Assembly: GCA_008690995.1 (NCBI GenBank)
Contig: VRMN01000002.1
Location: 2,343,699-2,407,698, forward strand
Direction of reading: 5' to 3'
From: Porphyridium purpureum
Lineage: Eukaryota > Rhodophyta > Bangiophyceae > Porphyridiales > Porphyridiaceae
Length of the DNA: 64,000 nt
Shown: positions 1-64,000 of the stretch, one piece after another
How the letters are laid out: every line of letters starts with the position of its first letter
Position numbering within the stretch: the first letter of the stretch is position 1
Translations under genes and position numbers: made by a program
Notes under the pieces: generated by a model
The model's input: only the letters and a program-made list of their open reading frames with translations
The model's database searches: none
What the model was told of the DNA's origin: nothing

Positions 1-444
1 CGCCGTTCCGCGCTTACCCGCATCTCTGGGACTCGCTCGCCTGCCGATGTTCAATGCCAGCCTGCGGGTAGGATTGACGAGCTAACCGGCACGCGCCGAC
101 CGGTCACCGCTTTCGTACCACGTACGCGAAACCAAGTTGATTTTGCGCGCGAGCAGAATGCGCCGTCCGCGAAGTCTCTCGAAGCGGCTGCGGTTGGCGA
201 CCACATCAAGGCTGAAATGGTCGCCATCGACTCGAACCAGAAGGGCATCACTTTCCCCCGGTCACCCGCCGTAATCGCTCGCCGTCGCCCTGCCGAAGGA
301 CGCTCTGTCATGGGCGCCGCTTCGCTCTGCGACTCGCCCGCCCCGCCGCTCGCATTCCCGGTCTTACCACTTGCCCTCCCTGCCACGCCGCTTGCCGCTC
401 GCGTATGTGCGCGCGTCACGCGCGCGCTCGTGCGCGCATCCTGA
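1..444 (+). CDS. 3' end of an unidentified coding frame entering from the left edge
   Basis: The first frame is open from base 1 to a TGA at 442-444, giving about 147 residues with no stop. The composition turns Ala/Pro/Arg-rich toward the end, with no motif I recognise. The frame has no start inside the window, so it would be the C-terminus of a gene lying mostly to the left. A minus-strand frame of 180 codons covers the same bases and is about as open, so the coding strand is not certain. No function is proposed. Confidence 0.35.
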   Translation, partial: RRSALTRISGTRSPADVQCQPAGRIDELTGTRRPVTAFVPRTRNQVDFAREQNAPSAKSLEAAAVGDHIKAEMVAIDSNQKGITFPRSPAVIARRRPAEGRSVMGAASLCDSPAPPLAFPVLPLALPATPLAARVCARVTRALVRAS

Positions 445-1124
445 GATGGGAGTCGCCTACTTTGTATTGTCACGTGCGATGTTCCCTTTCGTGAGCGAGT
501 CAAACTTCTTTCACAAGAACTGAGACCTCTGTAAAAGTTTATAAACATTGTGAAATACAGGCTGTGTCTTTGATTTTTGGGTTTTGCAGGCAATAAGGAG
601 AAATGGTAGTTACAAGGTAAGATAAAGAGTGATGAGGTGAACGTGTCTCGTGGCTAAGGTGTCACGACTTCTAAATGTACGTTTTCGTCTTAAAAGCGTA
701 CATTGCAATCGCTCAGCATATGAAGTTCCTTTTCGTGCAGAAGTGTCATATGCCACTTTTGCATTGGCAGGACCAGTTTGCAAGGGTAAACGTATCATAG
801 AACGGTATGATTCTCATATGAAATCCGACACCTCAAGAAATTATTTTGGTCGGCGGCAATGAAGGCTTTGGACTGCGACCTCTCGTGATGGGAAAGTGTA
901 CCAATCTCGCCAAGATTTCTCCTGGTCTTTCAGAGCAGCTGTCTGCTGACAAGTCCTCGCGGTCGCCTTTTGTGGAATCCCTCAACATCTCGACTGCGCT
1001 TAACATTTCATTGTTTCAGCATCTAGGATAAGTAGTAGTCATGCTCTCCTGCTCTCTTTTTCAGGATGCTAGAAAGGAGGAGGCTCTAGGCTTTATTTGA
1101 CCGAAACAAGTGTGAGAGCAAAGT
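445..1124. other. Intergenic, no gene seen
   Basis: Only frames under 75 codons with no recognisable motif occur here. Base composition is more AT-rich than the flanking coding stretches. It separates the left-edge frame from the 3' end of the minus-strand Tpt1-like gene. Confidence 0.5.
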
Positions 1125-2372
1125 TTATATGCCAGCGTTTCGACGGATTTCATCGAGATTCACGCACGCTCCGTTGCTCAAACGAATCATCCGGATAAAG
1201 CAATCAACGGGAATCGGTCCCGGGCAACAAATGACATTGTTCTGCGATCGGTAGAATCGAAGACCGTGGCGAATGGCGCGCGCGACGTCTATGTAGATTA
1301 CTACATCGACACCACGACGAATTCCGCTACGAACCTCCGGGTCGTCGGGCAAGCCAACGTCCATTTGAATTGCATGTCGCTGCATTCGATTGAGGCCACC
1401 ACTGCGCAGAATATTCAACAAAGAGTCATCATACGTGCCGTGTGCACACACGGGCACATCATCGGGATCGTAGATGGGCGTCAAAAGCTGCTCGGGGTCC
1501 ACAGACGTAATCGTGTGTCCCTGATTGGCGCGAACCAAAAGCACGCCGTCCTCCTCGATCACGGAAAAGCGCGTCTTCTCGTCTGCCGCTGCCGCTTGGA
1601 GCACACTGTCTGTAGTCGCCGCCGGGAAGTCAAGGGCATCCAAGAGAGCCTGGACCGTGATGTAGCCATCGGGTCGAGTAGCTGCTCGGTGTCGTAGATA
1701 CCACGTCATGCTGCGCTGGAAGCGCTCCACGCCAAGTCGCGTCGAGCGATTTCCACCTGCGCCAGCACCGCGCTTGGCTTGGGCGTCAGCGCTGACCTCA
1801 TCGACATCAGTACCGTCGGGCCTTCGTCGACGGCGCAAAGCTGCAATTCGGTCGGCTTCGCGTAGCTGGTGAACACGAGTCAGCGTCTCGATCAATCGCA
1901 GATCGTCTTGAGGAATCCAGACGGCTTCCAAGGCGTCTCCGAGCATATCGGGAGAGGAATCGCCAAGCTCTAGCTCAACGCGGCGCAGGAGCGGAAGAGG
2001 TTGTGGCTCAGCGGCTACATCGACACAAGCATGCCGAGCGATTGAGTCGCGCAAGCTCGGCACGAGCATGGCTATATGTATCCAGCGTTTCCGCATGCCT
2101 GTTGCCTGCCGATGGTCCGGAGCGCCCGACCAACCTTTGTACGACGCGATGCACAAAACTTGACGTAACTCCCAATCGCTCAGATACTCGACACTGCCCG
2201 TTTGCTGATATTCCTTGGACATCTTCTTGTACAGAGGGACCGCAGTGGTACCTGCAATGAACGAGCCGGTCGGTGACAATCCGTAGTGCCTCGCCATCAG
2301 GCGGCCGCGAGCACCACCAACATGATCCATCAGCCTCAGTACCATGTCGGAGCGGGATTCATTCGCAATCAT
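1125..2372 (-). CDS. TPT1: RNA 2'-phosphotransferase (Tpt1/KptA family) with long N-terminal extension
   Basis: The product is 415 residues. Residues about 216-398 match the Tpt1/KptA fold: WYLRH at 224-228, DEKTRF at 264-269, RANQGH at 281-286, HGT at 311-313, the GLNRMQRHAIQM stretch at 326-337, VIYID at 358-362 and FYRSQNNV at 373-380. These include the Arg/His/Arg residues that bind the 2'-phosphate and NAD+ in characterised enzymes. The family moves the splice-junction 2'-phosphate of ligated tRNA onto NAD+, releasing nicotinamide and ADP-ribose cyclic phosphate. The first 215 residues are extra compared with typical 200-280 residue Tpt1 proteins; they contain no domain I recognise and end in a basic, Ala/Arg-rich linker (about 175-210). 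The ATG at 2372-2370 is the first in frame. No intron is evident. Identification of the C-terminal domain is firm; the role of the extension is unknown. Confidence 0.9.
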   Translation of the reverse strand: MIANESRSDMVLRLMDHVGGARGRLMARHYGLSPTGSFIAGTTAVPLYKKMSKEYQQTGSVEYLSDWELRQVLCIASYKGWSGAPDHRQATGMRKRWIHIAMLVPSLRDSIARHACVDVAAEPQPLPLLRRVELELGDSSPDMLGDALEAVWIPQDDLRLIETLTRVHQLREADRIAALRRRRRPDGTDVDEVSADAQAKRGAGAGGNRSTRLGVERFQRSMTWYLRHRAATRPDGYITVQALLDALDFPAATTDSVLQAAAADEKTRFSVIEEDGVLLVRANQGHTITSVDPEQLLTPIYDPDDVPVCAHGTYDDSLLNILRSGGLNRMQRHAIQMDVGLPDDPEVRSGIRRGVDVVIYIDVARAIRHGLRFYRSQNNVICCPGPIPVDCFIRMIRLSNGACVNLDEIRRNAGI

Positions 2373-3853
2373 CTCAAAGCTTCATGTCTGTTGTAGAAAA
2401 CGTCCTCCCGCTCCTCTGTGTGTATCGCGCAGCACGGTCCTTCCGTGGGAACGATGAGGTCCCTCTGAACCGCGGATTCCTGAATTCACTTAGCCGGCGG
2501 CGCTGCACAAGTACCTTTTAACGGGCGGCCGGGGCTCGGCCGGAAAAGTAGCGGAGGTAGAGACTCTTTGGCGTCGTGAGGTAAAGGTTTGTCGTTTGTT
2601 GGGAGCAATAGGGAGCTGGTGCAGAATGGTCTACGCGCCTCGAAGAGTCCGCCACACTTGTGGCCCACGGGTTGCGCGTTTCGCCGTGCGCACCCGCACC
2701 CCTTTCGGTCGTAGCATCGATTTTTCTCGGCCGATCCCTTGGAGCACCTCTCCAAGCCTTCGACTTTACACGCACAGTACTCACCTCTTCTTCCTTGCTG
2801 CCAAATGACCGTCATGCAGTTTCTCAACACCTTGCAGGCTCTTATTTCTTCGTCAATGGTGCCCTCTTTTATTTTAGCTCATTCTATCCAAACACTCGTC
2901 GAACGTCCTTTATATATTTTTCTGTCCATGACGGCATGCTCGAGAAAACGGCCCCTCAGGCGCAAACACTTTGCGTCCGTTCCCATCACGACCCCCTGAA
3001 CGGTCGCACAACCGAGTATTCGCGGACCACAATGCTACTGTGCGCCATCTTTCACGTCAGCAAGTTCTGGCGCGCTCTGTTCCTCATCAGCAGGTTCTTT
3101 CGTGTCTGTTCGGCTCGACCCATTTGCGCGAAGTTCACACAGTGTCATATCAACGGCGGTTCTTGTGCTCAGTCGCATGCACTTCCAAAGCAGAAGGTTG
3201 CTCAAGACGAGCGGCGCCAAGTGCTGACAAGAAAGAGGGCGCGACGCCAAGTACCGATAAAAAAGAGGACGCGGCGCCCTCTGGCCAACGCGACTCCTGA
3301 ACGGGCGGCGCACTGCTTTTTACAAAGATTTTTATAGATTCTTTTGTTGCACGACCGGTTAAGGGGTCATGAACTGGCCGACCAGCAGAGGTTTTTCAAA
3401 ACTTGTGGGTTTTTTTCCTCGAGCGAAGTTGGCAATATATAAAGCGTGAAGTAGGACGGCTAGATTGTAGATGTAAAAGAGAGCAACCGTAAATAGTGAA
3501 GAAGAAGAACCTTTGAAAAAAGGAAGAAGTGCTGCGTGACGGTTATTGGCAGCAAGATCAGATACACTTCAAACTGTACCTGGAGGGTAGGAAAGAGGAA
3601 GGAGGAACTGGAGGCGTTTTTATTGGGAATTCTTCTCTCCCCGCTCGTGTTCTGTCCACTCGAACTACTTTATCACGTTTCAAAATTACAGTTTTCGCAT
3701 GTTGATTCTCAGCCGAAAAGATCAGGGACCTCGGCACTGTTTGCGCCTTGTGCAATCTCTAGCTATATAACAATTCAAACACGGCTATCGCTCGTGCGAT
3801 CCGGCCGAGCCGCAGTGATCGACAGTGAGCTTATGAGTACACTGATGACTGTA
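2373..3853. other. Intergenic; short lysine-rich tandem repeat near 3203-3292, no supported gene
   Basis: Several overlapping frames of 80-225 codons occur on both strands but none has a recognisable motif. Around 3203-3292 there are about two and a half imperfect copies of a 36-bp unit that would encode Ala-Pro-Ser-Thr-Asp-Lys-Lys-Glu-like repeats on the + strand, so a small gene cannot be excluded. The rest looks like regulatory or spacer DNA ahead of the divergent Tpt1-like gene and the Tc1/mariner relic. Confidence 0.4.
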
Positions 3854-3885
3854 CAGTAAGTGACAATCAATTAAAAACACCCGCT
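3854..3885 (+). repeat. Left terminal inverted repeat of the Tc1/mariner element
   Basis: This 32-bp arm begins CAGTAAGTGAC and ends ACACCCGCT. Its reverse complement recurs at 5212-5243 with one mismatch. It is preceded by TA. Confidence 0.85.
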
Positions 3886-3929
3886 GTTTTGCATATTTTC
3901 TATGAAAATAGGTAATTTTAGAATAAAAT

Positions 3930-4402
3930 TGAAGAAGGTCGACCTTTCGGTGACCGTGCGAGCGTCCAAACGATTAAAAACAGTGCAGTCAAACACACAT
4001 TCCAGGGGTCATAGAGCATGGACAGGAGCGCTCGGCGCGATTTCATCAGGAGCACAGCAACGTTTTTCAGTGGACAAGAGCCCAGCATGATTGGTGGCGT
4101 GGTTACGGAGGAATGCATGATGCGGGTGATCACGAATTGACTATCGAGATTTTGCTCCGTTCCATTAGTACAAAGGTATTTGAATAGCCTCAAAACGGAA
4201 AGCAAATGGAGACCCGATCAGAATGACGCAAGAATAACATCCAAACCGCACCCAAAGCTTGAAAATGTCCCAAAGCAAGGCCTTCTTTTGCAGCGTTTTT
4301 GGTTCGCACAGAACTGTAATCAGCATGTGCCGAGCCAATTTCAGCGCAACGCACCAGACTTGGAACCAGAAATAAGCGCACGTGCGAGACGAAGACGACC
4401 AT
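3930..4402 (-). pseudogene. Remnant of Tc1/mariner transposase catalytic core
   Basis: Read on the minus strand from 4402, one frame begins MVVFVSHVRLFL, which lines up with the VVFSDExRF block holding the first catalytic Asp, here lost. It runs on through a Gly-rich block in place of the usual VMVWGCF. Further along, in another frame, NHATNH stands where the family has the second-Asp block (DNAxxH). About 33 residues later, AL-stop-PLE stands where DLNPIE is expected, with the third acidic residue kept but a stop two codons before it. Stops and frame changes rule out a working enzyme. The assignment rests on these aligned blocks plus the inverted repeats. Confidence 0.65.
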
Positions 4403-5211
4403 ACCAGCTTTGGAGAACTGTCATGGACACACACAAAATGAATGAGTTGTTTTTACTGCTGAAAACAGAGAAAAACTTGCAAGTGTTATTTACGGACCTA
4501 AAAGGCTCGAATTGGAGGGTTCTGATGGTGTCCTCTTCTCTTAGGGAGGGTCAGAGCTTATCCCAGTCAACCATTTCATCTGTACGTTCGGTGCACACAG
4601 CTTGATAACTTGGGAGTGCCAACCGCACCCGAAAATTTAGACTTCTCCTTCGCATGCGACCATCGTATCCCTATTGAGAGGAGCGCAAGAAGCGTGAACA
4701 TGTTGGACAGATTTCGGGTGAATATGAGAGCCGTAAAAAAGCTCAGTTGCTTCATGTTTATGTTGCTCTATGTAGCTTGCCTCAAGGCAGAGCAAACCTG
4801 ATACCGATTGAAAAGCAAATATGTGGAAGCTAGAGATAGTCCTGCGCTCCCGCGAGACTTGGATTCAATTGACCATGTTCGGAGACATGTAATAGGCCAC
4901 GTTTACGGTGAATTCCAGCAGTTTTATAGCGTGAAAGAGCTGCGAACGGCAGATTAGGACGCCCTGGCGAAAATGGAGGGCTCCTGCGTCACAGGCTCGC
5001 GTGACAGTGTGTCAAAGGGACTCGTTGGAAAGGTCTTGGGCCAAGGAAGGACGTGGCGCTTTCAGAACTCGCTTTTACTCTTCACTGCTGCGGTAAACTC
5101 TCTGAACTTGCTCTGTTTTTAATCGTTTGTCACTTTCCCTTCGCGCGTAAAATCTCTACTTCAACGAGTTTGTACTAAATTTACCATGTTTTGTTATAAA
5201 AGGTAACGACT

Positions 5212-5243
5212 AGCGGGTGTTTTTAATTGATTGTCACTTGCTG
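5212..5243 (-). repeat. Right terminal inverted repeat of the Tc1/mariner element
   Basis: Mirror copy of 3854-3885, ending CACTTGCTG followed by the TA target duplication. Confidence 0.85.
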
Positions 5244-5354
5244 TACATGGCCTCTCTCACGGCCATCGTGCTCGATCTTCAACAATTTTACCCACAGTTC
5301 CATCCGATGCACAGAAACACATTGTTGAAAGCCCGAACGGTTTCGCAGGCGGTG

Positions 5355-5735
5355 TGAAACAGGATTATGATCGGGGCTATGAGTGCAGACGAATGCTATG
5401 GTGCATGTCGTCGCCTTACCGAGAGATGATGACTTTCTGATTTCAAAGCCGCCTTTATACGTCAAAACCTATTTATCGCCACCTCCCAGTCTAGACAAGC
5501 ACCACGACAAGGATACGGGCACCTCTTTCATATCTCAGCCTCGCGCCCCTGGACCGAGGCGGGCCGAGGCTTGCACAGCACGCGCAAGTGGTGGTCCGCT
5601 ACGCGTACCGGTCGTCGCTTTGGCACCGCCATTGGCGACGACCTCTCGGGTCATCACGGGCTCAAGCGTGGCGTCCCTATGGGTCATCGTCGAAATTGTC
5701 GCGAGGATTCGAAAGTTCTCTTCACGGGCGGCATA
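5355..5735 (-). repeat. Left arm of a diverged inverted repeat (partner 10215-10592)
   Basis: The reverse complement of this stretch matches 10215-10592 at roughly 80% by eye. The shared part starts in the last codons of the vWA gene, crosses its stop and covers the 3' flank, including the stretch around CCCGATCATAATCCTG. The two arms bracket about 4.5 kb and the genes inside point outward into the arms. Confidence 0.75.
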
Positions 5736-8095
5736 GGCTCGACGGGCACCTGCGCCCACGGCGGAGAACGACGAATTGTGTCGAGGGCCTGCTCAGATGT
5801 CACTATGCCAGCCTTGTCGGCATTCATCTCGGCCGCGACATCGTTGGTGTAACCGCGAACCAGCTGAACGGCTTCGTGCGAGCTGATGTCAGGAGACGTG
5901 ATGCAGTCCAAGGTTGCCCTGACGACCAGCGATAAGCCGGGCACCACGAGATCATCCATGGAGATCGCCAACGAGTTCGCAAATGTGACCACGGCCTTAT
6001 GAGCGTGACGCGGCAAAAGCGGTTCAAGCGAGGCAACGAGTCGGCTGGTTCCAGCGATGGAGATATGAGCCCCTCGAGCGTCGACCCGGGTGTCGCAAAT
6101 CGACGACAGGAGAGCGCTCAGGGAGGTTGCGCCCTGATCGGCCCAAACGTCAGCCCTGTTGTTCTGAAGCCAGTTCCTATGCATTTGAGGCACTGCCACC
6201 GCAATTCGGGCGAGCATCGATTGTCGAAGTGTCGCATTGGAGAATGCAGCGCGCGTCGAGAAGCGGTAGATGAGCCGCAAGATCACGGACGCCTCCTCGA
6301 CCGACGAGTGCACGGTTAGGACCTCACTTCGCAGAATGGCAACGAGCGCTTCGTTGATCGGGCGACTGGCGTCTGGCGAGAGCCGTGATCCCTCGGGAAG
6401 AATGACATGCTCCATAATCTGCGCCGCAAACCATTCAAGCAGTCTCCCGGTAGGAGTCGTGCCGGCAGCTGCCCATTCCTGCGTCTCCAAGGTACGGAGG
6501 ATGCTCGAGAGAGCGATAAGCCACACATGCTGCATCGACAGTCCGTGCATGAACACTAAGCACAAGCGCTCGAACACCGCTCGTCGATTGTGCTCATTCG
6601 CCAGTGACACAATAGGGAGACACACCGACAAAGGCTCGCGCGTCAGAGGCGAAGTGTCACTGCGCTCAATTCCATCTGCAAACTCGAGCGCCACTAACAG
6701 TGGCTCGATAACCGCGTTTGCGGGGGACTGGCCGACGCGGAGCGCCTGATTGAGCGCAAAGTCATTCGTATTGTGCTCCGTGTCCGACATGGCTTTACAG
6801 CACAAGGCGACCGGTCCATTTTCATACAGAATCATATCTTCCTCACGAGGAGCGCCCGACGCATCCAAACTGGCGAGCTCAGCGATCGCGTTGGGGTCGA
6901 TGGTTCCAGCAAGCGCTGCCCGATTACTTAGCCGACCCAAACTTGTCGCGCTCATTCCGAACATCGAGAGAGACATCGTTGAATCCAGAGCATCATTGAC
7001 GACAGCTCGAGGACGTCGGACGCTGCGGCTGGTTTGTTCCCTGGCTTGCCTTTCTTGGGACGTACTAGTCGCAACTGCCTGGCGAATCTGCGCGGACAAG
7101 CTCTCGCGCTCACTGTCATTGGCCGCCAGGCGCAGACGCCGGAGCAATCCATGAACGCCGGTAGACGAATCATCGTTACTGGCTTGCATTTGCGTCGCAA
7201 CCATCTGATCCAGAGAGACAAGGCTGTGGCTCAGCAGAATACGCCATTCTTCGAGTCTTCCGACAACAAAATAGGCCCGGGTTATATTCTCGATATCCGC
7301 CTGCGAAATCTGCGAGAGAGATTCAAAGGGATCTCGGGCTCTCATCAGAGCTTGCAGGTCAAGGAGGGACCCATCAGCGAGGTAAATTGTGCCGGCATCC
7401 ACCGGCTCGTAGACTCGTGATGGATAATCGAGCAGGTCGTTGGCCGAAACAATTGGACAATCTTGCAGAACGAGCGTGTCCGTGAGTGGCGGTGGCTGAG
7501 GCAGATGATCGCCAAGCCAGTCTCCCTTGACGGCAATCAACCGCGAACACTCGGCGTCAACAATTAGCACGGCCGCCGTGAATGCCGCCGTGAAATGAGC
7601 CATGACAACAGAGACATTAAAGTGAGACATGCGAGAGAGGTGGCGATCACCGGAAGCGAAAATTATGAGCAGAGATGGCAAATGCGCTGTCACTGAAGCA
7701 TGGCGGGCCAATTCTTCCGTGCTCCGCACTTGACCGTCCGTCATGAATACAAAACACGACGCATCGTCCGGTACGAAGTTTTGGGGAGAGAAGATTGTCT
7801 GAGGTTCGGTACCTCCCGTTGATATCCAGCGAATTTCTCTCAAAGGCCTTGGAGCGTCGCACGTCGAGTTCCAGAGCGAGACCTTGTGCACGCCCAGACT
7901 ATGCACAAATCTTTGTGCAACCAGAAGCGGCGCGCCCCCTGTCGAATCACTGTTGTCGACCGCCGCAAACCCCGTGTCGTTCATGAGCACTGACAAGCGG
8001 GTCAGCTCCCGTCGAATCTCACATCTTGGCGCCAGGAAAACGCCATCGCTTGAGCTGGTAGCAACATTCGTTGTCGTAAAAGTTGAATCACCCAT
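5684..8095 (-). CDS. von Willebrand factor A-domain protein of unknown function
   Basis: From the ATG at 8095-8093 the product is 803 residues. The frame stays open about 55 codons further upstream but without an ATG. Residues about 40-180 look like a vWA domain with a complete MIDAS: DNSDS at 47-51 (DxSxS), the Thr of GGTEP at 94-98, and the Asp of FMTDGQV at 117-123. vWA domains bind a divalent cation and mediate protein-protein contacts. The remaining 600 residues are mostly helical, with an Arg/Gln/Ser-rich stretch near residues 345-370 and no catalytic motif I recognise. No signal peptide is evident. The last 12 codons (VKRTFESSRQFRR) lie in the inverted repeat and recur in the ORF ending at 10263. 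The vWA call is fairly sure; the cellular role is unknown. Confidence 0.75.
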   Translation of the reverse strand: MGDSTFTTTNVATSSSDGVFLAPRCEIRRELTRLSVLMNDTGFAAVDNSDSTGGAPLLVAQRFVHSLGVHKVSLWNSTCDAPRPLREIRWISTGGTEPQTIFSPQNFVPDDASCFVFMTDGQVRSTEELARHASVTAHLPSLLIIFASGDRHLSRMSHFNVSVVMAHFTAAFTAAVLIVDAECSRLIAVKGDWLGDHLPQPPPLTDTLVLQDCPIVSANDLLDYPSRVYEPVDAGTIYLADGSLLDLQALMRARDPFESLSQISQADIENITRAYFVVGRLEEWRILLSHSLVSLDQMVATQMQASNDDSSTGVHGLLRRLRLAANDSERESLSAQIRQAVATSTSQERQAREQTSRSVRRPRAVVNDALDSTMSLSMFGMSATSLGRLSNRAALAGTIDPNAIAELASLDASGAPREEDMILYENGPVALCCKAMSDTEHNTNDFALNQALRVGQSPANAVIEPLLVALEFADGIERSDTSPLTREPLSVCLPIVSLANEHNRRAVFERLCLVFMHGLSMQHVWLIALSSILRTLETQEWAAAGTTPTGRLLEWFAAQIMEHVILPEGSRLSPDASRPINEALVAILRSEVLTVHSSVEEASVILRLIYRFSTRAAFSNATLRQSMLARIAVAVPQMHRNWLQNNRADVWADQGATSLSALLSSICDTRVDARGAHISIAGTSRLVASLEPLLPRHAHKAVVTFANSLAISMDDLVVPGLSLVVRATLDCITSPDISSHEAVQLVRGYTNDVAAEMNADKAGIVTSEQALDTIRRSPPWAQVPVEPMPPVKRTFESSRQFRR

Positions 8096-9666
8096 AGCTG
8101 CTGAGACTTGAGAGACGAGATGAAAAAAAGCGCCTTGAAAGTGTCCGAACACCAGGGTATTTGGAATATGATTTCGTTTCTTGTGAGCGTAGGATGCGGG
8201 AACGAGCGTCCCGATCCGTTCCCGGTGCACAACAAGGGCACTGACCCGTGCTGTGTCCACCGCCAGGCTCCCGCAAGGCAGAGGATTGATATAACTCCAG
8301 TTTCAACTCTGCAAGAAGCCAACTGTATAGTATCGACACCATCAACTTCTTCGCTGCTCTTCGCCAATTCGCCGCACCTTTCGCGTGTGTGCTCTCTATG
8401 TAGGTCGCCAATTTTGGCGAAAGGTGACAGCGTTCCCTAGGGCCTTGTCAGATGCAAAGTCGTTGGCGAGTTTTGATGTGTACTCAGTGTACACGTGCGC
8501 GCTTTCCGACAGAAAGACCGCGTCTGTTCTAGCCACCGAGTACGAAATTGAAGAGTCAAGTGGCGGCGGATGGCGGCGACCACGAGCACCGTGATGGCGG
8601 GAGAGATAGGGGCAGTATGGATTGGCCCATCGTTAAAGAGCGGGCCCTTATTCCTGGAAGGGTGAACTGCGGGCGTCCTACTCTCTTGATCTGACGACTC
8701 GCGGCGCCAACAACTGAAGCCGTTGGCCTTGAAGTCGACCTGGACGCCCGCTGTCGGCCGTGCGCCGAAATTTCTTGCCGAATGCTCGTTGGCGAAGACT
8801 GCGTCGATGCACGTTGGCTATTGGAGCCTTTAGCGGACCAGCGTAGAAGAGATCCTCCCAGATAGGCCGGTCTCAAATCTCGAACAATGAACGGTTCGAC
8901 AAAGTGTTCGAGAAATTACTACCGTGCGAATAGTGCCTCCACTTCCGGATCCAATGTGTTCGCGTTCCTGGATCAGGACTCCCAGCCACCATTGTGGACG
9001 TACAAGTGTTTGATGGCGCGTCAGGCCAATCGAGAACGGGATGTGGTCCTACTGCGAATCACTGACCAGATATATTAATCGATTCACGTCCAGGAGACAC
9101 TAGAAACCATTTAGAATTGTGATTCCCAAAGCCAATCATCTGGAATACGAAGACAGCGAAAATGATGAACAGCCGCCGACAGTGTGTGCTACATTGAGGC
9201 GCCGCAGGCATCGATGCAAATTACCCGCGAGGCATTACCATCGTGTGATCAAATTGATTGGGGTGCTTTCGAGACAAGACAGCTTCCGCCCTCTTTCGTC
9301 AAGCACCCAGCCAGCCAGTACGATGATCGCGGGATCCACTCGCGCGCAATCGCCTGCCGTCCTATCAAATCGTTATGTTTTTATTTTTTTATGCGAAAAT
9401 GCCGAGCGGCTCAGGCGACCCGCGATAGCGTGCGGGCTCCGCAGATGCAGATCCGTAGCGGAAATCGTCAATGGCACGCACCTGGAAGTACCATCACATC
9501 ACAGACCAAACAAATTACTATGCCGCAGAGTGCCCGAATTCGTTTTCCGGCGCTGCTAGGCTCTGCGGGAAGCAATACGATGCGGCAGTGTCAGAGATGG
9601 AGCATATCGACGACACACGATGAACTGCTTTGAGACCGGCAATTGGCGAATTTGCGCGCCTCGAAA
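8096..9666. other. Upstream region of the vWA gene; no supported gene
   Basis: Frames up to about 150 codons occur but lack motifs and overlap each other. The stretch next to 8095 should hold the promoter of the vWA gene. Frames at 9119-9633 run into the next ORF in other phases, so this part could be a decayed 5' portion of that gene. Confidence 0.4.
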
Positions 9667-10263
9667 ATGAGAGTCGACAAAGTACAGCGCATCCTGAAAC
9701 TTTACCACCCTGGCGACATTTGTCGCCCAATGCATTATGCCCAGATCTTGGAATTGCTGTCACGGTGTCCTCTTCAAGAGCATGTGCTTGGACAAGGGAA
9801 TGACCGTGCCGCATCGATTCGCGTAGCTCAACACCCGGCCTATAAGGATGAACGCAACATGTGGTTTGCAGCCGTTCGATACGAGAGCACAGAATGCATA
9901 TTTTCTTATCGCCTTTGTATGAGAGCAAACAAAGAGAGCGGAACATGGAAAATCTTCCATGATGCTGCCAAGCGTGAGCTGGATGTCGCCGGTGTATTGA
10001 AAAAAATGAAGGCGGTCGAGTCAACCTTTGAGCGAGAAAATCCTGGACAACAGCTCTCGTTTCATTTCGACAAGCTCCTGCAAAACTTTTGCGATCGCAA
10101 GCATATCCTTTTTGGAAGCATGCTGCAGCTTCTAGCTCTCGTTGAACGCGATGCCGGGCTGCATTGGCGTATACGGTCTCACGAACCCACCGTCGAACTA
10201 TTGTCTTTTGCTGTCGAGGATGTAAAGAGAACTTTCAAATCCTCGCGACGAGCTCGACGATGA
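9667..10263 (+). CDS. Hypothetical protein (198 aa), possibly a gene fragment
   Basis: The frame starts at the ATG at 9667 and ends at TGA 10261-10263. The sequence has a balanced, helical composition (for example the VLKKMKAVESTFEREN stretch) and lacks the Arg/Ser excess of chance frames here, so it is probably real coding sequence. I recognise no domain. The last codons (DVKRTFKSSRRARR) are near-identical to the C-terminus of the vWA protein because both lie in inverted repeat arms; the bodies of the two proteins do not look related. It may be the 3' part of an older gene fused to a duplicated 3' end. Confidence 0.45.
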   Translation: MRVDKVQRILKLYHPGDICRPMHYAQILELLSRCPLQEHVLGQGNDRAASIRVAQHPAYKDERNMWFAAVRYESTECIFSYRLCMRANKESGTWKIFHDAAKRELDVAGVLKKMKAVESTFERENPGQQLSFHFDKLLQNFCDRKHILFGSMLQLLALVERDAGLHWRIRSHEPTVELLSFAVEDVKRTFKSSRRARR

Positions 10264-10592
10264 CCCATGGGGCGCCATGCTTGAGCCCGCGATGGCCCGA
10301 GGGGTCGTCGCCAATGGGGGCGTCAAAGCAACGACCGGTATGCGCAGCGGACCACCACGTGCGCGCGCTGTGTGAGCCCCAGCCCACCTCGGTCCGGGGG
10401 CGCGTGGCTGAGATATAAAAGTGGCGCCCATGTCCTTGGAGCGGCGCCTGTCTAGACTCAGAGGTAGAGATGAATAGGTTTTGACGTGTAAAGACAGCCT
10501 TGGCATCAGGAAGTCAATGTCTCTCGGTAAGGTGACGACACGTACCATGACATTCGTCAACGCTCATGCCCCCGGTCATAATCCTACTTCAG
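10215..10592 (+). repeat. Right arm of the inverted repeat (partner 5355-5735)
   Basis: Reverse-complement match to the left arm, spanning the C-terminal codons of the hypothetical gene, its stop, and a 3' flank with a TATAAAA-like site near 10413-10421. Confidence 0.75.
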
Positions 10593-11357
10593 AGAAAGGA
10601 CATCATTTTGCGATCATGCAGCAGGATCGTCAAAAAGTGCTGCGTCGTGATTCTTGCCGCTGGTGTGAATGCGCGGGCGCGCGCGCGCGCGGCGGACATT
10701 GCGTGCCGACCAACGCTGTGCACGCACGCTTCGTGCTGCTGCGTCCCGTCATCGAATAGGTCCGAAGCGATTGGCGCAACCGCACGGAAAATCGCTCGAC
10801 ACACTCAGATGCCCGCTTGTGCGGCACAAAGCGCTGCGCGACAAGTACCAAAGGCACCTGCTTTGCGCCGTCAATGCGGTTGAGCAGCAGCTCGCGCTCA
10901 TGCTCCCGTGTCTGCGTCATCGCACTCCACCTCACGAACACCTGGGGGTGCAACAGCACGCCGCGCGACACGTGAAGCAATGTGTACCGCGTCTGAACGT
11001 TGCGTCGTGCGTAGATGCCAAGAACGCGCACGTCAACGGCGCCATGCTGAAGCATTTACGCGCCCCACTAATTTGTGGTCTCGCGACGCCCCATTGTAGC
11101 GACGGCTGGACATGTTTGCTCGCCATGTCACTGACGCGCTGATGCTCTGTCGAGCGCCCGCGCATGTTGATGCCGCCTCGTAAGTGGCGACCTGGGCTGG
11201 GCGCTTGCGTCTCTCAGAAAGCAGGGCGCTTGTTTTGAGCTGGCGTGGGGGCAGAGGCCGGCGCGGCGGCGGTCGTCGTGGCGCTAGTGTCGCTGGTGGT
11301 GCTAGATTCAAGCCGTGCGAAGATTCTTCTGCTGGCGGCTATGTTTACGATACACGA
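10593..11357. other. No supported gene; short (CG)-rich tract at about 10673-10693
   Basis: Frames of 60-157 codons overlap on both strands without a motif. A short alternating C/G run lies at 10673-10693. Confidence 0.4.
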
Positions 11358-13209
11358 ATGGACACTATGGGCAGTGACGCGCGAGGCTTAGCGGCCGATC
11401 TACTTCGACTGCTTCAGTGCAATGATAGTGCTGCGTACGGAGCGTACGAGCAGCTTGGATCGCGTTGGTACATGTTTGCTCTGAGCGGCGCGCCGCGTAT
11501 TGAGCTCGCCATCGCGCACGGTCAAAGCGACGCGTACGCTGCATCAAGCGGCATGGTTGTCAAGTGCACGAGAGGAAAGCTCGTGATACACGTATAGCCA
11601 CTGGCGTCCCACGTGCGCCGTGTCCCTCTTTGTGACTTTCTGGAACGACACTGCAATATAATAGTGCATCAAGATATAGAGCGAGCTCAACTCTTTAGCA
11701 GGTATGGCAAAGCGCCAAGCACGCTCGGTGCTTGCTGAGCCGCGTGAAAGGGTCGCAATATACGGATGGCGCATCCGGGCACGTGGATTCTAGAGCGGTC
11801 GTCCCCGTAGCTTTTGCGCGCCGATGATTCGTCAGAGTGGATGTTGGAGGCACGCTTTGAGCTCGGCCTGCCGGCATCGGGTCGTACGATTGAAGGAAGA
11901 AAGGCGCACATGATCCTGTGCGAGACTGTACCGCGTCTTGTTCAGCAAAGCTTTTTGTGGCTTAGCTTGGAGAAGCAGAATGACCATCAGACCAGGCGTC
12001 AGCACAGCGCGCAGGCCGCGCATGAGCATGTGATCTGTGCGGAAGATCAAGCCGCCTTGCGAGGCATGCTGGAATCGGCTGGCCTCGTGGCTTTCGTTCC
12101 AGATAGCGCCATCTTGCCGCGACTACATGGTGCGAGTGAGCTTCCGATGCCTTCAGCGTCTGCACTCTCCTTTTCCTCACCAGACGCGCTGCGCATCAGC
12201 ATGACGCAGCCGAGCGGCAAGACGCTGACCGGCATGAGCATTCGAAAGGGAGTGCATCTTATTGTCGCAGGTGGCGTTCACGGAAAATTGATGCTGTTGC
12301 AGGCGATTGAGCTAGGCGTTTATGGCCGTGTGCCCAGTGACGGAAGTGAGATTGTCTCATGCCTGGCTTTTGCATCCAAAATGCGCGCTGAAGATGGTCT
12401 CGCGGTGACGTCGCTCGACATGTCGCCGTTCATTTCAAACCTGCCTTTCGGGCGTGCCACAAATGACTTTTCGACTGCCGACGGATCTGGCAGTACGAGC
12501 CAAGCGGCGAGTACCGCCGAGGCGCTGGAAATTGGTTGTGACCTCTTTATCTTCGACGAGAACGCGTGCGCGAGCAACTTTATGTATCGAGATGCGGTCA
12601 TGTTGGCGCTTTTAGGCAAGCACAAGGAGCCAATCACACCCTTTCTGGACCGTATCCATGTTCGTTTCGAATCGCTCGGGATCTCGAGCCTTTGGGTGGT
12701 GGGCAACTGCGGTGCGTTCTTTGATGTTGCCGATACCGTGATCGTAATGGAGACTGCTACAAAGCGTATGATGTCTCGGACGAAACGAAAAGCATATCGT
12801 GTGCGCAAGGTCGCGGTGGCGCGCAGCAGGTGAGCAGGGCCGTGCTAGACAATGACGTGGGACAATCGACCTCGCTGTTTTCGGACGGGAGGATCCTTTT
12901 GCGCTCGCCGGCAGCGGCACGTTACAAATACAGGATACGGGGCGAATCTATTGTGGCTTGGAGGAGTTTGCCATGAAGCTTCGTGCGCTCGAGCAACTCG
13001 TTGAATTGGGACAGACGCGCGTGACCGCGGATGCTGTACGATTTGTGGAGATGGCGAGCGAGCAGACCGCGCCGATGCAAGGCTTGAAGGAGCTGGTTGT
13101 GCGTGTCGAGGCTGCGCTGGGCGCGAAGGGGATTGACGCCTTGGCTCCGAGCGGGTGGAAAGGTATTGGCTTCTACTCGCGGCCGCGATCAACCGCTGGC
13201 GGCTTTTGA
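11358..13209 (+). pseudogene. Pseudogene of the predicted ABC-class ATPase family (PF09818 type)
   Basis: One frame can be followed from an ATG at 11358. AYGAYEQLGSRW and the later AHGQSDAYAASS match the N-terminal region of this family. The middle holds ARFELGLPASGRTI, GKTLTGMSIRKGVHLIVAGG, AEDGLAVTSLDMSPFISNLP and GSGSTSQAASTAEALE. The frame is cut by stops at 11595, 11736, 11745 and 11808. After a stop at 12831-12833 the C-terminal part (LRALEQLVELGQTRVTAD) continues in another frame at 12958-13209. The Walker A loop reads GGVHGKLMLL: the Lys is kept but the usual Ser/Thr after it is Leu. The Walker B region reads FIFDENACASNFM in place of the usual DED. The protein's role is poorly known even where intact. 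A simple GT-AG intron does not repair the frame, so decay is the best explanation. Confidence 0.8.
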
Positions 13210-14695
13210 AAGTGTCCATCGACGCGTCCGTGAAGGACCAGACTTTGCTTCGAGGCATGTGTCTACGAAAGGCTTTAAAAAGCTTTGGACGCACGTATCT
13301 GTGTTTTCGAAAAGCCACTTCCAAGTAGCGAACCAAGCCGCACCGAGTGATCCCCGGGTTGGCCAATGAGGACCTTGCGCGACAGGCGGTTTCTGCTTTG
13401 CGCGGGAGTCGGTGACCACCGTGCACGAGCTGTCCCGCTCGCGCTATCCGCGCACTGTCAGCTGGACCCTGCGCCGTTCGCGCCGCACGGCGGGAGCCCC
13501 TTCTGCTGCCGGTAACACGTGTACGCAACGGTCCCTGTTGAACAGGCATGCCCGAGCGAACGGTGGGGATGATGTTACCCAAGGTGAGCGCCATTATGAT
13601 CTGTGAGGAAAGACTGTTTTTATCCTGAATCACCTTGCTTCCTCGACCGGCATCCCACGCGTCCCATAGTGGGGAGCGGCGCTTGATACCATTGCGGCGC
13701 CGAGCCCGGCAGAGAAAGGTGAAGGCAATGTGTGCTGCGTGTGCGAGTTTGCACGTCCCGGAGAGCAACAGCACGGCAGGCCGGACGGGTTGCGACGCCG
13801 TGCAAACCGAGAGAGGGGAGTTGATACGCCGCGCTGCATGCCTCGCGCCTCCCCGCTTCACACGTCGCAGGTGCCGTGCACGTGACCTCGACACGTCAGC
13901 GCACATTGTTAAACAACGCGAGTGCGCGCTTTAATTAAGATCTGAGGTACAGCGCCCGTCTGGCGGAGTGTACTCCATTCCCAACGGCTGGACTGTACTT
14001 CCATTTCTTTAAATTCAGCGCGCCGCTCGCGGTCTATCAAAACGGCGCCGTTCAAGCACACCCGCGCGTGCTCCTTCCACGTGACGGCCACAGCCTGCCA
14101 AGCTGTACTCCACGCGTCCGCGAAAATCGCGAATCCGCGCTGCTGAGTGATAAACTCAGCCCAAGTCCCGTCGAAACTCGCGGCGGCATCGAAAAACAGG
14201 CATGTGTTGCGCGTGCAGAAAGCGCGCCGTTTTGGCGTGCTTTGCAGGAGAGAAAAATAAAAGGATGGAATACAATTATCGCGCGATTGCATATCAGAAA
14301 GCGAGCAGTTGCCTAGTGAGACGCGCCGCTGTTTATTCGGACGGCGCTCCGTTTGCCGCGCAGGACGCTGTGGAGTTGTGAGGTGTCGCTCTCGGCACAG
14401 AACTGCTAGTCCTTTTGCGTGGGCTAGGTTGGGTCGATAGACAGACACGTCGGGATACGCACAAAAGGCTTAAAAGCTGCGTCCGCCTTGCTCGGTCCAC
14501 CGGCTTGAAGAGTGGGTAGGGGCGAACGGGAAAACGAAGGGGCGCTTGTGCGGGTCGGCATCTTAAACTCGGCTTTCGTCCTTGGCTCGGGCCACGAAGT
14601 CGTGGATCGCGTGCGTCCGGTGCTCACGGTGGATTACAAGCGAGTGTATTTTGGTGTTGTAAATCCGGTGAGGTAATCAAGCAACACAGGGAGGA
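13210..14695. other. Upstream region of the kinase gene; one weak minus-strand frame at 13909-14448
   Basis: The minus-strand frame at 13909-14448 (179 codons) has an aromatic-rich core (FDGTWAEFITQQRGFAIFAD) that does not look like random GC-rich translation. I recognise no family, and it may be a relic. Other frames overlap it in several phases. The stretch next to 14696 should hold the kinase promoter; no clear TATA box is visible there. Confidence 0.3.
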
Positions 14696-17272
14696 ATGGC
14701 GACGGCCAAGAGAGTGCCATGGGGTGAAGGTATGAAAGTGGCTGGCGCAATCGCCGACGATGTTGGGCCTGCACTTCCGTACGTTGCGGTCGCTTTCAAG
14801 GTTACCAAGATTATTATAGAGTATGCGCAGGCGGCAAAGGCGAACAAGGACTCATGCATGCTGCTCGCCAAGCGCGCCGTGTCCATCAAAAACATGCTGG
14901 TTGAATACTTTGGCCCCGATGGTGAGAAGCTCGTGAATAAGAGACACGACTTGACGCACAAAAGTCTGCTTGAGTGCCTCAGCGACCTGGAGTCTGGGCT
15001 TCAGTCCGCCTGCTCGCTCGTGAAGAAGTTTTCAAGTGCCGAAAAAGCGCATGAAAAAGTGCTTCGCGCTCTGCGGGCGAAGAACTACCTCGGCGAGTTC
15101 CAGGCGTGCGGCGATCGGCTAACCGAACTCGAGTCGCAATTATCGAACATCATCACTTCCAAAATCGCGCACGACCAAGAGCAGAATCAGCAGGAGTTGC
15201 TGCGCAAGCTAGAGCAAAATCATCTGGAGATGATGCAAGCACGAGATGCGGACAGAGTGAGGGATAGATCAATGCTCGAGCGTGAACTACGGGCTCTTCC
15301 GGAGAGGATCGCCGTTCTCCAAATGCACAGCATATCAGCGGATGTTCCGACTACGTGCGTTGGTGCAGGCATTGCCGGCAGTGGTGATTCTATGCAGCCG
15401 CAGCTCATCGAGCCGTGGTTTATAGACGTTGCTGATGTCGAAAAGGAAGAGCACGTGAAAGGTAAGAAGCGAAAGTTTGTCATACTCGGCACCGGTGGCT
15501 TTGGGACAGTTTTCCGGGGCACGTGCAGGGGGGAGACCGTTGCTGTCAAGCAAGTGAATTCATCAGGCGACAAAGCGATGCGGGAGTTTAAGAACGAGCT
15601 AGGAATGATGTGGCGAGTTTCACACGAGAACATTATTCGGACGCATGGAGGTTTTTACCCATTGGATGACGTTGACGACCATGAAGATGAAATGCCACTC
15701 ATTGTGCTCGAATACGCCCCGAAGGGTTCGCTTGAAAAGTACATGTTTGCCGATAGGAAGATGAACTTGCTTCCGAAAGCTACATTGTTGATTATTTTTC
15801 GTGGGGTTTTGGATGGCTTGAAGTATCTTCATGCAAGCAAGGTTCTCCATCGAGACATCAAGCCCCAGAACATTCTCCTGATGGAAGACTGGACGCCGAA
15901 GATTAGCGATTTCGGGTTGGCTACCGTGAAGAACACCTGCTCATTTGCAAACACAAAGCTTGGTACAAGGGGCTATATGGCACCCGAGATTATTCGTGGT
16001 GACCAGTACAACCGCTCTTGCGACGTGTGGTCGTACGGAGTCATGTTGTTCGAAATGCTGCTCGGCGAGGCGATGTTCGAAAGTGAATTCTCAGAATACC
16101 AAATTTTAAAGATTCTTGAAGATCCGAAGCGAGGTGTGCCGTGGGACAGATTGAACAAGTCGGAGTACGCGAAGCAATGGCCGGCCTGGGTTGTGGAAAT
16201 AGCAAGCGCGTGTCTGCAGACTACGCCCAAGAAGCGCCCGACTGTTCCGGATATCTGGCTGGAGTTTTATGGCAGTATGGGTGCGGAGGGCGCTACTGCG
16301 GCTGCAAAGTCACAGACCGCCCAATATGCGGCGTCCACATCCGGCTTGAGCACAGCAAAGTTTGATGCGTTGACAGGAAAACTTTCGCATGTCACGGTAT
16401 CTGGTGGGCCAGTAGGCCCGTCATCAAGCACTGGAGGTAGCGCGGCGGGGCCAAGTGGATCTCGTCCTGTGCAGGCGCCAGAGCTGAGTGCCGATGATAA
16501 GCTCCGATACGCAGAAGAATGGGAAGTAGCAGGAAACATGGCGTACGCGTATGAGTATTTCAAGTTAGCAGCAGAAGCAGGCGCCGCGGAAGGCCAGTTC
16601 CGGCTGGGCAAGATTTTGCTCGACGGCTCGCACGGGATGAGCCAGCACTTGGAACATGGCGCCGGTTGGGTGCGCGCAGCTGCTGAGAAAGGACGCACTG
16701 ACGCCATGATTGAGTATGGCCGCTGCCACCACTCTGGGCGGGGGGTGCCGCAGAATCTAAGCTTGGCGAAGGAGTGGTATGCCAAGGCCGCAAAACTCGG
16801 CAGCCCGGCGGGGTCCGAATGGCTCAAGGCGGTGGAGACTGAAGAGCAAACAGCGCTGAGACGGCAACAGAACGAGGCCGCAAAGAGGCGGTTCGAGGAG
16901 GACAAGAAGAAAGCGGAGCGCGATCGTCAGGCTCTGGAGCACGCAGCCGCCGTTCGTCGGGCAGCTGCAGAGGAACACGAGCGCCTCGAGAAGGAGGCGC
17001 GAGATCTTGCCGCGCGGCGCGAAGCGGAAGCTGCTGCTGCGCGGAAGCGTGAAGAGGAGGCCGCCGCCGCGGAGCAAGCGCGGCGCGAGAAGGAGGCGCG
17101 AGAGCTAGCCGCACGGCGCGCTGCCGCCGCGAAAGCGCGGCGTGAAAGGAGGCGCGGGAACTTGCCGCACAACGCGCCGCCGCCGCTGCGGAGCAGGCGC
17201 GCCGCGACGCCGCAGACTGGCAGCGACGTGGCCAGGCCGCAGAAGACGAAAAGAACTTCGCGGAAGCGCTGA
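14696..17272 (+). CDS. Protein kinase with MLKL-like helical N-terminus, Sel1 repeats and coiled coil
   Basis: The ORF encodes 858 residues. Residues about 10-170 are helical with regular heptads and Cys/Leu positions, resembling the four-helix bundle of MLKL/HeLo proteins; this is a by-eye resemblance. A coil follows (about 155-215). The kinase domain spans about 258-523: Gly loop GTGGFG near 264, VAVK lysine near 283, HRDIKPQN near 385, DFG near 406 and APE near 428. All catalytic residues are present, so it should be an active Ser/Thr kinase. Residues about 602-706 hold two to three Sel1 repeats (AEGQFRLG, AMIEYGRCHHSGRGVPQN). Residues 715-820 form a charged Ala/Glu/Arg coiled coil. The last 40 residues are out of frame: one base missing in TGAAAGG near 17143, relative to the TGAGAAGG-like unit just upstream, diverts the frame from the Sel1 tail at 17296-18120. 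Sel1 repeats are scaffolds, so a signalling role is likely. Confidence 0.85.
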   Translation: MATAKRVPWGEGMKVAGAIADDVGPALPYVAVAFKVTKIIIEYAQAAKANKDSCMLLAKRAVSIKNMLVEYFGPDGEKLVNKRHDLTHKSLLECLSDLESGLQSACSLVKKFSSAEKAHEKVLRALRAKNYLGEFQACGDRLTELESQLSNIITSKIAHDQEQNQQELLRKLEQNHLEMMQARDADRVRDRSMLERELRALPERIAVLQMHSISADVPTTCVGAGIAGSGDSMQPQLIEPWFIDVADVEKEEHVKGKKRKFVILGTGGFGTVFRGTCRGETVAVKQVNSSGDKAMREFKNELGMMWRVSHENIIRTHGGFYPLDDVDDHEDEMPLIVLEYAPKGSLEKYMFADRKMNLLPKATLLIIFRGVLDGLKYLHASKVLHRDIKPQNILLMEDWTPKISDFGLATVKNTCSFANTKLGTRGYMAPEIIRGDQYNRSCDVWSYGVMLFEMLLGEAMFESEFSEYQILKILEDPKRGVPWDRLNKSEYAKQWPAWVVEIASACLQTTPKKRPTVPDIWLEFYGSMGAEGATAAAKSQTAQYAASTSGLSTAKFDALTGKLSHVTVSGGPVGPSSSTGGSAAGPSGSRPVQAPELSADDKLRYAEEWEVAGNMAYAYEYFKLAAEAGAAEGQFRLGKILLDGSHGMSQHLEHGAGWVRAAAEKGRTDAMIEYGRCHHSGRGVPQNLSLAKEWYAKAAKLGSPAGSEWLKAVETEEQTALRRQQNEAAKRRFEEDKKKAERDRQALEHAAAVRRAAAEEHERLEKEARDLAARREAEAAAARKREEEAAAAEQARREKEARELAARRAAAAKARRERRRGNLPHNAPPPLRSRRAATPQTGSDVARPQKTKRTSRKR

Positions 17273-17295
17273 TTTGGTACCGCAAGGCCGCGCAA

Positions 17296-18120
17296 GTGGA
17301 AAACGCCTTCTCGCAGGGCAGGGTGGGCTATTTCTATCACAAGGCTTTGGGCGGCCTGCCGCAGGACAAGCGCTCTGCGGTCGAGTGGTACCGCAAGGCC
17401 GCGGCTCAGGGAGACGCACAGGCGCAGTGCAACTTGGGCACTTGCTACGAGAACGGGGAGGGCGGCCTGCCGCAGGACACGCGCGCGGCGGTCGAGTGGT
17501 GGCGCAAGGCCGCGGATCAGGCAAGTGTAACGGCGCAGTGTGGTTTGGGCTATTGTCACGAGAAAGGGCTGGGCGGGCTGCAGCAGGACAAGCGCGCGGC
17601 GGTCGAGTGGTTCCGCAAGGCCGCGGCACAGGGTCTCGCAGAGGCGCAGTGCATTTTGGGCTATTATTACAGCAGCGGGGAGGGCGGTCTACCGCGGGAC
17701 TCGCGCGTGGCAGTCGAGTGGTGGCACAAGGCCGCGGATCAGGGACTCGCAGAGGCGCAGTGTAGTTTGGGCTATTGTTACAGCAGCGGGGAGGGCGGTC
17801 TACCGCAGGACGCGCGCGTGGCAGTCGAGTGGTGGCGCACGGCCGCGGATCAGGGACTCGCAGAAGCGCAGTATATTTTGGGCTATTGTTACGAGAACGG
17901 AGAGGGCGGTCTGATGCAGGACAAGCGCGCGGCGGTCGAGTGGTGGCGCAAGGCCGCGCAACAGGGACAAGCAAACGCGCAGTGTGCTTTGGCCTGTTGT
18001 TACGAGAACGGGTCGGGCGGGCTGCCGCAGGACACACTCGCGGCGGTCCAGTGGCTGCGCAAGGCCGCGGAACAGGGAAACGCAAGGGCGCAGAAAGCGT
18101 TGAAAAGATTAAGATACTAG
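17296..18120 (+). CDS. Sel1-repeat tail of the kinase gene, now in a separate frame
   Basis: About seven Sel1 repeats of 36 residues follow each other, with consensus GGLPQDxRAAVEWWRKAA and AQCxLGYCY. At DNA level they are close copies with a 108-bp period. The frame has no ATG of its own (it can only begin at GTG 17296) and is continuous upstream, in this phase, with coiled-coil codons of the kinase ORF back to about 17143. It is therefore the original C-terminus of the kinase, separated by a one-base deletion. If the deletion is an assembly error, one protein of about 1,140 residues is made; if real, the kinase loses most of its Sel1 scaffold. Confidence 0.75.
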   Translation: MENAFSQGRVGYFYHKALGGLPQDKRSAVEWYRKAAAQGDAQAQCNLGTCYENGEGGLPQDTRAAVEWWRKAADQASVTAQCGLGYCHEKGLGGLQQDKRAAVEWFRKAAAQGLAEAQCILGYYYSSGEGGLPRDSRVAVEWWHKAADQGLAEAQCSLGYCYSSGEGGLPQDARVAVEWWRTAADQGLAEAQYILGYCYENGEGGLMQDKRAAVEWWRKAAQQGQANAQCALACCYENGSGGLPQDTLAAVQWLRKAAEQGNARAQKALKRLRY

Positions 18121-18133
18121 TGCTGAGCAGCGA

Positions 18134-18139
18134 AATAAA
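18134..18139 (+). terminator. Polyadenylation signal AATAAA
   Basis: AATAAA lies 14 bases after the stop of the Sel1 tail, a plausible 3'-end signal for the kinase transcript. Confidence 0.45.
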
Positions 18140-21100
18140 ATATACAATCGCGATCTTGTTCGCGTATGAATCCCAAACATGACGAGCCGAGCGCTGACCA
18201 GTCCTGAATTTCTCGCTGTGCAACGCCACCAGTGCGTGGGTGTGGCCGTTTTGCTCTCACGATCGAGCATGCGAGAAGACCAAAGTCTTGCTTGTGTTCC
18301 GCATTCACCCGTGTCCTGCGATTGCGATGCCCCGGCACTGAGGCAACACTTCAGCGAGTCCTCAATGCCAAGCTGGTTGTGCGAGATGACGCCCAGTCGC
18401 TTGTTCGCTCATGTTGTGCCACTGGCTTGATTTGCATGACCGTCTCAACCTGGTCGCTGTGTAAGTGTCGACAAAGGCTCTGTTCGGTTTGATTGTCGAA
18501 CGGAGGACGATGAGGCACGAGCGTGCTCGGTGAGCAGTGAAGTCCTTTCTCGTCGCGGAGGTGCGCGTCTGTTTGAGCCAAGCAAGGGAAATTGACTGGG
18601 TCCGGTCGTGCTCGGGCCTCTTGCCTGTTTGCGCGTGGTGATGCGGAGACTTTGACACACGAGATCGAGTCAAACGAGGAGGAGGGGTAGGCGGACAACA
18701 CAGGATTGTGCGACTGGTAAAGCATACACTCTGGTACATGGACAAGATGTGCTTGGTTCCGAGGTCCAGAGACGTACGTGGCCGAAAGAGACGTGCGCAC
18801 TGGACATGCGACGTGGACGGAGCCGGCGTCCGGTCGCTGGTGTGGCTGTCACGAAAGCCTATAGTGCGGGGGTGCGTACGCGGGTCAAAGTGGAACGTCG
18901 GCAGACACGCAGCTTTGCGCGCAGGGCCGGAAAATTCCATTGTGCACCGTTTCAGACGAGGCGCGGAGGAACATGCGCACTTGCGATCACCGGCAAGGTC
19001 TTCCTGGAAAGCATTCGTGGGCGAGCGATGCTCACTGGCGCCTGTAGTTCCAATGTGCTTGGCGTTGGTCCGCGAACTGTCGCGCGAGAGAATTGCAAAG
19101 CTTGACCAGTGCGTGCGTGGCATCGCACTGAGAGCTGGTGCGGGTCCAGGCCGCAGAGTGACGGAATGGACCTGGTCTCACTCGTTCAAGGATTCAACAA
19201 CGCGACAAGATACAGCATGCCGTCACGTTTTCATACCAGCTCTTTCTGTGGTATTGCGGAGAATCCGTCTCTTGCTTGCATCTGCTTCACCTTGACGCGA
19301 AGCGCGTGCAGTATGCGTTTTTGGTGAGAGGGGTCCGGTCACCCTCGTGCTTGCACGCCGCGCTAGTGTCGCCTTGCCGACGTGCATGCTCCCGCACCAG
19401 TTCTTCTGTCAGAGTATATCGCGGACGGCGCGGTGGCTGCACTTACCGGAATGTCGAGTTGAGCCCGCGACATGGGCATTCTTGCGAACTACTGCCTCCA
19501 ACTCTCATTCATGCAGCCTTGGGCACCGCAACGTCTGACGGGAAAGGCCTTACCCGGCTGTCCTGTTGACGCACCGGCCTGAGAGGCTCGTGACAAGACT
19601 ATCGCGACCGTTGGTTCTGCGGCCTTATCCGTTTCGTGATTGCTCGACTAGTACGTACCTCGATCGACGGTTCCAGCGTCGGCTTGGCAGCTTCCAGTGC
19701 ATATGTCCTTGCGGACATTCCACGCGCAGCGCACGGTGCTTGGCCGCACATCAGATGCAGAAGAACTGCCGCACTAACCCGGGTAGTTTCGGCTCGGTCC
19801 CGCAGTGGCGCGATCGCATTTGCCGCTTTTCCAAGCGGCAGCACATCGACATTCACACGCTCCTTTTTTCGCAGCCGGCGATGGATGACGCCGCGCGCTG
19901 CTTGGCCTGCAACACCCGTAGCAGCTCGCGGTGGGTTCTGCAGGCGCTGCGTTGACCGTTGCAAGGTATACTACCTGCCGATTACCGCTGCGCACGTTGT
20001 GGAAATTGCAGTTCTGATCGTGCACCCGCGCCGCATCTAAAAAAATAATCAGCTGCAGCGCCGTGTGCATAGTCCTCTTTACCTTTTACCATCACGGGAA
20101 CACGAATAGTGCCGACTTCTTGCGGCAGCAGCGCAGCCAATCGTGCAGGTGACTGGATCTCGTATTCAGTTTCTAAACAAATGGCAAGATACCTACCTCC
20201 TTCAGCACCTTGAATGCAGAGACAGCGCACTCTCGTTCTTTCCATGTGGCGCACACAAACCTTGCGCGTGTGCATTCGCCCGAGTCATGTCGCCTTCTTT
20301 TGCCTACTTAGCGAGGCGCTTCGTGCACTTGTCGTCAGTACTTGCCGTGGAGAGTTGGTGGCAGAAAATCATAAGATGAAATAGACGACTGCTTATGCAG
20401 CCGAACGCGGCAAAGTGCGGCTCTCGTCAGTTCCTCAATGGCATCGCATACGTCAACGAGTCCCGTGCTCCAGTTCCACCGACAGCCAGCGCCAGCGCCA
20501 AGCTTTACGAACCGGTCATCGGCGCCTGCACAATTGCGTGTTCGAACCTGAAACAGCCCCAGCATTCGTCTTTCTCGCCAGAAGCTTTGTACGACATGCT
20601 TTGAGGAGCCCAATGGTTTCGTCCTTTTCCCATGACACTGACCGACACGCAGCCACATTGTCGTGGACGCTGTTACGGTCAGTGCGGACGACACGGCTTG
20701 ATTTCTCCGGGGAAACGCGCACAAACAACGACTTGCACGTACCCAACCGCTGCAACAGCACAACACGAGTTTGTGTTTGCCTCGCGTGTGGTTCACAAAT
20801 CTCATTTAGTCCACCGATATTCTTTCTTCTGGTGCATGTCCTTTACGGACGCTCGTTCTCGATCGTCTCTGCTCCGCTGACGAGTTTAGCTCGGGCCCGG
20901 CGTTCTCAAGTGTCCCATCGTGTGGCCGAACGTCCGTTCCAAGTTCTACCTCGCGTAACCCACCCGTCCGTGAACGACATCATCCATGTTGCAAACCACA
21001 GCTTCATGTCCACACTCACGGTCAACAGTCGCCAGTCATGGGCCACGGATCAGCATCGCCACCGAGTCGCGACGCAACGCGACAACACTCCGACATGGCA

Positions 21101-22560
21101 GCAGCAGACAAGACGGAAGGAGCTGTGGCATATCGAGCGGACCGCAGACGGGAGACCTTGGAAGCCGCTGTTTGCGTTGAGAAACACGAACCGCCGCGTC
21201 CCACGGTTCGTTCTCGCCGTTCACCCGTTGCGCCACGACGGGTCTGTTGTTCTCGAACCAGCTTCCACAAACCCAGGAAGAAGCCAAACATCCCATTATC
21301 ACTCTAGCAGAAATTCCCTTTCAGCTCGATGTGTGAAGGTGAGGCCGTGGCCGCGACACCAACTTCCGAGGCGTCGCGACCAGATCTGAACCCGTTGCAG
21401 GTAGCTGTCGCCAGCGCCAGAGTCGCGCCTGTACCGGGCTTGTGGCAAGGGCGCTGTTCTGGGAACACCTGGCCGGCACATTTGGACTGGCAGCGTGGCT
21501 GTGCGAGAAAGCGCCACAGTACGTGAGTGCACTGCTGGAGCGGACGCAAGACGAGCAGCAGCAGGCGTAGAAACGCGAGCACTGTGACTAGTTCTGGGAA
21601 ATGGCGTAGACATTTGGAATTGGTGAGATTGACGTACAGAACGCGACGCCTCGGAAGGATCGCACGTGCGCAAGCGGCGCGCGAGAGTCGTCGGGTGGTG
21701 AGCGCGCGAGGTGCAGCTCTGCTAATGAGCAGGACAAGAGAAGACGGCAAGGTTTCGTTCAGAGCAAGAGTCAAAGGTTACTGCGACTTTTGTGTAGTTA
21801 TTCAGGTGACATGTGTTGACTCATTTCACGACACATCGGCACTAGAGGAGCAAGTGAATCACTTCCATCTGACCTCGTACCGCCATCGCATTGAGCATTT
21901 GATTGATTGAGTGCTGGGATCGACTCGAGGACAGCCAAGCTTCGCGCAGACTATTTTTTTATCGGCTGACTTGAACCATGCTGCATTTGTTTCCAAGCTC
22001 GCATGATCGACTTGGTAGACGTTTGCGGACACAAGGGCATGTGAGCATGAGACGGAGCGCTGTGCTTCCTGCATAGAGCATATGCCAACTCCTCTTATCC
22101 TCTTCTCGTGACACATACTTTAAAACTTGACCCGGCGAGCGTTTCACGAACGCGCAGTGGGGCTCAAGTGCAACTCTGCGCCTCTCGCTTGCACGAGATC
22201 TCCTCCAGGACCCCGTCAGGATTCCGCCGCATGGTGGCGCCCTCGTTGAGGACGCGCAGACTTCTGTTTCTCATGCATCGGCTTTGTCGGAGGCGCCGGT
22301 CGGGCCGCACCCGTGAGAAGAGATGTCTGAGGTGAGCTCTCCGTGGCACGTCGCAAAGATTGAACACTCGCGGTGCACGTTACCCCTGTCAACGAACCGT
22401 CGTCCAGACACCTTGGGCATATGGCGACGGAAGGCAAAGAAAACCAATTAGCTCGTCGCTGAACACACGCAGAATCTACAAATCGACCAAGTGCTGCGAG
22501 TGCTCCGCAGCTATGCTTCTCACAAACGTGTCAGCGCGTCTGCCGAGGCATGGATTCTGC
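18140..22560. other. Long stretch without a supported gene
   Basis: Frames up to 324 codons (20415-21389 +) overlap frames of similar length on the other strand. They are Arg/Ser/His-rich, as expected of chance translation of GC-rich DNA. A Cys/His cluster (FQCICPCGHSTRSARC, followed by AAHQMQKNC) in the + frame at 19566-19955 hints at a decayed zinc finger but is too short to name. I see no repeats or RNA genes here. Confidence 0.4.
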
Positions 22561-22735
22561 GATCAAGAAACTGTACAATATTAAGGATACTTATCCTGAG
22601 AGATCTGCATCGAGTCCCAGTCCTGCGCGTACAGTCCCACCGGCCACGTACCCAGCTCCGGGAACCGCCGCACAATCGCCCTCATCTTTGTTCGCCGGCT
22701 CGGTTGAGCGCGGAACTACAAATACTCCTCCAAAT

Positions 22736-23372
22736 TCAAAACCGCATAAATCCCCAGCAACGCGTACCCACCTTTAGCACGCACCGAGTCGCCATCCAAG
22801 ACATCCACCACGAACTCCTAGTATGTTCGCCCAATTTCCTCTCCGCTACCCACTTTTCAATCTTCCTCATGTCTGGGAATGAGGGTTGCACAAGCTCTTG
22901 AAACTCCCTTGTGTCGTTCAGTGCCTCGCCATTCACTTTGAGCTCTCTCACTGTCTTCACCGCTGCGGCGTCAACCTCCAAGACCTCCTCCAGCAATCGA
23001 GCCACCAGCTCACGTCAGATCGTCAAGGGATGTTTCTGCAAGCACGATCTCCAACTCGTCGCGTGGCGGCCGCACGAACGGACCCGCGGACTGTGACACA
23101 AGCGGCGCGGCCTCAGCCTTGATGCCCGCCGTCAGTTCTATGCTGCCGCCCGCCGCCTCGACCAGATCTGGCTTCATTCCCTTCTGAACCATCGCCAATA
23201 GCCGCGACACAGTCTTAAATCGCTCCACATTCAGCGACGAAAACTCCCCTTGGCTGGTCGCAAGGCCCCAGATCTCATTCAGTAAGCGGCTTCGCAGTCC
23301 TGACTTGACCAAAAATGCGACCGCTTTCTGCACGTCCACCCCTCTGCTTCCGTCCGCGTCGGCCAGCTTCAA
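22736..23372 (-). pseudogene. EH-domain gene fragment, frame-broken
   Basis: On the minus strand, 23372-23010 encodes ADADGSRGVDVQKAVAFL, then SGLRSRLLNEIWGLA and LNVERFKTVSRLLAMVQKG. This is the core of an Eps15-homology domain: an EF-hand-like loop, then S-G-L, L..IW.LA and the final helix. EH domains bind NPF motifs in endocytic adaptors. The frame has no ATG and is preceded by a stop, so the domain's N-terminus is missing. After a stop at 23010 the coding appearance continues in another phase (23005-22736: EEVLEVDAAAVKTVRELKVN). It lies just downstream of the WD40 gene on the same strand. A short intron cannot be excluded, but a relic is more likely. Confidence 0.6.
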
Positions 23373-23444
23373 CTACTTCTCGAGCAGCGAAGTCTCCGAC
23401 GACGTGCGCCAGCGCAACGAAGCGCGAACAAAAAAGGTATTAGC

Positions 23445-26246
23445 TCAATGCCCCCCTGCCGCGAGCTGCCACATTCGATCCAGCACCAAGGTCGACAGCC
23501 TCATATTTGCGAAATGCCCGAGTGCCTCGTGCGCGTCCCACACCCTGACGGTGTTGTCGCCGCTGCCGGACGCGATGAACTTGCCGTCGGGCGAAAAGTG
23601 CACCGCGCGCACCCCGTCTGAGTGCCCCTCCATGGTGCGCACGCACGCGCCGGTGTGCGCGTCCCACACCCTGACGGTGTTGTCGCCGCTGCCGGACGTG
23701 ATGAACTTGCCGTCGGGCGAAAAGTGCACCGCGGTCACCCAATCAGAGTGCCCCTCCATGGTGCGCACGCACGCGCCGGTGTGCGCGTCCCACACCCTGA
23801 CGGTGTTGTCGCCGCTGCCGGACGCGATGAACTTGCCGTCGGGCGAAAAGTGCACCGCGCGCACCCCGTCTGAGTGCCCCTCCATGGTGCGCACGCACGC
23901 GCCGGTGTGCGCGTCCCACACCCTGAAGGTGTTGTCGTCGCTGCCGGACGCGATGAACTTGCCGTCGGGCGAAAAGTGCACCGCGGTCACCCAATTAGAG
24001 TGCCCCTCCATGGTGCGCACGCACGCGCCGGTGTGCGCGTCCCACACCCTGACGGTTTTGTCCCAGCTGCCGGACGCGATGAACTTGCCGTCGGGCGAAA
24101 AGTGCACCGCGGTCACCCACTTAGAGTGCCCCTCCATGGTGCGCACGCACGCGCCGGTGTGCGCGTCCCACACCCTGACGGTGTTGTCGCCGCTGCCGGA
24201 CGCGATGAACTTGCCGTCGGGCGAAAAGTGCACCGCGCGCACCCCGTCTGAGTGCCCCTCCATGGTGCGCACGCACGCGCCGGTGTGCGCGTCCCACACC
24301 CTGACGGTGTTGTCGCCGCCGCCGGACGCGATGAACTTGCCGTCGGGCGAAAAGTGCACCGCGAGCACCGCCATAGAGAACCGCAAAGAGAACACCGCGG
24401 TCATCCTCTTAGAGTGCCCGTACATGGTGCGCACGCACGCGCCGGTGTGCGCGTCCCACACCCTGAAGGTGTTGTCGTCGCTGCCGGACGCGATGAACTT
24501 GCCGTCGGGCGAAAAGTGCACCGCGGTCACCCACTTAGAGTGCCCCTCCATGGTGCGCACGCACGCGCCGGTGTGCGCGTCCCACACCCTGACGGTGGTG
24601 TCGCCGTTGCCGGACGCGATGAACTTGCCGTCGGGCGAAAAGTGCACCGCGGACACCCCACCTGAGCGCCCCTCCATGGTGCGCACGCACGCGCCGGTGT
24701 GCGCGTCCCACACCCTGACGGTGTTGTCGCCGCTGCCGGACGCGATGAACTTGCCGTCGGGCGAAAAGTGCACCGCGCGCACCATATTTGAGTGCCCCTC
24801 CATGGTGCGCACGCACTCGCCGGTGTGCGCGTCCCACACCTTGACGGTGTTGTCGCCGCTGCCGGACGCGATGAACTTGCCGTCGGGCGAAAAGTGCACC
24901 GCGCGCACCATATTTGAGCGCCCCTCCATGGTGCGCACGCACGCGCCGGTGTGCGCGTCCCACACCCTGACGGTGTTGTCGCCGCTGCCGGACGCGATGA
25001 ACTTGCCGTCGGGCGAAAAGTGCACCGCGAGCACCCCGTTTGAGTGCCCCTCCATGGTGCGCACGCACGCGCCGGTGTGCGCGTCCCACACCCTGACGGT
25101 GTTGTCGCCGCTGCCGGACGCGATGAACTTGCCGTCGGGCGAAAAGTGCACCGCGGTCACCCTACTTGAGTGCCCCTCCATGGTGCGCACGCACGCGCCG
25201 GTGTGCGCGTCCCACACCCTGACGGTGTTGTCCCAGCTGCCGGACGCGATGAACTTGCCGTCGGGCGAAAAGTGCACCGCGCACACCCCGTCTGAGTGCC
25301 CCTCCATGGTGCGCACGCACGCGCCGGTGTGCGCGTCCCACACCCTGACGGTGTTGTCGCCGCTGCCGGACGCGATGAACTTGCCGTCGGGCGAAAAGTG
25401 CACCGCGCGCACCATATTTGAGTGCCCCTCCATGGTGCGCACGCACTCGCCGGTGTGCGCGTCCCACACCTTGACGGTGTTGTCGCCGCTGCCGGACGCG
25501 ATGAACTTGCCGTCGGGCGAAAAGTGCACCGCGCGCACCATATTTGAGCGCCCCTCCATGGTGCGCACGCACGCGCCGGTGTGCGCGTCCCACACCCTGA
25601 CGGTGTTGTCGCCGCTGCCGGACGCGATGAACTTGCCGTCGGGCGAAAAGTGCACCGCGCGCACCCCGTTTGAGTGCCCCTCCATGGTGCGCACGCACGC
25701 GCCGGTGTGCGCGTCCCACACCCTGACGGTTTTGTCCCAGCTGCCGGACGCGATGAACTTGCCGTCGGGCGAAAAGTGCACCGCGCGCACCCAATCAGAG
25801 TGCCCCTCCATGGTGCGCACGCACGCGCCGGTGTGCGCGTCCCACACCCTGACGGTTTTGTCCCAGCTGCCGGACGCGATGAACTTGCCGTCGGGCGAAA
25901 AGTGCACCGCGGTCACCCACTTAGAGTGCCCCTCCATGGTGCGCACGCACGCGCCGGTGTGCGTGTCCCACACCCTGACGGTGGTGTCGCCGTTGCCGGA
26001 CGCGATGAACTTGCCGTCGGGCGAAAAGTGCACCGCGAGCACCCCGTCTGAGTGCCCCTCCATGGTGCGCACGCACGCGCCGGTGTGCGCGTCCCACACC
26101 CTGACGGTGTTGTCGCCGCCGCCGGACGCGATGAACTTGCCGTCGGGCGAAAAGTGCACCGCGGTCACCCCGTCTGAGTGCCCCTCCATGGTCATAATCG
26201 GGGCCATCGCGCATGCTGCTCCATGTCCCACTGCATCCGTCCGCAC
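23445..26246 (-). CDS. WD40-repeat protein with 21 nearly identical repeats
   Basis: The product is 933 residues: an 18-residue leader, 21 WD40 repeats of 42 residues, and a 26-residue tail ending MWQLAAGGH. Each repeat follows TMEGHSxxVxAVHFSPDGKF then IASGxxDNTVRVWDAHTGAC. Twenty-one repeats would build three seven-bladed propellers. Differences cluster at a few positions: the two residues after HS (DG, KW, DW, NG, NM, SR, GG, NW), the residue after the next Val (T, R, L, C, S), the GS/SW/SD/NG/GG pair before Asp, and occasional K or R changes. Repeat 15 carries a 12-residue insertion. Repeats 5-7 and 10-12 show the same series of variants, so blocks have been copied. WD40 propellers are protein-binding platforms; no enzymatic domain is attached. 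An alternative start is the Met of MAPIM at residue 15. Confidence 0.9.
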   Translation of the reverse strand: MRTDAVGHGAACAMAPIMTMEGHSDGVTAVHFSPDGKFIASGGGDNTVRVWDAHTGACVRTMEGHSDGVLAVHFSPDGKFIASGNGDTTVRVWDTHTGACVRTMEGHSKWVTAVHFSPDGKFIASGSWDKTVRVWDAHTGACVRTMEGHSDWVRAVHFSPDGKFIASGSWDKTVRVWDAHTGACVRTMEGHSNGVRAVHFSPDGKFIASGSGDNTVRVWDAHTGACVRTMEGRSNMVRAVHFSPDGKFIASGSGDNTVKVWDAHTGECVRTMEGHSNMVRAVHFSPDGKFIASGSGDNTVRVWDAHTGACVRTMEGHSDGVCAVHFSPDGKFIASGSWDNTVRVWDAHTGACVRTMEGHSSRVTAVHFSPDGKFIASGSGDNTVRVWDAHTGACVRTMEGHSNGVLAVHFSPDGKFIASGSGDNTVRVWDAHTGACVRTMEGRSNMVRAVHFSPDGKFIASGSGDNTVKVWDAHTGECVRTMEGHSNMVRAVHFSPDGKFIASGSGDNTVRVWDAHTGACVRTMEGRSGGVSAVHFSPDGKFIASGNGDTTVRVWDAHTGACVRTMEGHSKWVTAVHFSPDGKFIASGSDDNTFRVWDAHTGACVRTMYGHSKRMTAVFSLRFSMAVLAVHFSPDGKFIASGGGDNTVRVWDAHTGACVRTMEGHSDGVRAVHFSPDGKFIASGSGDNTVRVWDAHTGACVRTMEGHSKWVTAVHFSPDGKFIASGSWDKTVRVWDAHTGACVRTMEGHSNWVTAVHFSPDGKFIASGSDDNTFRVWDAHTGACVRTMEGHSDGVRAVHFSPDGKFIASGSGDNTVRVWDAHTGACVRTMEGHSDWVTAVHFSPDGKFITSGSGDNTVRVWDAHTGACVRTMEGHSDGVRAVHFSPDGKFIASGSGDNTVRVWDAHEALGHFANMRLSTLVLDRMWQLAAGGH
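23526..26192 (-). repeat. Tandem 126-bp WD40 coding repeat (21 units)
   Basis: Units are almost identical in DNA. This leaves the antisense strand free of stops across the whole array and makes the copy number prone to change by slippage or unequal exchange, and to assembly collapse. Confidence 0.9.
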
Positions 26247-26474
26247 CGCACGTTTCTTTCTTTCTCCCCCAGCCCCGCCTCTCCCCTCTAATTTCCCGCG
26301 TGCGGCTTTTTTAATATCGCGGCAAGCCGCGAATCCACGTGTGCTTTATGATTTCGTGCCGCACTGCGCCGTGTCGCATGTGCAAACGCCCCCGGAAACC
26401 GCGCACCTTGGCCGTTGTGCGAAATTGTGCCCGTTTTGGCGGCGTGCGATACAGTAGCGTGGAAAAGTACAATT

Positions 26475-26795
26475 CTTTAAATTCTCGCACGCTTGATGAT
26501 GACAAGCGCACGAACCCGGATGACACAACCTTTCGCAGATGACCGAACCCCAGCAACACGACGCACACAGCACAGAGAACACAACCACACGACGCACACA
26601 ACACAGACGACGAATACCCGGGGCGTGGAAAATCCAACGTATAGGGCCTCTACTATTGCCCTTCGCGTCGGCACAGACAGCACCGGTCTCGACAGGGGCA
26701 GGGTGTCGTAACGGACAAAGCCGCCGTCTGCCTTCAGTGCTCTAAGAGCACCGAAACCCCCCAGACGCGATGTGCTGCTGGCTCTGCTACACAGG
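26475..26795 (-). mobile_element. LTR fragment (3' part) of the Myb-type copia family, reverse orientation
   Basis: CTTTAAATTCTCGCACGC at the left is the reverse complement of the 3' end of the LTRs at 41949-42756 and 47142-47918. The match continues for about 320 bp to GCTCTGCTACACAGG and then stops. The missing LTR part lies on the right, where the sequence passes directly into AGGGTTATATAGG, the head of the following module. Confidence 0.85.
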
Positions 26796-27229
26796 GTTAT
26801 ATAGGCGAAAAATACCTGCAGCGAGAAATTTTAGCCTTGAACGGTAGGGTAACGTGACTTAAAATCATAAAACAAGGTTACTTTACTATGGAATGCCGCT
26901 GTTGTGGGGGTACGCTGCGGAACCCTAAAGTTAATGTAAGCGCGTCCGCAAAACAGGTGCGTTTTGCTAAATGAAATTCGGTTACTATGAAAAAAAATTA
27001 CTTTACTAGAGCTGATTTTACTATTCAAACGCACGTATTTAGAGGCTTTGTGCCCATTTCAATGTCATCCTCAGCAAAGTAATTTGTATTGCATAGACAT
27101 CACAAATTGTAATGCATTGCAGCGTCATCCCATGTGAAGGACACGGGACTATATGAGAATGACACTGTTTGATGATTTAAATAAGCATAGAAGGATAGGC
27201 TATAATTATGATCATGCCGGCGGCGAAGG

Positions 27230-27470
27230 AGGGGAGGTCGACGCGAAGGGGAAGAAGGTTGGATCCGGATGGTTGTCGAGCGCGGGCGGGCGCGGGCGAG
27301 CGCGGTGGGCGCGCGGGCGGGCGGCGCAGTGGGCGCGGCGGGCGGGCGCAGGCGGCGCGGGCGCGGCGGGCGCGGCGGCGGGCGCTGTTCGGCGCGGGCG
27401 CGGTGGGGTGCGGGCACGGGCGGGCGGCAGTGCGCGAGTGGCGCGGCGGTGGTAGCCGGGCAGAAGTGGC
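27230..27470. repeat. GC-rich simple-sequence tract (GCGGGC-type)
   Basis: Almost pure C/G with irregular GCGGGCGG/GGCGCG units. The copy at 48470-48700 differs in length and order, as expected of replication slippage. Confidence 0.8.
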
Positions 27471-27889
27471 GCGGCGTGCGTGAGAATGTTGGATAGGCAC
27501 TGGGCAGTGCTTCACACGAGCGGCACGAGGACGGCGCACAGGCGCGCGATCCGTTTCAACAGCTGTGTGCATTGCGCACTTGCGAGCTGAACCTAACCAA
27601 CATGCTCGAATGCGTCAAGGCAAGGATGCTGGCGAATGTGAGCGGGATGCTTTTGAGTGGTAAGCCGGGCACTGGTTTGGGCATGGATGTGTTGCGTGAG
27701 GGCGCAGTATGCATGCGCTGGCGTGAGAATGGAGTGCGTGATTGAATGCCACGAAGCGTGCCATGGATGATGTTTTCATTGCTGCCGTCTCGTTACGAGC
27801 GACTGCTCGCTTGCGCGATTCTCAAGCGACAGAGGTGGGTTGCGTTTTGGGCGGCCGGGCTATGACAACACCTTTGATGATCGAACGAT

Positions 27890-28015
27890 GCTGGGCTCGC
27901 TGTGCTGGGCTCGCTGTGCTGGGCTCGCTGTGCTGGGCTCGCTGTGCTGGGCTCGCTGTACTGAGCTCGCTGTGCTGGGCTCGCTGTGTGGGCTCGCTGT
28001 GTGGGCTCGCTGTTC
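27890..28015 (+). repeat. 14-bp tandem repeat CTGGGCTCGCTGTG
   Basis: About eight imperfect copies of CTGGGCTCGCTGTG. The second module copy (49127-49237) has fewer units. Confidence 0.85.
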
Positions 28016-29025
28016 GTTGCGTCCCGTCAGGCAGTGAGCTTCAGGGCACGCGTACTGTTGCACACGAGGCGGCTGCGCACAACAAGCTGGTGCGTTCATC
28101 GGGCGCGGTGCGCGGCTTGCAAAGAGCGTGGGCTAACGTTGGATGTTGCGGTGCGCGCACCTTTCAAGGCAGAAAGAGATGGATTGCATTTTTGGCCGCC
28201 GGGCTGGGCGACACTTTTGATGGCTGCGCGGTACGGGCTCGCTACGCCCTGTGCGCGTTGTGGACCAGCAAACTGTGGCAACACCTTTCCTTTTCGCGAG
28301 ATATGGGCTCGCTGTGCACTGTGGCTTGCGTGCCGTTAAGCGCCAAGCTTTAGCGTGAGTGCATTGGTGAAAAAGAGGCGGCGTTGTGCGTCGATCTTGC
28401 TCGTTCGTTGTCCGCGGGGCGCACACGACGCAAAGAACGTGGGCAGTGGTTGAATGTCGCGATGCGCGTCGACGCCAAGCCTGCGCACTAAGACCGCGCG
28501 CAGCCGGAGAACGTAGGCGACGTAGCCTGAATCCGCATCTCGGCGTGACCGGTGCAACAGTGCCAGTTTCGTTATGCTGTGTCTTGCCAGATCGCAATGG
28601 CGCTGGCGCGATCTTGCACGTGTGCGCTCGTGAATGGGCTGCCGCGATTGTTGGTGGGACGTCGGCTCTGGAGTTGCGCAGACAAACGGCAGCCGAGGGC
28701 TGGCGCGAAAAATGGGGCGCCGATGGGGTGGTGCGGAAATCGTGGCGGTGACGGGCTGGTGAAAAGATCATGGCTGCGGCGATCGCGTCGCTACGCGCAT
28801 GCCACACTGTTATATGTGTGCGATCAGCTCTGGCGCCGCTTCTCGCGAAACTTCGAGCTACTGCTGAAAGCATGTTACGAAAATAAAATACAACGTAGCC
28901 AAGAAAACTTGAGCCAGCGCTTTGCAGCAGACTCAAGACATACCCTTGAAAGACACGGACTTGCCATGTGTCATGCACAACTTTTCGAAGGCAAAGTGTG
29001 AGAATTGTGAGCGCGGGGAATGTAC

Positions 29026-29112
29026 TGAACACTACCGAAGACCACAGAACACTATAGGAGACCACAGAACACTACGAAAAGCCGCTGGACACTACCGAAG
29101 ACCACAGAACAC
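29026..29112. repeat. 20-bp minisatellite, segment 1
   Basis: About four units of the ACCACAGAACACTAC type, including one GAAAAGCCGCTGGACACTAC variant. The array is interrupted at 29113 by a copia insertion and resumes at 34874. Confidence 0.85.
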
Positions 29113-29909
29113 CTTGGAATTTCTCCCTTTCTGCTTTGTAACCGAATCAACAAAACCGGATCGCTTCACCGATAACAGGAACTGGAAACCGCCACACCCC
29201 GGAAACTGACAAACCGACGACGAACCGACACACCGAAACGAACGGAAGGACAAGCAGGACAATCAGAGAAAAGTGGCTAGAAAGGAAGAGAGGACAGAAA
29301 ATTCAACTTATAGGGGACTACGAGAGGGAGTGGACCGGTCTTGACAAGTGAAGGGTGATGGAAGGTACGTTTAAACCCCAGCTGCCTTTTTAAAAACACT
29401 CCAGACCGATATCCGCTCGCACAACACGCTAGCGTGCCTCTCCCGCAAATCCAACCCAAGTCTTCCAACGACTGCCTCAATCCAACTAACCAATTCTCTT
29501 TTTATTCTATTTGCCCTTACCTCTTCTTCTACCTTGACCTGGAAATTCCTGGGAACCAGCTTGCCCCTTCGTCCTTTTATACCCTTCGTCCTTGCTCTTT
29601 CCAGCAAGGACGGGAGAACAAATTTCTCCAACAGGACGAATTTCCACCACAGGTTTTGATTCGTTCCACAACTCGCAACCACAGCCGGCCACGTATCCGA
29701 AAAATGGCCGGGAAGGCGCGTCAAGAACGAATCCAGAAGCTTCGGCCGGCCTTTGACCTTTGCACAAGGTCACACAAAACGACAATGACAAACATTTCGC
29801 AGGTCCGAGATCATCACGCTTCTCGAACAATCTTTCATCATAGAACTTTCTAGGGTTTTGTACTCAAAACCCTACGGCGTCTCTCGGGGCGGAACCCTAA
29901 AATTCCACG
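29113..29909 (-). repeat. 3' LTR of copia A
   Basis: 797 bp, matching 34077-34873. The last four codons and stop of pol (29899-29897) fall inside it. Confidence 0.9.
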
Positions 29910-32900
29910 CTCCTCCTTCCGGTCTGAGGGACGCGTAACTTCTCCCAGCACTTAATGTGGCCCTCCGGAAATAAGGCCTTGGTCATTAAGTCCGCCACAT
30001 TTTCGTCCGTCTTCACAAATGCCAGTTTCACAAGTTTCTGCTTTTCGCACACCTGATGCAACCAGGCCAAATCTGTTGCTCGGGTTATCGCCATATGATG
30101 CAACTTTGGCGAGTACCCCATCTCTATTGCTCGCATCACAGCTTGATTGTCACACATCAAAATCACCGAGAACTCTCCGTCACGTATACTTCGCAAGAAA
30201 GACAATGCAGGAAACAACGAGAGTTGCACAGTTTCCTCTAGGGCAGCCAACTCCGACTCTGAAGTCGACGAGCTCACGAAACGCTGCTTTCTCGAAGACC
30301 AATCCACTAGGTACTTGTAATCTCCAGCAACTAAGTACGTTGCTCTTCCAGAAGTCGACACACGACTCTCTGGACAACCAGCAAAGTCAGCATCCGTGTA
30401 TCCAAGAATGTTCACCCCTCTGATGCCTTCCTTGAGATTCCCCAACACGTGATACTCCAATGCTTCCCGAGGTGTTTTCAAATACTGCACGACTCGTACG
30501 AGCAGCCTTTCTGCTGCCACATTCCACTTGTCAACGTACCGGGCAATCATACCGACTGCATACGCAATATCAGGTCGAACCGTTCTGGCGAGCCACATCA
30601 GCCTCCCGACGTGTTCTCTTACTTTCAAAGTCTTCCAGATGACTTGATAATTCAGAACTTCCTCGCCATCTAGCTTCTCAGATGGTGACTTCACGGCACG
30701 CAATACGCGTCTAATATCCTGCTCAAATTCCCGAATGACCACATCTTGATACTCTTGATTCGCCAAACTCACGCTCCCATTTTTGAGGGAAATGCTCGTC
30801 CCCAGGAATCTCAAGGATCCTCCTTCCGTCAATAGTTCTGGTGCTTTTTCTATGAGAAACTCTTGTTTCAATTCTTCGATGATTCCTGGGCGTTCCTCCT
30901 CTCGACAGGCTAATAGACCATCATCCACGTACAGAGCCAACAACGCAACTGACGAACTTGCAGCATTTCTCCGGACGTACACATTCTTTTCACCATGCAC
31001 GAGCTTCCACTGGAACTTTTGCAATCTCCTCCGAGCATCTTGTGAGAAATCCGAGCCGCTCCTGGGCAAGCCATACAGCGCCTTTCTCAGCCTGACTACT
31101 GTGTCTTTTGAATCACAAATTTCACGCGGTAAGTATGCAAACGTAGGTGGCCCAGACAGGTCCGCATGGAGGTATGCCGAGCTGATGTCGAAACTAACAA
31201 TCTGAAGGCCCAGAATTGCAGCCACAGCTATTATCATTCGGATAGCTGACAAACCAGCAGGCGTCTCATAATCAAAAATGTCATTCGTCGCAGCTCCATC
31301 GGACCCCCATATCCTGTTTCCCCCGGCCACCAAGCGGCACTTCACCTTGCGAAATTCTTCCGGCATCTCAGCAAATTTCAGACCGAAAATGAAATGTGTG
31401 CGTACGAAACGAGCACCAGGTTGCCTCCGGGCCTCCTCCAGCGTCAAGGGATTCTCATCCCATACCCCAAATCTCAGCATGGATTTGACTTCTTTTTCCA
31501 TCGCGGCTCGTCCTTGCTCAGACGCTAACGCCGCTCCAGTTTTCAGCAAAGTCGTTAAGTTCAACTGTGGGATCGTCACTGGACCACCCGTGCCTGCTGC
31601 CCGTTCCTCGTCAACCACTCTCACTTTCAATGCCTCGATCTCTTTCTCAAGCTCCGCTTCTCGAGCTCTGAGAGCATCGATACGACGATCCAAGTCCTGC
31701 ACCGCTTCAACCGCGGATGGTTCGTCCACTTCTGGCAACTCTTCCTGCTGGCTCAGGCTCACCATCTCTCGTTCAATTCCCTTTAAAGGGAACTCATGGG
31801 TAAATGCCTTAAAATCCTGAGTGCGAATTACTTTTGGGGTCTCACTCGTCCAGTCATCCCGAGGAAGCACCAAAATTGCCATCGGATGCTCTCCAACGCC
31901 GACGAGAATGCCAACTTTTCCTCGCGGTGCATACTTATTGTCAGGCTGATCATCTTTGTAGACCACCTTGCACCCGAATGGCAAACTAAGATTTCTCGGC
32001 GACCATTTTTCACCACGTCGTAATTCAAACGGCGTCTTTCCAGACTTCCTGCCCACGTGAAGTCTATTCGTCATGAACGCAAAATGCTGCGCGGCGTGCA
32101 TGAACCAACGCTTCCCGAGTCCGGCCTGCACAAGATTCGCACGGATTCCCTGATTCAGCGTGTGGTGAAACCGCTCCTGTTCAGCATGACTGTTTGGCCT
32201 GTACGGAATCCCCACCTCGTGCTTTATGAGGTGTTCACGCACCAGTCTCCCCACATCTCCCTTGAACTCATTCCCATCATCCGTTCGCAAAACCTTCGGC
32301 CATCCTCTCCCGGCTTGCACACTTTTCCAAGCGTCCGCAACCGCCGTGTGGGTTTTCGCACGTAGCCCCGCCAATGTCACCCATCCTGTGGCTCTGTCGA
32401 TATGCGTCAAAATAAACTTTGAACCATCTACCGACTTCACATTTCGCCCAGGCTCCACCAAGTCAATTCCGACTTCATCATTGAATGACAATGCACTGAC
32501 ATCTTTCTCCAGCCTTCGGGCCGGGCGTCGCTTTATCTTCGCCACGACACACGTCTCACAGTCTCTTTGCATAGGCATGTGAGTCAACTCGTGTTCCGAA
32601 GCAGCCACGCTCTGATTTTTCCCGTCAAGCTCGGGAACCACTTCTTCAACATTTTCCAACGTGCATATTTCCTTCCCCTCGGGCCTCGTTTCCATCAGTC
32701 CCTTCTGCCAATCAATCTTAGGATTCACCATCTTGAGCCATTTCCACCCTAAGATGGCATCCATACGAATGGGACCGATATAAAACTCGACGTTCCCTAT
32801 CCAGAAACCGAGGTCCACCGCAAGCACAATGGGGCCGTGCACCTTCATTCTCTGTCCTCCCGCAAGCTCGACCATGCATTCATCGCAACTGGACTTTACG

Positions 32901-33061
32901 CTTGCGTCCAAGAATCGGGACCCCAGGAAATTATGCGACGCTCCACTGTCAATCAAGAAGTCGATTTTTGAACCACTCACTTTCCCATGTTTGTAGAAGA
33001 GCCTTGACCTCGCACCCTCGTGCGCAACACCTTCCACAACACCCATTACAGGAGGCTCCAT
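29897..33061 (-). CDS. pol: Copia A Pol polyprotein (protease, integrase, RT, RNase H)
   Basis: 1054 residues, no internal stop. Aspartic protease IDSGAS at about 37-42; integrase zinc-binding His/Cys block at about 158-171 (HELTHMPMQRDCETC); integrase core with Asp 200 (GIDLVEP), Asp 261/262 (RTDDGNEF) and Glu 295-297 (AEQERFHH); a predicted coiled coil at about 445-486; RT with Asp 625 (SFDISSAYLHA) and YVDD at 711-714; RNase H with ADFAGCPESR, SSSTSESELAALE and the C-terminal DLMTKALFPEGH. It makes and integrates the cDNA. It lies in the -1 phase relative to gag; its frame stays open across the gag stop, and its first ATG is 38 bases after that stop. The mechanism of Gag-Pol expression is not visible. 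Confidence 0.92.
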   Translation of the reverse strand: MEPPVMGVVEGVAHEGARSRLFYKHGKVSGSKIDFLIDSGASHNFLGSRFLDASVKSSCDECMVELAGGQRMKVHGPIVLAVDLGFWIGNVEFYIGPIRMDAILGWKWLKMVNPKIDWQKGLMETRPEGKEICTLENVEEVVPELDGKNQSVAASEHELTHMPMQRDCETCVVAKIKRRPARRLEKDVSALSFNDEVGIDLVEPGRNVKSVDGSKFILTHIDRATGWVTLAGLRAKTHTAVADAWKSVQAGRGWPKVLRTDDGNEFKGDVGRLVREHLIKHEVGIPYRPNSHAEQERFHHTLNQGIRANLVQAGLGKRWFMHAAQHFAFMTNRLHVGRKSGKTPFELRRGEKWSPRNLSLPFGCKVVYKDDQPDNKYAPRGKVGILVGVGEHPMAILVLPRDDWTSETPKVIRTQDFKAFTHEFPLKGIEREMVSLSQQEELPEVDEPSAVEAVQDLDRRIDALRAREAELEKEIEALKVRVVDEERAAGTGGPVTIPQLNLTTLLKTGAALASEQGRAAMEKEVKSMLRFGVWDENPLTLEEARRQPGARFVRTHFIFGLKFAEMPEEFRKVKCRLVAGGNRIWGSDGAATNDIFDYETPAGLSAIRMIIAVAAILGLQIVSFDISSAYLHADLSGPPTFAYLPREICDSKDTVVRLRKALYGLPRSGSDFSQDARRRLQKFQWKLVHGEKNVYVRRNAASSSVALLALYVDDGLLACREEERPGIIEELKQEFLIEKAPELLTEGGSLRFLGTSISLKNGSVSLANQEYQDVVIREFEQDIRRVLRAVKSPSEKLDGEEVLNYQVIWKTLKVREHVGRLMWLARTVRPDIAYAVGMIARYVDKWNVAAERLLVRVVQYLKTPREALEYHVLGNLKEGIRGVNILGYTDADFAGCPESRVSTSGRATYLVAGDYKYLVDWSSRKQRFVSSSTSESELAALEETVQLSLFPALSFLRSIRDGEFSVILMCDNQAVMRAIEMGYSPKLHHMAITRATDLAWLHQVCEKQKLVKLAFVKTDENVADLMTKALFPEGHIKCWEKLRVPQTGRRSVEF
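29910..29920 (-). other. Polypurine tract of copia A
   Basis: GGAAGGAGGAG on the minus strand, directly before the 3' LTR. It fixes the first LTR base as the C of CGTGGA. The same tract occurs in copia C at 47131-47141. Confidence 0.8.
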
Positions 33062-33099
33062 TCCCCTCGAGATCTCCTCCTGTCTTGGCTCTCGAGGTC

Positions 33100-34047
33100 T
33101 TAGTTTTCCGGCTCTGGCGGACCACCTGCCAAGCGCTCCTTCAATTTAGGGCATTTGGGCTTAATGTGTCCACGTTCTCCACAATGGTAACACTTCACTT
33201 TGGTCTTGCCAGACTTCCGCTTGTCCATGGCTCCCAAATCCATTGGTGCGCTACCAGAATGCGACGAGAACGCCCTGCTATGAGTCGATGACGAGTTCTT
33301 GATCACTTGACTCATATCTCCTCCGAACTTTGCAACCTGCTCAGCTGCCAACGCAACTTTCAGTGATTCTTCCAAGGTCCTTGTGTCCTGACGGGCCACC
33401 TCAATACGCAGTTTCTCCTTCAAGCCCAGCGTGAAGATGGTGTTCAGTTCTGCATCTGTCACATCTTCAACTGACAACGCTGTCATCCTGAGATTCTGCT
33501 CAAATTCTGCGACCGTCATTTTCCCTTGCTTCAACTGATACAGATTGGTGCGCGCTGTCAAATGCGCCTGCGGCGGCTCAAACGCTGTGCGCACGAAGTT
33601 TGCGAACGCATCCCATCCGGCCTCTGCAAGGCCCTTTCTCTGCTCCTCCGGACGAGCTGCCCAAAGCAGCGCTGCGTCCCTCTCGAAAAAGCGACTTGCA
33701 ACAATCACTTTCTGCGAGTCCAAAGCATCTGCGGGCATGCAGATATCCAGGTCGCTCTTCATTCGCATCAGCCATTCATTGACAACGAGCTTGTCACGCT
33801 GACCATCAAACTTTCTCAAACTGCGCCCAATTAACGCGGCCATGGCACGATCGTTGTCACCAGACCCAGACGCCACGGTCTGCTGGCGCAACAAAACTTG
33901 CATCATTTCATGGAGGTTACGATTCGCTTCCTGCACTTGTGCCATCATCATCTCCTGTCCCGCAATGCGCGCATGCAGCTGATTAGCTGCCTCAATCCAT
34001 GCCGCATTCTCCTGCGGGACATTCATTTCCATTTCATGGCTTTCCAT
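33100..34047 (-). CDS. gag: Copia A Gag with CCHC zinc knuckle
   Basis: From the ATG at 34047 the product is 315 residues; the open frame extends to a GTG at 34077 but copia C supports the ATG. It has an N-terminal coiled coil (WIEAANQLHARI region), a central helical capsid-like region containing RSLRKFDGQRDKLVVNEWLM and AFEPPQAHLTARTNLYQLKQ, and a C-terminal knuckle CYHCGERGHIKPKC. It forms the particle shell and binds element RNA. It is clearly related to the copia C Gag at 42779-43735. Confidence 0.9.
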   Translation of the reverse strand: MESHEMEMNVPQENAAWIEAANQLHARIAGQEMMMAQVQEANRNLHEMMQVLLRQQTVASGSGDNDRAMAALIGRSLRKFDGQRDKLVVNEWLMRMKSDLDICMPADALDSQKVIVASRFFERDAALLWAARPEEQRKGLAEAGWDAFANFVRTAFEPPQAHLTARTNLYQLKQGKMTVAEFEQNLRMTALSVEDVTDAELNTIFTLGLKEKLRIEVARQDTRTLEESLKVALAAEQVAKFGGDMSQVIKNSSSTHSRAFSSHSGSAPMDLGAMDKRKSGKTKVKCYHCGERGHIKPKCPKLKERLAGGPPEPEN

Positions 34048-34064
34048 TCTCTCCAAACAACCGG

Positions 34065-34076
34065 GCGATGATACCA
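34065..34076 (-). other. Primer-binding site of copia A
   Basis: TGGTATCATCGC on the minus strand, abutting the 5' LTR. It resembles the initiator-Met tRNA-type site (TGGTATCA) used by many copia elements. Confidence 0.7.
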
Positions 34077-34873
34077 CTTGGAATTTCTCCCTTTCTGCTT
34101 TGTAACCGAATCAACAAAACCGGACCGCTTCACCGATAACAGGAACTGGAAACCGCCACACCCCGGAAACTGACAAACCGACGACGAACCGACACACCGA
34201 AACGAACGGAAGGACAAGCAGGACAATCAGAGAAAAGTGGCTAGAAAGGAAGAGAGGACAGAAAATTCAACTTATAGGGGACTACGAGAGGGAGTGGACC
34301 GGTCTTGACAAGTGAAGGGTGATGGAAGGTACGTTTAAACCCCAGCTGCCTTTTTAAAAACACTCCAGACCGATATCCGCTCGCACAACACGCTAGCGTG
34401 CCTCTCCCGCAAATCCAACCCAAGTCTTCCAACGACTGCCTCAATCCAACTAACCAATTCTCTTTTTATTCTATTTGCCCTTACCTCTTCTTCTACCTTG
34501 ACCTGGAAATTCCTGGGAACCAGCTTGCCCCTTCGTCCTTTTATACCCTTCGTCCTTGCTCTTTCCAGCAAGGACGGGAGAACAAATTTCTCCAACAGGA
34601 CGAATTTCCACCACAGGTTTTGATTCGTTCCACAACTCGCAACCACAGCCGGCCACGTATCCGGAAAATGGCCGGGAGGGCGCGTCAAGAACGAATCCAG
34701 AAGCTTCGGCCGGCCTTTGACCTTTGCACAAGGTCACACAAAACGACAATGACAAACATTTCGCAGGTCCGAGATCATCACGCTTCTCGAACAATCTTTC
34801 ATCATAGAACTTTCTAGGGTTTTGTACTCAAAACCCTACGGCGTCTCTCGGGGCGGAACCCTAAAATTCCACG
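34077..34873 (-). repeat. 5' LTR of copia A with TATA box
   Basis: 797 bp. A TATAAAA box (minus strand, 34539-34545) and a downstream AATAAA (about 34465-34470) give a plausible transcription start and polyadenylation site. Confidence 0.9.
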
Positions 34874-35227
34874 AACACTATAGGAGACCACAGAACACTA
34901 CGAAAAGCCGCTGGACACTACTGGAGACCACAGAACACTACAGGAGACCACAGAACACTACAGGAGACCACAGAACACTACAGAAGACCACAGAACACTA
35001 CGAAAAGCCGCTGGACACTACTGGAGACCACAGAACACTACAGGAGACCACAGAACACTACAGAAGACCACAGAACACTACGAAAAGCCGCTGGACACTA
35101 CTGGAGACCACAGAACACTACAGGAGACCACAGAACACTACAGAAGACCACAGAACACTACGAAAAGCCGCTGGACACTACTGGAGACCACAGAACACTA
35201 CAGGAGACCACAGAACACTACAGAAGA
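34874..35227. repeat. 20-bp minisatellite, segment 2, with 80-bp higher-order unit
   Basis: Seventeen to eighteen perfectly phased 20-bp units. Variants follow the order CTGGAGACCACAGAACACTA, CAGGAGACCACAGAACACTA, CAGAAGACCACAGAACACTA, CGAAAAGCCGCTGGACACTA, so an 80-bp four-unit block is itself repeated. Interrupted by copia B at 35228. Confidence 0.9.
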
Positions 35228-35582
35228 TGTTGAAGTACGCCCCCGGCGTAAACCCTGCAAAGTCAAGAAACGGTTTACTTTGTAATACCACTCGCGTCAA
35301 AAACATATTCGCCTACCCAAACGCTACACTCAAAATTTCCACCCTACTCCTTGGCCCTGCAGCATTTTATACCCCTGTAGCTGCACTGTGGCGGCGGCGC
35401 GGAGATGCAAAGCGACAAGGAAACGTCAGTGTGGACTTCTAGAAACGTCGCAAACATACGTGCCCATGGCTCGTGCTAGCACGCAGGCTCGCACCCGACC
35501 GAACACATTAAACAGTCCAAACAGTCCAAGTCGTTGACCCGGATAACCATTCAACCATTAACCATTTGCACGTACATCAACA
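35228..35582 (-). repeat. 3' LTR of copia B
   Basis: 355 bp, identical by eye to 40559-40913. Contains a TATAAAA-like box on the minus strand near 35366-35372. Confidence 0.93.
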
Positions 35583-38500
35583 CACTCCCGTCGGTCCGTG
35601 TTAGCCTGCGCTAGATTCGCAACCTCAACGCCCAACATGCGTTCACGAAGTGAGCGGAAAGCTTTTCCTTGCAGGGGCTTGGTGTGAGCGTCCGCCACCA
35701 TCTGCTCCGTGGGGCAGTACGTCATCTCTATCTCGCCGCATGCAACTCTGTCGCTGACGAAGAAGTGCCTCAGAGCAATGTGTCGGGTCCGCGACGAGTT
35801 GGGACGCCCGTTACGAACTAATTTCATGGTGGCCTCGTTATCTTGGTACAACAGGGTGCTGAGGCACTCCACACCGAGCCCTCGCAGCAACCTCTCGATC
35901 CAGAGAGCTTGACCTATGCAGTCACTGATGGCGACTAGCTCTGCCTCTGTTGAGCTCTTGGACGCGAGACTCTGACGGCTGCTCTTCCCGTACACCGTTC
36001 CGCGGCCCAGGCTGACCATGCAGCCAGAGTGGCTCTTCATGTCGCTGTGCACACCAAAGGACGCGTCAATGAAACAGTGCACGCGCGGCGCTCCGACGCA
36101 CCCAAGTGTGAGCCCCAGCTCGCGCGTTCCTTGCAAGTACTGCACAACCCTGCGCAGCTTTTCTCTGTCTTGTTCGGTTGGGGCTTGTACTCGACCCGTC
36201 AAGAATGATGCCGCGACCAGCAGATCTGGTCTCGCCCTCTTGCTGAGATAAAGAAGTTGACAGGCTGTCGTGTGGAAGGCTCTCGCGGAGGAAGCAGCCA
36301 GCAATGGCGAGTCTTGAACCTGAAACAGGTCGTCCAATGCGGGGGTTTTGCCACCGACCTTACCCAGCACAAATGGCTCGGCCTGCTCAATGATCTTGTC
36401 CGCGTATGCGGGCATCCTGACGGTAACTTGACCAGGTTGGTTATAGTCAAAAACCATTTGTAAATATTCAATCACACTGCCGCTGCGCATCGTGAGCACT
36501 CCGTACTCCGGCTCGAGTCCCTTTACCAGTTTGACGATCGCGGCGTCGTTTACAGCCATAATCTTCATGTCGTCCACGTGTAAAGCTAACCAGGTGTCGT
36601 CTTCATCGCTTCTGAACACGCAATAGTCTACCATGCTTCTTTGGTATCCCAACGCCGCGAGGCTTCGACATAGATGGTCATACCATAACTTTGCGCTCGT
36701 CCGGCAACCATATAATGCTTTCTTCAAGCGACAGACTAATGTACCTGAAGCAGACAAATGGCTCTGGAGTGTCGGATCAGCGGTCGTCATACACTTCGCC
36801 AGCGCCTTTGCGAACCGAACGAAAACGGGTGGATCACCGCTTGGCATCACTGCATTCAAATACGCACCTGGAAAATCTACACTGGCAACCTTTCTCCCTT
36901 GTGTTGCTGACATGGCAGCAAGCGCAAACAACGACTCAGTAGCGACTGTTGGGGACGACGTATTTGGGTACAACTCCGGATCCTGTCGATCACCCCCAGC
37001 AACCAGTCGAGCTTTCAAGCGCACAAGCTCTCCGGTTTGTGGATCACGTTTCTCCGTCACAAACAAATGCACGGGCAAAACATTGCGCAACTCGTCTTCA
37101 CTGAGTCTCCTTGTCACAGGCTCAAACACGTCGTGACCATTGGACCCCAACTGCACGAGCTCGCTCATGACCGATTCAAGTGCAGGCTCGCCATACTCCT
37201 GGACTGCTCTCAACCATGAGACGGTCGGCGCTTTCAAACAGTGCGCTTGGACAAACTCTGTAATTAGAGCTAGCCTAATTCTACGCCTTTTTGCTTCCCC
37301 TGCGTATGTATTGCACCCGTCACTTCCGCCTTGATCCGCTGCCGTTCTTTTGGTGCTAAGTCCGCCGACAGAAGCCGGTCCAGCCTGTTCACCATGTCCG
37401 TCCAGTACGTTTTTCGTTGTCATTGTGCAATCTGCGAGATCCCACTCTGCAGGTGCCCCTTCGACCACGCCGACTTGAACAGCCTGACCTTCGCCTAAGA
37501 CGTCGTGATCGTCGCTGACCTGGTAGGCAGCAGCACGTTTGTCAAGCGCGTGGATCTGTTCCTGCAGAATGGCCTCTTTTCGAGATAATTCCTCAATTCT
37601 TTTCTCGATTGCTTCGACCCGCACTCCCGGATTTTCCTCTGCGTTTTCTCCCGCTCCTGGATTACGGTTCGGTTGTGATGATTCTACTACTGCTGACGTG
37701 CGCGAATTCTCCAGAGTTTCTTCATGTTCATTCGCAGAACGCGCTGCACGTGTCTCGCTAAACGCTCCGGCTGACAAGGTCAACCCACTAGCTGTTCGAG
37801 TCGCTGCTGCCCCAGCTGGCTTGCCTGCCTCCCGTCCGGCGGTGTCATGTTTTTCTGCCTCATGCTCATGATCTTCTGTCGCGAGTTCAAGGCGCGCAGT
37901 GCCACGCATGGCGTTAACAGCGGCAACAACCTCTTGTGTAATGACAGTTTTCCTCCACCGTTGTCTGCGCAACTCTTTCTGCGACGCGAGGTTTAGAAAA
38001 GCCCACGTTCCTTCAACATTGCCTACCGGGTATAGAGCTATACAGCCGGTGGCGCGTGGTGTCATCGTGTTGTCCACCTTGGCATTCATGATGAGAACGT
38101 AATCGCCAAAACCGAGACTCACATCGGCTGTGCTGCTAACTTTTCGCCCGGTCATTCTGGTCCACGGAGTCTCGTCATCTCGCCAACCTGTGCTGCTTGG
38201 TACGATGTTGGCCCGGTGAGTTACATACTTCATTAGCGCTGGAACCAAGCTGGTCGGCAATGCAAAGGGTAGGCCATGGATGACAGCCCTCGCTATGTCC
38301 TTCAGCGTTCGATTGGCACGCTCCACTGCTGGTACGGCCTCTTTCGCTCCCGTGACATTTGGTAATATGCCGGACCTTTTCATGTCATCAACGATAGCAA
38401 CAATCCCCGATTCCGGGTCCGACTTGATGACCCTGATCACCACGTTGTGACCTCGCAAACTGGCAATTTGTTCTTGCAGTGCCCGGCGCAGCTCCCATGA

Positions 38501-39388
38501 CGTCTTTGCTCTGATCGCTGTTGTCAGAATGAAGTGCATTGGTTTCACGACAGAAATCAAGAAGGCTTGTCCGCAGAGAAAGTGGATATCCGAATGCATC
38601 TCTTGGTAGACCTCCTCATTTCTTATCGGGACGTAGCCAACTTCCGTAGGCTTGTGTCCAGTTGCCTTTCCTTTGATCGCGGCTTCGCTTGGGCCAAACA
38701 ATTGTTCGGCTCTCTCTGCATCCCGCGCGGCCAAATTACAATTTTCAACATCCCCGCGCCTAAGCACTTTTTTCAGCACGTCGAACGAAGGGAATCCCAA
38801 GCGACGTTGTAAGTCGCGCGCTTGTTCTGCCCGGGCTATCTCTTGCTTTGTGAAGGGCGAAGGTTTGCCGCCACTAGGTAACGGTAAAGCTGAACGCTCC
38901 ATGGAGTTGTGGCGGCTGTCAGTGGAGAAGCATTTGTGTGCGGGAATGTTGTCAAGATCGTGCGTCAGGCCATTGCAAGGAGCTGCGTATGCGTTTATCT
39001 TACCACTTACGCAACAGATATCCGCCACATACAGCCCCTGGTCCTGTCTGAAACGCACTTCCTTGTTGTCAACATCCAGAACAACAAACACGTCCCCGGC
39101 CATGTCATACTTGGTGCCCTTGTCTTCGTTCCTCAGCTTGGCGAATGACAAGATGTTCCCGGCCACTTTCTGCGAGTAGTACACTTCGCCAAATTTGGTG
39201 TCGGCAATCTCGTCAATAAATATTCCACTTGATCCGGCGTCAATTCCGTGCAGCACGACCTTCCGGTCCGTCTTGCGCACGTTCGTAACCGCCTCACCAC
39301 TCGAAAAGATATGCTCCGAAGCCATTGTATCAAGGCCCACTGTGGCCGCTTCCCTGTTTGTCGCCCGGTGGACATACACGTGTCGCAA
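35558..39388 (-). CDS. pol: Copia B Pol polyprotein
   Basis: 1276 residues as an open frame, continuing in phase upstream to the TGA that ends gag. The protease motif reads LDTMAS (about 19-24), with Met where D-S/T-G-A is usual. Integrase acidic residues: Asp 267 (HSDIHF), Asp 324 (IKSDPES), Glu 356 (PAVERANR). A coiled coil lies at about 600-636 between integrase and RT. RT has SVDFPGAYLNA and LHVDDMKIM, and RNase H has HCFIDASFGVHSD, SSTEAELVAISD and DAHTKPLQGKAF. The C-terminal codons run into the 3' LTR. Only modest similarity to copia A and C; a separate copia lineage. Confidence 0.9.
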   Translation of the reverse strand: MRHVYVHRATNREAATVGLDTMASEHIFSSGEAVTNVRKTDRKVVLHGIDAGSSGIFIDEIADTKFGEVYYSQKVAGNILSFAKLRNEDKGTKYDMAGDVFVVLDVDNKEVRFRQDQGLYVADICCVSGKINAYAAPCNGLTHDLDNIPAHKCFSTDSRHNSMERSALPLPSGGKPSPFTKQEIARAEQARDLQRRLGFPSFDVLKKVLRRGDVENCNLAARDAERAEQLFGPSEAAIKGKATGHKPTEVGYVPIRNEEVYQEMHSDIHFLCGQAFLISVVKPMHFILTTAIRAKTSWELRRALQEQIASLRGHNVVIRVIKSDPESGIVAIVDDMKRSGILPNVTGAKEAVPAVERANRTLKDIARAVIHGLPFALPTSLVPALMKYVTHRANIVPSSTGWRDDETPWTRMTGRKVSSTADVSLGFGDYVLIMNAKVDNTMTPRATGCIALYPVGNVEGTWAFLNLASQKELRRQRWRKTVITQEVVAAVNAMRGTARLELATEDHEHEAEKHDTAGREAGKPAGAAATRTASGLTLSAGAFSETRAARSANEHEETLENSRTSAVVESSQPNRNPGAGENAEENPGVRVEAIEKRIEELSRKEAILQEQIHALDKRAAAYQVSDDHDVLGEGQAVQVGVVEGAPAEWDLADCTMTTKNVLDGHGEQAGPASVGGLSTKRTAADQGGSDGCNTYAGEAKRRRIRLALITEFVQAHCLKAPTVSWLRAVQEYGEPALESVMSELVQLGSNGHDVFEPVTRRLSEDELRNVLPVHLFVTEKRDPQTGELVRLKARLVAGGDRQDPELYPNTSSPTVATESLFALAAMSATQGRKVASVDFPGAYLNAVMPSGDPPVFVRFAKALAKCMTTADPTLQSHLSASGTLVCRLKKALYGCRTSAKLWYDHLCRSLAALGYQRSMVDYCVFRSDEDDTWLALHVDDMKIMAVNDAAIVKLVKGLEPEYGVLTMRSGSVIEYLQMVFDYNQPGQVTVRMPAYADKIIEQAEPFVLGKVGGKTPALDDLFQVQDSPLLAASSARAFHTTACQLLYLSKRARPDLLVAASFLTGRVQAPTEQDREKLRRVVQYLQGTRELGLTLGCVGAPRVHCFIDASFGVHSDMKSHSGCMVSLGRGTVYGKSSRQSLASKSSTEAELVAISDCIGQALWIERLLRGLGVECLSTLLYQDNEATMKLVRNGRPNSSRTRHIALRHFFVSDRVACGEIEMTYCPTEQMVADAHTKPLQGKAFRSLRERMLGVEVANLAQANTDRRECVDVRANG

Positions 39389-39400
39389 CGGGCCGCTTCC

Positions 39401-40432
39401 TCACTCGACCGTGCGCTCTTTCTTGAGCTCCAGCTTAAGTTCCTGAAGTTGACGCTGGCACTCGCCAAGTTTTTCTTCCATGGTTCGTGTGTGAGCGTCC
39501 CTGGTCTGGTTCCTTTCCAGTGCCCTCTTCTTCTTCCAGCAGTTCTTCTCCAGGTGTCCCGGGATACCACAAAAATGACACTTCCCCTTGGAACCGCCTA
39601 CATCAGCTTTTGCAACCGCAGCTATCGCTTCACCACTTACAGTGGCCGCCTCGATGGCTAACTGGGCTTCATTGGATTGCGCAACTGAAACGGACACATA
39701 ACCAGGCGCATACTTGTACGCGGAGACGTACAAAACCACGTCCTGAACGCTTGCAAATTGTCGCTCGGCATTGTGGGCTTGGCGAATTGCCTCTGCGAAG
39801 CGCGACCGCTCCAACTTATGGAAGAACTCTTCCGCCTGACGCGCTGCACTCATCTCCTCGCCTACAAGGGCGAGAACCATCGCTGCGGCCGCAAACCTGG
39901 TTTTGAAATCATCCAGAGAATCTGCTCCAATTTCTATAGCTTGAAACCGCTCACGTGCAAATGTACGGCAACGATCCACGGATGCGCCATTCGGTGTCAG
40001 GTGCACCACGACGATTAGATTTTTCAGCTGGAGAGGATCGTTGCGAGATCTTTCAAGCATCTCAAACTGCGGGCGAGCAGAAAGAGCCGCAACGGAAGAC
40101 GTAGACAGCTGTCCGCGCATAATCGCATAGATTCTGGACCTCGCGAGCTCCATATCCGCGCTCCATTTGAGCGCGGTGCTCAACTGTGATTTGGCGATTT
40201 CCTTGTCTCTCCAGTTGTCGGGCTCCTCTGCGTCCGGTAGGGCCGGGCCCTCTGGGTACCTCGCATTATTGAGGTCGAAAATCGCTCCGAGCAACCCAAA
40301 TTCAACAGCTGTGTAGCCTCCAAGCGCACGGAGCCATTCCGTGACTTCCTCGGCCGGCCGCATCTCGGTCGCATCATACCTCAGTAGCGGGAGTCCCTCC
40401 GTTACTCCCTTTTCGCCAATCTTCTTGGCCAT
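39401..40432 (-). CDS. gag: Copia B Gag with CCHC knuckle
   Basis: 343 residues from the ATG at 40432. It is a helical capsid-like region with one zinc knuckle CHFCGIPGHLEKNC and a Lys/Glu coiled-coil end (LGECQRQLQELKLELKK). The TGA at 39403-39401 is followed without further stop by the Pol codons in the same frame, so the element is one long frame with an internal TGA: either readthrough or a single inactivating change. Confidence 0.88.
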   Translation of the reverse strand: MAKKIGEKGVTEGLPLLRYDATEMRPAEEVTEWLRALGGYTAVEFGLLGAIFDLNNARYPEGPALPDAEEPDNWRDKEIAKSQLSTALKWSADMELARSRIYAIMRGQLSTSSVAALSARPQFEMLERSRNDPLQLKNLIVVVHLTPNGASVDRCRTFARERFQAIEIGADSLDDFKTRFAAAAMVLALVGEEMSAARQAEEFFHKLERSRFAEAIRQAHNAERQFASVQDVVLYVSAYKYAPGYVSVSVAQSNEAQLAIEAATVSGEAIAAVAKADVGGSKGKCHFCGIPGHLEKNCWKKKRALERNQTRDAHTRTMEEKLGECQRQLQELKLELKKERTVE

Positions 40433-40558
40433 TTTGTCTGCCGCACGCCGCTCGAACTTCCTGTCAGCGCCGTCGGCCTTGTCCCCCCGTACCCTTGACC
40501 GGAGATCCTACTTCCGCTCGTACTCTTGACGAAGCGGAGGAAGCGTTGAATGTTTTTG

Positions 40559-40913
40559 TGTTGAAGTACGCCCCCGGCGTAAACCCTGCAAAGTCAAGAA
40601 ACGGTTTACTTTGTAATACCACTCGCGTCAAAAACATATTCGCCTACCCAAACGCTACACTCAAAATTTCCACCCTACTCCTTGGCCCTGCAGCATTTTA
40701 TACCCCTGTAGCTGCACTGTGGCGGCGGCGCGGAGATGCAAAGCGACAAGGAAACGTCAGTGTGGACTTCTAGAAACGTCGCAAACATACGTGCCCATGG
40801 CTCGTGCTAGCACGCAGGCTCGCACCCGACCGAACACATTAAACAGTCCAAACAGTCCAAGTCGTTGACCCGGATAACCATTCAACCATTAACCATTTGC
40901 ACGTACATCAACA
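40559..40913 (-). repeat. 5' LTR of copia B
   Basis: 355 bp with TGTTGA/TCAACA ends. A TATAAAA-like box on the minus strand is near 40697-40703. Confidence 0.93.
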
Positions 40914-41098
40914 GAAGACCACAGAACACTACGAAAAGCCGCTGGACACTACTGGAGACCACAGAACACTACAGGAGACCACAGAACACTACAGAAGACC
41001 ACAGAACACTACGAAAAGCCGCTGGACACTACTGGAGACCACAGAACACTACTGGAGACCACAGAACACTACAGGAGACCACAGAACACTACAGAAGG
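40914..41098. repeat. 20-bp minisatellite, segment 3
   Basis: About nine units in the same phase and with the same variants as segment 2. It starts with the copia B target duplication GAAGA and ends in a copia fragment that begins within a CAGAAG unit. Confidence 0.88.
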
Positions 41099-41412
41099 TG
41101 TAGAATAAACCCCCGACTGGTGGTATTACAAGGCATTGAGTTACTCTAGGTCGGCACGACAACGGCGTACTTTACTTACCTTGCCAAACACGCGGTGGGC
41201 AAACAAACTACAGCACTCCTTACGGAGACACGTTGTTCCCGCTCCCTAGGCACGCGCCCTCGCCGCCGCTTTTATACGCGCCCCCGCTGCCCGTACATGA
41301 ACGTTACGCCCGCCACACGAGCAACCACAACCTGCGCATCCGCCGTATACACCCGCCCACAAACCGTAACGTCAACCCGCACACAGACGCACAACTTCTC
41401 GGTTTGCTCACA
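41099..41412 (-). repeat. 3' LTR of copia D
   Basis: 314 bp with a TATAAAA-like box on the minus strand (about 41269-41275). The right boundary is set by the adjoining polypurine run AAAAGGAGTG on the minus strand. Confidence 0.7.
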
Positions 41413-41768
41413 CACTCCTTTTGTGGTCGCAGTCGTGGTCAACCGCACGGATCAACTTCGCAGGCGCATCGATTCCCAACAAATTATCTCGCATCTTCAC
41501 AAACTTCGAACCTTGTAGCGGCTTCGTAAGAGCGTCCGCCAGCATGTCTTCGGTTCTACAGTGCTCTAGCACCACGAGCCCTTTCTCCACCAAGTCACGT
41601 ACAAAGAAGTGGCGTATGTCAATATGCCTCGAGCGCTTGGTCGTGCCTCGGCCGGCATTGATGAGTGCTAATGTGGCCGTGTTGTCCTGTAACACCGCCA
41701 CCTTGGAAACAGCCACACCTTGGCTGCAGAGCATCTTGTATGCCCATAGGCCTTGTCCGACAGCGTCT
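41408..41768 (-). pseudogene. C-terminal RNase H fragment of copia D pol
   Basis: The frame encodes AVGQGLWAYKML, DNTATLALINAG, RSRHIDIRHFFVRD and ADALTKPLQGSKF, the standard end of a copia RNase H domain. Everything N-terminal of the AVGQ block is missing. The stop at 41408 lies beside the LTR. Confidence 0.85.
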
Positions 41769-41943
41769 AGGGTTAGAGGCGTTTTTCAGGTAGGGTGGGC
41801 CCTGCGGTTCGGCCATACCATAGTACAGTTGCTTCGGACTCTAGTACAGCTGCTTCAGACTGTAGTATTGGGTTAGTGCGTTTTGGGAAGGATGTGTGGT
41901 CCACAGTGCAGTTCGCAGTGCAGTCAGCGTACTACAGTATAGT
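41767..41943 (+). other. Telomere-like junction and adjoining unclassified spacer
   Basis: CTAGGGTTA at about 41767-41775 is followed by GAGGCGTTTTTCAGGTAGGG, a relative of the motif at 51790 and 60022. The rest (41800-41943) contains GTACAGTTGCTTC/GTACAGCTGCTTC short repeats and TATTGGGTTAGTGCG; no gene is seen. Confidence 0.6.
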
Positions 41944-41948
41944 GAAAT

Positions 41949-42756
41949 CATGGATTAAAAGTGTTCCGGTCCGAGAGACGCCCTGGGTGTACACCCGGAG
42001 GTACGGCGTCTCGGAATTGTTTGAGGTACAGGGGCTTTTTCGCCCACGTGGTTTTTTACCCTGTACCTCTGGTTTGTGCATTGTTGTCTTTCGCCCCGAG
42101 GAGCCGGAGTCGCGTGTCCGAGGGAAGCAGGAGCCGCTTGGCGGCCGGCCAGCACCCATTGAGCCGCTTGCTGACGTGGCTGGCTGTGGCTTCGTTCTGT
42201 GGAACGAACGGAGGAAAGCCCAGCCTTTGGGAGAAATAATTTCTCCCTTCCGCGTCAAGGACAGCAAGGACGGCGGGGTATATAATGGGCGCGGGCCTGT
42301 GCGGTTCCCCGGATTTTCTTTAGAGCGGAAGAAGGAGAGGCAAGGGAGAAGGACACAGAGAATAAAAGGAAGAGTTGTTCTTTGGTGTCGGGTGCCTGGG
42401 CGTGGTCGTCGGAAGGCGTGGGGCCTTTTGCTGAGCCTGTGTAGCAGAGCCAGCAGCACATCGTGTCTGGGGGGTTTCGGTGCTCTTGGAGCACTGAAGG
42501 CAGACGGCGGCTTTGTCCGTTACGACACCCTGCCCCTGTCGAGACCGGTGCTGTCTGTGCCGACGCGAAAGGCAATAGTAGAGGCCCTATACGCTGGATT
42601 TTCCACGCCCCGGGTATTCGTCGTCTGTGTTGTGTGCGTCGTGTGGTTGTGTTCTCTGTGCTGTGTGCGTCGTGTTGCTGGGGTTCGGTCATCTGAGAAG
42701 GGTTGTGTCATCCGGGTTCGTGCGCTTGTCATCATCAAGCGTGCGAGAATTTAAAG
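41949..42756 (+). repeat. 5' LTR of copia C
   Basis: 808 bp. It has TATATAA at 42279-42285 and AATAAA at 42361-42366 about 80 bp later, suggesting a short R region. Confidence 0.93.
42279..42285 (+). promoter_or_regulatory. TATA box in copia C 5' LTR
   Basis: TATATAA in GGGGTATATAATGGGC. It is preserved in the right LTR (about 47472) and in the truncated copy near 50928. Confidence 0.65.
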
Positions 42757-42768
42757 TGGTATCATCGC
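42757..42768 (+). other. Primer-binding site of copia C
   Basis: TGGTATCATCGC directly after the LTR, identical to the site in copia A. Confidence 0.7.
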
Positions 42769-42778
42769 ATCGGCGAAG

Positions 42779-43735
42779 ATGGATTCTGAGGGAATGGACG
42801 TGCAGGGCCTGCAGGGCGGCGCGTCGTGGATTGAAGCTTTCAACCAGCTTCATGCTCGTATCGGAGGACAAGAAATGATGATTGTGCAGCTGCAGGAGGG
42901 AAATCGCCTCTTGCAGGAGATGCTGCAGAATGTGATGCATCAGGCATCTGTGTCAGCTGGTCCCGGCGAAACGGAAAGGACCGTTGCATCGCTGATTGGA
43001 CGCAGCTTGAGAAAATACGACGGACAGCGCGACAAACTCGTTGTGAACGAGTGGTTGTCGAGGATGAAGCAAGACTTGGACATGTGCATGCCAGCTGGAG
43101 CGCTGGAGTCGCAGAAGGTGATCGTAGCGTCGCGCTTCTTTGAGAAGGATGCCGCGCTGTTGTGGGCAGCTCGCCCTGAGGAACAGAGGATGGCATTGGC
43201 CGAGTCCGGTTGGAATGCGTTCGCGAGCTTCGTGCGGACGGCATTTGAGCCGCCGCAGGCATACCTGACTGCTCGAACGAACTTGTATCAGCTGAAGCAG
43301 GGCAAGATGACTGTTGCTGAGTTTGAGCAGCGCCTGAGGATGGTGGCTCTGTCCGTGGATAGTGTGACAGATGCCGAGCTCAACACCATCTTCACTCTCG
43401 GCCTGAAGGAGAAGCTTCGCCTTGAGGTGGCGCGTCAGGACACGAAGACGCTGGAAGAGTCGCTGAGGGCGGCGTTGGCTGCGGAGCAGGTTGGTAGGTT
43501 TGGAGGAGACATGAGGGAGGCTTTTCATGGCGCCTCGAGTCCAAACTACCGGAACAGCTCGTCGTATGCCGGGACGGCGCCAATGGATTTGGGCGTCGTG
43601 GAGAAACGCCAGCCGGAGAAGCGCAAGCATGCGGACATGGGCAAAGTCAGATGCTACCATTGCGGGCAGCGCGGCCACATCAAACCCAATTGCCCAAAGC
43701 GGAATGGGCACTTGGCGGGAGGCCCGGAAAACTAA
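42779..43735 (+). CDS. gag: Copia C Gag with CCHC zinc knuckle
   Basis: 318 residues. The ATG lies 22 bases after the LTR. Domain order is as in copia A: N-terminal helix (WIEAFNQLHARIGGQEMM), capsid-like core (RSLRKYDGQRDKLVVNEWLS), knuckle CYHCGQRGHIKPNC near the C-terminus. The pol frame is already open in the -1 phase over the last 85 bases of gag. Confidence 0.92.
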   Translation: MDSEGMDVQGLQGGASWIEAFNQLHARIGGQEMMIVQLQEGNRLLQEMLQNVMHQASVSAGPGETERTVASLIGRSLRKYDGQRDKLVVNEWLSRMKQDLDMCMPAGALESQKVIVASRFFEKDAALLWAARPEEQRMALAESGWNAFASFVRTAFEPPQAYLTARTNLYQLKQGKMTVAEFEQRLRMVALSVDSVTDAELNTIFTLGLKEKLRLEVARQDTKTLEESLRAALAAEQVGRFGGDMREAFHGASSPNYRNSSSYAGTAPMDLGVVEKRQPEKRKHADMGKVRCYHCGQRGHIKPNCPKRNGHLAGGPEN

Positions 43736-43788
43736 AACCTCGAGGGAGAAGTTGGGAGGTGCACTCGAGGGGAACGGAACCTCCCGGG

Positions 43789-46700
43789 ATGGGCTTTGTA
43801 GGTGAGGTCTGGCGCGCTGATGCGGCGTCGAGGTTGCTCTACAAGCGTGGAACTTTAGATGGCGAGTCTGTCCAATTTCTGGTGGACAGCGGAGCATCGC
43901 ACAATTTTCTTGGATCTCGCTTTGTCGGCAGATTTGAAGGGCGCGAGAACGGAATGGTCAAGCTTGCGGGTGGGCAAAGTGTCTTAGTGCATGGCCCGGT
44001 GTTGCAGCATGTTGATCTTGGGTTCTGGAAAGGGCCGGTCAAGTTTTATGTCGGGCCTCTGCAAATGGATGCAATTCTCGGGTGGGACTGGCTGAGTCGC
44101 GTGAACCCGAGGATTGATTGGCAGAGGGGTTCGATGGACTTGGGACTTGAAAATGTGGAAGATTGTGCGATGGTGAATGTCGTGGACGCTCTTTCCGAGT
44201 CAAGCGGAAATCAAGCGTACGATGGAGAAGAGGAGAGTGCCAGTGAAGGGGTCGAAGGAAAGATGGCCGGGATGGAACATGCGTTGACTCACATGCCGAT
44301 GCGGGATGATTGTGAGACGTGTGTTGTGGCCAAGATCAAGAGCCAACCAGCAAGAAGGCTGGAGAAGGACTTGTCCACTTTGTCGCTCAATGACGAAGTT
44401 GGGATCGACCTGGTGGAGCCCGGACGTAACGTGGAAGCCATCGATGGGGCGAAGTACATACTGACGCACATCGATAGAGCGACGAGGTGGGCCACACTGG
44501 CAGGATTGAGAGCCAAAACGCATACGGCGGTTGCTGAAGCTTGGACAAGCGTGCAAGCCGGGCGAGGATGGCCAAAGGTACTGAGGACAGATGATGGAAA
44601 CGAGTTCAGGGGAAATGTGAGCAATTTGGTACGGGAGAATCTCGTGAAGCATGAGATTGGCGTCCCACATAGACCAAATAGCCACGCTGAACAGGAACGT
44701 TTCCATCATACTTTGAATCAGGGGGTACGAGCAAATCTCCTGCAGTCTGGGCTGGGAAAGCGGTGGTTTTTGCATGCCGCTCAGCATTTCGTCTTCATGT
44801 TCAATCGGCTGCACCCAGACAAGAGGTCTGGGAAGTCTCCGTATGAAATGAGGTACGGTGAGAGATGGAAGCGGGGGAAGGTAGCAGTACCATTTGGATG
44901 CAAGGTGGTGTTCAAGAATGATCAACCTGAGAACAAGTATGCACCCAGAGGAAAGATTGGAGTCCTTGTTGGAGTTGCGGAGCATCCGCTGGCAATCTGG
45001 GTCCTTCCTCAGGAGGAGTGGACGAGTGCGGCACCGAGGCTGACTCGCACTCAGGACTTCAAGGCGTTCCCTGAAGTGTTTCCAATGCGGACTTTGGAAA
45101 CAAGGGATGACGAGGAGGTCTCGGCACGTGAGGGTGAAATCGACTTTCACTCTAGGCAGGAAGAACCGGATAGTCAAGAGACTATGGTGTTGCCTACGAA
45201 TACGGCCGAGGCGCGTGAATCCGGGAACTTGGAGGAGGATGTTCCCCTACCTGTTGGAAGAAGGGGGAAACGAAAACCCAGGGTATCTTGGAGCCGGGAA
45301 GAGGATCAGGCCATCATGGATGGCTTACGGCTCTTTGGCTGGGGGAAGTGGGAAAGAACTCTGCAAGAATACAAGGCAGTGTTCCGCGATTCAAGAAACG
45401 GAAAGGATGTGCGAGCCCGGGCTCATAATATGGGCCTCTCGGAGGAAAATTGGAGGCAACGCGCAGGAGTTGCTCCAGAAACACCGCAATTGAACTTGAC
45501 AACTTTGTTGCAGACGAGCCAAGCTCTGGCTTCTTCGGCTGGAAGAGAAGCCATGCAAAAAGAAGTGGACTTGATGATCCGATTCAAGGTATGGGATGAG
45601 CAACCTATTTCAAGGGAAGAAGCTCTCAAGGTCCCAGGCGCACGATTTGTGCGGACACACTTTATATTCGGATTGAAGTTCGCTGAGCTTCCGGAGGAGT
45701 TTCGCAAGGTCAAGTGTCGGCTTGTTGCTGGTGGAAATAGGATTTGGGATGCCTCAGGGAAGGTCACTCAGGATGTGTTTGACTATGAGGTGCCCGCGGG
45801 CCTGTCTGCAATCAGAATGTTGATAGCTTTGGCCGCGATCCTGGGATTGAAAATCGTGTCGTTCGATGTGACGTCGGCGTACTTACACGCTGACTTATCA
45901 GGACCACCGACGTTTGCCATGTTGCCCCGTCACGTTCCAGGAGGAGGTGATGGACTTGTCGTTCGCTTGAGAAGGGCGCTTTATGGCTTGCCAAGAAGCG
46001 GGTCTGACTTTTCCCAGGATGCCCGCAGAAGACTTCAAAAGTTCGGGTGGGACTTGATTCACGGTGAGAAGAACGTATACGTGAAAAAGATGGCGGGAAG
46101 TGCATCTGTTGCACTCTTGGCCTTGTATGTCGATGATGGCCTGCTCGCGTGTGCCGAGAAGGATCGGGGTGAGATATTTCGAGAGTTGAGGTCAGAGTTC
46201 CTCATTGAGAAGGAGCCAGAAGTCCTCTCGGAAGGTACCCCGTTGAGGTTCCTAGGTCTCACGATCTCGGAGTCGGCGGCACGGCTTTCGTTGGATCATG
46301 ATCACTACCAAGCTTTGGTGGTGAAGGAATTCGAAGAAGAACTTGGGCAGGTGCTGCGAGCGGTGAAATCACCAGGTGAGAAGATGAATGCTGACGCTGT
46401 ATTGGATGTTCAAGTCGAACATGGACATCTGAAAATACGCGAGCATGTTGGGCGGCTGCTGTGGTTGGCCAGGACGGTCAGACCGGATATCTCGTACGCA
46501 GTTGGAGTGGTGGCTCGGTACGTGGATAGCTGGAACGTCGCAGCTGAGAGACTCCTGGTTCGCGTCATGCAATACTTGAAGGTTCCTCGTGAACCACTTG
46601 AGTATTTGCGGATGACGTCATTGAAGGTCGGTGACGTAAGCGTCTTGGGCTATGCTGATGCCGACTTCGCTGGATGTCCGGAAACGCGCAAGTCGACGTC

Positions 46701-47151
46701 TGGACGAGTGACGTACTTGGTCGCGGGTGGAAACAAGTATCTGGTCGACTGGAGCTCCAGAAGGCAACGCTTTGTGAGCTCTTCGACCTCTGAGTCTGAG
46801 ATGGCCGCTCTGGAAGAAGCGGTGCAGTTGTCTCTGTTTCCGGCATTGTCGTTTCTTCGAAGCGTGCAGGAGGGTGATTATGCGTTGACCCTGCTTTGTG
46901 ATAGTCAAGTTGTTCTCCGTGCGGTCAAGATGGGCTACTCGCCAAAGTTGCATCACATGGCAGTGACCAGAGCCACGGACTTGGCGTGGATACACCAAGT
47001 TTGCGAGAAGCAAAAGCTGGTGAGATTGGAATATGTGAGGACGGGGGAAAACGTGTCCGACTTGATGACAAAACCTTTGTTTCCGGAAGGTCATATCAGG
47101 TGTTGGACTATGTTACGCGTCCCTCAGATCGGAAGGAGGAGCATGGATTAA
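43789..47151 (+). CDS. pol: Copia C Pol polyprotein with inserted Myb/SANT-like domain
   Basis: 1120 residues from the ATG at 43789, chosen to match copia A; the frame is open from at least 43651. Protease VDSGAS near residue 33, integrase His/Cys block HALTHMPMRDDCETC, then Asp (GIDLVEP), Asp (RTDDGNEF) and Glu (AEQERFHH). About residues 493-556 read VSWSREEDQAIMDGLRLFGW followed by GKWERTL and RNGKDVRARAHNMG: the Trp/Glu-Glu-Asp/Gly-Trp pattern of a single Myb/SANT repeat with a third helix reminiscent of a telobox. RT (SFDVTSAYLHA, YVDDG) and RNase H (ADADFAGCPETR, SSSTSESEMAAL, DLMTKPLFPEGH) follow. Copia A has a coiled coil in place of the Myb-like insert. Pol ends with RRSMD inside the LTR. 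All catalytic motifs are present, so this copy may be functional. Confidence 0.93.
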   Translation: MGFVGEVWRADAASRLLYKRGTLDGESVQFLVDSGASHNFLGSRFVGRFEGRENGMVKLAGGQSVLVHGPVLQHVDLGFWKGPVKFYVGPLQMDAILGWDWLSRVNPRIDWQRGSMDLGLENVEDCAMVNVVDALSESSGNQAYDGEEESASEGVEGKMAGMEHALTHMPMRDDCETCVVAKIKSQPARRLEKDLSTLSLNDEVGIDLVEPGRNVEAIDGAKYILTHIDRATRWATLAGLRAKTHTAVAEAWTSVQAGRGWPKVLRTDDGNEFRGNVSNLVRENLVKHEIGVPHRPNSHAEQERFHHTLNQGVRANLLQSGLGKRWFLHAAQHFVFMFNRLHPDKRSGKSPYEMRYGERWKRGKVAVPFGCKVVFKNDQPENKYAPRGKIGVLVGVAEHPLAIWVLPQEEWTSAAPRLTRTQDFKAFPEVFPMRTLETRDDEEVSAREGEIDFHSRQEEPDSQETMVLPTNTAEARESGNLEEDVPLPVGRRGKRKPRVSWSREEDQAIMDGLRLFGWGKWERTLQEYKAVFRDSRNGKDVRARAHNMGLSEENWRQRAGVAPETPQLNLTTLLQTSQALASSAGREAMQKEVDLMIRFKVWDEQPISREEALKVPGARFVRTHFIFGLKFAELPEEFRKVKCRLVAGGNRIWDASGKVTQDVFDYEVPAGLSAIRMLIALAAILGLKIVSFDVTSAYLHADLSGPPTFAMLPRHVPGGGDGLVVRLRRALYGLPRSGSDFSQDARRRLQKFGWDLIHGEKNVYVKKMAGSASVALLALYVDDGLLACAEKDRGEIFRELRSEFLIEKEPEVLSEGTPLRFLGLTISESAARLSLDHDHYQALVVKEFEEELGQVLRAVKSPGEKMNADAVLDVQVEHGHLKIREHVGRLLWLARTVRPDISYAVGVVARYVDSWNVAAERLLVRVMQYLKVPREPLEYLRMTSLKVGDVSVLGYADADFAGCPETRKSTSGRVTYLVAGGNKYLVDWSSRRQRFVSSSTSESEMAALEEAVQLSLFPALSFLRSVQEGDYALTLLCDSQVVLRAVKMGYSPKLHHMAVTRATDLAWIHQVCEKQKLVRLEYVRTGENVSDLMTKPLFPEGHIRCWTMLRVPQIGRRSMD

Positions 47152-47918
47152 AAGTGTTCCGGTCCGAGAGACGCCCTGGGTGTACACCCGGAGGTACGGC
47201 GTCTCGGAATTGTTTGAGGTACAGGGGCTTTTTCGCCCACGTGGTTTTTTACCCTGTACCTCTGGTTTGTGCATTGTTGTCTTTCGCCCCGAGGAGCCGG
47301 AGTCGCGTGTCCGAGGGAAGCAGGAGCCGCTTGGCGGCCGGCCAGCACCCATTGAGCCGCTTGCTGACGTGGCTGGCTGTGGCTTCGTTCTGTGGAACGA
47401 ACGGAGGAAAGCCCAGCCTTTGGGAGAAATAATTTCTCCCTTCCGCGTCAAGGACAGCAAGGACGGCGGGGTATATAATGGGCGCGGGCCCGTGCGGTTC
47501 CCCGGATTTTCTTTAGAGCGGAAGAAGTAGAGGCAAGGGAGAAGGACACAGAGAATAAAAGAGGAGTTGGTTCTTTGGTGTCGGGTGCCTGGGCGTGGTC
47601 GTCGGAAGGCGTGGGGCCTTTTGCTGAGCCTGTGTAGCAGAGCCAGCAGCACATCGTGTCTGGGGGGTTTCGGTGCTCTTAGAGCACTGAAGGCAGACGG
47701 CGGCTTTGTCCGTTACGACACCCTGCCCCTGTCGAGACCGGTGCTGTCTGTGCCGACGCGAAAGGCAATAGTAGAGGCCCTATACGTTGGATTTTCCACG
47801 CCCCGGGTATTCGTCGTCTGTGTTGTGTGCGTCGTGTTGCTGGGGTTCGGTCATCTGAGAAGGGTTGTGTCATCCGGGTTCGTGCGCTTGTCATCATCAA
47901 GCGTGCGAGAATTTAAAG
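47142..47918 (+). repeat. 3' LTR of copia C, with 31-bp deletion
   Basis: 777 bp. Compared with the 5' LTR it lacks 31 bp between two copies of GTGTGCGTCGTGT, the expected result of slippage between direct repeats. About seven other base differences are visible. Confidence 0.92.
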
Positions 47919-48032
47919 GAAATGCGTACTTTCTGGGTTACTCTAGGGTTAAAGGAGGTTTTGCGGGTTGGGTTAGCTTACCTCATCTCTAGTACAGTTC
48001 ACGATCCACACTGTACACTACTGTAGGGTCTT
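47919..48032 (+). other. Telomere-like GGGTTACTCTAGGGTTA and spacer between copia C and module copy 2
   Basis: After the GAAAT target duplication and nine more bases comes CTGGGTTACTCTAGGGTTAA (from 47933). GGGTTGGGTTAG follows near 47967 and TGTAGGGTCTTAGGGTTAT at the module boundary. No gene is present. Confidence 0.6.
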
Positions 48033-50315
48033 AGGGTTATATAGGCGAAAAATACCTGCAGCGAGAAATTTTAGCCTTGAACGGTAGGGTAACGTGACTT
48101 AAAATCATAAAACAAGGTTACTTTACTATGGAATGCCGCTGTTGTGGGGGTACGCTGCGGAACCCTAAAGTTAATGTAAGCGCGTCCGCAAAACAGGTGC
48201 GTTTTGCTAAATGAAATTCGGTTACTATGAAAAAAAATTACTTTACTAGAGCTGATTTTACTATTCAAACGCACGTATTTAGAGGCTTTGTGCCCATTTC
48301 AATGTCATCCTCAGCAAAGTAATTTGTATTGCATAGACATCACAAATTGTAATGCATTGCAGCGTCATCCCATGTGAAGGACACGGGACTATATGAGAAT
48401 GACACTGTTTGATGATTTAAATAAGCATAGAAGGATAGGCTATAATTATGATCATGCCGGCGGCGAAGGAGGGGAGGTCGACGCGAAGGGGAAGAAGGTT
48501 GGATCCGGATGGTTGTCGAGCGCGGGCGGGCGCGGGCGAGCGCGGTGGGCGCGGCGGGCGCGGGCGGCGCGTGGCGGCGGCGCGCGGGCGCGGTGGGCGC
48601 GCGGGCGCGGCGGGCGCGGCGCTGTTCGCGGGCGCGCGGTGGGGTGCGGGCACGGGCGGGCGGCAGTGCGCGAGTGGCGCGGCGGTGGTAGCCGGGCAGA
48701 AGTGGCGCGGCGTGCGTGAGAATGTTGGATAGGCACTGGGCAGTGCTTCACACGAGCGGCACGAGGACGGCGCACAGGCGCGCGATCCGTTTCAACAGCT
48801 GTGTGCATTGTGCACTTGCGAGCTGAACCTAACCAACATGCTCGAATGCGTCAAGGCAAGGATGCTGGCGAATGTGAGCGGGATGCTTTTGAGTGGTAAG
48901 CCGGGCACTGGTTTGGGCATGGATGTGTTGCGTGAGGGCGCAGTATGCATGCGCTGGCGTGAGAATGGAGTGCGTGATTGAATGCCACGAAGCGTGCCAT
49001 GGATGATGTTTTCATTGCTGCCGTCTCGTTACGAGCGACTGCTCGCTTGCGCGATTCTCAAGCGACAGAGGTGGGTTGCGTTTTGGGCGGCCGGGCTATG
49101 ACAACACCTTTGATGATCGAACGATGCTGGGCTCGCTGTGCTGGGCTCGCTGTGCTGGGCTCGCTGTGCTGGGCTCGCTGTACTGAGCTCGCTGTGCTGG
49201 GCTCGCTGTGTGGGCTCGCTGTGTGGGCTCGCTGTTCGTTGCGTCCCGTCAGGCAGTAAGCTTCAGGGCACGCGTACTGTTGCACACGAGGCGGCTGCGC
49301 ACAACAAGCTGGTGCGTTCATCGGGCGCGGTGCGCGGCTTGCAAAGAGCGTGGGCTAACGTTGGATGTTGCGGTGCGCGCACCTTTCAAGGCAGAAAGAG
49401 ATGGATTGCATTTTTGGCCGCCGGGCTGGGCGACACTTTTGATGGCTGCGCGGTACGGGCTCGCTACGCCCTGTGCGCGTTGTGGACCAGCAAACTGTGG
49501 CAACACCTTTCCTTTTCGCGAGATATGGGCTCGCTGTGCACTGTGGCTTGCGTGCCGTTAAGCGCCAAGCTTTAGCGTGAGTGCATTGGTGAAAAAGAGG
49601 CGGCGTTGTGCGTCGATCTTGCTCGTTCGTTGTCCGCGGGGCGCACACGACGCAAAGAACGTGGGCAGTGGTTGAATGTCGCGATGCGCGTCGACGCCAA
49701 GCCTGCGCACTAAGACCGCGCGCAGCCGGAGAACGTAGGCGACGTAGCCTGAATCCGCATCTCGGCGTGACCGGTGCAACAGTGCCAGTTTCGTTATGCT
49801 GTGTCTTGCCAGATCGCAATGGCGCTGGCGCGATCTTGCACGTGTGCGCTCGTGAATGGGCTGCCGCGATTGTTGGTGGGACGTCGGCTCTGGAGTTGCG
49901 CAGACAAACGGCAGCCGAGGGCTGGCGCGAAAAATGGGGCGCCGATGGGGTGGTGCGGAAATCGTGGCGGTGACGGGCTGGTGAAAAGATCATGGCTGCG
50001 GCGATCGCGTCGCTACGCGCATGCCACACTGTTATATGTGTGCGATCAGCTCTGGCGCCGCTTCTCGCGAAACTTCGAGCTACTGCTGAAAGCATGTTAC
50101 GAAAATAAAATACAACGTAGCCAAGAAAACTTGAGCCAGCGCTTTGCAGCAGACTCAAGACATACCCTTGAAAGACACGGACTTGCCATGTGTCATGCAC
50201 AACTTTTCGAAGGCAAAGTGTGAGAATTGTGAGCGCGGGGAATGTACTGAACACTACCGAAGACCACAGAACACTATAGGAGACCACAGAACACTACGAA
50301 AAGCCGCTGGACACT
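48033..50315 (+). repeat. Subtelomeric-type module, copy 2
   Basis: Direct repeat of 26793-29094, offset about 21.2 kb, nearly identical outside the GC tract (about 48470-48700) and the 14-bp repeat (49127-49237). The head is TTAGGGTTATATAGG and it ends in the minisatellite. No recognisable gene. Confidence 0.88.
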
Positions 50316-50594
50316 ACTGGAGACCACAGAACACTACAGGAGACCACAGAACACTACAGGAGACCACAGAACACTACAGAAGACCACAGAACACTACGAA
50401 AAGCCGCTGGACACTACTGGAGACCACAGAACACTACAGGAGACCACAGAACACTACAGAAGACCACAGAACACTACGAAAAGCCGCTGGACACTACTGG
50501 AGACCACAGAACACTACAGGAGACCACAGAACACTACAGAAGACCACAGAACACTACGAAAAGCCGCTGGACACTACTGGAGACCACAGAACAC
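50248..50594. repeat. 20-bp minisatellite, segment 4
   Basis: About seventeen units with the same four variants and 80-bp order as 34874-35227. Ends at a copia C-family insertion that starts after AACAC. Confidence 0.9.
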
Positions 50595-51403
50595 CATGGA
50601 TTAAAAGTGTTCCGGTCCGAGAGACGCCCTGGGTGTACACCCGGAGGTACGGCGTCTCGGAATTGTTTGAGGTACAGGGGCTTTTTCGCCCGCGTGGTTT
50701 TTTACCCTGTACCTCTGGTTTTGTGCATTGTTGTCTTTCGCCCCGAGGAGCCGGAGTCGCGTGTCCGAGGGAAGCAGGAGCCGCTTGGCGGCCGGCCGGC
50801 ACCCATTGAGCCGCTTGCTGACGTGGCTGGCTGTGGCTTCGTTCCGTGGAACGAACGGAGGAAAGCCCAGCCTTTTGGGAGAAATAATTTCTCCCTTCCG
50901 CGTCAAGGACAGCAAGGACGGCGGGGTATATAATGGGCGCGGGCCTGTGCGGTTCCCCGGATTTTCTTTAGAGCGGAAGAAGAAGAGGCAAGGGAGTACG
51001 ACACAGAGAATAAAGGAAGAGTTGTTCTTTGGTGTCGGGTGCCTGGGCGTGGTCGTCGGAAGACGTGGGGCCTTTTGCTGAGCCTGTGTAGCAGAGCCAG
51101 CAGCACATCGTGTCTGGGGGGTTTCGGTGCTCTTGGAGCACTGAAGGCAGACGGCGGCTTTGTCCGTTACGACACCCTGCCCCTGTCGAGACCGGTGCTG
51201 TCTGTGCCGACGCGAAAGGCAATAGTAGAGGCCCTATACGTTGGATTTTCCACGCCCCGGGTATTCGTCGTCTGTGTTGTGTGCGTCGTGTGGTTGTGTT
51301 CTCTGTGCTGTGTGCGTCGTGTTGCTGGGGTTCGGTCATCTGAGAAGGGTTGTGTCATCCGGGTTCGTGCGCTTGTCATCATCAAGCGTGCGAGAATTTA
51401 AAG
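50595..51403 (+). repeat. 5' LTR of the truncated copia C-family element
   Basis: 809 bp, starts CATGGATT, ends TTTAAAG, retains the 31-bp segment missing from the 3' LTR of copia C. Confidence 0.9.
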
Positions 51404-51425
51404 TGGTATCATCGCATCGGCGAAG

Positions 51426-51599
51426 ATGGATTCTGAGGGAATGGACGTGCAGGGCCTGCAGGGCGGCGCGTCGTGGATTGAAGCTTTCAACCAGCTTCAT
51501 GCTCGTATCGGAGGACAAGAAATGATGATTGTGCAGCTGCAGGAGGGAAATCGCCTCTTGCAGGAGATGCTGCAGAGCGTGATGCATCAGGCATCTGTG
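51426..51599 (+). pseudogene. gag: N-terminal gag fragment (truncated copia)
   Basis: 58 codons identical to the start of copia C Gag except one Asn to Ser change. The frame then runs into telomere-like DNA and stops at 51626. Dead by truncation. Confidence 0.9.
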
Positions 51600-51754
51600 G
51601 TTACTCTAGGGTTAGGGTTACTCTGAAATCGTTTTACATTATAAATCTAGAGGGCCTAAGTACTTTACCTATGTATCAGCAAAGTCAGTGCGACTCTGCT
51701 TCCGATTCCGAGAGTACCTCGCCTACAAAGAGGCGCCTGCCCGTCTCCAGCCAG
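51600..51754 (-). mobile_element. 3'-end fragment of the telomere-linked non-LTR retrotransposon
   Basis: GGTTACTCTAGGGTTAGGGTT is followed by ACTCTGAAATCG and a 120-bp match to the 3' end of the elements at 55287 and 63560. It is cut on the right at GTCTCCAGCCAG, where a second telomere-like run begins. This copy has one more TTAGGG at its 3' boundary than the other two. Confidence 0.85.
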
Positions 51755-51788
51755 GGTTACTCTAGGGTTAGGGTTACTCTAGGGTTAC
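51755..51788 (+). repeat. Telomere-like variant repeat run
   Basis: GGTTACTCTAGGGTTAGGGTT then ACTCTAGGGTTAC: alternating TTACTCTAGGG and TTAGGG units with the G-rich strand reading rightward. It joins the truncated retrotransposon end to the head of module copy 3. Confidence 0.8.
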
Positions 51789-52261
51789 AGGCGTTTTTGA
51801 GGTAGGGTGGGGCGTAGCGTAGGGTTCCTCACTTCGTGTTGAGGGTGCAGTGAGTACACTGGTCCTAGGGTTACATAGGGCGTTTGCACTCGCACTCGCT
51901 TGAAACCTCGTTTTATATAGTAAAACGTGGTTGTTTTGATATAAGAAACAGCGAGGTTTTAGTGATTTTTGCATAGTACAATGCCTCTGTTTTAGTAAGA
52001 AAAGTGTGTACTATAAAGGATAATTTATTCGCTATGAGAAACTAAGCATGTAAAAACGACCCAAACATTGCGGTGTAATGCATTGTATTGCCATCCCTAA
52101 TGGAGAACGAGGAAGCATATAAAAACGACACTGTTTGGATATCTTACTAGAGCATACGAGAATGCCATAGTATTATGATGATGGTGACGGCCAAAGGGAC
52201 GAGATTGACGCAAGGGCGGAGGTGTGTGGGCGATGGTGCGTTATACAGGTGGAAAAAAAAG

Positions 52262-52655
52262 TAGGGCAGATTGTCCAAAGTCCAAAGTTGCGATTTGTAT
52301 AGTAAAATGGTATCGTTTTAATATAGAAAAATTTTACTATAGAGGTTCGTGTCCAAAGTTGACTTTTTCATATGTAAATGGCATTGTTTTAGTACGAAAA
52401 ATTTAGCATAGAAAGACGACCCCCAAAAATGGGTGGTAATGCATTACATGGGCATCCCGAATTGGCTGTGAATAAGCATAGTAAAACAGTATTAGTTTGC
52501 TATGGTACCGAGCATGGAAAATTGGCACTGAAATGTCATAAAATGCGCATCAAGCTGGACTGAGGACGAAGTGCCTGTTGCGCGATCAGCGGGTGGTGCG
52601 GGCGGCGGGGTGAGAGACGTGGAGCGCGAACGGTTGGGCGCGGGCGGGCGCGGCG
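52262..52655 (+). repeat. Internal 390-bp direct repeat, copy a (partner 53453-53832)
   Basis: Begins CAGATTGTCCAAAGTCCAA and ends in GGTTGGGCGCGGGCGGGCGC. The partner 1.19 kb downstream is about 85% identical by eye. Confidence 0.8.
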
Positions 52656-53055
52656 GCCGGCGGGCACGGCGGGTGCGGGCGCGGGCAGTCGGGCGGTGGG
52701 GCGCGTGGGGCGTGGGCACGGGCGCGCGGAGGTACGCGAGTGGTGTCGGGCGGTGGCGTCGCGCGCGTCGGCGGGTAACGACTGGGCAAGATTTTGGTTG
52801 GCGTCTCGCACGGCACGAGCCAGCACTTGGAGCAAGGCGCGAGGTTGGGGCGCGCAGCAGCTGAGAAATGACACACGGAAGCCATATGGTAGGTTGATGT
52901 TAAAAAACATTAAAAAATTGTTTACTCAAGTATGCTACAAATTTGTCATTCAAAATGGATATTGAATGATAGCCCGTGCTCACGCGCTCACAACGATATG
53001 CTTTGTATGTGAAACGATGCTTGTATGGCTGAGATATATGACTGTAAGTACCTTT

Positions 53056-53362
53056 GCAGCGGGTACGCCATTCGCAATGGTGGGTACATGATCCGCAGCC
53101 ATGGGTCCGGCATCCGCATATGCTGAACCCCTCAAATCACGGGTGCCAGCAGAACTTCTACCCTAGAGGTACAGTATCTTCATACTGGGGACGCGGTATC
53201 CGCTTATGATGGGCATGCCAGCCGCAGCATGTGTACAGTCACGCGAAACATAGTGGGCACGTGATTTGCAGGGTGGGTACGTGATCCGCAAGGTGGGGAC
53301 GCGAGCCGCAAGGTGGGTACGCGAGCCGTAAAGTGGGTACGTGATCCGCACGTTGGGTCGAG
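53056..53362. repeat. About 20-bp imperfect tandem repeat (GTGGGTACGTGATCCGCAAG type)
   Basis: Degenerate copies of GTGGGTACGTGATCCGCAAG, best preserved at 53273-53362. Copied at 61304-61610. Confidence 0.75.
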
Positions 53363-53452
53363 TCAATAAGGGTACCATAATAAAATGGTGTTGATTTACT
53401 ATAAGTGAGTACAACAACGATACTGTACAGTTGCACAGGGGAAAAGAAGAGT

Positions 53453-53832
53453 AGATTGTCCATAGTCCAACGTTGCGTTCTGCATAGTACCACGGTATCG
53501 TTTTAATATGAAAATAATTTACCATAGCGGTTCGTGTCCATAGTTGCCTTTTTTATAGGTGAATGGCATTGTTTTAGGCTGAAAGATTTAGCATAGAAAG
53601 ACGACCCCCAAAATGGGTGGTAATGCATTACATAGGCATCCCGAATTCGCGGTGAATAAGCATAGTAAAACAGTATCATTTTGATATGATACCCGAGCAT
53701 AGCAAATTACCATTGAAATGTCATAAAATGCGCATCAAGCTGGACTCAGGACAAAGTGCCTGTTGCGCGATCAGCGGGTGGTGCGGGCGGCGGGGTGAGA
53801 GACGTGGAGCGCGAACGGTTGGGCGCGGGCGG
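53453..53832 (+). repeat. Internal 390-bp direct repeat, copy b
   Basis: Second copy of 52262-52655, ending in the same GC-rich tract. Confidence 0.8.
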
Positions 53833-55165
53833 GCGCGCGGGCGCGGGCGGGCGCAGTCGGGCGCGGGCGCAGGCGCAGTCGAGCGGTGGGGCGCGTTGGG
53901 GCGCGTTGGGGCGTGGGCCGGCAAGGAGAAATGAGATTGTCTTGGGAAGTAGAGTGGGATCGCGAAGTGCGAAATGGACCTCGCTGCAGCGCAGCAGGGT
54001 GAAGGAGAAGCCACTTTCACGGAGCATGCGAGCGGCGAGAAGGAGAAGCAAGATTTGCGGCGTACTGCGCCGCCGCCGCCGAGCAAGCGTGCCGAAAGGA
54101 GGCGCAAAATTCGCCGGACAATGTGCCGCGGAGCATGTGCGGCGCGAGGAGGTGCGAGGTGATGTTGCACAACGCGATGGCGCAGCCGCCGCCGAGCAAG
54201 CGCGCCACAAGGAGGCACGGGATTCGCCGCACAACGGGCCAGTGCTGTGGAGCATGCGCGACGCAATGAGATGCGAAAAGATGTTGCACGACGCGAGGGT
54301 GCAGCCGCCGCCGTGCAAGCGCGCCGCTAGGAAGAGGCGCAAGAGCTTGCCGGATAACGCACCGTTGCCGCGGAGCACGCGCGCCATGAGCAGGTGCGAG
54401 ATGTCACACAACGCGCCACTGTAACGGAGCAGGCGCACCGCGAGGAGGCGCGAGATTCGGCCGAACAATGCGACGGCGCCGCCGCCGCCGAGCAAGCGCA
54501 CCGCGACGCTGCAGACGGCCAGCAACGTGGTCAGATTGTCGAGGACGACGACGGCCTTGCGGAATCGCTGATGTGGTTACGAGAGATGGCGCTGTTTGGA
54601 GACGCGTACGCGTAGGTCAGGCCGGGCCATGTCTATAGCGAGGGTTGGGGCAGGGTGCGCGAGGACGGTCACGCGGCGGTCGAGTGGTGGCACAAGGCCG
54701 CGGAACAGGGGCTTGCAGTGGCGCAGTTTTACTTGGGCTTTCTTTACAAAGGTGGGGATGGTGATCTGCCAAGAACGGAAGCGCAGCGGTCGAGGAGTTC
54801 CGCAAAGTCGCGGATCATGGCGATACGCGGGCGCCGTTTCTTTTGAGCTTTTGCTGTGACAGCGGGCGGGGCGGTGCGCCAGAGGACAAGCGCTCAGCGA
54901 TCGAGTGGCCACGCAAGGCCGCCGAATATGGAGACGCACTGGCACAGTGCGATTTGGGCGCTTCGTTTTCTAATGAGTCAGGCAGGCTGTGCGAGGACAA
55001 GCTCGCGATGGGTTAGTGGTGGCGCAAGGCCACGGAGTAAGGAACCGCAGGGAAGCAATAAAATTTATGCACTTGCTACCGTATTGGTTAAGGCAGTGTG
55101 CGCAAATCCAGACGCGACAGCTGCGCAAGGGATGAGCGCGGGTGCGCTTGAGCACACGTGAGAAT

Positions 55166-55223
55166 GAGCATGAGTGAGCACGAGTGAGCACGAGTGAGCA
55201 CGAGTGAGCACGAGTGAGCACGG
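55166..55223 (+). repeat. 10-bp tandem repeat GAGCACGAGT
   Basis: About six units. The tandem-duplicate copy at 63429-63496 has one more unit, so the repeat is length-variable. Confidence 0.85.
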
Positions 55224-55337
55224 ATGATCGCACAGAACACTACTCCAGACGACAGAACACCACCGAAGACTACAGAACACTACTGAGGTTACTCTAGGGT
55301 TACTCTGAAATCGTTTTACATTATAAATCTAAAGGGC

Positions 55338-56040
55338 CTAAGCTCTGTACCTATGTATCAGCAAAGTCAGTGCGACTCTGCTTCCGATTCCGAGAGTACC
55401 TCGCCTACAAAGAGGCGCCTGCCCGTCTCCAGCCAGTGCTGCGAGGCAACTGGCAGAGTCGGGCCCGGGTGCCGTAGAAGCACCGCCGCCGCCACCGAGC
55501 GGTACACCGCGAGCGACAGCGACCGGTGGAGCGCCGTGCTCGCCAGCATCTTGCTGACTCCACGGTGCCGCATGTACGCCGCCACCAGAGTCTCCAGAAA
55601 CGCGGCTCCGCACTGTTCGCGCCGGCCGTACGTGTCCAGAATGACCGCCTGGAACGACACGCCAGCAGCGTCGCCGGTGCGCGCAGCAGCCTGGAAGGAG
55701 GCCTGCTTGCGACGCGCCGCTGCCGCCAGTGCCGCTCCGTCGGACCGCCTGGTGCCGGTGCGGTCGGGCACCACCACCGCCCACATCGACCCACGTGCTG
55801 TCCACGCGCAGGTCGCCCGGCCGGCGCAAGTCAGCCGCGCCGGGAAGAGCGCACCTCGCGCTCCACCGGCAAACCAGCGCGCGCGCAAAGGCAACCACGG
55901 CGTCGACCACCAGTGCGTGCCGACCGTACCGCGACGGCCCGAGGCGAGCGCGTGGTGACCGTGCTGGTCCAGCGCGCCCCGCAGACGGCATCCGAGCTGC
56001 CCGATAGCGCCGGACACGGACGCCGCGCTGCGTGGCTCAC
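55338..56040 (-). pseudogene. C-terminal endonuclease-like region of the non-LTR element, frame-broken
   Basis: Three frames share the conserved blocks. GRHALVVDAVVAFARAL and DLRRPGDLRVDSTWVDV are in one; AGLPVEREV in the second; AARRKQASFQAAARTG and SFQAVILDTYGRREQCGAAF in the third. RPxDL, the following Asp/Val and the K-rich helix then ETYG-like block are the arrangement I know from PD-(D/E)XK-like C-termini of RLE retrotransposon proteins. An upstream CRLRGALDQHGHHALAS stretch stands where the Cys/His motif before the endonuclease is expected. At least three frame changes lie within 350 bp. Confidence 0.65.
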
Positions 56041-57476
56041 AGACAGGCCAGCATGTGTCGCACAGCCACGCGCCATGCAGCTGCACTCGGCGGCGCGCTT
56101 CCGTGCGTGCCGGCCAGCTGCGTGGCAGACGGCATCCCGAGCCACGCCAGCGCGTGCGGCGAGCTGACGCTGCGACGTCGGTGAAAGTCTGGGTCGGACG
56201 GGGCCGGCGCGTGGGACCAATCTGAGCACCATTGTCGATAAAAGCGACGGCTCCCACGTGCCTGCGAGTCCAGCAGGGCTTCCACATCTTCGTCTGGCTC
56301 CAGGCGCCACTGCGCCACGGCGTGTGCGTCTCCGTCAAACCTTCGCCACCACTGCGCGAGCGACGGAGGGTACACGCGTGCGGGCGGGTTGTCCACCACG
56401 CGCGCGGCAGCACGACTGCCGGCGGCAAACGCAAACGGCGCAATGTCTGCCACTGCGGTCAGTCCCAAGCCGCCAAGCGAGCACGGCAGCCGCCACTCGG
56501 CCTTGCACGGCTCGCCGACCTCGTGTGCCATCACACCCAGCGCGCGCGCGACAATGCTGCGCCACGCGCGGTCAAACTCGGCAAAGATGCGAGTCACGAC
56601 GGGCGGAGGCATGGTGCGCGCCAGGTGCATCAGGCGCTTTGGCCCGACGCTGCCCCGCAGGAGGTAGAACGCCTCTTCGGGGTGGCTGAGCTTGGCCACC
56701 TGCTCCGCCAGCTGGAGCACCTGCGCGCTCGCGTTGGTGATCGGCACGAGCGACTCGCCACTGCCGGTAAAGTCGAGCGGCACACCGAGCAGCTGCGCTT
56801 GGTCCCACGCCAGACGCGGCAGGTCGGCGAGTCCCGCGGGCACGACTGCCGTGTGCATTCCGGGAGGCAGTACCAGCTGCGTCTTGGTGCGGTTCACGCA
56901 CATGCCGTGCACGGCCGCGTCGCTCGAAAAGGCGTCCAGGAAGCCTTCCAGCTGCGCGAGCGGCCCCACAATGCTGCCGTCGTCCAAGTACCAGAACGAC
57001 GACAAGCCCGGCGACTCGGTGTCTGCCAGCACCTTGTGCAGCACCAGCGAGAACAGCAAGGGCCCCAGCGGGTCGCCCTGCTGCACGCCGCACGCGCTGG
57101 CCAGCACATGGGCGCCCACTCGCAGCGGAGCCGGATGCGCGTACGTTGAGCGCACCAGCGGCCACAGCGCGGGGAAACGGCCCTGCACGATGCGCATCAG
57201 CGTGGGCCGGTCGACGCAGTTGAACGCGTTCGCAATGTCGACGAGCAGCACGGCTGTGCCTGGACTCTGCATCGCGGGCGCGTCCCCAGCACCGCGCCTT
57301 CGAGCCCGGCCGGGCGTCCCACGCCGTACTGGTCGGGCCGGAGCGACTCGGCTGCGTCGCTGCCCAGGTGTGCCAGCACCAGCTTGCCCAGCACGCGCCG
57401 CAGCAGCTCGCCCACTGCAATCGGTCGGACGCCGCCGTCCTTCTTCTTGAGCGGGATGAGGCGTGCGTGGCTCCAC
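56037..57476 (-). CDS. Non-LTR element ORF segment: reverse transcriptase core
   Basis: 479 codons. RT motifs are clear: LVDIANAF at 78-85 (motif A Asp), GVQQGDPLGPLLFSL at 130-144, FWYLDDGSIVG at 161-171 (catalytic YLDD). The thumb-like region follows, ending RHMLACL. Residues 1-65 are out-of-phase translation of the neighbouring segment; genuine coding enters this frame near 57300, where the zinc-finger frame leaves off. The RT residues are intact although the gene is broken at both ends. Confidence 0.85.
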   Translation of the reverse strand: MEPRTPHPAQEEGRRRPTDCSGRAAAARAGQAGAGTPGQRRSRVAPARPVRRGTPGRARRRGAGDAPAMQSPGTAVLLVDIANAFNCVDRPTLMRIVQGRFPALWPLVRSTYAHPAPLRVGAHVLASACGVQQGDPLGPLLFSLVLHKVLADTESPGLSSFWYLDDGSIVGPLAQLEGFLDAFSSDAAVHGMCVNRTKTQLVLPPGMHTAVVPAGLADLPRLAWDQAQLLGVPLDFTGSGESLVPITNASAQVLQLAEQVAKLSHPEEAFYLLRGSVGPKRLMHLARTMPPPVVTRIFAEFDRAWRSIVARALGVMAHEVGEPCKAEWRLPCSLGGLGLTAVADIAPFAFAAGSRAAARVVDNPPARVYPPSLAQWWRRFDGDAHAVAQWRLEPDEDVEALLDSQARGSRRFYRQWCSDWSHAPAPSDPDFHRRRSVSSPHALAWLGMPSATQLAGTHGSAPPSAAAWRVAVRHMLACL

Positions 57477-59302
57477 AGCGCGCCAGCTTGCGGATGCAGA
57501 CCAACACTGGCGATGCGCTTGAACGCGAGAGCCACGGCCCCGAGCGCCGTGTCACCCGCCACGGGCGTGCGGATGACCTGCTGCAGCACGCCTATGGACC
57601 ACCGCGACGGTCCGCACCCGCTGGTGTGCGGAATGGCCAGAATGGACTTGCGCACCGCCTGCGCGTCCCACGGCACGCGCATGCACTGCAGCTGGTCGAT
57701 ACTGACCGACTCGACTGGTGCGACGAGCGCTGCGTCGTGGCTGCCGCTGCGAGCCCCTGCCTCTGGATGCAGCTCGCGCAAGCGCGCCAGCACCGAGTCC
57801 GTGACGTCGTGCACACCCGCCGACTCGACCAGTCGCGCCGCGGCGCCAATGTGGTTGGCGCGCACATGCTGCACGATGCGGTGCTCCACGGCCTCTGGTG
57901 GTATGGGTCTGAGGTGTTGACCGTCCACCACAGGCACCGAGTCGAGCAGTGGCTCGAGCGCATCGGAGCGCCACATCTTGAGCCGCGTCGCCAGGTATCT
58001 TGCCCGCGCGCGCGTGCTCTGGCGCTCCATGGGCAGGCACAGCACCAAAGTCGGAAACACCCACAGCTTTCCGAGCGCGCGGACTTGTGCGGCCTCGGAC
58101 GCGGCTTCGGCCAGCTCCGTGAGCATGCTGCTGAACTCGAGCGCAACGTCCGGCGCAAACTTTGCCGGTACGCGCTTCCACGTGCGCACGCGCAGCCCCA
58201 GCACCCAATCTACCGTTTGAAGAATGGTGAGTATGGGGGCGTCGAGCAGCGGCGACGGCGGATGCGCAGCGGCGTGACGCGCCGTCGACACATGCGTGTC
58301 TGCGGCCGTGTCGGAGCCACTGCGGTGTCGTCGCATGCTCCGCTTGCGCCCGCTCGCTATGCAGACTGCGCGACCGCCGTGCCCTTCAAATGCCACAGCA
58401 CAACGCGCAGGATCCCGGCATCGACTGCGCTGGTGGCGCACGGACAGCGCAGGCAGCAAGCACATCGCGCCGCACGCCCGGCGTGCCAGCCCAACCGCTC
58501 TGAGCGCGTCCGGTGGCACTGCGGCAAGTGTTTCAGCCGAGTGATTACTGCCCGCCAAGTGCCGCAGCAGCCCAGCTGGCTCGGCCCACGAGGCCTCACA
58601 GCCTGCCACGGGGCACGCGTTCCACAGCGCTCGGCACGCTGGACACTGGCACGCGTCTTGGGGCTGCACGTCGCGCACCGCCCATCCGCACGCGTTTCGC
58701 CTCAAGTGCAGGCTGGACAGAAGCTCGGCACTCGCTGGCTCCGTCGGATGTGCCGCACGCCAGTGCTTGCCCAGCTGAGCCGCACTCTGGTAGCGTCGCA
58801 TGCACTCGGCGGCCGGACATGCGTGCGGCGCTTCGAGCTGCGCCATCCGAGCCACGCTGCGTCGCGAAATGTCAAAGCCCGCCGGACGGAGCATGCGAGC
58901 AGAGCTGCGAACAGATGCGCTGTGGCCAAGCACGGCATCCCTGACCGCTATGTGTGCGGCAGGCCCCGCACGCTGGCGCGGTCGTCGTGCGGACCGACGT
59001 GTGGCGCGACCGTCTGCCGAGTCTGCGACACTGTGCGGAGATGCCACTGGCGCGTGCGTGGCTGCCAGCACCCTAGAGCTGGAGATGTGCGCATCCACCA
59101 CCGCACTCTCTCGCGCAGGACCAGCACGCTCACGCAGTTCCACTGGTCCACCCGGCCGACTTTGTAGCCGGCCTCGCCCAGACGCTCGACGAGCGCGGGG
59201 GCGTGCGGGAGCCCATTCCGCGTCGCTTTCCTCACTTGAGGCTAGAAGACTTGCGCCGCGCGGACCGGGCCCTTCCCACGAGTCAGAAAGTGTCTCACTC
59301 AT
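57197..59302 (-). CDS. Non-LTR element ORF segment: C2H2 zinc fingers and RT fingers
   Basis: 701 codons. Two classical C2H2 fingers: Cys162, Cys167, His180, His185 and Cys230, Cys235, His248, His254, with a further Cys/His cluster at about 277-295. Then come the N-terminal RT blocks (TSGCGPSRWSIGVLQQVI, LIPLKKKDGGVRPIAVGELL, RPDQYGVGRPAGLEGAV). Coding passes to the frame of the 56037-57476 segment near 57300, so the last 30 or so residues are out of phase. Fingers of this kind bind target DNA in R2-like elements; here the target may be the telomere-like repeat, which is inference. Confidence 0.8.
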   Translation of the reverse strand: MSETLSDSWEGPGPRGASLLASSEESDAEWAPARPRARRASGRGRLQSRPGGPVELRERAGPARESAVVDAHISSSRVLAATHAPVASPHSVADSADGRATRRSARRPRQRAGPAAHIAVRDAVLGHSASVRSSARMLRPAGFDISRRSVARMAQLEAPHACPAAECMRRYQSAAQLGKHWRAAHPTEPASAELLSSLHLRRNACGWAVRDVQPQDACQCPACRALWNACPVAGCEASWAEPAGLLRHLAGSNHSAETLAAVPPDALRAVGLARRACGAMCLLPALSVRHQRSRCRDPARCAVAFEGHGGRAVCIASGRKRSMRRHRSGSDTAADTHVSTARHAAAHPPSPLLDAPILTILQTVDWVLGLRVRTWKRVPAKFAPDVALEFSSMLTELAEAASEAAQVRALGKLWVFPTLVLCLPMERQSTRARARYLATRLKMWRSDALEPLLDSVPVVDGQHLRPIPPEAVEHRIVQHVRANHIGAAARLVESAGVHDVTDSVLARLRELHPEAGARSGSHDAALVAPVESVSIDQLQCMRVPWDAQAVRKSILAIPHTSGCGPSRWSIGVLQQVIRTPVAGDTALGAVALAFKRIASVGLHPQAGALWSHARLIPLKKKDGGVRPIAVGELLRRVLGKLVLAHLGSDAAESLRPDQYGVGRPAGLEGAVLGTRPRCRVQAQPCCSSTLRTRSTASTGPR

Positions 59303-59338
59303 GAGCCCCGAAGGGCGAAGCCGCCGAGGGAGCCGGAG

Positions 59339-59878
59339 TCACAGCGTGGACCTCCGGAAGTGCGGGAGCGGCAAACTCTTGGCCGCTGGCACGGCCCACT
59401 GCGGAACGGTGGGCGTGGGCCGTCTTGCACTGCATGCAGCGTGCGCGGTGCTGGTCCCGAGAGTGCGCAGAGCCGCTGAGCGCATGCCATGCTCCACACG
59501 GGTCTGCAGCGAGTCCTGCCTCGGCAAGCGCGTCTGTCGAGACCGCGTGATGCGCGCCGCGGTGGCGCGGTTTGCGTGGCGCACCATGCTGGCCTCGCGC
59601 GCCGCTCGGAACAAGCAGGCCGGAAACGGGCAGCGCAGCGCCTCGTCCGAGCTTTCGGAACGACTCGAGTCGCCGGCGTCAGAAGTTCCGGCGACCGGTG
59701 CATGCTGCACAGCGTCATTCAACAGACAGGCGGCAGTGCTCAGACCCGCACTGTTCTGCTGCGCGTGCTCAACGCCTCTGTCTACTGCAGACTCTTGCTG
59801 CGCTGCTTCCGCCGTCACTCTAGGCACTTCTGCAGCCGCCCGGGAACGCTTGGGCAAAGTAGCCCGGGACGGAGACAC
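59339..59878 (-). pseudogene. N-terminal frame of the non-LTR element with a C2H2-like motif
   Basis: The frame has no ATG (first possible start is GTG 59878) and is open up to the junction at 59910. It carries SSDEALRCPFPACLFRAARE followed by a His at the spacing of a C2H2 finger, then loses sense before 59339, just ahead of the 701-codon frame. Probably the 5' part of the same protein, frameshifted and perhaps 5'-truncated. Confidence 0.55.
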
Positions 59879-59910
59879 CGTGCGCGATAACGCGGCAGCG
59901 GCGGGTCGCT

Positions 59911-60016
59911 AGGGTTACAGGCGTTTTTGAGGTACGGTGGGGCAGATCCTAGGGTAGGGTTTCTCTGCGCATACAGGTACAGCGATTACACTTGATCCAG
60001 CAGTACAGTATGTATA
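59911..60016 (+). other. Double telomere-like junction between tandem units
   Basis: CTAGGGTTACAGGCGTTTTT (59908 on) is followed by GAGGTACGGTGGGGC, then CCTAGGGTAGGGTTTCTCTG, a 50-base spacer, and again GGTTACAGGCGTTTTTGAGG at 60017. Two copies of the same head motif 96 bp apart suggest two successive junction events. Confidence 0.7.
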
Positions 60017-63000
60017 GGTTACAGGCGTTTTTGAGGTAGGGTGGGGCGTAGCGTAGGGTTCCTCACTTCGTGTTGAGGGTGCAGTGAGTACACTGGTCCT
60101 AGGGTTACATAGGGCGTTTGCACTCGCACTCGCTTGAAACCTCGTTTTATATAGTAAAACGTGGTTGTTTTGATATAAGAAACAGCGAGGTTTTAGTGAT
60201 TTTTGCATAGTACAATGCCTCTGTTTTAGTAAGAAAAGTGTGTACTATAAAGGATAATTTATTCGCTATGAGAAACTAAGCATGTAAAAACGACCCAAAC
60301 ATTGCGGTGTAATGCATTGTATTGCCATCCCTAATGGAGAACGAGGAAGCATATAAAAACGACACTGTTTGGATATCTTACTAGAGCATACGAGAATGCC
60401 ATAGTATTATGATGATGGTGACGGCCAAAGGGACGAGATTGACGCAAGGGCGGAGGTGTGTGGGCGATGGTGCGTTATACAGGTGGAAAAAAAAGTAGGG
60501 CAGATTGTCCAAAGTCCAAAGTTGCGATTTGTATAGTAAAATGGTATCGTTTTAATATAGAAAAATTTTACTATAGAGGTTCGTGTCCAAAGTTGACTTT
60601 TTCATATGTAAATGGCATTGTTTTAGTACGAAAAATTTAGCATAGAAAGACGACCCCCAAAAATGGGTGGTAATGCATTACATGGGCATCCCGAATTGGC
60701 TGTGAATAAGCATAGTAAAACAGTATTAGTTTGCTATGGTACCGAGCATGGAAAATTGGCACTGAAATGTCATAAAATGCGCATCAAGCTGGACTGAGGA
60801 CGAAGTGCCTGTTGCGCGATCAGCGGGTGGTGCGGGCGGCGGGGTGAGGGCAATGGGGGCGCAGACGAGTTCAGGCGCGGGCGGGCGCGGGCGGGCGCCA
60901 GCGGAAGACACGGGCGGGTGCGGGCGCAGGCGCAGTCGGGCGGTGGGGCGCGGTGGGGCGTGGGCACGGGCGCGCGGAGGTACGCGAGTGGTGTCGGGCG
61001 GTGGCGTCGCGCGCGTCGGCGGGTAACGACTGGGCAAGATTTTGGTTGGCGTCTCGCACGGCACGAGCCAGCACTTGGAGCAAGGCGCGAGGTTGGGGCG
61101 CGCAGCAGCTGAGAAATGACACACGGAAGCCATATGGTAGGTTGATGTTAAAAAACATTAAAAAATTGTTTACTCAAGTATGCTACAAATTTGTCATTCA
61201 AAATGGATATTGAATGATAGCCCGTGCTCACGCGCTCACAACGATATGCTTTGTATGTGAAACGATGCTTGTATGGCTGAGATATATGACTGTAAGTACC
61301 TTTGCAGCGGGTACGCCATTCGCAATGGTGGGTACATGATCCGCAGCCATGGGTCCGGCATCCGCATATGCTGAACCCCTCAAATCACGGGTGCCAGCAG
61401 AACTTCTACCCTAGAGGTACAGTATCTTCATACTGGGGACGCGGTATCCGCTTATGATGGGCATGCCAGCCGCAGCATGTGTACAGTCACGCGAAACATA
61501 GTGGGCACGTGATTTGCAGGGTGGGTACGTGATCCGCAAGGTGGGGACGCGAGCCGCAAGGTGGGTACGCGAGCCGTAAAGTGGGTACGTGATCCGCACG
61601 TTGGGTCGAGTCAATAAGGGTACCATAATAAAATGGTGTTGATTTACTATAAGTGAGTACAACAACGATACTGTACAGTTGCACAGGGGAAAAGAAGAGT
61701 AGATTGTCCATAGTCCAACGTTGCGTTCTGCATAGTACCACGGTATCGTTTTAATATGAAAATAATTTACCATAGCGGTTCGTGTCCATAGTTGCCTTTT
61801 TTATAGGTGAATGGCATTGTTTTAGGCTGAAAGATTTAGCATAGAAAGACGACCCCCAAAATGGGTGGTAATGCATTACATAGGCATCCCGAATTCGCGG
61901 TGAATAAGCATAGTAAAACAGTATCATTTTGATATGATACCCGAGCATAGCAAATTACCATTGAAATGTCATAAAATGCGCATCAAGCTGGACTCAGGAC
62001 AAAGTGCCTGTTGCGCGATCAGCGGGTGGTGCGGGCGGCGGGGTGAGAGACGTGGAGCGCGAACGGTTAAGACGCAGGCGGGCGCAGACGGGCGCGGGCG
62101 GGCGCGCAGGCGCAGTCGGAAGGGCGCAGGCACAGGCGCAGTCGAGCGGTGGGGCGCGTTGGGGCGCGTTGGGGCGTGGGCCGGCAAGGAGAAATGAGAT
62201 TGTCTTGGGAAGTAGAGTGGGATCGCGAAGTGCGAAATGGACCTCGCTGCAGCGCAGCAGGGTGAAGGAGAAGCCACTTTCACGGAGCATGCGAGCGGCG
62301 AGAAGGAGAAGCAAGATTTGCGGCGTACTGCGCCGCCGCCGCCGAGCAAGCGTGCCGAAAGGAGGCGCAAAATTCGCCGGACAATGTGCCGCGGAGCATG
62401 TGCGGCGCGAGGAGGTGCGAGGTGATGTTGCACAACGCGATGGCGCAGCCGCCGCCGAGCAAGCGCGCCACAAGGAGGCACGGGATTCGCCGCACAACGG
62501 GCCAGTGCTGTGGAGCATGCGCGACGCAATGAGATGCGAAAAGATGTTGCACGACGCGAGGGTGCAGCCGCCGCCGTGCAAGCGCGCCGCTAGGAAGAGG
62601 CGCAAGAGCTTGCCGGATAACGCACCGTTGCCGCGGAGCACGCGCGCCATGAGCAGGTGCGAGATGTCACACAACGCGCCACTGTAACGGAGCAGGCGCA
62701 CCGCGAGGAGGCGCGAGATTCGGCCGAACAATGCGACGGCGCCGCCGCCGCCGAGCAAGCGCACCGCGACGCTGCAGACGGCCAGCAACGTGGTCAGATT
62801 GTCGAGGACGACGACGGCCTTGCGGAATCGCTGATGTGGTTACGAGAGATGGCGCTGTTTGGAGACGCGTACGCGTAGGTCAGGCCGGGCCATGTCTATA
62901 GCGAGGGTTGGGGCAGGGTGCGCGAGGACGGTCACGCGGCGGTCGAGTGGTGGCACAAGGCCGCGGAACAGGGGCTTGCAGTGGCGCAGTTTTACTTGGG

Positions 63001-63559
63001 CTTTCTTTACAAAGGTGGGGATGGTGATCTGCCAAGAACGGAAGCGCAGCGGTCGAGGAGTTCCGCAAAGTCGCGGATCATGGCGATACGCGGGCGCCGT
63101 TTCTTTTGAGCTTTTGCTGTGACAGCGGGCGGGGCGGTGCGCCAGAGGACAAGCGCTCAGCGATCGAGTGGCCACGCAAGGCCGCCGAATATGGAGACGC
63201 ACTGGCACAGTGCGATTTGGGCGCTTCGTTTTCTAATGAGTCAGGCAGGCTGTGCGAGGACAAGCTCGCGATGGGTTAGTGGTGGCGCAAGGCCACGGAG
63301 TAAGGAACCGCAGGGAAGCAATAAAATTTATGCACTTGCTACCGTATTGGTTAAGGCAGTGTGCGCAAATCCAGACGCGACAGCTGCGCAAGGGATGAGC
63401 GCGGGTGCGCTTGAGCACACGTGAGAATGAGCATGAGTGAGCACGAGTGAGCACGAGTGAGCACGAGTGAGCACGAGTGAGCACGAGTGAGCACGGATGA
63501 TCGCACAGAACACTACTCCAGACGACAGAACACCACCGAAGACTACAGAACACTACTGA
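60017..63559 (+). repeat. Subtelomeric-type module, copy 4
   Basis: Tandem copy of 51783-55286, offset 8234-8273 bp. Differences are concentrated in the GC-rich tracts (about 60850-60960 and 62065-62150) and in one extra GAGCACGAGT unit. It carries the same internal repeats and the same dead kinase/Sel1 relic. Confidence 0.9.
61004..63330 (+). pseudogene. Second copy of the kinase/Sel1 relic
   Basis: Near-identical to the relic in module copy 3, with the same stops and frameshifts (for example the AAVEWWHKAAEQGLAVAQFY block at 62936-62995), so it was dead before the tandem duplication. Confidence 0.75.
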
Positions 63560-64000
63560 GGTTACTCTAGGGTTACTCTGAAATCGTTTTACATTATAAA
63601 TCTAAAGGGCCTAAGCTCTGTACCTATGTATCAGCAAAGTCAGTGCGACTCTGCTTCCGATTCCGAGAGTACCTCGCCTACAAAGAGGCGCCTGCCCGTC
63701 TCCAGCCAGTGCTGCGAGGCAACTGGCAGAGTCGGGCCCGGGTGCCGTAGAAGCACCGCCGCCGCCACCGAGCGGTACACCGCGAGCGACAGCGACCGGT
63801 GGAGCGCCGTGCTCGCCAGCATCTTGCTGACTCCACGGTGCCGCATGTACGCCGCCACCAGAGTCTCCAGAAACGCGGCTCCGCACTGTTCGCGCCGGCC
63901 GTACGTGTCCAGAATGACCGCCTGGAACGACACGCCAGCAGCGTCGCCGGTGCGCGCAGCAGCCTGGAAGGAGGCCTGCTTGCGACGCGCCGCTGCCGCC
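63560..64000 (-). mobile_element. Second non-LTR retrotransposon copy, 3' end only (runs off the window)
   Basis: From GGTTACTCTAGGGTTACTCT at 63560 the sequence repeats 55287-55727 with no visible difference, including the out-of-frame endonuclease-like C-terminus. It proves the tandem arrangement and implies that at least another 4 kb of the element lies beyond the window. Confidence 0.9.

What the first reader, a model, noticed from the sequence alone, without database searches (positions are those of the whole stretch)
51600..64000. Tandem array of an RLE-type non-LTR retrotransposon whose 3' ends are anchored in telomere-like repeats
Three copies (51600, 55287, 63560) all lie on the minus strand. 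Each 3' end reads ...AGAGTAACCCTAGAGTAACC, and each is followed inward by GGTTACTCTAGGG-type DNA. An RNA ending in the C-rich telomere-like sequence could anneal to a G-rich 3' overhang and be copied straight onto a chromosome end. Zinc fingers plus a C-terminal restriction-like endonuclease fit the CRE/R2-like group, which includes MoTeR, a telomere-dwelling fungal element. The orientation (3' end inward, 5' end outward) is that of HeT-A/TART, SART and MoTeR arrays. I know of no description of such an element with TTACTCTAGGG-type ends.
Basis: partly seen in the sequence, partly recalled or inferred. Interest (0 to 1): 0.9.

Follow-up and report, generated by a model that had tools for sequence, protein, structure and literature searches.

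The report
Telomere-anchored retrotransposon in a layered subtelomere
A decayed jumping gene that carries a restriction-enzyme-like cutter sits, always the same way round, on telomere-like DNA in a eukaryotic chromosome region that looks built up by repeated breaking and re-capping of a chromosome end, much as in the rice blast fungus.

Summary
Minus-strand 3' ends lie at 51599, 55287 and 63560, each preceded by GGTTACTCTAGGG (6 copies in the window, all on +). TAGGGTTA occurs 13 times, all on + (0.38 expected), but plain TTAGGG is not enriched. Copy 1 is a 142-bp stub; copies 2 and 3 belong to one recent 8.2-kb tandem duplication. So only two 3' contexts are distinct, and a 3.4-kb non-element block separates the copies. 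Three of the six motifs lack an element, so the motif is probably host DNA.

The element (about 4.6 kb, frame broken) is an RLE-type non-LTR retrotransposon: intact relatives share its layout, and a relative's endonuclease model matches R2 structures. The three copia-like fragments found in the window all stop, on the outward side, at telomere-like DNA.

Best reading: a layered subtelomere made by break, re-capping and recombination, holding relics of a telomere-seeking RLE element, closely parallel to MoTeR relics. Host, true telomere repeat, chromosome-end position and clade (CRE or other) could not be tested. New member of a known kind.

The parts
51599..51624 (+). Telomere-like seed GGTTACTCTAGGGTTAGGGTTACTCT, joined on its left to a broken copia gag; its end overlaps the 3' end of the stub
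51613..51754 (-). 142-bp 5'-truncated stub (3' end only) of the element, 4 mismatches to copy 2
51755..51787 (+). Telomere-like seed on the 5' (outward) side of the stub: GGTTACTCTAGGGTTAGGGTTACTCTAGGGTTA
51865..55286 (+). Subtelomeric block B1: starts CTAGGGTTACATAGGG, holds GC-rich minisatellites and a Sel1-repeat gene relic, ends in a 20-bp minisatellite
55287..55306 (+). Telomere-like seed GGTTACTCTAGGGTTACTCT at the 3' end of the long copy; six bases shorter than the seed at 51599
55295..59908 (-). RLE-type non-LTR retrotransposon, long copy (about 4.6 kb), reading frame broken; 5' completeness unknown
57197..59338 (-). Frame with a C2H2-like zinc finger (below Pfam cut-off) and the N-terminal part of the RT
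56037..57551 (-). Frame with the RT palm (PF00078, 1.3e-11; GVQQGDPLGPLLFSL, YLDD)
55454..56199 (-). Stretch that aligns across frame changes to the zinc knuckle and restriction-like endonuclease region of L003 (LDQHGHHAL ... LDTYGR); degenerate
59909..60012 (+). Telomere-like start (CTAGGGTTACAGGCG) of a 104-bp cap joined directly to the element's 5' end
60099..63559 (+). Subtelomeric block B2, the tandem duplicate of B1
63560..64000 (-). Start (3' part) of the duplicated element copy; runs off the window
47936..47951 (+). Seed GGTTACTCTAGGGTTA without an element, 95 bp inward of block A2
50595..51598 (+). Copia element (LTR plus start of gag) that lost its outward part exactly at the 51599 seed
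41098..41766 (-). Copia-like fragment (pol similarity at 41468-41767, 45% over 100 aa) that stops at CTAGGGTTAGAGGCG
26475..26795 (-). Copia LTR fragment (natural LTR end inward) that stops at AGGGTTATATAGG, the start of block A1 (3-base overlap AGG)

Best explanation
The right-hand part of the window is a layered subtelomere. Shown: same-orientation blocks (A1, A2, B1, B2) follow one another outward; each begins at or near telomere-like DNA of one orientation; the three copia-like fragments found are cut off on their outward side at such DNA; and an RLE-type non-LTR retrotransposon lies on two different left flanks (stub and long copy) with its 3' end on a seed GGTTACTCTAGGG and its 5' end facing outward into more telomere-like DNA. 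Inferred: when this DNA was a chromosome end, it broke, the end was re-capped with short telomere-like sequence, and whole subtelomeric blocks were then added by break-induced replication or unequal exchange (hence the 8.2-kb tandem duplicate). The retrotransposon's protein, made by intact copies elsewhere, nicked such a seed or used its G-rich 3' end as primer and copied its RNA from the 3' end, leaving 3'-complete, variably 5'-truncated copies. The long copy seen is dead.
For: Strand-pure TAGGGTTA and GGTTACTCTAGGG far above chance. Same 3' terminus on two different left flanks (copia gag; 20-mer array), seeds differing by six bases, different 5' ends. Telomere-like DNA on the 5' side of both. 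RT profile of the window plus four relatives best matched by R2 chains (3e-16, against 1e-8 for LINE-1). RLE relic aligns to the intact relative L003 with score 116, against at most 56 in 60 codon shuffles and 32 for the reverse complement. The RLE profile of six relatives has R2 chains as its four best PDB matches, weakly (E 0.013 to 0.16); the RLE model of relative L013 matches 7 R2 entries at E below 0.001 and nothing else at that level. A search of the whole window with the three copias' proteins and LTRs finds copia-like DNA at three other places, and 3 of 3 stop outward at telomere-like DNA, while the three two-LTR copias have matching 5-bp flanks. Duplicates differ only in or next to tandem repeats. 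MoTeR relics show the same layout: 3' termini with short telomere tracts, two with tracts at the 5' boundary, three in tandem interspersed with other DNA (PMC7367193, passages).
Against: The host genome is not held: no proof that the contig end is near a chromosome end or that the species' telomere contains TTACTCTAGGG. Plain TTAGGG is not enriched (12 against 12.8 expected) and lies on both strands. Seeds are at most a few units long and degenerate. Only two distinct 3' contexts, which could share one origin through recombination at the seed. No telomere-like repeat was found in the relatives' bins with two patterns (0 of 4) nor seen at the relatives' contig ends that were read, so telomere association is not shown for the lineage. 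The window RT alone matches R2 chains only weakly (E 0.0076 to 0.015), and in the alignment the relatives' conserved lysine is not matched.
Confidence: 0.58

Rival explanations
1. Passive passenger: the element inserted once in a subtelomere; its spread and its seeds are due only to recombination between short telomere-like repeats, and the stub is a remnant left when an end broke inside an element copy.
For: The 51599 and 55287 seeds differ by only six bases; copies 2 and 3 are certainly one duplication; seeds exist without the element, so seed-to-seed recombination could carry an element to a new left flank.
Against: Stub and long copy differ at 4 of 142 bases and sit on unrelated left flanks; exact retention of the 3' end with variable 5' ends is the usual mark of target-primed reverse transcription (established knowledge).
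Confidence: 0.25
2. The element is a general RLE retrotransposon without telomere targeting; the G-rich motif is an interstitial or subtelomeric repeat, not derived from telomeres.
For: Host telomere unknown; plain TTAGGG is not enriched; blocks and seeds are degenerate; relatives' bins lack the two telomere patterns tried.
Against: TAGGGTTA is strand-pure from 41768 to 63575 and GGTTACTCTAGGG from 47936 to 63560; outward truncation of three copia-like fragments at this DNA is hard to explain at interior sites.
Confidence: 0.13
3. Assembly artefact: the 8.2-kb duplicate is a misassembly of one unit or of two haplotypes.
For: Most of the two units is identical.
Against: 28 difference events between the blocks under one scoring (12 mismatches and 18 gaps under another), and different DNA on their inward side at 60012 and 51782. 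Even if true, the two distinct 3' contexts remain.
Confidence: 0.08

Closest known systems
MoTeR1/MoTeR2 and MoTeR relics of Magnaporthe (Pyricularia) oryzae (PMC7367193, passages seen)
   Same: Element with a putative restriction-enzyme-like endonuclease, 5' ends facing the chromosome end, 3' ends on short telomere tracts, 5'-truncated copies, LTR elements inserted nearby, tandem relics interspersed with other DNA, breakage and duplication history
   Different: MoTeR sits in TTAGGG telomeres and carries TTCGGG(TTTGGG)n at its 5' end; here the seeds are short mixed TTACTCTAGGG/TTAGGG and no such 5' tract is seen. MoTeR1 has G4 motifs on the G-rich side (PMC10088271, passages); a simple pattern found none in this element. 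RT kinship to MoTeR was not tested
FoTeR of Fusarium oxysporum (PMC12857005, abstract and two sections read)
   Same: RLE domain, telomeric repeats at both ends, truncated copies
   Different: Located at chromosome ends with canonical TAACCC repeats; position in the MoTeR/CRE group shown there by trees, not here
CNL1 of Cryptococcus (PMC12810828, passages seen)
   Same: Subtelomeric, RT nearest to MoTeR, truncated copies, reported insertion into copies of itself (compare relative L004)
   Different: Different telomere; some insertions elsewhere in the genome
GilM/GilT of Giardia (via PMC10088271, passages; otherwise recalled)
   Same: Telomeric non-LTR elements of a protist, placed with CRE by RT in that paper
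   Different: Not compared directly
SART1/TRAS1 of Bombyx (PMC7265360, passages seen)
   Same: Insertion into telomere repeats; telomere-like words in the RNA are proposed to anneal to the target
   Different: APE-type endonuclease (recalled) and poly(A) tail; here RLE and no poly(A) at the 3' end

Membership tests
RLE-type non-LTR retrotransposon | non-LTR reverse transcriptase | tested here: met
   PF00078 1.3e-11; R2 chains best in the PDB profile search with relatives; window alone weak
RLE-type non-LTR retrotransposon | C-terminal zinc knuckle and restriction-like endonuclease | tested here: met
   Present in relatives, with invariant C, H, D, D, K columns in six and R2-like fold in L013; in the window only as a broken relic (116 against at most 56 in 60 shuffles) without all conserved residues
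RLE-type non-LTR retrotransposon | N-terminal zinc fingers | tested here: inconclusive
   C2H2-like match 3.6e-4 but 20.8 bits, below the 27-bit cut-off; further C2H2-like stretches by eye
Telomere-associated CRE-group elements (MoTeR, FoTeR, CNL1) | RT within the CRE clade | not testable with these tools
   No reference RTs available; tree of 7 rows leaves the window row unresolved
Telomere-associated CRE-group elements (MoTeR, FoTeR, CNL1) | 3' end on telomeric repeats, 5' end outward | tested here: inconclusive
   Met for telomere-like DNA at two distinct contexts; host telomere unknown and plain TTAGGG not enriched
Telomere-associated CRE-group elements (MoTeR, FoTeR, CNL1) | located at chromosome ends | not testable with these tools
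   No genome held
SART/TRAS (APE-type telomeric elements) | apurinic-like endonuclease and poly(A) tail | tested here: not met
   No such domain among Pfam hits (E up to 0.1) of the three frames scanned; no A-tract at the 3' end
HeT-A/TART-type terminal arrays | elements directly head to tail forming the end | tested here: not met
   A 3.4-kb non-element block lies between copies
Utopia (NeSL group) | insertion in U2 snRNA genes | tested here: not met
   0 Rfam matches at gathering score in the window

The most novel reading that the evidence does not exclude
A eukaryote, probably not a fungus (a guess), uses an RLE retrotransposon as part of chromosome-end healing: its RNA, ending in AGAGTAACCCTA, anneals to a composite telomere (TTACTCTAGGG mixed with TTAGGG) or to freshly broken ends, so the element both depends on and helps rebuild the ends, and the composite repeat is itself partly written by the element.
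Probability: 0.12. Interest if true: 0.8.

Novelty: new member of a known kind. Interest (0 to 1): 0.5.

Why it matters
The RLE or CRE-group telomeric elements named in the papers I saw come from fungi and Giardia (PMC12857005 section 18; PMC10088271 passages; PMC12810828 passages). A further case in an unidentified eukaryote with an unusual telomere-like motif would widen their range. The outward truncation of three copia-like fragments at telomere-like DNA makes this stretch a readable record of repeated end breakage and re-capping, which a telomere-to-telomere assembly of the host could test directly.

Tried and rejected
Host identification: no genome held; Rfam none; no tRNAs. Porphyridium was a guess from recall (GC, few introns); one paper search (15 of 1,910 listed, listing only) gave nothing that supports it, and it is dropped. 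A search on red algae and telomeres (listing only) gave nothing used.

Motif in print: TTACTCTAGGG and four reverse-complement or longer forms searched anywhere in the held library; 4 and 3 papers held one, judged unrelated from the listings only. No claim is made beyond those two searches.

Relatives in viral contigs: RT searches 0 confirmed; seed pattern 2 contigs (L001, L002), read only around the match and judged chance; the element 3' end and the 20-mer 0. Plasmids: one match, annotated as a group II intron RT, set aside.

Structure of the RLE from alignment A1 failed (pLDDT 33) and is not used; the A1 profile search gave no R2 (two unrelated weak matches); only A3, with L011-L013 added, worked. 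A tree of 7 RT rows is unresolved for the window row. L004 (95% to L003) was left out of A3 and A4; L007-L010 are the same places as L003-L006. The N-terminal zinc-finger alignment to L003 (score 71) had no control and is not used as evidence.

'Seed is the element's own tail' rejected because 3 of 6 exact motif copies lack an element.
Full report
What is there. The motif has 6 exact copies, all +; allowing two mismatches there are 8, all +, against 0.37 expected. TAGGGTTA has 13 copies, all +, against 0.38 expected. One of the 6 and two of the 13 are second copies made by the tandem duplication. TTACTCT occurs 11 times on + and never on -; GGGTTA 22 times on + (19 beyond 41000) and 2 on -. 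Against this, plain TTAGGG is not enriched (12, with 12.8 expected) and lies on both strands, and CTAGGG beyond 41000 is 11 on + and 4 on -. The strand-pure motifs have the orientation of a G-rich strand running to a chromosome end on the right.

What needs correcting. Copy 1 is a 142-bp stub. Copies 2 and 3 lie in one tandem duplication, 51783-55727 against 60017-64000, 98.7%. The element parts agree at 441 of 441 bases. The flanking blocks differ in 28 events under one scoring, all at 52615-52704, 53820-53869 and 55171, in or next to tandem repeats. So the window holds two distinct 3' contexts. Their seeds differ by exactly six bases, and their left flanks are unrelated: a copia gag and a 20-bp minisatellite. 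Three of the six exact motif copies are not followed by an element 3' end (47936, 51755, 51772), so the motif probably belongs to the host.

The element. From 55295 to about 59908 on the minus strand, the frames hold a C2H2-like finger below Pfam's cut-off, an RT (PF00078, 1.3e-11) and a C-terminal region. The frame is broken in several places. The neighbouring copia frames are long and open (1082, 1280 and 1217 aa), so sequencing error is unlikely to explain this. A scan of genome contigs gave 289 pattern matches, of which four were confirmed relatives, L003-L006, at 36-43% identity over the RT stretch. They are in contigs binned with bacteria; I take them to be eukaryotic contaminants (inference). 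L003 is one open frame of 1410 aa (stop to stop), and L006 has frames of 933 and 1350 aa. Three more, L011-L013, came from two of the same bins. Across six relatives the C-terminal region has invariant C, H, D, D and K columns. An AlphaFold model of L013's region (pLDDT 71, pTM 0.68) matched R2 structures as its 7 best, the only ones at or below E 0.001. The RLE profile's four best PDB sequence matches were R2 chains, though weak (E 0.013 to 0.16); an earlier profile and model from fewer relatives gave nothing. The RT profile of the window plus four relatives matched R2 at 3e-16 and LINE-1 at 1e-8; the window RT alone matched R2 chains at 0.0076 to 0.015. The window's own endonuclease relic aligns to L003 with score 116; 60 codon shuffles reached at most 56 and the reverse complement 32. 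It does not keep all conserved residues in that alignment. The class, RLE-type, is therefore well supported; the clade is not known.

Relatives show head-to-tail copies or a circle in 2 of the 4 loci first found. In L004 the similarity to L003 ends at 3272 and, four bases on, a 5'-truncated copy begins (97.7% over 87 bp to L003). The L006 contig has a 141-bp exact terminal overlap, as expected for a tandem array or a circle. No telomere-like repeat was found in the four bins with two patterns. This does not support telomere association for the lineage as a whole.

The setting. Homologous or similar blocks recur in one orientation: A1 from 26793, A2 from 48031, B1 from 51865 and B2 from 60099. 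A1 and A2 match at 98.4% over 2.3 kb; A and B share only short stretches, among them the 20-bp minisatellite at their outward ends. Three two-LTR copia elements (29113-34873, 35228-40913, 41949-47918) have matching 5-bp flanks. A search of the window with their proteins and LTRs found copia-like DNA at three further places: 26475-26795, 41468-41767 and 50595-51599. Each of the three stops, on the outward side, at telomere-like DNA. The second rests on 45% identity over 100 aa. I read these as ends that broke inside a copia and were re-capped (inference).

Mechanism. Shown: orientation, a constant 3' end with varying 5' ends, seeds on both sides, the R2-like enzyme class, the duplication, and outward truncation of copia fragments. 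Inferred: priming on the G-rich 3' end of a seed, possibly helped by the shared word TTACTCT; re-capping; and growth by break-induced replication. In SART1, telomere-like words in the RNA are proposed to anneal to the target (PMC7265360, passages). MoTeR relics give the closest parallel: 3' termini on short telomere tracts, two relics with tracts at their 5' truncation boundary too, and three in tandem interspersed with other DNA, which those authors ascribe to repeated break-induced replication or copying from a circle (PMC7367193, passages).

Limits. The host, its telomere repeat, telomerase status and the contig's place are unknown. Two contexts are few, and they could share one origin through recombination at the seed. 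The seeds are short and mixed, and plain TTAGGG is at chance level. I therefore file it as an RLE-type element with probable telomere association that works like MoTeR, and not as a proven member of the CRE group.

Noticed in passing
L006 1-141 and 6925-7065: Exact 141-bp terminal overlap: this relative is in a head-to-tail tandem array or a circle with a 6924-bp unit.
   Followed up: partly
L004 3272-3363: The 3' end of one element copy is joined to a 5'-truncated copy of itself, head to tail.
   Followed up: partly
window 29113-34873, 35228-40913, 41098, 50595: Copia-type elements of different kinds have inserted repeatedly in the same 20-bp minisatellite (CCACAGAACACTACAGGAGA), suggesting an insertion preference.
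   Followed up: no
window 43498-47151: A copia polyprotein frame carries a Myb-like match (PF00249, 6e-5, 23.5 bits, just under the 24.4-bit cut-off) between integrase and RT.
   Followed up: no
window 54442-55115 and 17146-18120: Block B carries a broken relic of a Sel1-repeat gene whose open relative lies at 17146-18120.
   Followed up: partly
window 23445-26345: A long open frame with 21 WD40 stretches in 126-bp repeats about 94% alike.
   Followed up: no
window 5361-5725 and 10222-10585: Inverted 365-bp repeat, 83% identical, of unknown nature.
   Followed up: no
window 59909-60012 and 60013 on: A cap sequence (CTAGGGTTACAGGCGTTTTTGAGGTAGGG and near variants) recurs at 41767, 51779, 59909, 60013 and, more diverged, 47941; it may be a subtelomeric satellite or the 3' end of a second, non-autonomous element.
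   Followed up: partly
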